A stretch of DNA of 34,930 bases from a bacterium. GTDB taxonomy: Bacteria; Patescibacteriota; Minisyncoccia; Phycocordibacterales; UBA12088. The stretch spans positions 1 through 34,930 of the forward strand of contig QKEV01000017.1 in NCBI GenBank assembly GCA_003252295.1, in the 5' to 3' direction. This document shows positions 1 through 34,930 of the stretch, piece by piece (within the stretch, counting starts at the first letter, position 1; every line of letters begins with the position of its first letter). The translations under genes were made by a program, and so were the position numbers. The notes beneath the pieces were generated by a model. The model was not told the DNA's origin. It did no database searches and was given only the letters and a program-made list of their open reading frames with translations.

Positions 1-345
1 GCCGGTACTCGTTGCAAGTGGTATCGGTCCTCCTCTACCCCATCGTGCTCCATCGTACGAGAGTGACCATGCTATGTCGGTGGTGGCACTAAGATCGTTC
101 CACGTTCCTTGCGCATCAGTGTAGTTTTCCCACTGGAGGCGGTAGGTGTGAATACTCTCAAGCGCATTTGAGGCGTTACCTGCGGTATCGAGCTGTAGAC
201 GTACCACCATACGTTCTCCTTTCTTTACTCCCGTGATGGCGGTGCTCGTACTTGCTCCTGATCGGACAGTACTGCTCCCTACTCCGCCGTTGTTGTCGTT
301 GTAAAACATATAGGCACGTTGGGTGGTGGTGGCAAATGGTACAAA
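1..345 (-). repeat. Long direct repeat, copy 2 (partial at window edge)
   Basis: Bases 1-345 match 2113-2457 with a constant offset of 2112 bp (704 codons) and roughly 85 percent identity by eye. The encoded module includes YMFYND, GVKKGERMVVRLQLD, RLQWEN and DIAWSLSYDGARWGRGG. The match continues off the left edge, so the copy is truncated here. Confidence 0.85.
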
Positions 346-3300
346 GTCTATCGAAAGTAGATCAGTACTGAGTTCTGTGTAGTTCGTGGTGGTACCTACA
401 ACTACACGTGCTGTAGCGGTGTACGAACCATCATAGTAGTCAGCAGGTGAGGTTTTACTGCCTGTGAGTGTAAAGTCGGTATCTGCTGTAGGACTCGTAC
501 TTGTGTCGAGTGTCTCCCATGCACTACTGGTATAGTTGTATATCTCGAGACTCGTAGTTGTGGAGACACTCACCTGGCCGTTCCAGGTAACCGTTATTGG
601 AAACTCGTTGCTACTAGTTTCACTTGCTGCCATAAGTGTTCCCTTAGTATTCGTACCTGCATGAACAATATCGTAGGTACTGTCATCTGAAGCTACTGCA
701 GAGTACTCGTCATTATCGAGGTAGTAGCCAAGATTTGAATCGTCTCCTGAGAGTTGAGCATTTGCATCAGTGGAAGGTGCACAGTCTAGGGAGTTGCATT
801 TGATGAACTCAAGGTCACCATCTGTAGTATCATGGTAACTAATAACCGGATCTCCATCTACACCCACTATCATGGATGAATATTCACCTACGTCATTTAA
901 ACTATGCAGCGTACGTTCTGAAAAACTAGAACAAGAAATGTCGTGACATTTGACAAACTCTAGGTCAAAACTTGTATTATCGTAATATTTAATAATTGGA
1001 AATCCATCTACTCCTATTACAACTTGACTAAATTCTCCGGCATCATCAGTGGAAACGAGCGTACTGTCTGTGATACTAGAACAGGAATCATCATGACATT
1101 TGACGAAATTTAGATCCGAACCTGTAACGTAGTGATAACTAAGAACTGGATATCCGTCTACACCTACAGCTATCGATGAGTAGTACCCAGAAACACCAGT
1201 ACTAACAAGTGTGCGCTGTACACTATTTGAACAAGAAGAGTCATAACATTTTATTAAATCTAAATCGCCATCATTGTAATCAAAATAACTGACCAAAGGG
1301 TAACCATCAGCACCTACTGCTGTGGAAATAAAGATGGCAACAAGATCACTGAGTGTATGCTGAGTGGTATCAGAACAAGAAGCATCATTACACTTGATGA
1401 ATTGCATGTTTGTATTCGTGAGATCATAGTAACTGGCAAAAGGAAACCCATCAATTCCTATCGCCATTGAATTATACTGTCCAACATCATCAGTACTGTC
1501 TAATGTATGTTGGGTAGTACTGGAACAGGAAACATCATTACATTTAATGAACTCAAGATCACCACCTGTCACATCGTAGTAACTGATTACAGGAAAACCA
1601 TCGACACCAATAGCTATAGAGGTGTATTGTCCAACATCATCTGTTCCTCCATCATCAAGGGTACGCTGAGTGGTATCAGAACAAAAAACATCATTACATT
1701 TAATGAACTCAAGATCACCACCTGTCACATCGTAGTAACTGATTACAGGAAAACCATCGACACCAATAGCAACCGAAGTATACCGACCAACCGCATTTGC
1801 CCCACCATCATCCAATGTACTCTGCCCTGCTCCACCTTTCGTCACCTTACTGTACCGTGTACTCGTTGCACTCTCGATGGTGAGGGTTGGGTAGACACTG
1901 TACGCTCCTCCTGCCGTTGCGAGGTCTTCTGAGTCGTCACCGTTAATGACACGGAGTCGGTACTGCTTGCCGAGCTTGGCGTTGCCGGTGTGTATAGCAA
2001 AAGCAAGGTCTTTACATTGATCTACTGCAAAGGCAACCGCAGTAGTCGTAGCAAAGCCTGCTACGAACTGTCCACCTTCGTAGGTTGCTCCACCACTGCA
2101 CGTGTCTACGGAGCCGGTACTCGTCGCAAGTGGTATCGGTCCTCCTCTTCCCCATCGTGCACCGTCGTACGAGAGTGACCATGCTATGTCGGTGGTGGTA
2201 GAGAGGTCGTTCCAGGTTCCTGAAGCGTCTGTAGTGTTCTCCCACTGGAGACGGTACGCGTGGGTACTCGTACCTGCACTAGTATCATTCCCATCAGTAT
2301 CGAGTTGGAGGCGTACCACCATACGTTCTCCTTTCTTTACTCCCGTGATGGCAGTACTCGTACTTGCTCCTGATCGAACAGTACTGCTCCCTACTCCACC
2401 TCCATCGTCGTTGTAGAACATATAAGCACGTTGCGTAGTGGTGGCATACGTTGGAAAATCAAGTGAGCCAACCTTCAAATCATAATTGGTATTTGAAACA
2501 CGGTACGCGTATGGAAGTATGTTAATGGCTATACTGCTTATGGTAACGGGCGTTCGATGCATCATAGTGAGTGGGAGTGAACGGTCTCCAGCCTCCGTTG
2601 CATCACCGTCATCCACCTCGGACTCAGTACCCCATGCTCCATCTCCTACCTTCCTCCAACTCTCAACTGATGCTTCCGAAGGAGAATCAATACCAAATGC
2701 ATACAAGTCACCGTTCACATCGTCATAGAACAAACTCGGATTGATCTCATCCGTCTCAGCATCAGGATCAATGTTTGCCGTTACTTGTGACCAGGTAGAG
2801 CCATTCCATTTGTATTCCTGTATCGCAGTAGCACTTTTGGTAATGAGTACACGAAAGTCAGTGTCTGATATATGCACAGGTGAGGAGAACTCATTCGTAG
2901 CACTATTAAGATCACCTATCTCCGCCTCCCCTACACATGAGGAGGTACCACAATCATTCGCGTACACACCATCACCAGCAGTGCCTCCAGGATTTCTGTT
3001 GTATACCACCAACACTCTATCTGCCCCAGATGAGAAATACGGCACCATGGCAGTTGCACCTACTGGGTATGCACCAGTGTCAGTATACTCATTATTCCAA
3101 GAAGTAATACCATTAGATGAACCTGTTTGAGCTGCTGAGTAGATATACATATCTTTCCCAGAGACATCAGCACAAGCTACCCATATACGACCATACGACG
3201 ACACATACGTACGTGCTACCGAAACTGAATCACAAGGTACTGTATTAACTACGGCACTCGGCGTAAGGGTGGAGAGTGTCTGCCCTGAAGTATTAATCGT

Positions 3301-6300
3301 CACCACTTTCGTGTTGTTACTTGAGTCGGTGTAGACAAGATCCCACTCCCCCAGACTGTACCCCACACTGAACACGTATATATCGAAATCAGTGTACGTA
3401 GTACTCTGGCCGGTAATAAGCGACGTTTCTCCCTTATCCCACGTACCACTGTTGTCCGTATCAGCGTTGTAGTAGATGGTGCCATCCCCCTTCGTGTAGA
3501 AGAGGAAGTAGTTCTCATTGTCGTAGATAACAAGACGCTGTTTTGAGAGCCCCCACCCTGTACTTACACTCGACACCACCGTAGTCGGGTCAATGACACG
3601 TTCTCCCGAGAGTCCATCAGGGTAGAAGATGATCTCTGCTTTGTTGTTCACACCTATCTCAGAGAAGGTATGCATAGCGCCGGAGGTTGCCACAAGGTTG
3701 TCGAAGTCGTTCACATCAATGAAGAAGTCATTATTCTCATAGCCCTTACGTACAACAGGGTAGCCGAACTCATCGGTCATATCACTGTTGTCGGAGACAA
3801 TGTCAGAGATACCGGCAAGGCTCCACTTCATGCGCCATACTCCCTCTGTTACTCCCTTGGTCACCACGAGTCCTCGGTTCTGTGTCATGGAGTAGCTCAC
3901 CTTTGGCCCCTTACCGAGGTCTTCGGCAAGTGCTGGTATGCGCCACTCTTCGGTGAGTGTTTCCGGTATACCCTCTTCATAGGTGAGGTAGTCACGTGAG
4001 AGGATAGTACTGCCGTCTGGTTGCGTCTCCTTGTTCCATGCTCTCAAGACATCATCTCCTGTGGAGGTTGCGGAGAGTCCATATGGGTTCCATGACCAGT
4101 TTCCCGTAGCACCCTGTTGCTTCACGTACTCCGGGTCACTACGTATCTGCATGACGAGCTGTTCCCAACCGGCACCTTCGTTCCTGTTTATCATGAGTGC
4201 CACACCGTTCATGAAGAACTGCCACTTGTAGTCGTTGCCGGTAGGGTTGTCGAGTACGAGGACGTGTGCAGGTTCAAGGTCTTCGAGCTCAGTGGTGAAG
4301 TAGTAGGTAGGTGCAGGAATACTTGCCACCACGTCACTTAGTGCATCACTTGCTACCTGCCACTCACGTGACTCAGTAAAAAAGGCTGGTGGTTCTCCTT
4401 CGAACAATCCTTCGAAAAAGCCCTGCTCTTGAGTAAAGGTGAATGGACCCAAGAGGTAGAACTGCGGAGACACCTCTGGTGCCTCATACGTGTAGGTGTA
4501 GGTGCGTGTCTGTCCTTCTGTGAAGGTTTGGTCTTCCCAGGTGAGCACTACTCCTTCTCTCCTCTTCTTCACCTTTGCCTTGGTATCCTCTACGTCAAAA
4601 CGAGGTGGCAATGTTTCGGTGATATCTCCCTCGAAGGTGGTGTGCGCAGTTACCTGTATCTCCATCTGATAGCTCGCTTCAAATGGGTTCACGCGTGTAG
4701 CACTTGTACGGGTTATGTCAAACTTCGTATACTCCATAACTTCAACGGTGTCATGTATGGAGTACCCGTTTGCCATGTTGGTGAGCGTGAGGCGGTACAA
4801 CCCACGTTCAGGAAGGTTGAGTTGTGCACTGTAGTCTGGATTGTCGGTCACATTGTTACTGCCACAAGTTGTTTCTTTGGTGATGCCATCTGCAAAGGTA
4901 GATAGGGTCTCTACGGTACCGTTTGGGTACTGCACCGTGAGCTCGAGTGGAGCATTACACATGGTGTGTCCAGTATCAGTAAGTGCCGCCATCTGGAGGT
5001 ACGCTTCTTCTCCTGGATGGTACGTTGCCTTGTCGGTGTTTATTGCAAGTACACCCCAAGTGAAGTCTTGGTGGGTCATGTAGTCTTCTCCATCCTTACG
5101 TACCTTTACACGCAGTGTGTACTTTCCAGGTGTAAAGGCTTTGTCACTCTTTGGTATACGAATATGTATTGCGCCATCAAACTCACTCACCGTTGGCACG
5201 AGATCAGTGCGCTTTCCCTCTCTGTATACCTCTGCTTCAAGTATCTTTACGTCATGAATGTCCCAGAACTGTGCGTGAGCAACGTTAGGTGATAAAACAT
5301 CAAGTACGTGTAGTTTTTTTTTGAGCAATGTAAAGAGTGTTGCAGGGGCACCGAATGCAGACTCTTCTACCGACTGTTCCATCTCGAATGATCCTGCACT
5401 CTCTCCTGTTTCCTCTTCCATTGAAGCCTCTTCGGGAACTTCAGTGCTATCAGTACCCTCTATTGCCTCCTCATCATTTTCTGAGTTTTCTGTTTCAGGT
5501 TCAAGTGTCTCTTCTGTAGCATCTTCTTGCACCTCCATTCCACCGTTCCATGTGTCGATGTTTACCACGTTTAGGTCTTGTTCTGTTTCTTCAGCATCAG
5601 ACTCCTCCTCGGATTCAGGTGATACATCACCTGATGTATCACCTGAATCAATCTCCGAAGAAGTAGCCGTAGATTCTTCAGCAGGAATTACGGTATCTGA
5701 CGTGGTAGCTGTTGTAGTGAGAGTGGAAGACGCTTTGTCGCCCACTTCACTCGTTTCTTGTAATGATGAGTCTGTAGTACTAGCTACTTCCTGCTCTTCT
5801 TCAATAGACTGTTCTTCTCCATACTCTACCGCCTCTAAGAATCCTTGCTCATCAAAGATAAAGGTGGGTTCCTGATCTGAGCGGAAGTCTGCGGTATGTA
5901 CCTGTACGTACTCACCCAGTACGGTAGTTTCAACGGGTACCTCTTCGATACTGAGTGTTTCGTCTTCGCCTTGCTCAGCTTGGTACTCATCAAATGGTGT
6001 CTCGTACACTACCTCGAGCCACATACTGTCTATGTATACCGTAGGGAGGTTGTCTATGCTTGGCACTGTATCTACACGTATCTGTACGTTAGCGAGATCC
6101 TCTTGTGCTGAAAGAGGTAGCTCAAAACTCGCATCCTTGTACGAGTCAGCATCTACCGTTCCCAGTAAGTACCAGTCAGAGCCATTCAGGGTGTAGCGTA
6201 CCTCGAGTACTCCGGTGTTCAGAACCTCTTTCAGTACATCTGCACTATCAGTAGTCGAAGCGTGGGCAACAGAGATGAACCAATCTAAAAATGAGACGGA

Positions 6301-7203
6301 TGGTTCTTCCGCAGACTCCTCTACTGACTCTGGTTCGGATACCTCTTCGTCACCCTCCTTCTCCGCCGAAGCTTCCTCGACCTCCGTAGCTTTAGTGGAG
6401 GGGGTAGCGGAGGAGGATTCAATAGGTTCCTCTTCAACAATCTCTTCAACGGGAACTAACGTTTCCTCTGAAGAATCCTCATCAGTAACTTCTTCTTCCT
6501 GTTCTAGGGCTTCACTTTCATCATCGTCACCTCCTTGTGCTTCGTTAGAAACATCCTCTCCATCTACTTGTTCTTCTGGTACATCAAGCAAGAGTACTGC
6601 TTCAGCATCCTCGTCTGCATCGAGCACCTCTTGCATAACATCTTCCTCATCGTCATCAGGCGCAACGGTTACAGAGCCACCCCCTCCTCCGGAACCTCCT
6701 TTCGTATCTTTTGTTTCTGTTACTTTCTCTTCATCATCAGTAGCAAAGTGCCATGAGAACTTGAGAAACACCTTTGCTATCTCTGCATTTTCAGGTGTCT
6801 CACCATCAAAATCGCTACAGTAGAGCTGTGCGTACTCATCTTGCAGTACTGCTGAGTTCTCCCTTGAAAAACCTTCCTCACCTTCTTTTACCTGAGGTAC
6901 TCCTTCTACATTCTGTGCATTCTCCCATCCACCGAGACAACGTAATGGATAATGTTCAGCATAGTCTGCTTGAACATCACGCAGTGTAAGTACACCAACA
7001 GAGATAAGTGCTATGAAAATAAACACTGTTGCTACCGTATGTCGTGCGGCAAGTTTTAGTAAAGTATTGAGTATGGTTCGGTGCTTTGTTCCTTCATTAC
7101 CCCTATTCTGTTCTTCCACACTCACATGAGACAGTCCAAAACGCTCCAAACGCACCGGTTCGAAATTAATGTGTACAGTTGCTTTTCTATTTTGTTTTTC
7201 CAT
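1..7203 (-). CDS. Giant surface-anchored repeat protein, partial (C-terminus beyond window edge)
   Basis: Reading the minus strand from the ATG at 7203, the frame stays open to base 1 (2401 codons); the stop lies outside the window. Frame was spot-checked at about 5280, 4395, 3303, 2565 and 1818. Residues 1-55 are basic and probably cytoplasmic, and 56-74 form one membrane segment ending near DVQA. Two Glu/Asp/Ser/Thr-rich stretches follow (about 150-310 and 440-620), the first with a GGSGGGGS linker. Each ends in a short hydrophobic run with AHA (FISVAHAS near 300; SPNVAHAQ near 635). Residues about 640-830 look like beta-sandwich (macroglobulin/Big-like) domains. Later come Asp/Gly/Thr-rich beta regions, a duplicated module, and seven ~50-residue repeats (1796-2147). 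I recognise no named family. A cell-surface adhesin or stalk-like role is inferred from anchor, size and repeats. Codon use looks like that of neighbouring genes. Confidence 0.88.
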   Translation of the reverse strand, partial: MEKQNRKATVHINFEPVRLERFGLSHVSVEEQNRGNEGTKHRTILNTLLKLAARHTVATVFIFIALISVGVLTLRDVQADYAEHYPLRCLGGWENAQNVEGVPQVKEGEEGFSRENSAVLQDEYAQLYCSDFDGETPENAEIAKVFLKFSWHFATDDEEKVTETKDTKGGSGGGGGSVTVAPDDDEEDVMQEVLDADEDAEAVLLLDVPEEQVDGEDVSNEAQGGDDDESEALEQEEEVTDEDSSEETLVPVEEIVEEEPIESSSATPSTKATEVEEASAEKEGDEEVSEPESVEESAEEPSVSFLDWFISVAHASTTDSADVLKEVLNTGVLEVRYTLNGSDWYLLGTVDADSYKDASFELPLSAQEDLANVQIRVDTVPSIDNLPTVYIDSMWLEVVYETPFDEYQAEQGEDETLSIEEVPVETTVLGEYVQVHTADFRSDQEPTFIFDEQGFLEAVEYGEEQSIEEEQEVASTTDSSLQETSEVGDKASSTLTTTATTSDTVIPAEESTATSSEIDSGDTSGDVSPESEEESDAEETEQDLNVVNIDTWNGGMEVQEDATEETLEPETENSENDEEAIEGTDSTEVPEEASMEEETGESAGSFEMEQSVEESAFGAPATLFTLLKKKLHVLDVLSPNVAHAQFWDIHDVKILEAEVYREGKRTDLVPTVSEFDGAIHIRIPKSDKAFTPGKYTLRVKVRKDGEDYMTHQDFTWGVLAINTDKATYHPGEEAYLQMAALTDTGHTMCNAPLELTVQYPNGTVETLSTFADGITKETTCGSNNVTDNPDYSAQLNLPERGLYRLTLTNMANGYSIHDTVEVMEYTKFDITRTSATRVNPFEASYQMEIQVTAHTTFEGDITETLPPRFDVEDTKAKVKKRREGVVLTWEDQTFTEGQTRTYTYTYEAPEVSPQFYLLGPFTFTQEQGFFEGLFEGEPPAFFTESREWQVASDALSDVVASIPAPTYYFTTELEDLEPAHVLVLDNPTGNDYKWQFFMNGVALMINRNEGAGWEQLVMQIRSDPEYVKQQGATGNWSWNPYGLSATSTGDDVLRAWNKETQPDGSTILSRDYLTYEEGIPETLTEEWRIPALAEDLGKGPKVSYSMTQNRGLVVTKGVTEGVWRMKWSLAGISDIVSDNSDMTDEFGYPVVRKGYENNDFFIDVNDFDNLVATSGAMHTFSEIGVNNKAEIIFYPDGLSGERVIDPTTVVSSVSTGWGLSKQRLVIYDNENYFLFYTKGDGTIYYNADTDNSGTWDKGETSLITGQSTTYTDFDIYVFSVGYSLGEWDLVYTDSSNNTKVVTINTSGQTLSTLTPSAVVNTVPCDSVSVARTYVSSYGRIWVACADVSGKDMYIYSAAQTGSSNGITSWNNEYTDTGAYPVGATAMVPYFSSGADRVLVVYNRNPGGTAGDGVYANDCGTSSCVGEAEIGDLNSATNEFSSPVHISDTDFRVLITKSATAIQEYKWNGSTWSQVTANIDPDAETDEINPSLFYDDVNGDLYAFGIDSPSEASVESWRKVGDGAWGTESEVDDGDATEAGDRSLPLTMMHRTPVTISSIAINILPYAYRVSNTNYDLKVGSLDFPTYATTTQRAYMFYNDDGGGVGSSTVRSGASTSTAITGVKKGERMVVRLQLDTDGNDTSAGTSTHAYRLQWENTTDASGTWNDLSTTTDIAWSLSYDGARWGRGGPIPLATSTGSVDTCSGGATYEGGQFVAGFATTTAVAFAVDQCKDLAFAIHTGNAKLGKQYRLRVINGDDSEDLATAGGAYSVYPTLTIESATSTRYSKVTKGGAGQSTLDDGGANAVGRYTSVAIGVDGFPVISYYDVTGGDLEFIKCNDVFCSDTTQRTLDDGGTDDVGQYTSIAIGVDGFPVISYYDVTGGDLEFIKCNDVSCSSTTQHTLDSTDDVGQYNSMAIGIDGFPFASYYDLTNTNMQFIKCNDASCSDTTQHTLSDLVAIFISTAVGADGYPLVSYFDYNDGDLDLIKCYDSSCSNSVQRTLVSTGVSGYYSSIAVGVDGYPVLSYHYVTGSDLNFVKCHDDSCSSITDSTLVSTDDAGEFSQVVIGVDGFPIIKYYDNTSFDLEFVKCHDISCSSFSERTLHSLNDVGEYSSMIVGVDGDPVISYHDTTDGDLEFIKCNSLDCAPSTDANAQLSGDDSNLGYYLDNDEYSAVASDDSTYDIVHAGTNTKGTLMAASETSSNEFPITVTWNGQVSVSTTTSLEIYNYTSSAWETLDTSTSPTADTDFTLTGSKTSPADYYDGSYTATARVVVGTTTNYTELSTDLLSIDFVPFATTTQRAYMFYNDNNGGVGSSTVRSGASTSTAITGVKKGERMVVRLQLDTAGNASNALESIHTYRLQWENYTDAQGTWNDLSATTDIAWSLSYDGARWGRGGPIPLATSTG
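763..1818 (-). repeat. Seven tandem ~50-residue repeats in the giant protein (candidate seven-bladed beta-propeller)
   Basis: Seven consecutive in-frame units begin at 1818, 1662, 1506, 1356, 1212, 1062 and 912, with lengths of 52, 52, 50, 48, 50, 50 and 50 residues. The consensus has an N-terminal TL, then IGVDGFPVISYYD, GDLEFIKC and a Cys pair spaced C-x4-C. The Cys pair is present in all seven units, giving 14 cysteines. Units 1 and 2 are almost identical in DNA over about 85 bp around 1690-1770 and 1540-1620, which points to recent duplication. Seven beta-rich units of this length suit a closed seven-bladed propeller, but that fold is inference. Confidence 0.85.
2113..2457 (-). repeat. 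Long direct repeat, copy 1, of the giant-protein module
   Basis: This is the partner of bases 1-345. It encodes the same beta-rich module, from TTQRAYMFYND to PLATSTG. The protein then continues with VDTCSGGATYEGGQF and runs into the seven-repeat array. The module plus array may therefore form a ~700-residue superunit that repeats beyond the window. Confidence 0.85.
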
Positions 7204-7237
7204 TACACAAACACACGCTCCCAGAAGCGTTTGTCTA

Positions 7238-7243
7238 ATAATA
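7238..7243 (-). promoter_or_regulatory. Possible -10 element for the giant surface gene
   Basis: On the minus strand TATTAT lies about 35 nt before the ATG at 7203. A weak TGTGAT sits 17 nt upstream as a possible -35. A small hairpin (CGCT...AGCG, about 7214-7227) containing GGGAG separates the site from the start codon. The -35 is poor, so this is tentative. Confidence 0.3.
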
Positions 7244-7305
7244 TCGCACAATTTAGTTACATCACAGTTACATATAGGGAATATGTGGTGAAAACCAGAA
7301 TAACC

Positions 7306-7331
7306 AAAAACCACCCCTAAAGGTGTTTTTT
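7306..7331. terminator. AT-rich hairpin between rpsJ and the giant gene
   Basis: An imperfect stem (AAAAACCACC with GGTGTTTTTT) is followed by T-rich sequence on the plus strand. It is the first of three hairpins in the 289-bp gap. Two of them share a CCACC/GGTGG core. Confidence 0.45.
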
Positions 7332-7378
7332 AGTAAATAATTTATACAACTAATTGATGCTTTAAAGAATCCTAAATT

Positions 7379-7405
7379 AGAAAACCACCTTATGGGTGGT
7401 TTTCT
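7379..7405. terminator. Perfect 11-bp hairpin downstream of rpsJ
   Basis: AGAAAACCACC pairs perfectly with GGTGGTTTTCT around the 5-nt loop TTATG. A/T-rich outer pairs on both sides allow termination in either direction. Confidence 0.55.
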
Positions 7406-7453
7406 AGTAACGATTCCTAGATTGCCTCGAGGGTATTCGAGGAAATGTAACAC

Positions 7454-7481
7454 AAAACATCGCCTTATCAGGCGATGTTTT
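7454..7481 (-). terminator. Intrinsic terminator of tuf-rpsJ
   Basis: AAAACATCGCC and GGCGATGTTTT form a perfect 11-bp stem with a 6-nt loop, 12 bp after the rpsJ stop codon. The minus-strand RNA has a short U-run after the stem. It separates rpsJ from the giant gene and could act in both directions. Confidence 0.75.
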
Positions 7482-7492
7482 GATAACTTTTC

Positions 7493-7855
7493 CTAGATCA
7501 TCTTGACGTCAATATTAACGCCGGATGGAAGTGAAAGGTTTGTAAGGGCTTCAACCACTTTCGGTTCTGGATTTAAGATATCGATCATTCGCTTATGCAC
7601 TCGCATTTCGAACTGTTCTCGCGCATCTTTGTACACAAATGCTGCGCGATTGACCGTATACTTCTTGATCTCAGTTGGCAGAGGTATTGGACCCACTACT
7701 TTTGCATCGTAGCGAAGCGCAGTGTCCATGATCTGCTTGATACTCGCATCAAGGATCTTGTGCTCATAAGCACGGACACGAATGCGAAGCTTACTACCCT
7801 CACCAGCCGGTGCAGTCTTTGTGCTTTTCGTGGTTTTTTTAGTTTCTGCTGCCAT
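7493..7855 (-). CDS. rpsJ: 30S ribosomal protein S10 (uS10)
   Basis: The product is the small-subunit head protein uS10, which in some bacteria also joins antitermination complexes. The 120 residues include the family core [20 protein letters not shown], then GPIPLPTE, a [22 protein letters not shown] segment and ILNP near 93-96. The normal length is about 100-105 residues; the excess is an N-terminal Lys/Thr/Ala-rich extension of about 20 residues. The ATG at 7855 is 22 nt after the tuf stop codon without a clear Shine-Dalgarno, so translation may depend on coupling to tuf. A terminator follows directly, so rplC and the rest of the usual S10 operon are not downstream. Confidence 0.96.
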
Positions 7856-7877
7856 GTTTTTGGTGGTTAATAAGCTA

Positions 7878-9083
7878 CTATTTTACGATCTTGGTAACAA
7901 CTCCTGCACCAACAGTCTTACCACCCTCACGGATAGCAAAACGCTGCTGCTCCTCAAGAGCTACAGGTGCTACAAGCTTTACCTTGAATGTTACGGTGTC
8001 TCCTGGCATTACCATCTCTACGCCATCAGCAAGTGTTACCTCACCTGTTACATCTGTAGTACGTACGTAGAATTGTGGCTTGTAACCAGTAAAGAATGGA
8101 GTATGTCGTCCACCCTCTTCTTTCTTAAGAATGAGCACTTCTGCCTCAAATTCATCATGAGGTGTTACTGAACCTGGCTTGGTAAGTACCTGTCCACGAT
8201 GTACATCGTCTTTCTTGGTACCTCGAAGAAGGATACCTGCATTGTCTCCAGCCTGTCCCTCATTCAACTGTTTGTTGAACATCTCAACTCCAGTAACAGT
8301 GGTCTTGGTAGTATCCTTGATACCAACGATTTCTACCTCTTCACCCACCTTTACGATACCTCGCTCAATACGACCGGTAACAACAGTACCTCGTCCTTCA
8401 ATTGAGAAGATGTCCTCAATAGGCATAAGGAATGGTTTGTCGGTCTCACGAACTGGATCTACAACATACTCATCAACTGCATCAATAAGCTCTTTAATCT
8501 TGAGAGCCCACTCATCAGTCTTGTCTTTTGCATCAAGTGCTTTTAGACCTGAACCTCGGATTACAGGGGCCTTCTCACCATCAAAACCATTTGCGGTAAG
8601 TAGCTCGCGGAGCTCTTCCTCTACAAGATCAAGCATGTCTGCATCATCAACCATGTCACATTTATTCATGAACACAGCGATCTGTGGCACACCAACCTGC
8701 TTTGCAAGAAGAACGTGCTCACGAGTTTGTGGCATAGCACCATCAGTTGCTGCAACAACGAGTATTGCACCATCCATCTGTGCTGCACCAGTGATCATGT
8801 TCTTAATGTAGTCTGCATGTCCTGGAGCGTCCACGTGAGCGTAATGACGTTTTGGTGTCTCGTACTCAGAGTGGTGGAGAGCAATAGTAATTCCACGTGC
8901 CTTCTCCTCAGGCGCGTTGTCGATACCGTCAACTGCCTCTACACGAGCTTTGTAACCCTCATCAGAGAAGAGGTTAAGTGTGTGAAGAATAGCTGCGGTA
9001 GTTGTGGTCTTGCCGTGGTCAACGTGACCAATGGTCCCAATATTGACATGTGGCTTAGACCTGTCGAAAGCTTCTGCTGCCAT
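7878..9083 (-). CDS. tuf: Translation elongation factor Tu
   Basis: EF-Tu is the GTPase that delivers aminoacyl-tRNA to the ribosome. The 401 residues contain the P-loop GHVDHGKT (19-26), the switch II motif DAPGHADY (Cys of the usual DCPGH is Ala; the catalytic His is kept), NKCD, and a GSGLKAL version of the G5 motif. Domains II and III are complete through the C-terminus ([10 protein letters not shown]). Switch I reads [13 protein letters not shown], whereas E. coli has GITINTSHVEYDT, so Asn-Thr are Ala-Leu here. It is followed by rpsJ and preceded by a ~200-nt structured leader and a consensus-like promoter. fusA and rpsG, frequent partners, are absent from the window. Confidence 0.98.
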
Positions 9084-9286
9084 AATTATACATTAACTAT
9101 ATACGCTCCCTTGCGGAGGTGAAGGCGCGAGAACTTGGCCTCAACCCCGAAAGGGTGCAACTGATAACCTACATGTACACAAGTGTAAATGTAGAACCCC
9201 ATGTGCTGCGTATACATTTCGACTGGGAGACATTCAAAAAAAGAGCGTCTCCGCAGCCACATAGAAAAATACACGCAGGTGCGGTA
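9084..9286 (-). promoter_or_regulatory. Structured 5' leader of tuf
   Basis: About 200 nt separate the predicted transcription start (~9286) from the tuf ATG. In transcript order it holds a hairpin with arms CTACATTTACAC and GTGTACATGTAG (one mismatch; 9170-9195), a small CCC-TTTC-GGG hairpin (about 9147-9160), and CTCC-GCAA-GGGAG just before the start, which would sequester the GGGAG ribosome-binding sequence. This layout could allow translational control. It matches no riboswitch class I recognise. Confidence 0.45.
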
Positions 9287-9292
9287 CAGGCA

Positions 9293-9320
9293 ATACTATC
9301 GTAAGTCACTATAAAGTCAA
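9293..9320 (-). promoter_or_regulatory. tuf promoter
   Basis: On the minus strand TTGACT (9320-9315) and TAGTAT (9298-9293) are separated by 16 bp, close to the sigma-70 consensus. The predicted start is near 9286. The 9321-9478 interval upstream is A/T-rich and holds nothing else I can identify. Confidence 0.65.
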
Positions 9321-9478
9321 GCACATTATGGGCTTAATACCTAGGTTTTTTTATTGATCCTTACGTAACTCAAAAAAAACAGCTGGGTGTGTAAGTAAAA
9401 CAATTCCTTGAATTTTTGCACTTTTATTGTTCCCACAGTCTATACACAGGTTTTCCAGAGTAATTTCCACATTAACTA

Positions 9479-9505
9479 TTGATAAAACATGTAGCATGCT
9501 ATCAT
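9479..9505 (+). promoter_or_regulatory. Possible leaderless promoter for the membrane protein gene
   Basis: TTGATA (9479-9484) and TATCAT (9500-9505) are 15 bp apart. The in-frame GTG at 9512 lies at the expected transcription start, so the mRNA may begin at its start codon. The spacing is short, so this is moderate evidence. Confidence 0.4.
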
Positions 9506-9511
9506 TTCGAT

Positions 9512-9889
9512 GTGATTTCAGATGTCCAAATATTTACATATTTTGTTGTCATATCTACCATAGGATTTTACGCTGCTTATCTTTATGGAAGGAAAACCAA
9601 GCGATTTCTGTGGCGTGAATATATAGCTCTCCTCAGTGTTCCCGTTATTACCTCTTTTGGACTTACGTACTTTTACGGTATCAAAATAGTGTACCTATTT
9701 TTCACAAGTGCAATTATTGGATTTATATTGGAATATTTTCTCGGCCTTACGTACCACAAAACACTCAATAAAAGGTTATGGAAGTATGAAAAGTACAACT
9801 TCCAAGGATACACGAGTTACCTCACTCCACCTATGTGGGGTATTGCAGGAATAGTGTTTTGGTTACTGGCAAAGAGTATTGGTTTATAG
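9512..9889 (+). CDS. Small integral membrane protein, unknown function
   Basis: A ~125-residue protein with three or four hydrophobic segments: IFTYFVVISTIGFYAAYLYG near the start, YIALLSVPVITSFGLTYFYG, IVYLFFTSAIIGFILEYFLG, and GIAGIVFWLLAKSIG at the C-terminus. A polar loop between the last two has LWKYEKYNFQGYTSYLTPPM. An in-frame TTG at 9479 would add 11 residues, but it overlaps the likely promoter, so GTG 9512 is preferred. I recognise no family with certainty. It is single and convergent with the minus-strand gene ending at 9891. Confidence 0.7.
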   Translation: MISDVQIFTYFVVISTIGFYAAYLYGRKTKRFLWREYIALLSVPVITSFGLTYFYGIKIVYLFFTSAIIGFILEYFLGLTYHKTLNKRLWKYEKYNFQGYTSYLTPPMWGIAGIVFWLLAKSIGL

Positions 9890-9890
9890 T

Positions 9891-10304
9891 TCACTCCACC
9901 TCTTTACCCCACTCTTTACAGAGTTTCGTCATTGGATCAACTATTTCCTCTAGTTCAGAGTACTCGATCACTGCGTCAGTTACCCCTCGTATAGTTTCTT
10001 TCACAAAGGTACCTTTTTTAGTTATCAAAATAACCTTCTTTCCTAATGCATACGCCATACCGAGCTCCACCATGCGACCATGACTTGGACCTGTATACTC
10101 TATGAACAGTACATCACATTTCTCTATTTCCTCTTTTGCCCTCTCCATCAACTCGTGAGCATTATCAAACATCTTCTGATACTGCTCTACATCACGTATG
10201 AAGCAAAAGTCCTCAAAACCGGACGCTCTTACAAGTGAGCACAGGTGCTCAACCTCTTCCTTATTATCTCCACCCTTAAATGTCGCTGTTATGTATACTT
10301 TCAT
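9891..10304 (-). CDS. Nucleoside 2-deoxyribosyltransferase-like protein
   Basis: The 137-residue product has the Rossmann-like pattern of the nucleoside 2-deoxyribosyltransferase superfamily: MKVYITATFKG at the N-terminus, a central KCDVLFIEYTGPSHGRMVELG with a polar-Gly-Arg-x2-Glu-x-Gly segment, then MAYALGKKVILITKKGTF. Known members transfer deoxyribose between bases or hydrolyse nucleotides; the substrate here cannot be told. The ATG at 10304 directly follows the sufC stop codon (10307), so it is probably the last gene of the suf transcript. Functional connection to Fe-S assembly is not evident. Confidence 0.72.
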   Translation of the reverse strand: MKVYITATFKGGDNKEEVEHLCSLVRASGFEDFCFIRDVEQYQKMFDNAHELMERAKEEIEKCDVLFIEYTGPSHGRMVELGMAYALGKKVILITKKGTFVKETIRGVTDAVIEYSELEEIVDPMTKLCKEWGKEVE

Positions 10305-10306
10305 AC

Positions 10307-11059
10307 TTACTTTTGTGCTGCTGGACAGGTGTCACGATGTTCGCAATCAACAGCTCCACAGAAACCATGTTTCAATATCTCCTCTGCAAGCTCTTTACCA
10401 TGACTCTTCACGAGTTTGCCATTACTCATCACATGCACCGTGTCCGGTGAGAGGTGGTCGAGGAGTGATGGATGATGACTTATAACGAGAAATGTTGTTC
10501 CTTTTTCTCTAAGCACATCAATTGCTTTAAAAAATATCTTGAGTGCATCCACATCAACCCCAGAATCTATCTCATCAAGTATGGCAAGTTTTGGTTTCAA
10601 TGCGACAAGCTGAATGATCTCCGATAATTTCTTCTCTCCACCAGAGAGTCCGGCAGTGAGTGGTCGGTCAAGGAGGTTTGGATTGATACCATACTCCTCC
10701 ACCTCGCTTCGAAGCGTTACGTAGTACTCAAGTACTGACTCGGTACTCTTTGATGCCTTATGAAGAAATGCCGCAAGGGTGAGCCCACCCACCTTGGGAA
10801 CATGTTGCATGGAGAGAAAGATACCTTTTTCTGCCTTCTCCTCTGTTTTGGAGTTTGTTACATCATCCCCCTCAAGCACCACCTTTCCATTTGTAATAGT
10901 GTAGTGTGGATGTCCCATCACACCATTTACCAACGTACTCTTCCCTGAACCATTGGGACCCATGAGAATTGCCGTCTCGCCTTTTTTTAGGGTAAGGGAA
11001 ACATCGGTAACTATTTCCCTATTATCAGCACTCACTGAAATATTTTTTAATTCAAACAT
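10307..11059 (-). CDS. sufC: Fe-S cluster assembly ATPase SufC
   Basis: SufC is the ABC-type ATPase that powers the SufB scaffold. Visible are the Walker A GPNGSGKST (34-42), the Q-loop region FLSMQHVPKVGG, the ABC signature LSGGEKK, Walker B LAILDEIDSGVD and the switch His in LVISHHPSLL. Length (250) is normal. The C-terminus carries an added Cys cluster, FCGAVDCEHRDTCPAAQK (Cys 234, 239, 245), which is not part of the usual SufC and might bind metal. The gene is downstream of sufB, sufS and sufU and 7 bp after the unknown gene ending at 11067. Confidence 0.95.
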   Translation of the reverse strand: MFELKNISVSADNREIVTDVSLTLKKGETAILMGPNGSGKSTLVNGVMGHPHYTITNGKVVLEGDDVTNSKTEEKAEKGIFLSMQHVPKVGGLTLAAFLHKASKSTESVLEYYVTLRSEVEEYGINPNLLDRPLTAGLSGGEKKLSEIIQLVALKPKLAILDEIDSGVDVDALKIFFKAIDVLREKGTTFLVISHHPSLLDHLSPDTVHVMSNGKLVKSHGKELAEEILKHGFCGAVDCEHRDTCPAAQK

Positions 11060-11066
11060 TTATCTC

Positions 11067-11825
11067 TTAATTATTCTTCTTATTTTCAAATGAAGGAATA
11101 GCACTTGTTGGTGAAAGTCCAAATTTTTTATCATCTAGGTAGTTCTTCATATCATCTTTATATGCCTTTATCTCCTTAGCCTCCTCATCACTGGTATGTT
11201 CAGATACTTGTAATGATACAATTTTTTTAACAATTTCTCGCACACCATCAAACTTCCTACCACACCTTCTCTCCATACCTGACACGTGTCTCGTAAACCA
11301 GTAAAACACAAGAAACATCCCCTTTCTCCCTTTTCTATATATTACATCTGTATCAATAAGATATATCTGATCTTCAGTACCACCACTTTTCTTTCCATAC
11401 ACATACTGTGTTCCACTGTTAATATCTGCAAGATACTCCTCCTCAGATTCATATTTATCAAAAAGATACTTGGCAATAGAAAGGTATAAGTGTTCTGTTT
11501 TTTCTATCACATCATTAGTAATTTCTACTTCATCTAAATTTACTCCCTCTATACGATCAACTATTTCCCCAACAATGATTTCATCTTCCCTGTTTTTATC
11601 AATAACAAAATCAACAGGTACAGTAATACCGTAATCTTCTGAAAGTTCAGCAAATAATTCTTTTGCAGTTTTAGTCAACTGTTCCGCAGAAACATCATTA
11701 CCATAAACCTCTCTTAAATCACTCAATGACTCGTAACGAACAATTTTATTTGGATCCTCTTTTACAGCAGCAAGTTCTCCTGTTTTATCCACCCTACCAA
11801 TGTAGTTGTAAACTTTTTCATTCAT
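11067..11825 (-). CDS. Unknown protein in the suf operon, possibly kinase-fold-like
   Basis: This 252-residue protein sits between sufU and sufC. Three segments recall the order of a protein-kinase-like fold: YGITVPVDFVID, a strand-hinge stretch IIVGEIVDRIEGVNLDE, and YLIDTDVIY, which could stand in the place of a DFG-type Asp strand. There is no clear glycine loop or HxD catalytic loop, so any kinase relation is weak and the protein may be catalytically dead. The C-terminal 60 residues are charged and probably helical. Neither its function nor a role in Fe-S assembly can be stated. Confidence 0.75.
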   Translation of the reverse strand: MNEKVYNYIGRVDKTGELAAVKEDPNKIVRYESLSDLREVYGNDVSAEQLTKTAKELFAELSEDYGITVPVDFVIDKNREDEIIVGEIVDRIEGVNLDEVEITNDVIEKTEHLYLSIAKYLFDKYESEEEYLADINSGTQYVYGKKSGGTEDQIYLIDTDVIYRKGRKGMFLVFYWFTRHVSGMERRCGRKFDGVREIVKKIVSLQVSEHTSDEEAKEIKAYKDDMKNYLDDKKFGLSPTSAIPSFENKKNN

Positions 11826-11872
11826 CTCTCTAAACTCAAAACTTTTACCTCGCTGTGAGGGGGCGAGTTCCC

Positions 11873-12244
11873 CTACTCTAAACTCCCTAACGCTTCCTGC
11901 AACCCATTAAAGAGTAGTAACGCACACTTCTCCCTCCCTGAAGATATATCAACCTTTAAAAGGTCGTACACATCTTCTTTCGTGAGTTTCTTAGCATGCT
12001 CCACGGTCATACCTTTTACTTTCTCTGTTAGAAGTGATGCAGCAGCTTGTGAGATAGCACACCCTATACCGGTAAATGTTGCTTTCTCAATACATCCCCC
12101 TTTTACATTCAAGTAGAGAATGTACGAATCACCACAAGAGGGGTTCTTGGTTGGCAGTTCAATCGTTGGGTTCTCTAACACCTCCTTGTTCCTCGGAGCG
12201 CTATTGTGGTCAAGTATATGTTGCTTATATAGATCTTCATTCAT
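11873..12244 (-). CDS. sufU: Fe-S cluster assembly scaffold/sulfur acceptor SufU
   Basis: SufU is the IscU-fold partner that takes sulfur from SufS. The 123 residues have the three expected cysteines in context: NPSCGDS (Cys37, with Asp39), GIGCAIS (Cys62) and GREKCALL (Cys107). The N-terminal YKQHILDHNSAPRNKE is typical. The start codon almost touches the sufS stop (12247), indicating coupling. A 47-bp gap to the next gene contains a CCTCGC...GGCGAG hairpin and CTCTAAACTC-type repeats. Confidence 0.95.
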   Translation of the reverse strand: MNEDLYKQHILDHNSAPRNKEVLENPTIELPTKNPSCGDSYILYLNVKGGCIEKATFTGIGCAISQAAASLLTEKVKGMTVEHAKKLTKEDVYDLLKVDISSGREKCALLLFNGLQEALGSLE

Positions 12245-12246
12245 AG

Positions 12247-13455
12247 TTACACGTTAAAAACTTGTTGTACTTTTTTTACACCACGGACAAGTGCATCGAC
12301 ATCATCTTTCGTATTGTACAGGTAAAAACTTGCTCGTGTACTTGCAGGTATACCGAGTGCACTATGAAGCGGCAATGCACAATGATGTCCCGCTCGAACC
12401 GCAACACCTTCCTTACCCAATATCTCTGCCACATCATGTGGATGCACTCCTTCTAATGCAAAAGAAACAATACCAACATTTTTCTCTACTGGTGCACTAT
12501 AGAGTGTTACTCCTTCAACTGCTCCAAGTTGCTCTTGTGCATACTCGGTAAGCTCTCTTGCATGTTTCTGAACAGTTTCCAGCCCTACACTGTCCAAGAA
12601 CCGAACTGCTTCCCCAAGACCAATAGCTCCTGCAATATGTTGTGTTCCTGCCTCAAACTTCTCAGGCACCTCTGTCCATTCTGCATTTCCCAGGGTCACA
12701 TCACTCACCATGCCACCACCTATGAGTGGTGGTTCCATTTTTTCCAAAAGTTCATGTTTGCCGTATAAAACACCTACACCTGTTGGTCCACACATCTTAT
12801 GTCCGGAAAAGAAAAGGAAGTCTACATCAAGTTCATGTACATTAACATCCATGTGTCCCACAGCAGCAGTAGCATCTACCACAACGAGCGCACTAACCTT
12901 GTGTGCTGCTTCTGTGATCTTCTTCACATCTAGTATTGCCCCGGTTACGTTACTTGCGAAGGTAACACCAACAAGTCGCGTCTTTGCTGTGATAGCACGC
13001 ACGAATGCATCCTCGTCAGGCACACACTCAGAGGTCACATCAACGTACTCATGCAACATGTTTTTTCTACGAGCCAGACGCTGCAATGGGAGCATGAGTG
13101 CATGGTGGTCAATGACGCCTGAAACTACTTCTCCTCCATTTTCTAAAAAATCCTCGAGCATACCCATGATCATGTTTGAAGAGAGCGTGGCTCCTCCTGT
13201 GAACACCACCTCACGTGCATCTGCGCCGATAAATCTCGCTACCTCTTCACGTGCTTTTTCATACTCCTTGGTGGCGCGCTCAGCTTCCTTGTACAAACCA
13301 CGATGCGTGTTTGCACGGTACTCTTCGTAGTATTTCTCAACAACTTGTACTACCTTGTGTGGCGTGAGTGATGTCGCAGCACTGTCGAGATACACTGTTT
13401 TACTGTTTTTAAAAATGGAGAACCCCTTTTTTAATTGTTCAATAGTAATGTTCAT
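12247..13455 (-). CDS. sufS: Cysteine desulfurase SufS
   Basis: SufS is the PLP enzyme that removes sulfur from cysteine to feed cluster assembly. Visible are the VYLDSAATSLTP start region, THRGLY, the PLP-lysine motif FSGHKMCGPTGVGVLYG and the catalytic Cys in RAGHHCALPLH. From the ATG at 13455 the length is 402 residues, normal for the class II desulfurases. The frame could start 11 codons earlier at 13488, but those residues are encoded by the AT-rich repeat flanking the S23 gene, so 13455 is preferred. It is followed without gap by sufU. Confidence 0.95.
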   Translation of the reverse strand: MNITIEQLKKGFSIFKNSKTVYLDSAATSLTPHKVVQVVEKYYEEYRANTHRGLYKEAERATKEYEKAREEVARFIGADAREVVFTGGATLSSNMIMGMLEDFLENGGEVVSGVIDHHALMLPLQRLARRKNMLHEYVDVTSECVPDEDAFVRAITAKTRLVGVTFASNVTGAILDVKKITEAAHKVSALVVVDATAAVGHMDVNVHELDVDFLFFSGHKMCGPTGVGVLYGKHELLEKMEPPLIGGGMVSDVTLGNAEWTEVPEKFEAGTQHIAGAIGLGEAVRFLDSVGLETVQKHARELTEYAQEQLGAVEGVTLYSAPVEKNVGIVSFALEGVHPHDVAEILGKEGVAVRAGHHCALPLHSALGIPASTRASFYLYNTKDDVDALVRGVKKVQQVFNV

Positions 13456-13458
13456 TAT

Positions 13459-13511
13459 TTTGTAAAATTTATAATTTGAAATTTTCAATTTTTATTGAAT
13501 GACTCAATGCT
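13459..13511. repeat. AT-rich flank, sufS side of the S23 gene
   Basis: This stretch contains runs such as AATTTATAATTTGAAATTTTC and TTTTTATTGAATG. Its reverse complement resembles the other flank (13857-13903) in layout, suggesting imperfect inverted repeats around the S23 gene. Confidence 0.5.
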
Positions 13512-13859
13512 TTAATTTTTATTTAACGTACCTGAAATTTTTGAAAATATTAAGGTCAACTCCTGTGATTCTTTCCAAAGTTCTTTGATTACATCTTTCT
13601 TTTCAGAATTTGCTTTTGCTAGTAACTGTAACCAATACTTTGTTTCTTTTATCTCCTTTTTGCAAATATGGATCTTGTTTCTAAAGTCCTTCTTTGAACT
13701 TGCACCATTTGCTTCACAATAATTTGCACCAACACTTGTCGCTGAACGAACTAACTGATTAATGATAGATTTATTAATTTCATCAATTTTTATCTCTTTT
13801 ACCAACTCAATCATATTTTCACTGAATCTCATTGTTCTTTCTTCAAGATCGTACTCCAT
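13512..13859 (-). CDS. Four-helix-bundle protein of the S23 / 23S-intervening-sequence family
   Basis: The 115-residue product is all-helical and matches the S23 family: an N-terminal LEERTMRFSENMIELVKEI, a central NQLVRSATSVGANYCEANGA, then KKDFRNKIHICKKEIKETKYWLQLLA. Members were first found in 23S rRNA intervening sequences but are widespread elsewhere, with unknown biochemical function. Here it splits the suf operon between sufB and sufS and is flanked on both sides by AT-rich, partly inverted repeats, which suggests insertion as a unit. The ATG at 13859 fits the family start. Confidence 0.88.
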   Translation of the reverse strand: MEYDLEERTMRFSENMIELVKEIKIDEINKSIINQLVRSATSVGANYCEANGASSKKDFRNKIHICKKEIKETKYWLQLLAKANSEKKDVIKELWKESQELTLIFSKISGTLNKN

Positions 13860-13903
13860 AATTTAAAATTCATTACAAATTTCGAATTAAAAATTAAAAA
13901 TTG
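13857..13903. repeat. AT-rich flank, sufB side of the S23 gene
   Basis: The sequence has ATTCATTACAAATTTCGAAT followed by repeated AAAAATT units. Compared with the reverse complement of the other flank (ATTCAATAAAAATTG, then AAATTTCAAATTATAAA), order and composition agree but identity is imperfect. Confidence 0.5.
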
Positions 13904-13904
13904 A

Positions 13905-15242
13905 TTAATGTCCCTCAAGCTCAATATCGATCAGCTTGTTAAACTCGACTGCATACTCAAGTGGAAGTGCTTTAGTGATCGGTTCTATAAAGCCACCGAG
14001 CACCATGCGTATAGCTTCATCCTCAGAGAGTCCCCTGCTCTTCAAGTAGAAGAGCTCCTCCTCACCTATCCTACCGATAGTTGCCTCATGGCTTATGGTC
14101 ACATCATCTTGCCTGTTCATCACAGAAGGAAACGCGTTAGACTCACTCTCCTCATCAAGCAAGAGTGAGTCACACACAAGGGACGCTTCAGCACCCTTTG
14201 CCTTGTCGCCAACCTTGATGAGTCCGCGATAGTTGCCGACACCACCATCCTTACTGATAGATTTTGAACGAATCGTACTCTTCGTGTTTGGTGCTAAGTG
14301 TATTGCCTTTGCACCCGTATCTTGTATCTGTCCCTTACCTGCAAACACCATTCCTAGGTTATCTGTCTTTGCTCCCTCACCAACAAGAATAGAACTTGGA
14401 TAGAGCATGGTCACCCCTGAACCCATGTTGCCACTCACCCAGTTCATCTCACCTCGTTCCTCAACAATGGCTCGCTTTGTGTTCAAGTTGTAAACATTCT
14501 TTGACCAGTTCTCAATACTTATATACTTCACCTTTGCCTCCTTGTGAACAAAGACCTCAACACAACCGGCATGCAGTGATGAAGCGTTGTATCGCGGTGC
14601 ACTACATCCTTCAATGTAGGTCACCTCAGAACCCTCATCAGCAATAATGAGCGTGTGCTCGAACTGTCCACTCGCACTCCTGTTCATGCGGAAGTACGCC
14701 TGCAAGGGTTCCTTCACCTTCACTCCCTTTGGTATGTATATAAATGTACCTCCACTCCAGACAGCCGCATGTATGAGAGAAAACTTATGATCATCGATAG
14801 GTACACACTTATCCATGAAGTATTGCTCCACAAGCTCTGGATACTTCTCGAGAGCAACATCCATGTTCTCAAAAATAACCCCATCCTTACTCAACTCCTC
14901 TTTAAGTTTGTGGTAGACAATGTTTGAATCAAACTGTGCACCCACACCACCAAGGTACTCCTGCTCTGCCTGCGGTATACCTAGCTTATTGAACGTCTGA
15001 CTTATTTCCTCGGGCAGGTCATTCCAACTTGTTGCTTCTGCAACTTCTGGATCTATGTAGTAAACGAGTGACTCCAAATCAAGTGCGCTAATGTCAGGAC
15101 CCCAGTTTGGCATGTTTGCATCCTGTAAAAGTTCAAACGCCCTGAGTCGTTTTTCCTTCATCCATCCTGGCTCACCCTTACTCTCTGAGATGTGCTCAAC
15201 AAGCTCCCGCGTCAGTCCTTTTTGGATTGTTCCTTTTGCCAT
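13905..15242 (-). CDS. sufB: Fe-S cluster scaffold SufB
   Basis: SufB is the beta-helix scaffold on which clusters are assembled with SufC. The 445 residues from ATG 15242 include GLTRELVEHISESKGEP, IHAAVWSGGTFIYIPKGVKV, the NTKRAIVEERGEMNWVSGNM strand, LVCDSLLLD (equivalent of the functional Cys) and TISHEATIGRIGEEELFY (conserved His). The C-terminus RMVLGGFIEPI is typical. The longer frame to 15320 would add 26 residues encoded by intergenic repeat, so 15242 is chosen. No sufD is present in the window, so SufB may work as a homodimer. A -10 element lies just upstream. Confidence 0.95.
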   Translation of the reverse strand: MAKGTIQKGLTRELVEHISESKGEPGWMKEKRLRAFELLQDANMPNWGPDISALDLESLVYYIDPEVAEATSWNDLPEEISQTFNKLGIPQAEQEYLGGVGAQFDSNIVYHKLKEELSKDGVIFENMDVALEKYPELVEQYFMDKCVPIDDHKFSLIHAAVWSGGTFIYIPKGVKVKEPLQAYFRMNRSASGQFEHTLIIADEGSEVTYIEGCSAPRYNASSLHAGCVEVFVHKEAKVKYISIENWSKNVYNLNTKRAIVEERGEMNWVSGNMGSGVTMLYPSSILVGEGAKTDNLGMVFAGKGQIQDTGAKAIHLAPNTKSTIRSKSISKDGGVGNYRGLIKVGDKAKGAEASLVCDSLLLDEESESNAFPSVMNRQDDVTISHEATIGRIGEEELFYLKSRGLSEDEAIRMVLGGFIEPITKALPLEYAVEFNKLIDIELEGH

Positions 15243-15251
15243 AATCTTTAC

Positions 15252-15257
15252 AGTATA
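15252..15257 (-). promoter_or_regulatory. Candidate -10 of the suf operon (near-leaderless)
   Basis: TATACT on the minus strand ends 9 nt before the sufB ATG, so the transcript would start about 3 nt before the start codon. No good -35 is visible in the (CTCCAAA)-type repeat upstream (about 15260-15299). Confidence 0.45.
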
Positions 15258-15308
15258 TAGGAGTTTAGAGTAGAGAGTTTGGAGTTTGGAGTTTGGAGAA
15301 TAAAAATA

Positions 15309-15328
15309 TAAAGCACGCAAGTGCTTTA
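15309..15328 (-). terminator. Terminator of the single-TM protein gene
   Basis: TAAAGCAC and GTGCTTTA form a perfect 8-bp stem around a GCAA loop. The minus-strand RNA continues with a U-rich run (bases 15301-15309). It separates the upstream gene from the suf operon. Confidence 0.7.
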
Positions 15329-15348
15329 CTCAAAACTCGTAACTTTAT

Positions 15349-15362
15349 CCCGCCTTGGCGGG
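15349..15362. repeat. Short GC-rich palindrome
   Basis: CCCGCC-TT-GGCGGG is a small, very stable hairpin between the single-TM gene and its terminator. Related GC-rich hairpins occur at 19635-19654 and near 11852-11868, so it may be a member of an intergenic palindrome family. Confidence 0.5.
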
Positions 15363-15377
15363 GTAAACTCTAAACTA

Positions 15378-15866
15378 TCACCGTCCCTCCACCTCAAAGC
15401 TCGTTGACTCAACTACGTACACATTTATCCTGTCACCACTCACCTCTCTATACATAAGGGATGCAGTACAGGAGGCGTCATGACCATCCCACTCATACAC
15501 TCCCCCCACTTGATCATACAAGTATACTGATGCACCTTGTGGCACACTCCTCTGGAACACCAACTCATCATCCTGAAAGCAAACCGTAGTAATATACGTT
15601 GTTGAATTACGACCGCCAACACCAGAAGCAGTAGACCGGTACTCAATCGTATCTCCGTATACAATATCCTTGACTCCCCCCCGAACACTCAACGTTCCCC
15701 CTACACCGTCCGGCACATTACTATACACTGACTGGGTAAACTGGTTCAGTGCATTGTAGATGATCGTTCCAAACATGAGCGCAACACTTCCAATAAGTAT
15801 CACACCGAGATACGGCTTGATATGACCAACATTGTTCCCAAAATCAGTATCTATCAGGTTCTTCAT
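15378..15866 (-). CDS. Single-pass membrane protein with an extracytoplasmic domain, unknown
   Basis: The 162-residue product has a short cytoplasmic N-terminus (MKNLIDTDFGNNVGHIKPY), one membrane helix (about 20-42, LGVILIGSVALMFGTIIYNA) and a ~115-residue outer domain rich in Ser, Thr, Gly and Val with two cysteines (in TVCFQDDE and DASCTAS). The outer domain is probably a beta-sandwich. No catalytic motif or family is recognised. The gene is divergent from the DUF6390-like gene at 15917 and has its own terminator. Confidence 0.75.
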   Translation of the reverse strand: MKNLIDTDFGNNVGHIKPYLGVILIGSVALMFGTIIYNALNQFTQSVYSNVPDGVGGTLSVRGGVKDIVYGDTIEYRSTASGVGGRNSTTYITTVCFQDDELVFQRSVPQGASVYLYDQVGGVYEWDGHDASCTASLMYREVSGDRINVYVVESTSFEVEGR

Positions 15867-15902
15867 TCATGTAATAGTACCTTACTTTTAGCAATATCCG
15901 TG

Positions 15903-15908
15903 TATACT
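15903..15908 (+). promoter_or_regulatory. -10 element of a probable leaderless promoter
   Basis: TATACT lies 8 nt before the ATG at 15917, so transcription should begin within a few nucleotides of the start codon. No Shine-Dalgarno precedes the ATG, consistent with a leaderless mRNA. Confidence 0.5.
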
Positions 15909-15916
15909 TCTCAACA

Positions 15917-16648
15917 ATGGATGGAGTACTTCGCTGCAGTCGATACGCATTTGGGCCAAACAGGCTCCACTTTTGTGGACCTGATGCAAACCGTGAGATA
16001 TGGGACTACATTAACGATGGCTACACCGACTTCGGACTCCAAAAACTCCTTATGGGTTTTGAGGCACTCTATCCATACCTCAAACGCATAGCACGAAGCA
16101 ACAACATTGCCGACCCATTCGACCCTCGCGTCGTTGAAGCATACTGGATAGGCAACCCCCTTCTTGATACCGTCGACAAGCAAGAGCAGTATGACTTTTT
16201 CATAGATGACCTACGGCTCAAAGACAAACTACCGAGCAAGCGCTTTCACCTCCTTGAAAACCGTATACAAAACGGCATCCTACCGAACCACAACTTCCAT
16301 GTTATCAATGTGCCAAAGAAAATGGGACATCAAGGTATGGATGCAACAGAGAATTTTATTGATTCATGCCGCATCAGCTGGGGCAAGGTACTGGCTGTAA
16401 GTGGACCAAGTATTACCCTCTCCTACGAACCTATCATTTCTGTAAACAACAAACTCATGTTTGGTACGCCTCTAGAAAAAATAATAATTCGTCGCCTTGA
16501 AGCAGATTACGATATAGAAATGCTCACCGAGGGGCAGTACGTCACCCTCCACTGGGACGTACCGTGTGAGGTGGTAAACGAACGTACCGTACAACTTTTA
16601 AGAAGATACACTCTTGAAAGTATTCGTATCGCAAACTTGACAAATTAG
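15917..16648 (+). CDS. DUF6390-like protein in the hydrogenase neighbourhood
   Basis: The 243-residue product resembles the DUF6390 family as I remember it: CSRYAFGPNRLHFCGPDAN near the start, then a helical FGLQKLLMGFEALYPYLKRIA, DPFDPRVVEAYWIGNPLL, and later FHVINVP. The family name is from memory and should be checked. The function is unknown. It lies upstream of a small unknown gene and a hydrogenase maturation protease on the same strand and 3 kb from the hydrogenase genes, so a role in hydrogenase biogenesis is plausible inference only. The C-terminal third looks beta-rich (VLAVSGPSITLSYEP). Confidence 0.75.
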   Translation: MDGVLRCSRYAFGPNRLHFCGPDANREIWDYINDGYTDFGLQKLLMGFEALYPYLKRIARSNNIADPFDPRVVEAYWIGNPLLDTVDKQEQYDFFIDDLRLKDKLPSKRFHLLENRIQNGILPNHNFHVINVPKKMGHQGMDATENFIDSCRISWGKVLAVSGPSITLSYEPIISVNNKLMFGTPLEKIIIRRLEADYDIEMLTEGQYVTLHWDVPCEVVNERTVQLLRRYTLESIRIANLTN

Positions 16649-16666
16649 CTACACCCATGCTCTAAT
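16637..16666 (+). promoter_or_regulatory. Possible promoter for the 16698 gene
   Basis: TTGACA (16637-16642) and TCTAAT (16661-16666) are 18 bp apart and overlap the end of the upstream gene. GGAG at about 16686 provides a ribosome-binding site for ATG 16698. Confidence 0.4.
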
Positions 16667-16697
16667 AGCACCAGAAAATTTTACTGGAGATATAGCT

Positions 16698-17156
16698 ATG
16701 GATAGACCAAAAAACGGTGTGCAGTTTAGCTGGCATTTTCTTGTGTGCTGCCTTGAAATAAGACACAAGATTGGACACATCAGTGATGATGATTACTGGG
16801 TACTGAAGAGGTGTATATCTGAAAACAAGTATCCGGAAGATTGGCGCATACTGAGGTGTTTTCCTGCCCCCTTTAGTGAGATGCAAAATGAGTATGGTGA
16901 TTACTCCTTACCAACAGCACGAAAGTACTGGAGAAGGGATCACAAAGAACCTGATGTCATGTCACCCGTATATGAGGTACGAATCGTTAGTATTCGTAAG
17001 TTTACCGATGAACTCACTCTTTTAAAGGTGTACACACTGAACAACAAACTTAAAACTGGCGGAAGAGAGACATACGTTTCAAACTGTTTTAACAAAGACC
17101 TTGCACAGGCGGATGTGTGGCTTATACACGGTAACGTGCTGGTTGAACCAGCCTAG
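16698..17156 (+). CDS. Hypothetical protein
   Basis: The 152-residue product is mixed alpha/beta with an aromatic N-terminal part (VQFSWHFLVCCLEIRHKIGH) and a C-terminal strand-rich part (VYEVRIVSIRKF, ADVWLIHGNVLVEPA). It has no signal peptide or membrane helix. I recognise no family. It is preceded by a GGAG Shine-Dalgarno and followed by a clear terminator, and sits between the DUF6390-like gene and the hydrogenase maturation protease. Confidence 0.7.
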   Translation: MDRPKNGVQFSWHFLVCCLEIRHKIGHISDDDYWVLKRCISENKYPEDWRILRCFPAPFSEMQNEYGDYSLPTARKYWRRDHKEPDVMSPVYEVRIVSIRKFTDELTLLKVYTLNNKLKTGGRETYVSNCFNKDLAQADVWLIHGNVLVEPA

Positions 17157-17173
17157 CACCTGAACTCATGGAG

Positions 17174-17209
17174 AGCACCCACGACAATGTTGTGGGTGCT
17201 ACATTTTTT
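17174..17209 (+). terminator. Intrinsic terminator after the 16698 gene
   Basis: AGCACCCAC and GTGGGTGCT form a perfect 9-bp stem around a 9-nt loop, followed by ACATTTTTT. It ends the 15917-17156 transcript. Confidence 0.8.
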
Positions 17210-17217
17210 ACTATACT
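17191..17217 (+). promoter_or_regulatory. Promoter of the maturation protease gene, overlapping the terminator
   Basis: TTGTGG lies in the right arm of the terminator and TATACT (17212-17217) follows with a spacer of about 16 bp. The -35 and the terminator thus share bases. Confidence 0.45.
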
Positions 17218-17258
17218 TGTACCATGCATCCCATTAGAAATTACCTGAAGACACTACC

Positions 17259-17675
17259 ATGACCACAGAACAAAAAAATAACCAAGGTACTGAGATTTCT
17301 AACGGGACAAGAATTTTTATTTTTGGTAATCCGAACGTAGAGATTGATTCCCTACCCGTTAAGCTACTTCCTAGGCTTAAGCAGGTCTTCCCAGAACACA
17401 CCTTTACCATACTCGACCCGAACGAGGAGTGGGAGGTACCACAACACATGAACATCATTGATACGATCGTTGGCATAGATACCATCACCATTTTTGACTC
17501 ACTTGATGTGTTTATGCAGACACCAAAGATGACCTGTCACGACTTTGATGCCTACACCAACCTCCTCTTCCTCAAAAAACTTGGCAGGATCACCTCGGTA
17601 CGGATACTCGGTATACCACCACAAACGGAGGAGGAAACGGTACTCAAGGCATTGAAAGAATTTTTAGAAAAGTAA
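17259..17675 (+). CDS. [NiFe] hydrogenase maturation protease (HybD/FrhD-like)
   Basis: This 138-residue protein fits the peptidase family that trims the C-terminal tail of the hydrogenase large subunit after nickel insertion. Visible are IFIFGNPNVEIDSLPVKLLP (the GNP...D motif with the metal-binding acidic residue), the LDPNEEW strand, IIDTIVGIDTITIFDSLD, and HDFDAYTNLLFLKKLG with the second metal ligand His, followed by VRILGIPPQT. The large subunit in this window (19704-21005) has the matching DPCMSCAAH-plus-tail substrate. The first ~15 residues are a polar extension. No hypABCDEF genes are in the window. Confidence 0.85.
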   Translation: MTTEQKNNQGTEISNGTRIFIFGNPNVEIDSLPVKLLPRLKQVFPEHTFTILDPNEEWEVPQHMNIIDTIVGIDTITIFDSLDVFMQTPKMTCHDFDAYTNLLFLKKLGRITSVRILGIPPQTEEETVLKALKEFLEK

Positions 17676-17733
17676 ACCACAAAGGTCTCTAAGACAGAAC
17701 CGTGTTGTTTTCTTAACGTTGTATGATACTCTA

Positions 17734-18004
17734 CCATGCAGCATGTGATGCTGTTACCGAGAGCAGCTCGCAGTATCATGCACACGGACTCACTCTGTTA
17801 GCATTGTGACCCAATTGATACGGGTGAACCTTGCAAAGGCACAACACCGCACACACTTGCAGTATGGTAACCCAAATAGCGGCGAGCGAACGGGTATTGT
17901 AACGAGTGGTAGTTGACACTAACGGTACTTTTGCCGAAGTGTGCCAGGCACAGGTCTGGAACAACGTGAGTGGCCGCTCCCTACTGTGGAGCGGCTTTCT
18001 TTTT
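17734..18004 (+). ncRNA. Candidate structured RNA A with a 23S-rRNA-like loop
   Basis: No reading frame explains this region. A possible -10 (TATGAT, 17722-17727) precedes it. The 5' part folds into GCATG/ATGCTG pairing CAGTAT/CATGC with a 2-nt bulge (17741-17781) and an inner CGAG-AGCAG-CTCG hairpin. At 17870-17895 a stem ACCC/GGGT presents AAATAGCGGCGAGCGAAC, matching the conserved AGTAGCGGCGAGCGAAC loop of 23S rRNA domain I. Small hairpins TAGT-TGAC-ACTA and TGTG-CCAGG-CACA follow, then a strong terminator (17973-18004: GCCGCTCC...GGAGCGGC plus T-run). RNA B at 18670 shares this architecture. Confidence 0.6.
17973..18004 (+). terminator. Intrinsic terminator of RNA A
   Basis: GCCGCTCC and GGAGCGGC form a perfect 8-bp GC-rich stem with a 7-nt loop (CTACTGT), followed by TTTCTTTTT. 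This is a strong plus-strand terminator with no protein gene just upstream. Confidence 0.85.
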
Positions 18005-18087
18005 ACAACGTATTACAACAAAATTGCTTCAGTCTATATATTCAACACTTACCACAGATATCGCACCTGAAGTGAGCCATGCAGATC

Positions 18088-18135
18088 AGGTACATAATTA
18101 GGTATATAATTAATTATGTACCTAATTATATACCT
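18088..18135. promoter_or_regulatory. 48-bp palindrome of four interleaved 12-mers (operator-like)
   Basis: Four abutting 12-mers, AGGTACATAATT, AGGTATATAATT, AATTATGTACCT and AATTATATACCT, fill the site. The first is the perfect inverse of the third and the second of the fourth. As a whole it is a 24+24 bp inverted repeat with two imperfect pairs. It ends one base before the -35 of the 18228 gene, the classic place for a regulator binding site. Confidence 0.7.
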
Positions 18136-18136
18136 A

Positions 18137-18164
18137 TTGACTTTTCAAACTCACACGGCATACT
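18137..18164 (+). promoter_or_regulatory. Promoter of the 18228 gene
   Basis: TTGACT (18137-18142) and CATACT (18159-18164) have a 16-bp spacer and directly follow the 48-bp palindrome. The leader would be ~55 nt and ends in the strong ribosome-binding site GAGGAGGAG. Confidence 0.6.
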
Positions 18165-18227
18165 CACACTCAGGACTAAAAGCACCATTACATAGCACCA
18201 TACACTCAAACATGAGGAGGAGATGGT

Positions 18228-18581
18228 ATGTGGAGTAAAATTACATGGAGCAACCCACCACCTAAACATGCAAAGGAGGTTGTTATTTTCTTCACCGTTG
18301 ATGATGGTAACAATGAACCAACTGTGAGAATAAAAGCAGACTGCTCATTTGAAGAACTACTCTTCCTATTTGGAAGGTGGAGCCAACATGTTCAATATCA
18401 TCCGGCGAAAGAACTTAAACCCAATCCAACCAGAGGCAACGTGTTTTGTATTGGCCTCTACTTCTACAACAACGAACACCCTGTAGAAGTGCGCAGCGAT
18501 ATTGGTGACGATACACGTAGAGATGAGTACATCAGGAAAACTCTCGACATGTTGTTTTTTGGAGAAGCTAAACTTGCATGA
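18228..18581 (+). CDS. Hypothetical small protein under a palindromic operator
   Basis: The 117-residue product has no membrane helix or signal peptide. Visible segments are KEVVIFFTVDDG, a strand with FEELLFLFGRWSQHVQYH, and FCIGLYFYNNEHPVEVRSDI. It is probably a small alpha/beta protein; I recognise no family. A strong Shine-Dalgarno (GAGGAGGAGATGGT before ATG 18228), a clean promoter, an upstream palindrome and a downstream terminator make it a well-isolated, probably regulated transcription unit. It lies between the two candidate RNAs A and B. Confidence 0.75.
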   Translation: MWSKITWSNPPPKHAKEVVIFFTVDDGNNEPTVRIKADCSFEELLFLFGRWSQHVQYHPAKELKPNPTRGNVFCIGLYFYNNEHPVEVRSDIGDDTRRDEYIRKTLDMLFFGEAKLA

Positions 18582-18607
18582 TAGTGGTAACTTGCCTGCA
18601 AATCATA

Positions 18608-18645
18608 AACCCTCAGTATTCTGTACTACTGAGGGTTGCTTTTTG
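18608..18645 (+). terminator. Intrinsic terminator of the 18228 gene
   Basis: AACCCTCAGTA and TACTGAGGGTT form a perfect 11-bp stem with an 8-nt loop, followed by GCTTTTT. The T-run overlaps the -35 of the RNA B promoter. Confidence 0.85.
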
Positions 18646-18663
18646 TACACGTATGACTATACT
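18636..18663 (+). promoter_or_regulatory. Promoter of candidate RNA B
   Basis: TTGCTT (18636-18641) and TATACT (18658-18663) are 16 bp apart. The predicted start is near 18670, with no open reading frame following on this strand. Confidence 0.55.
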
Positions 18664-18669
18664 CCATTT

Positions 18670-18915
18670 TAGTAACTGGGCAGCGTCGGCACCTACAGAT
18701 ACGCTCCAGTTTTATAGCCTTTGCTTGTATTGAGTTACCTAGATCTCGGCGTGAGCTGTAGGAATTGACTCAAGACACACCTGCGAACTATGTCCACTCC
18801 AGTAGCGACGAGCGAACGGGTGCGCGCTTGTTTTACAAGTGAAAAAGCATACACGTGGCAGGTACTACCTGCAGCAAAGGTACACCGCCTTCCTTTACGG
18901 GAGGCGGTTTGTTGC
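18670..18915 (+). ncRNA. Candidate structured RNA B with a 23S-rRNA-like loop
   Basis: The region has its own promoter and terminator and no credible reading frame. The 5' helix AACTGG-(GC)-AGCGT pairs ACGCT-CCAGTT (18674-18711), again an 11-bp helix with a 2-nt bulge. Its loop contains CCTACAG (18692-18698), complementary to CTGTAGG at 18756-18762, a possible pseudoknot. The stem CACTC/GGGTG (18795-18822) presents CAGTAGCGACGAGCGAAC, nearly identical to the 23S rRNA loop. Hairpins CTTGT-TTT-ACAAG and GCAGGT-ACT-ACCTGC follow, then a terminator at 18885-18907. It parallels RNA A element by element while the helices differ in sequence. Confidence 0.62.
18885..18910 (+). terminator. Intrinsic terminator of RNA B
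   Basis: CCGCCTTCC and GGGAGGCGG pair (9 bp, one G-T) around TTTAC and are followed by TTTGTTG. The plus-strand orientation matches RNA B. Confidence 0.7.
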
Positions 18916-18947
18916 TTCATAAAACAAAGGTGATACCCCACATATAT

Positions 18948-19042
18948 AACTGCTGCCGCAAGTTTGACCTATGTCTTAGACACATGTTTGCATATCTAGA
19001 TGATATGTACCTGGAACGCCTGGCAGCAGTTTTTTGTTTTTT
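18948..19042 (+). ncRNA. Third structured element, long closed hairpin with T-run
   Basis: AACTGCTGCC (18948-18957) pairs perfectly with GGCAGCAGTT (19022-19031), enclosing about 64 nt that contain CATATC-TAGAT-GATATG. TTTTGTTTTTT follows. It may be a small RNA ending in its own terminator, or an extended terminator for RNA B and the convergent gene. No promoter is clear. Confidence 0.35.
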
Positions 19043-19060
19043 AACTAATGAAGATAACGT

Positions 19061-19570
19061 TTATTTTTTCTCTGCCTGTACCGTACTTAGCATTGCATGG
19101 AGTTTGTTATATTTTTCCCAAAAAGCTTCGTCCTCAAATATTTCTGCAAACTGCTTCATGTTACCTTTAGAAAAAGTGAGTTTATCTGCTGAAGTAATTT
19201 CTTCTACCTGTCTTCTATCTATCTGCTTAAGGTACATCTTTTCTGCAGCTGTCGCTATTGTTCTTTTTAGTACTGAATTTTCAACAGTGGTCACACCCTC
19301 AGGTACCGCATCAAGGTGTTCACTTCGCAATGCCAACTCTCCCAAAATTGCAATTCTGTACTCCTGTTTTAGATCTGGTAGTCCTAGTGCTCGCTTTAAT
19401 ACCTCTCGAGGTGCCTTTGTTGCAAATGCCTCATCGTAAAAAGCATCATAAATCAAACCTTGCAACGCCACATCTTCCTCTGGAATTTTTCCAGACTCAA
19501 CAACACCTACTTCTTGTGGCATCTCGTTACCATCTTTAGGATCTGATATTTCTGGTACTTTCTCACTCAT
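19061..19570 (-). CDS. Hypothetical helical protein
   Basis: The 169-residue product has a polar, acidic, probably disordered N-terminus (about 1-35) and a mostly helical remainder with segments such as LQGLIYDAFYDEAFATKAP, ILGELALRSEHLDAV and MKQFAEIFEDEAFWEKYNKLH. It has no signal peptide, membrane helix or cysteine. I recognise no family. It lies just downstream of the hydrogenase large-subunit gene on the same strand but behind a terminator hairpin and its own possible promoter. Confidence 0.7.
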   Translation of the reverse strand: MSEKVPEISDPKDGNEMPQEVGVVESGKIPEEDVALQGLIYDAFYDEAFATKAPREVLKRALGLPDLKQEYRIAILGELALRSEHLDAVPEGVTTVENSVLKRTIATAAEKMYLKQIDRRQVEEITSADKLTFSKGNMKQFAEIFEDEAFWEKYNKLHAMLSTVQAEKK

Positions 19571-19610
19571 ATTAAAATTTTTTAACCACTAAATATCCCT
19601 TTCTATAAAA

Positions 19611-19654
19611 AGTATAGTACTCTAAAACTAAGTCAACCCCGCTAACGCGGGGTT
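19611..19654 (-). promoter_or_regulatory. Hydrogenase terminator hairpin fused to a possible promoter
   Basis: On the minus strand AACCCCGC-GTTA-GCGGGGTT (19654-19635) is a perfect 8-bp hairpin after the hydrogenase genes. The final TT of the hairpin begins TTGACT (19636-19631), and TATACT follows (19616-19611). The spacer is only 14 bp, so the promoter reading is uncertain. Confidence 0.45.
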
Positions 19655-19703
19655 GGTGCTTATGTAATATTGAGATTAACCCCGCCACAGCGAGATTCCA
19701 CAC

Positions 19704-21005
19704 TTACTTTATATCAAGCTCAACCTTCAAAAAGTGTGCAGCACAACTCATACATGGGTCATAGGCACGAATGAGCTTTTCAAGCTCCCAGGTAATCTTT
19801 TCCTCATCAGTGATACCCTGCGCGACGAGCTCCTCAACGAGTCGTCCGCAGTCTTCTTCTATGTTTATCTGGTTCTGCCCTGTCGGTACAATCACCTCAC
19901 CATCCTTGATGGTGCCATCCTCTGCTACATTTATCTTGTGGTAGAGTGCGCCACGTGGAGCTTCCACCACACCAATACCTGTCGCTGCTCGCATCGGCTT
20001 TTTGATAACCTCCTCTTTCACTATCTTGTTGTTCTCGAGGAGTTCTATTGCTTCATCTACTGAATGCACCACCTCTATCGCCTGTGCGAGGTTGTTATGG
20101 AAGACATTGGTTGATGGGAAGAGGTCGAGCGCACTCTTGCATGACTCCTGCGTATTTTTATGCAACCTGTCACGCGCTATGTTCATACGTGCAAGTGCTC
20201 CCACCATGTATGCATCACCCTTGTACTGGTACGCACTCGCCTGTGAGTACGGTAGCACCACATGGTCCACGAGTTCACGGTAGAGCTTCTCGTCATACTC
20301 CTCACCCTTACTCGTCACTATCTTACCCTCAATGTAACCGTAGCTGTTGAGAGGCAAGAGTGCCATGTAGTCAGTATGCCTATCAAAGTGAAAATCACAC
20401 TTCTCAAACTCGGTCACGAGACGAAGTGTCGCTTCACGAATACTCTTTAGTTTCTCTATTGCAGTCGCCACTTCCTCCTCGCTCGGGAACTTGATGAAGC
20501 CACCAATTGTTGGGAACATGGCATGAATAGAACGTCCCGCAATAATCGTCGCAAGATAGTTCCCTGCCGCTTTTATATCAAAGGCGTCATGCAAGAGTTG
20601 GTTCTGGTGCTCATCATTCTCGTCAAAGTCGAGGAACGCATCCTTTTCATACATATCAGGTAAGCAGAACAGGTAGAGATGGAGTGCATGGTCACGTATC
20701 GTGAGACCATGCATGGTGAGCGAACGAAGCATCTTCGTCTGCTCTGACGGCTGTATGTCGAGCGCCATTTCACATGCCTCAATAGCAGCGAGCACATGTG
20801 CGTTTGAACAGGTACCACAGATACGTGAGAGGTGTGAAGGAACCGCAAGAATACTCTTCCCCTTGAGTGCCTCGGTAAAGAAGCGTTTGTACTCCTCTGT
20901 CTTGAACTGCACCTTGGTTGCCTTACCATCCTCTACGGTTATGGAAAGTGATGCATCACCCTCAATCTTGGTGATATGTTCAAGATCTATGTTTATCATG
21001 TGCAT
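19704..21005 (-). CDS. [NiFe] hydrogenase large (catalytic) subunit
   Basis: This subunit carries the NiFe active site for reversible H2 oxidation. The 433 residues have both nickel-binding motifs, RICGTCSNAH (Cys63, Cys66) and DPCMSCAAH (Cys418, Cys421). The nine residues after His424 (FLKVELDIK) are the tail expected to be removed by the protease at 17259. The short tail and overall shape suggest a cytoplasmic group 3 enzyme (3b or F420-type relatives). The class is inference. The frame starts 2 nt after the small-subunit stop, so the two are translated together. An alternative ATG lies two codons downstream. Confidence 0.95.
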   Translation of the reverse strand: MHMINIDLEHITKIEGDASLSITVEDGKATKVQFKTEEYKRFFTEALKGKSILAVPSHLSRICGTCSNAHVLAAIEACEMALDIQPSEQTKMLRSLTMHGLTIRDHALHLYLFCLPDMYEKDAFLDFDENDEHQNQLLHDAFDIKAAGNYLATIIAGRSIHAMFPTIGGFIKFPSEEEVATAIEKLKSIREATLRLVTEFEKCDFHFDRHTDYMALLPLNSYGYIEGKIVTSKGEEYDEKLYRELVDHVVLPYSQASAYQYKGDAYMVGALARMNIARDRLHKNTQESCKSALDLFPSTNVFHNNLAQAIEVVHSVDEAIELLENNKIVKEEVIKKPMRAATGIGVVEAPRGALYHKINVAEDGTIKDGEVIVPTGQNQINIEEDCGRLVEELVAQGITDEEKITWELEKLIRAYDPCMSCAAHFLKVELDIK

Positions 21006-21006
21006 A

Positions 21007-21516
21007 CTACGCTTCTTTATTACCTGCTAATTCTGGTCGCAGCTCTGCTACCAAACCATTCACTGCATCTACAAACATTTTTTCATTCATGGGACATCCT
21101 GGTACTGAGGCATCTACCTCTACCACATCAGCAACTTTCTTCACTTCAGGGAGTGCACCAAACCTATCTACGAGAAACTGTATCGCCTCCTTCTGCTCAG
21201 GGGTGAACGTGTTACGCTGGCTCGCTGGCATACCTGTCACCGCACAAGCTCCTACCGCAACCACCTTCTTGCTTCGGCTGCGTATATCCTTGAGCTTCTC
21301 CTCATGCTCGGGACTTGCTATCGCTCCCTCAATAAAGGCAATATCAAACTCATCGTATATATTGTTCTTCTTGAGCACTTTTACGTGACGAAAATCAAAA
21401 ATCTTCTTCCACTCCTGCCAGTGATCATTTAAAAGCTCCGTGAAGGTAATAGTGTTGTCCTCGGAGCAAGAGAAGACAAACCATCCTATCTTTATTTTCT
21501 CGAAATCAGTTTCCAT
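21007..21516 (-). CDS. [NiFe] hydrogenase small subunit
   Basis: The small subunit holds the proximal Fe-S cluster that passes electrons from the NiFe site. The 169 residues show FVFSCSEDNTITFTELLND (Cys17), a VVAVGACAVTG strand (Cys91) and VPGCPMNEKMFVDAV (Cys141). A typical proximal cluster uses a CxxC pair plus the GxC and PGCP cysteines. Here only one cysteine is present in the first motif, with Ser, Glu and Asp next to it. Its length is that of group 3 delta subunits, without extra ferredoxin domains. No beta or gamma diaphorase-type subunit genes flank it. Confidence 0.93.
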   Translation of the reverse strand: METDFEKIKIGWFVFSCSEDNTITFTELLNDHWQEWKKIFDFRHVKVLKKNNIYDEFDIAFIEGAIASPEHEEKLKDIRSRSKKVVAVGACAVTGMPASQRNTFTPEQKEAIQFLVDRFGALPEVKKVADVVEVDASVPGCPMNEKMFVDAVNGLVAELRPELAGNKEA

Positions 21517-21541
21517 TCCTAATGTTGTTAGCTGCTAAAGT

Positions 21542-21553
21542 ATGTAAATACAT
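21542..21553. promoter_or_regulatory. Small inverted repeat upstream of the hydrogenase genes
   Basis: ATGTA-AA-TACAT is a short palindrome about 30 bp upstream of the hydrogenase small-subunit ATG. A minus-strand TAGTAT lies nearby (about 21565-21570). It could be a regulator site but is short enough to be chance. Confidence 0.25.
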
Positions 21554-21607
21554 GTACCTTCCTAATACTACCAAACAAGGGCTACTTGACGCACTCACCT
21601 AATACAG

Positions 21608-21635
21608 TTGACGTTCGTATTTTTATACCTACTAT
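21608..21635 (+). promoter_or_regulatory. Promoter of the phosphorylase-like gene
   Basis: TTGACG (21608-21613) and TACTAT (21630-21635) have a 16-bp spacer. The ~50-nt leader ends with AAGGGGGAT, a strong ribosome-binding site before ATG 21691. Confidence 0.6.
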
Positions 21636-21690
21636 AGTGAGCAGATAGCTAAGAACGTTACATCAACCATAAAAAACAAGGGGGATAGCA

Positions 21691-23421
21691 ATGGATAGAG
21701 ATACCATTCGGGAAAATCTTACAGGAAGACACTATGACGTGGTCTACATCACACCAGAAACACATTGTGATGGTGACTGGCAGACTGGCTCAGGAGGACT
21801 CGGCGTTGTTGCCGACTCATACCTCTATGAACTGGAACATAATTATGGAAAACATGGGGTAAATGCACTTCAAATTGCCCTGTTCAGCTCTTGGGGTTAC
21901 CAGAGGCAGATCGTAAAAAATGTAGACGGTGGCTTCATGAATGCCACCTATAGGCAACGTATTCATCCAGCACAAGTGGTGGAAACAGGTATTCAAACCA
22001 CACTGTCGTTTGCTAAGCAAAACTGCACCATAGCAGCAAAGATGCCGCAGGAAAACAGAAGGCACACCACAAGACTTCTCCTCGACACTGATCTTTCTGT
22101 TAATGCAGAAAACTTCAGGATGATAACTCGAGTACTCTACGGAGAAAAACATGCAACAGAGTTTTTCTCAAAGGACGGGAGACCATGGCACAACATCGAC
22201 TGGCTCAGAATACTGCAGGCAGGTGTTCTGGGTCTTGGTTCGTATTACCTACTCAAGGAACTCGGCATTACCTACAAAAAACTTCACCTCAATGAATCAC
22301 ACTCTGCTCTCTTCCTTGTGCATCAACTTGGAGTATACATGGAGAAGGGTCTTTCATTCGATGAAGCTGTCGCTAAGTTGCACGAAAACAATGTGTTTAC
22401 CAACCACACCATGCTCGAATCTGGCAACAAACGGTACAGTACACATGACATCAGTAGAATCTTTAGTGCTTTTGCAGGATTCTCTGAGGAAACTCTGAGA
22501 AGATGTGGACAGAAGTCGCATCACACATTTGCAATGACTGATGCAACCTTGTTCCTTGTTGGTCCAGGAAACACAAACGCTGTTTCAAAACAGCATGGAG
22601 ATATAGCAAACGCACGATGGCCTGGACACAACATCATCTCCATAACTAATGGTGTGAGCACACGGTACCAAGATCCTGAATTCAAGAATCTTACCGATCC
22701 ACAAAAGATTCCTGATCTTAAGAAACACTTTAAAGAGCTGATTTACATCGAAATGACTGAACGACTCCGTGAAGCAGGTTGGGAAAAGGAAATCGTTACT
22801 CCTTCCCTTGATGCAGTACTCATGGTTTGGGCGCGCCGTTGCCAAGAGTACAAACGACCGGGTCTCATACTACACAACAAGGAGATAGAGCTCTTGAAGG
22901 TGCTTTTGGACTGGGATTGGGCAGCTCTCTTGTGGGGAGGGTATGTACATCCTGATGATACCAGTATGATGAATGAGTGGAATAGGTTATGGCAAAGACT
23001 GAGGCAACTCAAAAACACCATGCCTATTTTCAACTACGATATTGGTCTCATACGACCAAGATTGAAAGCAGCAAGTCAAATATGGTTGAACACACCATGG
23101 TTTGAACATGAGGCATGTGGCACGAGTGGTATGGGTGCCGCACTGAACTGTTCACTCGAGATTTCCATGCGTGACGGTTGGAAACAGGAAACTACACTGT
23201 ATGTACCCTTCGGAAGTGAAAAAACAGGTGACTGGCATGAGCAATTCAGCTTGGATGCACAATCACTTCTGCAAGCAATTACTGTACAACTTCCTCGTGT
23301 ACGCAGTAATGACCCTGCAATACTCGACCAACTCATGAGAACCAAGCTTGAAACTGAAGAACGTTTCTCCTCGGAGCGAATGGTGAACGATTACATTGAA
23401 AAACTCTATCGTTTTAAGTAG
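21691..23421 (+). CDS. Alpha-glucan phosphorylase homologue (GT35) lacking the PLP lysine
   Basis: Family members release glucose-1-phosphate from glycogen using pyridoxal phosphate. The 576 residues match the short alpha-glucan phosphorylase form: SGGLGVVADSYLYELE, LHLNESHSALFLVHQLG, FTNHT, ITNGVSTRY, WARRCQEYKRPGLIL, and SQIWLNTPWFEHEACGTSGM. The PLP signature EA[SC]Gx[GS]xMKxx[LM]N is conserved from Glu474 to Asn486 except that the lysine is Gly482. The enzyme therefore cannot form the usual Schiff base at this position. It may be a PLP-free glycosyltransferase, use another lysine, or be a binding protein. It has a strong ribosome-binding site, its own promoter and a terminator, and no other glycogen gene is nearby. 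Confidence 0.85.
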   Translation: MDRDTIRENLTGRHYDVVYITPETHCDGDWQTGSGGLGVVADSYLYELEHNYGKHGVNALQIALFSSWGYQRQIVKNVDGGFMNATYRQRIHPAQVVETGIQTTLSFAKQNCTIAAKMPQENRRHTTRLLLDTDLSVNAENFRMITRVLYGEKHATEFFSKDGRPWHNIDWLRILQAGVLGLGSYYLLKELGITYKKLHLNESHSALFLVHQLGVYMEKGLSFDEAVAKLHENNVFTNHTMLESGNKRYSTHDISRIFSAFAGFSEETLRRCGQKSHHTFAMTDATLFLVGPGNTNAVSKQHGDIANARWPGHNIISITNGVSTRYQDPEFKNLTDPQKIPDLKKHFKELIYIEMTERLREAGWEKEIVTPSLDAVLMVWARRCQEYKRPGLILHNKEIELLKVLLDWDWAALLWGGYVHPDDTSMMNEWNRLWQRLRQLKNTMPIFNYDIGLIRPRLKAASQIWLNTPWFEHEACGTSGMGAALNCSLEISMRDGWKQETTLYVPFGSEKTGDWHEQFSLDAQSLLQAITVQLPRVRSNDPAILDQLMRTKLETEERFSSERMVNDYIEKLYRFK

Positions 23422-23432
23422 TACTTTTTACA

Positions 23433-23460
23433 AAGGTCCGCACAGCAATGTGCGGACCTT
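23433..23460 (+). terminator. Terminator of the phosphorylase-like gene
   Basis: AAGGTCCGCACA and TGTGCGGACCTT form a perfect 12-bp stem with a GCAA tetraloop, 12 bp after the stop codon. The T-run (TTTCTC) is short. Confidence 0.75.
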
Positions 23461-23473
23461 TCTCAATTAATGA

Positions 23474-23503
23474 AAACCCGTTGTACATAAGCACAGCGGG
23501 TTT
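23474..23503. terminator. Second hairpin after the phosphorylase-like gene
   Basis: AAACCCGTTGT pairs ACAGCGGGTTT (11 bp, one G-T) around an 8-nt loop. It may back up the first terminator. Confidence 0.55.
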
Positions 23504-23693
23504 CTGGAGTGGAGTTTTATGTTGTGGAAAGGGTTAGCTCCACTACTTCAAGTCCCTCTCAGCGTGTAAGTATCCTTACACAAGAAGAAAAGAGCTTTTC
23601 TTCTACCTACTAGTATATCCAGCACACCGTACCCAATGTAATACATGCAGTGTGTACATCATCACGTAAGTTAACATCAGTGGAAAGTTTTTT
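23504..23693. other. Gene-free, hairpin-bearing stretch
   Basis: No credible gene is visible. It holds AGTGGAG...CTCCACT pairing (about 23505-23544), GTGTAAG-TATC-CTTACAC (about 23565-23582), and the palindrome GAAGAAAAGAGCTTTTCTTC (about 23584-23603). It may be an unrecognised RNA or a decayed region. Confidence 0.3.
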
Positions 23694-23722
23694 TTGGGAA
23701 ATGGTGTACGACACTATATACT
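23694..23722 (+). promoter_or_regulatory. Promoter of the oxoacid oxidoreductase operon
   Basis: TTGGGA (23694-23699) and TATACT (23717-23722) have a 17-bp spacer. The leader to ATG 23786 is about 57 nt and shows no clear Shine-Dalgarno. Confidence 0.6.
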
Positions 23723-23785
23723 GTAGGTAACATAAACGCTGGACCGTTACAATAACGATAGGTCTGAGCGTGTGCACATTAACAT

Positions 23786-25492
23786 ATGACAGATCTTTCT
23801 ATAAAAACTATCGCTATTGGAGGAGCAGCCGGAGATGGTATCCGCGAAGCTGGTATCAACTTCTCAGAGTTCCTGAATGAGCTTGGCTACAAGACATTCT
23901 CATCGTTCGACTACCCATCTCTCATACGAGGTGGGCATAACTATGCCCGCGTAAGCTACGCTCTCGGAACCGTACATGCCGACTACCGCGAACTTGATGT
24001 GCTCGTTGCGGTAAACGCAGAGTCCGTCTTCATACACCAGCATGCACTCAAGCCAACAGCTCGTGTGTTTGTGGAGGAAGCATACATGAATGAACTTGAG
24101 GGTGTTACTGCGAACCTCATTCCTATCCCGATGAAAAAGATTGCTGAGGATACAAAGGCACCACAGGTTGCCCGCACCTCAAGTGCGTTTGGAGCATACG
24201 GGTACTCACTCGGCATCCCACTCAACCGTTTGAAGGAACTTGCAGACAAGGTGTACGCAAATGTGGGAAGCGAAATAAACGTTGCACTTGTTGAAAAGGG
24301 TTACAAGCATGCAGAAGGACTTGGTGTTACACAAGATGTGTGTGCTACCCCTGAAGAGTACGGGGAGATCGGTGAGGTGATAGACGGCAACAAAGCGATT
24401 GCGAAAGGACTTCTCGCTGCAGGACTCGAAGCCTACGTGGGCTACCCAATGACTCCATCAACCTCAACACTACAGTTCCTCGCAAAGATGGCAAAGAAGC
24501 GCAACCTTAAGGTAGTACACCCTGAAGACGAGATAGCTGTTTTGAACATGGCACTCGGTATGAGCTACGCAGGAAAGCGTGTTGCAGTAGGTACTGCAAA
24601 CGGCGGACTCGCACTCATGCAGGAAACATTCTCCCTTGCTGGTGTAGCAGAAATCCCTATTGTCATCATGGTATCCATGCGTATGGGACCTGCTACCGGT
24701 GTTGCAACACACACGAGTCAGGGTGACCTGCAATTTGCACTCCATGCTGGTCATGGTGAGTTCCCTCGTTTCCTTGTTGCACCAGGTGATGTGGAGGAAT
24801 GTTTTGAATGTGCAGCAGACGCCCTGAACATTGCATGGAAGTACCAAATGCCTGCGATCATTCTTTCAGACAAACACCTCTCAGAGAGCTACAAGTCAGT
24901 GCTCATAAACGAGAAAGCAAAAGGACCTGACCTCGGTAAGCGTGCAGTTCCTGTTGATGGTCATTACCTTCGCTACAAGGTGACTGATGATGGTATTTCA
25001 CCACTCGCCTTCCCTGGCAAAAAGGGTGTTGTCGTGAAGGCTACAAGCTACGAACACAACGAAGAGGGTGAAGCGACTGAAGATGCTGCAGAGGTACAAG
25101 TCATGCAAGACAAGCGTTACCGCAAGCTACAAGGTCTCTATGAAGATTTTAACTGGTTCCCTACGGTGAAGACCTACGGTGACCCGAATAGCGATGTCGT
25201 GGTGGTCTTCTGGGGTTCTACGAAAGGTGCCATCCTTGAAGCCGCAAAGCAACTCAAGACTCCTGCCAAGTTTGTGCAGGTGCTCTGGATGGAACCGTTT
25301 GATGCAAACCGTGTTAAACGAGAGCTTGAGGGAGCACGCGTTGTTGTTGATGTTGAAGCAAACCATACCGCACAGCTTGCCGCTCTCATACGCGAAAAGA
25401 CAAGTATTGAAATATACAACAAGGTCTTGAAGTACGATGCACAGCCATTTACTCCAAGCGAATTAGCAGCCGAAATAAATAAATTCATCTAG
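23786..25492 (+). CDS. 2-oxoacid:ferredoxin oxidoreductase, fused gamma-alpha subunit
   Basis: The enzyme oxidatively decarboxylates a 2-oxoacid to acyl-CoA with reduction of ferredoxin. Residues 1-190 are the gamma domain (IAIGGAAGDGIREAGINFSE at the start, then SFDYPSLIRGGHNYARV). Residues ~195-568 are the alpha part: GNKAIAKGLLAAGLEAYVGY, PMTPSTSTLQFLA, VVHPEDEIAVLNMALGMSYA, TANGGLALMQE and MRMGPATGVATHTSQGDL. The C-terminal domain ends in VDVEANHTAQLAALIREKT. Fused gamma-alpha subunits occur in KorA-type enzymes; pyruvate or another oxoacid could be the substrate. The beta gene follows after one base. Confidence 0.93.
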   Translation: MTDLSIKTIAIGGAAGDGIREAGINFSEFLNELGYKTFSSFDYPSLIRGGHNYARVSYALGTVHADYRELDVLVAVNAESVFIHQHALKPTARVFVEEAYMNELEGVTANLIPIPMKKIAEDTKAPQVARTSSAFGAYGYSLGIPLNRLKELADKVYANVGSEINVALVEKGYKHAEGLGVTQDVCATPEEYGEIGEVIDGNKAIAKGLLAAGLEAYVGYPMTPSTSTLQFLAKMAKKRNLKVVHPEDEIAVLNMALGMSYAGKRVAVGTANGGLALMQETFSLAGVAEIPIVIMVSMRMGPATGVATHTSQGDLQFALHAGHGEFPRFLVAPGDVEECFECAADALNIAWKYQMPAIILSDKHLSESYKSVLINEKAKGPDLGKRAVPVDGHYLRYKVTDDGISPLAFPGKKGVVVKATSYEHNEEGEATEDAAEVQVMQDKRYRKLQGLYEDFNWFPTVKTYGDPNSDVVVVFWGSTKGAILEAAKQLKTPAKFVQVLWMEPFDANRVKRELEGARVVVDVEANHTAQLAALIREKTSIEIYNKVLKYDAQPFTPSELAAEINKFI

Positions 25493-25493
25493 T

Positions 25494-26273
25494 ATGTCAC
25501 TCGATCTAAGTACAGAAGCAGAGGTTACCTGGTGCCCGGGATGTCCAAACAGCCAGATACTTGTCGCCTTTCGTCAGGCAGTGGAAGGTCTCGTGAATGA
25601 CGGCAAGGTGGAGCTACACAACATCGTTGCAGGAAGTGGTGTCGGCTGTCATGGAAAGATAAGCGACTACCTTGATGTGAGCACGTTCAACTCACTCCAT
25701 GGTCGTATCGTTCCAACTTTGACCGGTATCAAACTTGCAAACCCAAAGCTCAACGTGGTTGGTTTCTCAGGTGACGGAGACTCGTTCTCAGAAGGTTTCA
25801 ACCACATTACCCATGCTGCACGAAGCAACAGTAACATTACCGTTTTCCTACACAATAACCAAGTGTTTGCGCTCACCACAGGACAAGCTACCACAACGAG
25901 TCCGAAGGGCTTCAAGGGAGGTACCATGCCAGACGGTTCTATCAATGAACCGGTAAACCCTGTTCTCATCATGCTCGTCATGGGCGCTACCTTTGTAGCC
26001 CGTACTCCAGCATCTGACATCGCCAAGACCAAGGAAATCATGCAGGCAGCAATGATGCACAAGGGCTTTGCATTTGTTGAGATTATTCAGCCATGTATCA
26101 CTTTCTTTGACACTCGTGAACATTTCAAAAATGCCGTGTACTGGCTTGATGCCAAACACCGTAAGGGTAATATTGATTATGCCTTTAAGGTTGCTCGCAT
26201 GAACACAGACGAAAAGGTACCGTGCGGTATCATCTACCAAACCGAAAAACCAACTTTTGAGGAGCTAGTGTAA
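25494..26273 (+). CDS. 2-oxoacid:ferredoxin oxidoreductase, beta (TPP) subunit
   Basis: This subunit binds thiamine diphosphate and a [4Fe-4S] cluster. The 259 residues show TWCPGCPNSQ (Cys14, Cys17), VAGSGVGCHGK (third Cys), the TPP signature GFSGDGDSFSEG with HNNQVFALTTGQATTTSPKG following, and EIIQPCITFFD (fourth Cys). All expected cluster ligands are present. The ATG at 25494 is next to the stop codon of the alpha gene, indicating an operon. No separate delta ferredoxin subunit is in the operon; a free ferredoxin such as that at 33444 could serve as acceptor. Confidence 0.94.
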   Translation: MSLDLSTEAEVTWCPGCPNSQILVAFRQAVEGLVNDGKVELHNIVAGSGVGCHGKISDYLDVSTFNSLHGRIVPTLTGIKLANPKLNVVGFSGDGDSFSEGFNHITHAARSNSNITVFLHNNQVFALTTGQATTTSPKGFKGGTMPDGSINEPVNPVLIMLVMGATFVARTPASDIAKTKEIMQAAMMHKGFAFVEIIQPCITFFDTREHFKNAVYWLDAKHRKGNIDYAFKVARMNTDEKVPCGIIYQTEKPTFEELV

Positions 26274-26291
26274 CCACAAACTACATAAAAG

Positions 26292-26327
26292 AAATACGTA
26301 TTAAAATACATATTTTAATACGTATTT
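26292..26327. terminator. Long AT-rich palindromic terminator
   Basis: AAATACGTATTAAAATA pairs its perfect 17-bp inverse around CA, then T-run. It ends the oxidoreductase operon and could act in both directions. The stem is unusually long and only AT-rich. Confidence 0.75.
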
Positions 26328-26345
26328 TTGTTTTCAAACAAACAA

Positions 26346-26376
26346 CACCCGTGACTCCTCCTAGGGATCACGGGTG
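26346..26376 (-). terminator. Terminator of the HEAT-like repeat gene
   Basis: CACCCGTGA and TCACGGGTG form a 9-bp stem. On the minus strand TTGTTTGTTTG follows. The same CACCCGTGAC stem recurs at 27402. Confidence 0.7.
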
Positions 26377-26380
26377 ATTT

Positions 26381-27292
26381 TTACTTAAAAAGTAAAAGTG
26401 CTTTTTTAATATTTTTATTTTGTGGGCAATTTACCTTGAGATTATCAAGCAAGTCTCGTGCATTGTTCCGTATAGCAGAATCACCTGACCCCAAGAAAAC
26501 AAAGAGTATCTGATGTCCGAGCCGTTTTGGAAAATACTGCATGAGCAATCTCCGCGCCCCGTCTCGAACATCTTTATCGTATGACTTCAAAAAATCTATG
26601 AGTATCCCGTACTCAAACTCATCCGCACTGAACTTACCAAGTAAACTCAATGCTCTGTTTCGGATTTCCTGATCACTTGATTCCAAGAAATCAAGAAGCA
26701 GTTCATAGCCCAGACGGTCTGGAAAATGCTGCATGAGCAAACTTCGCACTTTATTACGTGCACGCTCCTTGTCTTGCGGATCAAGATCATATGAGTTAAG
26801 AAAATCAAGAAGTACCTCATAATCTAACTGATCAGAAAAATGCTGCATAAGCTGATCCCGTGCTTCGTATCGGACATCTGAACTATCTGACATCAAAAAA
26901 CCGAGAAGTGTTGCATAGTCGAACTGATCTGTACTAAACCTACGAAGTAAACGCTTTGCTGTAACCAGCACATCAGCATTCTTTGATTTCAAAAAATCAA
27001 AGAGTATCCGATAATCCAACTGGTTTGCACTGAACCCATCAAGCAGAATCAGTGCCATATTCCGGACAATAGGATCACATGACCTCAAAAAAGTAAAAAG
27101 CACCTTAAAATCGAGTTGCTCTGGAAAATGCTGCATGAGCAAGACCCGAGTACGGTCCTGTTTATTGCGGTCACTTAGATCCAGAAAACCAAGAAGTACC
27201 TCATAGTCTAATTGATTAGGAGTAAGCAACCAACAGATAGCAATAAAATCTGAAGATTCTAGTGCAAATAACTTCTCATACTTTTCTTCCAT
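26381..27292 (-). CDS. HEAT-like alpha-solenoid repeat protein
   Basis: The 303-residue product is made of about eight helical repeats of 31-38 residues. The consensus is F[SP]xxQLDYEVLLDFLxSxD followed by VRxxARxLLMQH. Each repeat looks like a pair of amphipathic helices, as in HEAT/Armadillo solenoids that serve as protein-binding scaffolds. Repeat 5 carries a 6-residue insertion (DLDPQDKERAR). There is no signal peptide or cysteine cluster and only one short tail. No specific partner can be named. The ATG at 27292 has a very strong ribosome-binding site (GGAAGGGGGAAG). Confidence 0.82.
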   Translation of the reverse strand: MEEKYEKLFALESSDFIAICWLLTPNQLDYEVLLGFLDLSDRNKQDRTRVLLMQHFPEQLDFKVLFTFLRSCDPIVRNMALILLDGFSANQLDYRILFDFLKSKNADVLVTAKRLLRRFSTDQFDYATLLGFLMSDSSDVRYEARDQLMQHFSDQLDYEVLLDFLNSYDLDPQDKERARNKVRSLLMQHFPDRLGYELLLDFLESSDQEIRNRALSLLGKFSADEFEYGILIDFLKSYDKDVRDGARRLLMQYFPKRLGHQILFVFLGSGDSAIRNNARDLLDNLKVNCPQNKNIKKALLLFK

Positions 27293-27401
27293 TTTCTTCC
27301 CCCTTCCTTATTAAGGATATCAAAATATTTAACACCTAAACGAACAAATCATCTTGATAATACCAAAAATAATTGTTTTGTAAAGCACACAAAACAAACG
27401 C

Positions 27402-27431
27402 CACCCGTGACTCTTCCTTGAGTCACGGGTG
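27402..27431 (-). terminator. Terminator of the 27444 gene
   Basis: CACCCGTGACTC and GAGTCACGGGTG form a perfect 12-bp stem around TTCCTT. The minus-strand RNA continues GCGTTTGTTTTG. It closely resembles the hairpin at 26346. Confidence 0.8.
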
Positions 27432-27443
27432 ATACTGTAGTTG

Positions 27444-27800
27444 CTACGATGCAGATGCTTTTTTGAAAACGTTCTCTGCAATAGCATCCGTTGCTTGCTC
27501 TATTTCTTTCTGTGTCAATTTACGACCAAGATGCTTCGCTGTCTCTTTAGCACCTTCAAGATATCCCATTGTTAGTTCCATTTGAAGCAGAATGGACAAT
27601 CTCTCTGCTTTTTCTTCAAAAGGCAAAATTACTATAAGGGAACGCAGTGTGTTAAGTGTATGTCTCAACGCTGTATCCTTAATAAGGATCATCTTCTCTG
27701 TGTTTGGAAGTGTTTTGCATTCCTCTAACAATTTCTGCGTCAATACAAGTATTTCATGAACCCCCTTTTGCGAAAATTTATAAAACTCTTTCTCGTTCAT
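27444..27800 (-). CDS. Hypothetical helical protein
   Basis: The 118-residue product is predicted all-helical from its heptad-like spacing of Leu/Ile: FSQKGVHEILVLTQKLLEEC, TLNTLRSLIVILPFEEKAE, LSILLQMELTMGYLEGAKE. It has one Cys, no signal peptide and no membrane segment. The start is ATG 27800, 5 nt after GGAGG; an in-frame GTG two codons earlier overlaps the ribosome-binding site. It resembles the length and layout of four-helix-bundle proteins but has no recognisable S23 motif. It is divergent from the acyl-CoA synthetase gene. Confidence 0.72.
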   Translation of the reverse strand: MNEKEFYKFSQKGVHEILVLTQKLLEECKTLPNTEKMILIKDTALRHTLNTLRSLIVILPFEEKAERLSILLQMELTMGYLEGAKETAKHLGRKLTQKEIEQATDAIAENVFKKASAS

Positions 27801-27925
27801 AGGCACCTCCAGAAATAGAATTAATCTGTGCAGTTATCTCTTCTCGTTATACTCTCTCCTCTGTAAAAAGTCTACACACTCTCACAAACTGACGTGTAAC
27901 ATTTCATTTACATAATGGCAGTGTT

Positions 27926-27955
27926 TTGTTCACCACCCCACTATGGCGTTACAAT
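27926..27955 (+). promoter_or_regulatory. Leaderless promoter of the acyl-CoA synthetase gene
   Basis: TTGTTC (27926-27931) and TACAAT (27950-27955) have an 18-bp spacer. Six bases separate the -10 from ATG 27962, so the transcript should begin at or beside the A of the start codon. There is no Shine-Dalgarno. Confidence 0.6.
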
Positions 27956-27961
27956 ACAATC

Positions 27962-30013
27962 ATGAATCTACAAAAGCTCTTTGACCCAAACAGCGTTGCT
28001 GTTATCGGTGCAAACAACACGGAAGGATCTGTTGGATATGCACTCATGAAGAACATACTCGCAGGCAAAACACGAGAAGTGTACCCCATCACCCTCGATG
28101 AGAAGGAGGTGTTTGGACACGTGGCGTACACCTCAGTGACTGCTCTACCAAAAACACCAGATATTGCCATTATTGCCATACCAGCCCCTGCTATCAGCAA
28201 GATACTCAAAGAGTGCGCAGAAAAAGGTGTTACTACTGCCGTAGTCATCTCTGCAGGTTTTAAAGAAGCAGGAGAAGAGGGTAAGAAGCTTGAAGTTGAA
28301 ATGCGCGAAACGGCAGATAAGTATGACATTACCCTCCTTGGACCAAACTGTCTCGGTGTCATGGATGCACATACACAATGGAACGCTTCTTTCGCAGTGA
28401 ACAGTCCGCTCAAAGGTGGTCTCGGTTTTGTCTCTCAGTCCGGTGCACTCGGAACTGCACTCCTCGATTGGGCAAACAGAGAGGGTGTCGGCTTTTCAAA
28501 GTTTGTAAGTCTTGGCAACGAAGCACAGCTCACCGAGCTTGAGTTTCTTGAGTACCTCCGTGATGACGATGAGACGAAAGCAGTACTCCTCTACCTTGAG
28601 AAGGTGACCAATGGAGCAAAGTTCCTCGAGCTAGCACGTAGCGTCACAGAAAAGAAACCACTCGTCGTACTGCGTGCGGGAAGAAGTGCACGTGGTAGTA
28701 AGGCGGTAGCGAGCCACACCGGCTCACTTGCACCGAGCGACAAGGTGTTTGAGGCAGCACTCCGTCAAGCTGGTGCAATACCGGTAGACTCCACTGATAC
28801 ACTCTTTGCACTCGCAAAACTCTTCGAACTTGGTATTACCTCCCCACTCCAGAACCTCGTCATCCTCACGAACGGTGGGGGACCGTCAGTCAACACTGCA
28901 GATCTCATCGGTTTCTCTCGATCTCTTGAACTCGTAGAGTTTACTGAGAAAACAAAAGGGGAGCTCCGCAGCGTCCTTCCTCCTATGGCAGCGGTCAACA
29001 ACCCCATAGACGTCATAGGGGATGCAGGTCCACAGCGTTACAAGGATACCCTCAATATACTTCTAGAACTTGATAGGATAGACGCCATCATTACCCTCGT
29101 CACACCGCAAATGATGACCGACCCTAAAGATATCGCAAAGGTTTTTGTAGAAATGAAACACAAGAAACCTATCATACCCGTCTTCATGGGAGGTGATACG
29201 GTACAGAGCGGTATAGAGGTGCTTCACGAGAACAGCATGCTCAGCTTCTCTTCTCCTGCAAATGTTGTTGCTGCACTCGACGCACTTGCGCGAGGTGCTC
29301 CAAAACCTGAAGGTGAAGCGGCAACACATAATACTTCGACACACCTCACCATGCTCCCTCTTGAAAAGATGCAACGCGTACTTGAGCAGTTTAACCTCTA
29401 CCTAGATGGTGAGTATGTAAAGCATCCGGACGAGATACAAGGGGCGCTTGAGCGGCTTGGTAACGGACCATATGCCATGAAAGCCATATCTACTGACCTC
29501 GTACACAAGAGTGATCTGCATGCTGTGAAGCTCAACCTCAAAACCGCAGTTGAAATAGAGGCAAGCTGGCACGATATGCAACACTACATTGACGAGCACA
29601 CAAAAGGTACCCGCGCTGCAGCGAGGCAAGCAACCATAGAAGGAGTACTCATACAAAAAATGGTACGTGGCGTTGAGTGCATTATCGGCATGAAGCGTGA
29701 TGCTACTTTTGGTCCAGTCATCATCTTTGGACTTGGTGGCATCTTTGTTGAGATACTCAAGGACTCAAGTATGCGCATAGCTCCAGTCACTATGGAGGAG
29801 GCACTGAAGCAAATACATGAGATACAGGGACTTCCCCTTCTCACGGGTGCTCGTGGAGCAGAGCCGGTAGACCTTGAAGCACTCGCCACCATGATTACCT
29901 CACTCTCAACACTCGCACTCGAACATCCGGAGATAGAGGAAATAGACTTCAACCCGGTCTTTGCCACTCCGACGGGCACCTCTATAGTGGATGCACGCAT
30001 GATGGTAAAGTAG
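27962..30013 (+). CDS. ADP-forming acyl-CoA (acetyl-CoA) synthetase, fused alpha-beta
   Basis: The enzyme turns acyl-CoA, ADP and phosphate into acid, CoA and ATP, a substrate-level phosphorylation step. The ~683 residues start with LFDPNSVAVIGANNTEGSVG (CoA-binding domain), then LLGPNCLGVMD, GLGFVSQSGALGTALLDWA, and the phospho-His loop AVASHTGSLAPSDKVFEAAL. The beta ATP-grasp half shows GPYAMKAISTDLVHKSDLHA, GVLIQKMVRGVECIIGMKRD and FGPVIIFGLGGIFVEILKDS. The upstream TTG at 27926 is part of the promoter, so ATG 27962 is used. It pairs functionally with the oxoacid oxidoreductase. Confidence 0.95.
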   Translation: MNLQKLFDPNSVAVIGANNTEGSVGYALMKNILAGKTREVYPITLDEKEVFGHVAYTSVTALPKTPDIAIIAIPAPAISKILKECAEKGVTTAVVISAGFKEAGEEGKKLEVEMRETADKYDITLLGPNCLGVMDAHTQWNASFAVNSPLKGGLGFVSQSGALGTALLDWANREGVGFSKFVSLGNEAQLTELEFLEYLRDDDETKAVLLYLEKVTNGAKFLELARSVTEKKPLVVLRAGRSARGSKAVASHTGSLAPSDKVFEAALRQAGAIPVDSTDTLFALAKLFELGITSPLQNLVILTNGGGPSVNTADLIGFSRSLELVEFTEKTKGELRSVLPPMAAVNNPIDVIGDAGPQRYKDTLNILLELDRIDAIITLVTPQMMTDPKDIAKVFVEMKHKKPIIPVFMGGDTVQSGIEVLHENSMLSFSSPANVVAALDALARGAPKPEGEAATHNTSTHLTMLPLEKMQRVLEQFNLYLDGEYVKHPDEIQGALERLGNGPYAMKAISTDLVHKSDLHAVKLNLKTAVEIEASWHDMQHYIDEHTKGTRAAARQATIEGVLIQKMVRGVECIIGMKRDATFGPVIIFGLGGIFVEILKDSSMRIAPVTMEEALKQIHEIQGLPLLTGARGAEPVDLEALATMITSLSTLALEHPEIEEIDFNPVFATPTGTSIVDARMMVK

Positions 30014-30055
30014 GTTTTAGGGATTAGGTTTTAGGTGCTAGAGACTTAGAAAACA

Positions 30056-30084
30056 AAAAGGCCCACGCAAAGCGTGGTCCTTTT
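30056..30084 (+). terminator. Terminator of the acyl-CoA synthetase gene
   Basis: AAAAGG-C-CCACGC pairs GCGTGG-T-CCTTTT around AAA with one mismatch. Upstream (30013-30050) are TTAGG/TTTTAGG-type direct repeats. Confidence 0.7.
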
Positions 30085-30176
30085 ACTAAGAGAGGATACT
30101 CATGGTAGCCCTATGCTACGAGTCAATAAGGGGCGTTTCGTCGGCCCAACCTAGTCCTAGCTTGTACTGCAACAAA

Positions 30177-30632
30177 CTATCTATTACTTCTTGTAACTTG
30201 CTGATATGCAACCCGCTTGAGCCAGTTTACAAATTGTGCAAACTCAAGTTTTTGAGTTATATCAAAATCAAGAGGTGCATACTCCTTGTCAACAAAAAGC
30301 TCAACAACCTGTTTTTCAGTTAATTCAGGCTTGAAGTTTTCCCTCTCGTCTTTACTATCTCTCATTGAAGCCATTTTGCGGCGATAATTAAAAACGATAA
30401 GGGCAACAGCTATTTCACCGTCACCTTCCACGAATTCACCCGTTTTGCATCTTTCCAAGAAATCTGTAAATGCTTTCTTCCCTTTTTTTCCAGGAAACAT
30501 CTGCTTACCTTCTGCACTATGAAGCTGACCAGCAATACTGTTTTGCTCTCGAGTCGGCAATTGCTCAGGTTGAAGTTGCGTTTTTTTGTACGCAAGCGTA
30601 AGAGCCATTTTCTCACGACGTTCCTTTTCCAT
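30177..30632 (-). CDS. Hypothetical protein
   Basis: The ~151-residue product is highly charged: a Lys/Glu-rich helical N-terminus (KERREKMALTLAYKK), a basic middle (GKQMFPGKKGKKAFTDFLERC) and a C-terminal region with PELTEKQVVELFVDKEYAP and LEFAQFVNWLKRVAYQQV. It has no membrane helix. The start is ATG 30632, preceded by GGAGGATGTT. Two further in-frame ATGs upstream (30683, 30644) are less likely because one overlaps this ribosome-binding site. No family is recognised. Confidence 0.7.
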   Translation of the reverse strand: MEKERREKMALTLAYKKTQLQPEQLPTREQNSIAGQLHSAEGKQMFPGKKGKKAFTDFLERCKTGEFVEGDGEIAVALIVFNYRRKMASMRDSKDERENFKPELTEKQVVELFVDKEYAPLDFDITQKLEFAQFVNWLKRVAYQQVTRSNR

Positions 30633-30745
30633 AACATCCTCCATCTTTTGTTTTAAAAGAAAAAGCATACGTATGTATGCCACCTGTATGTTTTATACCA
30701 GTTTTATTGTATTTGTCAATAGCACACTTTGAGCACACGGTCTAA

Positions 30746-30776
30746 CCCCCCGTTGCAGTCAGCTGCAACGGGGGGG
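30746..30776 (-). terminator. GC-rich terminator-like hairpin
   Basis: A 13-bp stem (six C plus GTTGCAG, pairing CTGCAAC plus G-run) closes around TCAG. It lies just downstream of the 30789 gene on the minus strand. The T-run is missing, so termination may depend on the strong stem. Confidence 0.55.
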
Positions 30777-30788
30777 TATCTTGTCACC

Positions 30789-31175
30789 TTACGCATCACA
30801 TACACACTCGCTCCTCATGTGGTATATGTTCGTAGTCGGGCAACCGTGGCAACGATCAGCATTAAAAAAAATGACGTAGTCATTACCGTACTTTTTGATC
30901 AGCTCCACTTCTTCGTTCAATGCTTCTCGTTCACTATCAGTAAATGGTCGACAGCTAACAACATGTTCACCACGCACCTCTTTTTCAGAGGGGAAGGTCT
31001 CATCTGGATCAACGTACACTACTTCTCGCCCCTGTGCAATTTCATCAATACCATACACAAAGAGATCGAGGTATGGTGCTCGCAAAACAGTGTGACCTTC
31101 CGTAATAAAGAAGAAATAATGTATTTTATTACATATGCCGGTAAATACAGTCACATAAAACTTTTCATTTTTCAT
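30789..31175 (-). CDS. Hypothetical protein with a cysteine-rich tail
   Basis: The ~128-residue product begins with strands (EKFYVTVFTGICNKIHYFFF), has a middle acidic stretch (VVYVDPDETFPSEKEV) and ends in DRCHGCPTTNIYHMRSECVC, a CxxC...CxC pattern that could bind zinc or form disulfides. There is no signal peptide. The start ATG at 31175 follows GGAGGTGGTC; the GTG at 31181 lies inside that ribosome-binding site. I recognise no family. Confidence 0.68.
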   Translation of the reverse strand: MKNEKFYVTVFTGICNKIHYFFFITEGHTVLRAPYLDLFVYGIDEIAQGREVVYVDPDETFPSEKEVRGEHVVSCRPFTDSEREALNEEVELIKKYGNDYVIFFNADRCHGCPTTNIYHMRSECVCDA

Positions 31176-31283
31176 GACCACCTCCGTCAGGTTTTTCAGT
31201 AGTAAGTACTAAAAACTTATTAATAAAACACAATAATCTGTAAGCTTCTGATTTTCTGGATATATAATGCCATATATTTAGAA

Positions 31284-31318
31284 AAAAGCAACCCTGTATA
31301 TTTTACAGGGTTGCTTTT
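31284..31318. terminator. Bidirectional terminator
   Basis: AAAAGCAACCCTGTA and TACAGGGTTGCTTTT form a perfect 15-bp stem around TATTT, with A and T runs on the two sides. It ends the oxidoreductase gene on the minus strand. Confidence 0.85.
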
Positions 31319-31325
31319 TTCTCAG

Positions 31326-32576
31326 TTAAATACGTTTTGTGTTTGCTATCGCCTTCAAGTCTACTGTCCCTTTCCTTATTTCCTCAAGTGCACTACCTAC
31401 TTCAATCTTCTCCTTGATGATCTTGGTGATGGCACTCATGAGATCAGGTCTGTTTACTGTAGTGCCACCCACCACTCGCCCATCAACCACGATAAGTCGG
31501 CAGCTGCTCTTCTCCTCTTTCGTTGGATACTGAATAATTTCTCTCCCGGGAAGTGGGCGCACATCACCCGTCCACCCTATCTGGTACCCAAAACCATGGC
31601 TCGTATGGAATGACACCTGTTCAAATGCTTCTCTTGCGCCTGTCATATTCTTTCCAGCAACCTGCCCCTGCAAACGAGCACTCATCCAGTTCCCCATGAT
31701 GACCGTTTCCTCAAGTACACTGTCCCAACTTTCTGTTGTGTCACCAGCCGTCCAAATATCAGGAACGTTTGTTTCTAGGTACTGGTTTGCATAGATACCC
31801 TTGTGTGTCGCTACACCGGCCTTTTGCACCCACTCCACAGGGAGCACTACACCAATGAGTGGGAGTATCACTTCACAAGCAATCTCTCTCCCATCTTTCA
31901 AACGCACTCCTTCAACACTCGCACCACCGAGCACCTCTTCGATCTCACTCTCCCGAATAATCTCAACACCACTATCAATGAGTGTCTGCTCTATAGGAGC
32001 CACCTCTTCTGCTCCAAGCTGTGGTTCAAAGAAGTATTTCTCACGCATCACCTCGGTAACATGGAATCCTTTTGCTACTAGTATCTCAATAATCTCAAAC
32101 GAAACGCATGCACTACCTACCATAACTACTCGTTTTGGTTTCCCTTGTGCAACCTCATTGATACCCTTCGCATCATCAACGGTCCGTAGGTAGTGTATAC
32201 CTTTCTTATCGGCACCCTTCACATCCCACATTCTCTTATGTGTACCTGTTGCAAGCAGCAGCTTCTCATACTTGAGCACATCCCCATCCGAAAGCTCTAC
32301 TGTTTTTTTAGCTGCACTGAGCTTCATTGCGCGTAACCCCTTAAAGAGGTGGATGTTGTTCTCTTCATACCATTCATCCTTTTTTAACCACACATTATCA
32401 AATGGTTGCTCACCCAACACCCACTTTGGTTTTGAAAGCAACACCCGAGAGTAGAGTGGATGTGATTCATCTGAAACAATAGCAATGCTTCCCTTGGGGT
32501 CATGTTTTCTAATGGTCTCAGCGGCTGTTGTTCCTGCTATTCCGCCACCAATGATTACGTAGGTATAGTGTTGCAT
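31326..32576 (-). CDS. FAD-dependent pyridine-nucleotide-disulfide-type oxidoreductase
   Basis: The ~416-residue protein resembles the rubredoxin/ferredoxin-reductase and NADH-oxidase-like flavoproteins. The N-terminus has the FAD-binding YVIIGGGIAGTTAAETIR, then YEKLLLATGTHKR and the FAD motif VPDIWTAGDTTES near the C-terminus. The second dinucleotide motif reads VVMVGSACVSFEIIEILVAKG, where GxGxxG is degraded to GSACVS, so NAD(P)H binding may be weak or changed. The start is taken as ATG 32576 (MQHYTYVIIGGG); a longer frame to 32627 adds 17 unlikely residues. No partner gene is adjacent. Confidence 0.88.
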   Translation of the reverse strand: MQHYTYVIIGGGIAGTTAAETIRKHDPKGSIAIVSDESHPLYSRVLLSKPKWVLGEQPFDNVWLKKDEWYEENNIHLFKGLRAMKLSAAKKTVELSDGDVLKYEKLLLATGTHKRMWDVKGADKKGIHYLRTVDDAKGINEVAQGKPKRVVMVGSACVSFEIIEILVAKGFHVTEVMREKYFFEPQLGAEEVAPIEQTLIDSGVEIIRESEIEEVLGGASVEGVRLKDGREIACEVILPLIGVVLPVEWVQKAGVATHKGIYANQYLETNVPDIWTAGDTTESWDSVLEETVIMGNWMSARLQGQVAGKNMTGAREAFEQVSFHTSHGFGYQIGWTGDVRPLPGREIIQYPTKEEKSSCRLIVVDGRVVGGTTVNRPDLMSAITKIIKEKIEVGSALEEIRKGTVDLKAIANTKRI

Positions 32577-32686
32577 GGTTATAAAAGAACGAAAGGTTCG
32601 TCGTAGGTACAGTATAGCATTAACCACACAGTAATTTGGTGAGATATAAAGTGGAAATCAATATACCTAAAATACTCATGACTCTA

Positions 32687-32714
32687 TTTACATACATGGC
32701 CATTGTGCTATTTT
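32687..32714 (+). promoter_or_regulatory. Possible promoter of the 32761 gene
   Basis: TTTACA (32687-32692) and TATTTT (32709-32714) have a 16-bp spacer. A GGGGGAG ribosome-binding site precedes ATG 32761. Confidence 0.35.
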
Positions 32715-32760
32715 GTGATGAGATTACTGGAACCATAAACTCAACAAGACAGGGGGAGTC

Positions 32761-33378
32761 ATGCGAAACGAACTACAGAAAAAAATGGATGCGTACGAAA
32801 GACCTACTGCAAGTATTGAACGGTACCTACTCTTGGGAGAAGAGCTACCTGTTCAAGAAATGAACGAGCTCATGACTCAAGCGGGAAAAGATCTCAAGTT
32901 TCTGAAACAGTTCTTCTTTCTAGCAACACCACATTCGGAGACCGAAAATACACTCGTTAAAATATGGTATGCTCACGCTTCCGGTATTGACGCTATTTCG
33001 AATATTGTATTCATTACGAGCGTAACAACATTGCACGACTCCTGTAAGTACAAAATGGTTGAACAGGTCCATACTGTACAATCAGCTAGACAGGGGTTTC
33101 GTATTGCAAAACAGCTACCAAAGTACTCCGTCATCAGAAAACTTACAGAGCAAGTGTGGATTGAGTATGTTTCTGGCGTGCGCGGCCTGACAAACTTCTG
33201 CTTGTACGTACCACGAACTGAGAGTGCTTCAAAAAAAGCAATGCAACGACTGAGAGATACTCTTGTGGAAACTTTTGCCAAAGCAGAAGACAAGAAGAAG
33301 CAAATTGAGGTCTACCGTTGTGTTCCTGCTTTTTTACCAACATTACAGGATGAGTTTCGATATGAAATTCTGAAATAG
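32761..33378 (+). CDS. Hypothetical protein
   Basis: The 205-residue product is mostly helical with no signal peptide. Visible segments are RNELQKKMDAYERPTASIER, QAGKDLKFLKQFFFLATP, GFRIAKQLPKYSVIRKL and a C-terminal ESASKKAMQRLRDTLVETFA. Four cysteines are scattered without pattern. No family is recognised. A strong ribosome-binding site (AGGGGGAGTC) and a downstream hairpin support it as a real, separate unit. Confidence 0.75.
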   Translation: MRNELQKKMDAYERPTASIERYLLLGEELPVQEMNELMTQAGKDLKFLKQFFFLATPHSETENTLVKIWYAHASGIDAISNIVFITSVTTLHDSCKYKMVEQVHTVQSARQGFRIAKQLPKYSVIRKLTEQVWIEYVSGVRGLTNFCLYVPRTESASKKAMQRLRDTLVETFAKAEDKKKQIEVYRCVPAFLPTLQDEFRYEILK

Positions 33379-33390
33379 TCATGTAGCAGT

Positions 33391-33414
33391 AAGGCGCTTC
33401 CTCGAAAGCGCCTT
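33391..33414. terminator. Terminator hairpin between convergent genes
   Basis: AAGGCGCTT and AAGCGCCTT form a perfect 9-bp stem around CCTCGA, between the 32761 gene and the ferredoxin gene. Confidence 0.7.
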
Positions 33415-33443
33415 AACGTATGCATTATTTTCTTTACCTAAAA

Positions 33444-33704
33444 CTATTTAGGAAATACCTGGTTCCCCTCTTTGTCGTACACGAAAATAGCTTTTGTAGG
33501 ACACGCTTCAGCTGAAGCTATGATAGTTGCATCATCCATAGCATTTGGATTCTTTGCTACCACCTTATTTTCCTCATCAAGCTCCCACACCTCATCTGCT
33601 ACAGCGAGACATGACACAGCCGCTATACAGAGGTCGCGATCAACGACTATCTTGCTAATGTTTGACCCCTCGACATCTCGTGGGTATTCTCGTAAATCTG
33701 CCAT
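33444..33704 (-). CDS. Monocluster ferredoxin
   Basis: The 86-residue protein matches single-cluster ferredoxins: VVDRDLCIAAVSCLAVADEV (Cys26, Cys32), then EACPTKAIFVYD (Cys68). Typical members have C-x2-[CD]-x2-C; here the second position (residue 29) is Ala, so only three cysteines are visible, consistent with a [3Fe-4S] cluster or a [4Fe-4S] cluster with another ligand. It could carry electrons between the oxoacid oxidoreductase, the hydrogenase and the FAD enzyme. The Nfu gene lies 29 bp upstream on the same strand, so the two are probably co-transcribed. Confidence 0.9.
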   Translation of the reverse strand: MADLREYPRDVEGSNISKIVVDRDLCIAAVSCLAVADEVWELDEENKVVAKNPNAMDDATIIASAEACPTKAIFVYDKEGNQVFPK

Positions 33705-33733
33705 ACTAAATATTATCTTTGTTACTTGTAATA

Positions 33734-33961
33734 TTACTCAAATGTCACCTCTTCTATTTCCTCCACCTCCTTCACAATGAGAGGACCGACTGTCTTATTA
33801 TACGTGACACTCGCGAGAGAACAATTCGTACATGCACCGTACACCTTGAGTACAGCAGTTTTCCCCTCTATTCGTAACAGATGAACATCACCACCATGCA
33901 TCTCAATGTATGGTCGAACCTTGTCGAGTAGTGTTTTTACCTTTTCTTCTGTAGTTTCCAT
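33734..33961 (-). CDS. NifU C-terminal-domain (Nfu) Fe-S carrier
   Basis: The 75-residue product is a free-standing NifU C-terminal domain: KVKTLLDKVRPYIEMHGGDV, a strand VLKVYGACTNCSLAS with the cluster-binding CxxC, and KEVEEIEEVTFE at the end. Two monomers normally share a [4Fe-4S] cluster, which is delivered to target enzymes. Family members usually have CxxCP; here CTNCS lacks the proline. It precedes the ferredoxin gene, which could be one of its targets. It is 18 kb from the suf operon. Confidence 0.9.
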   Translation of the reverse strand: METTEEKVKTLLDKVRPYIEMHGGDVHLLRIEGKTAVLKVYGACTNCSLASVTYNKTVGPLIVKEVEEIEEVTFE

Positions 33962-34047
33962 AAGTTTCTAGTATACGCTATTTTTATGATTATGTTAGGC
34001 AATACCAACTCGATACCACGACATAATGCGGGTGGTTTTGGTTAGTA

Positions 34048-34075
34048 TTGACAATTTATATATTTATGTTACAAA
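34048..34075 (+). promoter_or_regulatory. Promoter of the secreted protein gene
   Basis: TTGACA (34048-34053, a perfect -35) and TACAAA (34070-34075) have a 16-bp spacer. The AT-rich leader ends with AAGGGAG before ATG 34136. Confidence 0.55.
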
Positions 34076-34135
34076 CATATTAGGGTAAAATATTGTAGAA
34101 TTCAGTTCAACCACTCAACATAAGGGAGTATTGAC

Positions 34136-34831
34136 ATGAATACAAAACGTACCGCAATCACTCTTTTTACTTCATTTTTGTTACTACTGCTTACTGCAAG
34201 CATCAGTTTGGGCAATGAACTTCCGGAAATATTTCGCGGACATGTAACACTGAGTCAAGACGAAGCAGCATGCTTCGAGGGATACGATGCAGAAAAGTAT
34301 CCAAAACTCGGTGTGTACTACTACCCTGCATGCTGTGACCTGTATGATGAAAAAGGTGAAATATACCTTGCTGTACCAGTGCAAACTGAAAAAGGTCTGC
34401 GGACACAAGCTGTGTATCAAGGATACATTATGAACAATGTTTACCATCCTTGTGTAATGCCACAATGGGAAACAATGCGTAGCATTAATCCAGCACAATG
34501 TGTTGTAAAGGAACTTCCTAGGAGAGGTTACGAGTGGCCCCTCACTGTACTCGACATAAGTCCAACTGATAAGCAAATCAAGGGCTTTGGGACCCAGAGT
34601 ATCATGATAGGATTCACCCCCTCCAAGGAAACTGATGATGTACTAGTATTCCTCAGTGTTGTCATCAATGGTGTAGCGGTACATCACTACCAAGGTTACG
34701 TACATGACAAACACTTCAGTATAGGTGGTGTACCAAACTGGGCTAAAGGTACTGCGATCGTCAACACAAGCAACCAGTGTTGCCTAAATGAAAGACAAAT
34801 CAAGGAAATCATTACCTTCTTGCCTAATTAG
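34136..34831 (+). CDS. Secreted hypothetical protein
   Basis: The 231-residue product has a classic signal peptide: basic MNTKRT, hydrophobic LFTSFLLLLLTASISLG and a likely cleavage before NELPE. The mature part has seven cysteines (AACFEGY, PACCDLY, HPCVMP, AQCVV, NQCCLNE), probably disulfide-linked, and two similar YQGY segments (VYQGYIMNNVYHPCVMPQW and HYQGYVHDKHFSIGGVPNW), suggesting two related half-domains. No family is recognised. A good promoter, ribosome-binding site and terminator surround it. Confidence 0.78.
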   Translation: MNTKRTAITLFTSFLLLLLTASISLGNELPEIFRGHVTLSQDEAACFEGYDAEKYPKLGVYYYPACCDLYDEKGEIYLAVPVQTEKGLRTQAVYQGYIMNNVYHPCVMPQWETMRSINPAQCVVKELPRRGYEWPLTVLDISPTDKQIKGFGTQSIMIGFTPSKETDDVLVFLSVVINGVAVHHYQGYVHDKHFSIGGVPNWAKGTAIVNTSNQCCLNERQIKEIITFLPN

Positions 34832-34851
34832 TACTGGACCAAGCACCTTCC

Positions 34852-34884
34852 CCACCCGTCGACACACGTCGTGCGGGTGGTTTT
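34852..34884 (+). terminator. Terminator of the secreted protein gene
   Basis: CCACCCG-CGAC pairs GTCG-CGGGTGG with small bulges around ACAC and is followed by TTTTG. Confidence 0.75.
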
Positions 34885-34894
34885 GTTTCAACAC

Positions 34895-34918
34895 AAAAGA
34901 CCCCTTTCGGGGTCTTTT
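34895..34918. terminator. Perfect hairpin terminator at the window edge
   Basis: AAAAGACCCC and GGGGTCTTTT form a perfect 10-bp stem around TTTC, flanked by A and T runs so it may work both ways. The last bases, TTTACTCAAAACTCG, also occur after the hairpin at 15309-15328. Confidence 0.8.
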
Positions 34919-34930
34919 ACTCAAAACTCG

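Follow-up and report, generated by a model that had tools for sequence, protein, structure and literature searches.

A clade of short GT35 alpha-glucan phosphorylase homologues in which the PLP-binding lysine has probably moved to a neighbouring helix

To our knowledge, the lysine that holds PLP in glycogen phosphorylase has been treated as universal, and it is part of the motif by which the family is recognized. The locus studied here, which lies in a patescibacterial window of 34,930 nucleotides (the window being the whole stretch of DNA that was analysed), raises the question of what becomes of a phosphorylase that lacks it. The initial annotation had read the gene as a phosphorylase homologue with Gly for this lysine, a departure that would be new for the family, and had suggested a PLP-independent or non-catalytic protein. 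Most of its observations hold: the Gly codon is where it was placed; the NESHS, RRCQEYKR and WLNTP motifs are present (the last at residues 465-469); and the gene is no pseudogene, being full length with an ATG start, an intact reading frame and its own ribosome-binding site (Table 1). The terminator that it proposed is a less clear case, as the downstream hairpin is strong but has no long T-run, and the terminator scan passed over it. In the open-access literature we found no direct report of a Lys-less GT35 protein, of the clade described below or of a relocated Schiff-base lysine.

Table 1. Coordinates of the phosphorylase-like gene, its sequence motifs and its neighbours within the window; residues are numbered as in the window protein.
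Feature	Position	Strand	Remarks
GT35-like alpha-glucan phosphorylase homologue	21691..23421	+	576 aa; single catalytic GT-B module, short TIGR02094 type
PLP-lysine motif EACGTSGMGAALN, residues 474-486	23110..23148	+	gapless alignment to solved phosphorylases
Codon 482, GGT (Gly); PLP Lys in phosphorylases	23134..23136	+	equivalent of rabbit Lys680, the PLP Lys
Codon 459, AAA (Lys459), candidate relocated Schiff-base lysine	23065..23067	+	model helix 451-461
RRCQEYKR, residues 382-389	22834..22857	+	phosphate/PLP-phosphate site; rabbit Lys568, Arg569, Lys574 equivalents
NESHS, residues 201-205	22291..22305	+	rabbit Asp339-His341 region
Shine-Dalgarno AAGGGGG	21678..21684	+	graded good
Terminator-like hairpin, 13-bp stem, GCAA loop	23432..23461		-23 kcal/mol; no long T-run
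2-oxoacid:ferredoxin oxidoreductase alpha and beta	23786..26273	+	also beside the G167 orthologue (L050)
NiFe hydrogenase large and small subunits	19704..21516	-	also beside the G167 orthologue (L050)

That the glycine reflects a sequencing or assembly error, or the decay of the gene in this one genome, is scarcely conceivable. The orthologue is admittedly patchy within the genus, being present in three of its six genomes with the window's own counted; however, to turn AAA or AAG into GGT takes three base substitutions, more than a single-base error can supply, the frame is undisturbed, and homologues from independent genomes also lack the lysine, with Gly in L002 and Ser in L020.

As regards family membership, the window protein matches TIGR02094 (alpha-glucan family phosphorylase) at 198.7 bits against a cut-off of 191.7, as do all 30 sampled members of the clade defined below, and it falls short of the gathering score of Pfam PF00343 (22.3 versus 27 bits), a model that 29 of these 30 match at E<=0.01. 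The GlgA model TIGR02095 (curated cut-off 328 bits) is absent from its profile matches. An AF2 model (pLDDT 91, pTM 0.92) adopts the GT-B fold of the GT35 type; all 50 PDB matches listed by Foldseek are GT35 proteins, the best being the Segatella copri glycogen phosphorylase 9l6i, which is also the best PDB match by sequence, and its mutant 20yr. The GT35 residues for the substrate phosphate and sugar, namely the equivalents of rabbit Arg569, Lys574, Glu672, His377 and Asn484, are present in the window protein and in the whole clade. The one departure from the GT35 signature EA[SC]GT..MK considered here is the lysine itself, which is Gly482 in the window protein and S/T/G/A across the clade.

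Homologues were collected by searching genomes of the order, family, class and phylum, with one further scan of named genomes, and 154 were usable; querying genome contigs with the single protein gave no relatives, whereas an alignment query did, and a search of the window's own genome with the protein returned only itself. The nearest relatives all lack Lys482, have Ser, Thr, Ala or Gly there, and form one clade that ranges over Patescibacteria, Bacteroidota, Verrucomicrobiota, Campylobacterota and Gastranaerophilales. Altogether 67 homologues, drawn from no fewer than five phyla, are without the lysine, a pattern that, going by the alignment, is far beyond chance. As to whether the Gly would be conserved, the residue itself varies, with Ser and Thr dominating the column and Gly in just three proteins (the window protein, L002 and L005), but the absence of Lys holds across the clade and is not private to this genome. 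The patescibacterial motif is the more varied (GMG, GMS, GMA, QS, WMS, WIS), with GMT or GMS in the other four lineages. Two loci labelled as Sphingomonadales (L109, L121) have gene order and close sequences in common with Chitinophagaceae loci and are probably mislabelled bins. Two patescibacterial Lys482 phosphorylases (L008, L012) carry an N-terminal extension of about 200 aa, phosphatase-like of the HAD type by motif alone. Further afield, L016 and L017 (G139, G180) are very remote GT35-like proteins (EACGTSDFVAKI) with A459 and V482, and their genes adjoin a Glu/Leu dehydrogenase gene and a cation-efflux gene.

What distinguishes the clade is a second position. When 30 proteins without Lys482 are set against 30 with it, two columns separate the groups perfectly, 482 (K versus S/T/G/A) and 459 (K versus V/T/I), and these are the sole alignment columns with non-overlapping residue sets. 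Over the full alignment of 154, Lys459 is found in all 67 clade proteins that lack Lys482 and in none of the 85 that have it; no homologue carries both lysines, and neither is present in the two very remote proteins mentioned above. In the AF2 model residue 459 lies in helix 451-461, which comes after Tyr449 (the Tyr648 equivalent), and 482 in helix 478-485; the two helices follow one another in the C-terminal half, which is Rossmann-like. The initial annotation had allowed that a nearby Lys might bind PLP; Lys459, which it missed, is a specific candidate for this role, the binding itself being putative. The invariance of Lys459 and the variability of residue 482 are both points beyond that annotation. 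We also considered K344 as a second lysine gained by the clade and rejected it, since the same column is Lys in solved canonical phosphorylases and is hence not specific. Some change in the pocket itself is seen at position 454, close to rabbit Ala653, where the clade has S in place of A. In the rabbit enzyme Ala653 lies four residues ahead of residue 657, the equivalent of 459, and contacts PLP; together with the place of the helix after Tyr449, this suggests that Lys459 could reach into the PLP pocket.

The direction of the change was inferred from a tree with canonical phosphorylases as the outgroup (E. coli MalP among them; each has K482 and I/F/V/Y at 459), built after columns 459 and 482 had been removed. 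The Lys459 clade is nested inside the K482 proteins (SH-aLRT 99), with the short Clostridium/Halanaerobium type as its sister group; thus its ancestor had the PLP lysine, and on this tree Lys482 is ancestral. We had at first taken the clade for a GT35 form that predates the use of PLP, a reading that this rooting led us to reject. The window's genus forms a long branch, with Tyr or His as its Trp491 equivalent. Inside the Lys459 clade there is a trio (L029, L030 and L032, from G264, G369 and G307) that has K482 together with S, S and Q, respectively, at 459. Placing the trio outside the Lys459 proteins costs 88.6 log-likelihood units (p-AU 6.7e-5 in an AU test on 30 rows, again with both key columns removed). 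These proteins retain the clade residues at many clade-specific columns (e.g., 28, 83, 344, 430, 450 and 505) and have a two-residue deletion directly after K482. Hence, the trio appears to have regained Lys482 and lost Lys459, which means that the lysine would have moved twice, both positions changing each time; the swap would thus rest on just two events, one gain and one reversal.

The surroundings of these two positions bear on whether PLP is still bound. In the clade, all 67 proteins have R383, Y387, K388, T478, E474, H239 and N320 at the site for the PLP phosphate and the substrate, and 66 have R382; the Trp491 equivalent is kept in 62 and the Tyr648 equivalent in 65. Expressed in rabbit numbering, Lys568 (Arg382 here), Arg569, Tyr573, Lys574, Glu672, Thr676, His377 and Asn484 have essentially invariant equivalents. 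R382 and the Trp491 equivalent belong to the PLP site; a search of the open-access literature for published lists of PLP contacts gave no direct report. As judged from the alignment, such conservation is unexpected for a protein without catalysis and less expected for one without PLP. A non-catalytic glucan-binding or regulatory pseudoenzyme, which might be suspected because the lost residue is considered essential in every phosphorylase characterised so far, is accordingly very unlikely: all the remaining catalytic residues persist in members from several phyla, Lys459 is strictly invariant, and the protein is often the sole GT35 of its genome.

Hence, we propose that these proteins are probably PLP-dependent alpha-glucan phosphorylases in which the Schiff-base lysine left position 482, in the first turns of the helix behind the EACGTSG loop, for position 459, and in one lineage returned. 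Briefly, PLP would occupy its usual site, its 5'-phosphate held by Arg382, Arg383, Lys388 and Thr478 beside the substrate phosphate, and would be anchored from the other side by Lys459 of the adjacent preceding helix, while a small residue, Gly in the window protein and Ser or Thr in others, would fill the old place of the lysine; the enzyme would then release glucose 1-phosphate from storage glucan. The reach of Lys459 to PLP, the binding of the cofactor and the phosphorolytic activity are what we infer from sequence and model. Such a migration would account jointly for the mutual exclusivity of the two lysines, for the reversal, and for the conservation of the site and the genomic setting of the gene. 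Points that weigh against it are the small number of events behind the swap, the shift at position 454 and, in the window's genus, the long branch with its altered Trp491 equivalent. Of the earlier suggestion of PLP-independence or a non-catalytic role, the premise that the lysine is truly lost stands, but the suggestion is not the best reading in light of the conserved site, Lys459, the K482 ancestor and the subclade that swapped back.

That the clade is PLP-independent in one form or another, with Lys459 assuming the acid/base role of the cofactor's phosphate group or with a nucleotide-sugar synthase re-evolved from a phosphorylase, is a doubtful proposition, though one to be taken seriously. 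The first form, a PLP-free phosphorylase in which the ammonium group of K459, possibly together with a bound anion, stands in for the cofactor phosphate as the acid/base partner of the substrate phosphate, would make sense of an invariant new Lys where the PLP Lys is absent and of an intact substrate-phosphate site; however, the residues of the PLP-phosphate site are still conserved and the reversal implies that the two lysines are functionally equivalent, leaving this form quite unlikely. In the second form, PLP would have been abandoned for a retaining glucosyltransferase acting on ADP- or UDP-glucose, K459 and the Arg/Lys pair holding the diphosphate as in GT5/GT3. GT35 is indeed a relative of GT3 and GT5, and one published proposal derives it from a nucleotide-sugar ancestor (PMC11046441). 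The glycogen synthases of GT5/GT3 have in common with the clade the GT-B fold, the Arg/Lys phosphate pair, a Glu after the acceptor loop and the want of a PLP Lys; genes like those of NDP-sugar pyrophosphorylases lie near some members (L054, L118), and the GlgA model gives weak matches to 23 of 30 members. Yet K482 relatives match that model about equally (16 of 30), so that it does not tell the groups apart, and the similarity of the clade to these synthases is weak and not above that of K482 phosphorylases. Moreover, descent from K482 ancestors means that the clade is no relic, the basic R382 and the Trp491 equivalent are retained, the reversal trio would need to have regained the use of PLP, and several members adjoin a bona fide GlgA gene (e.g., L104). 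We therefore regard this second form as unlikely.

The gene neighborhoods of the Lys459 proteins point to glucan metabolism. In Campylobacterota the gene is accompanied by glgA, glgB and genes for phosphoglucomutase (pgm), glucose-6-phosphate isomerase (pgi), a ROK-type glucokinase-like protein and nucleotidylyltransferase-like proteins. Of the patescibacterial loci, four have a GH57 gene directly adjacent and one an NTP_transferase gene, and several loci of Bacteroidota have an alpha-amylase-family gene two genes from it. Of 30 genomes with a Lys459 protein, 26 yielded no GT35 of the canonical or K482 type. In the window's own genome a GH57 gene adjoins a GT4/GT5-like gene on another contig, and the presence of SHMT and of a class V aminotransferase, the latter in the window, indicates that PLP is used in this cell. 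The NiFe hydrogenase and 2-oxoacid:ferredoxin oxidoreductase genes that flank the phosphorylase-like gene, an arrangement common to the window and the same-genus genome G167, fit a fermentative, sugar-degrading module.

Set against known systems, the TIGR02094 phosphorylases, such as the Thermococcales maltodextrin phosphorylase (NF041129) and the Segatella copri enzyme, are closest, agreeing with the clade in family model, fold and active-site residues, but they keep Lys482 with V/T/I at 459, whereas the clade has K459 with S/T/G/A at 482. The canonical GT35 enzymes (TIGR02093; E. coli MalP, rabbit glycogen phosphorylase) have the same catalytic core and phosphate-site residues; they differ in being longer, in their low identity to the window protein (about 14-16% in fold alignments), and in retaining the PLP Lys with a hydrophobic or aromatic residue at 459. 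Precedents for an essential lysine relocated to a neighbouring element with function kept are the WNK kinases and a KDPG aldolase that was evolved to carry its Schiff-base lysine elsewhere; their folds and chemistry are unrelated and the likeness is one of analogy alone. If the migration is real, the clade would amount to a phosphorylase subfamily that is large and has gone unrecognised, open to testing in culturable genera (Pedobacter, Flavobacterium, Akkermansia), and the annotation of what is apparently the only GT35 protein in many Bacteroidota, Verrucomicrobiota and Campylobacterota genomes would be corrected. A phylum-spanning shift with a reversal would further show that the covalent attachment of a cofactor can move with function kept. 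If instead PLP is gone, phosphorylase chemistry, or its conversion to that of a synthase, would need no cofactor.

A few other features of these loci deserve mention. A natural pair for comparison is offered by L160 (Campylobacteraceae), where a Lys482 GT35 gene (942-3098, 719 aa) and a Lys459 GT35 gene (7956-9590, 545 aa) occur in one same-strand run that also includes phosphoglucomutase and phosphoglucose isomerase genes. At L118:4270-6774 a sugar-1-phosphate nucleotidylyltransferase is fused to a phosphohexomutase in a protein of 835 aa; homologues of this fusion are found in L100, L135, L142 and L160, and they recur beside the Lys459 gene in Campylobacterota. Elsewhere in the window, both on the minus strand, positions 10310-15320 carry SUF-type Fe-S assembly genes (a SufC-like ATPase, SufB/D and a class V aminotransferase), and positions 1-7314 a very large reading frame of at least 2438 aa that is cut by the window edge.
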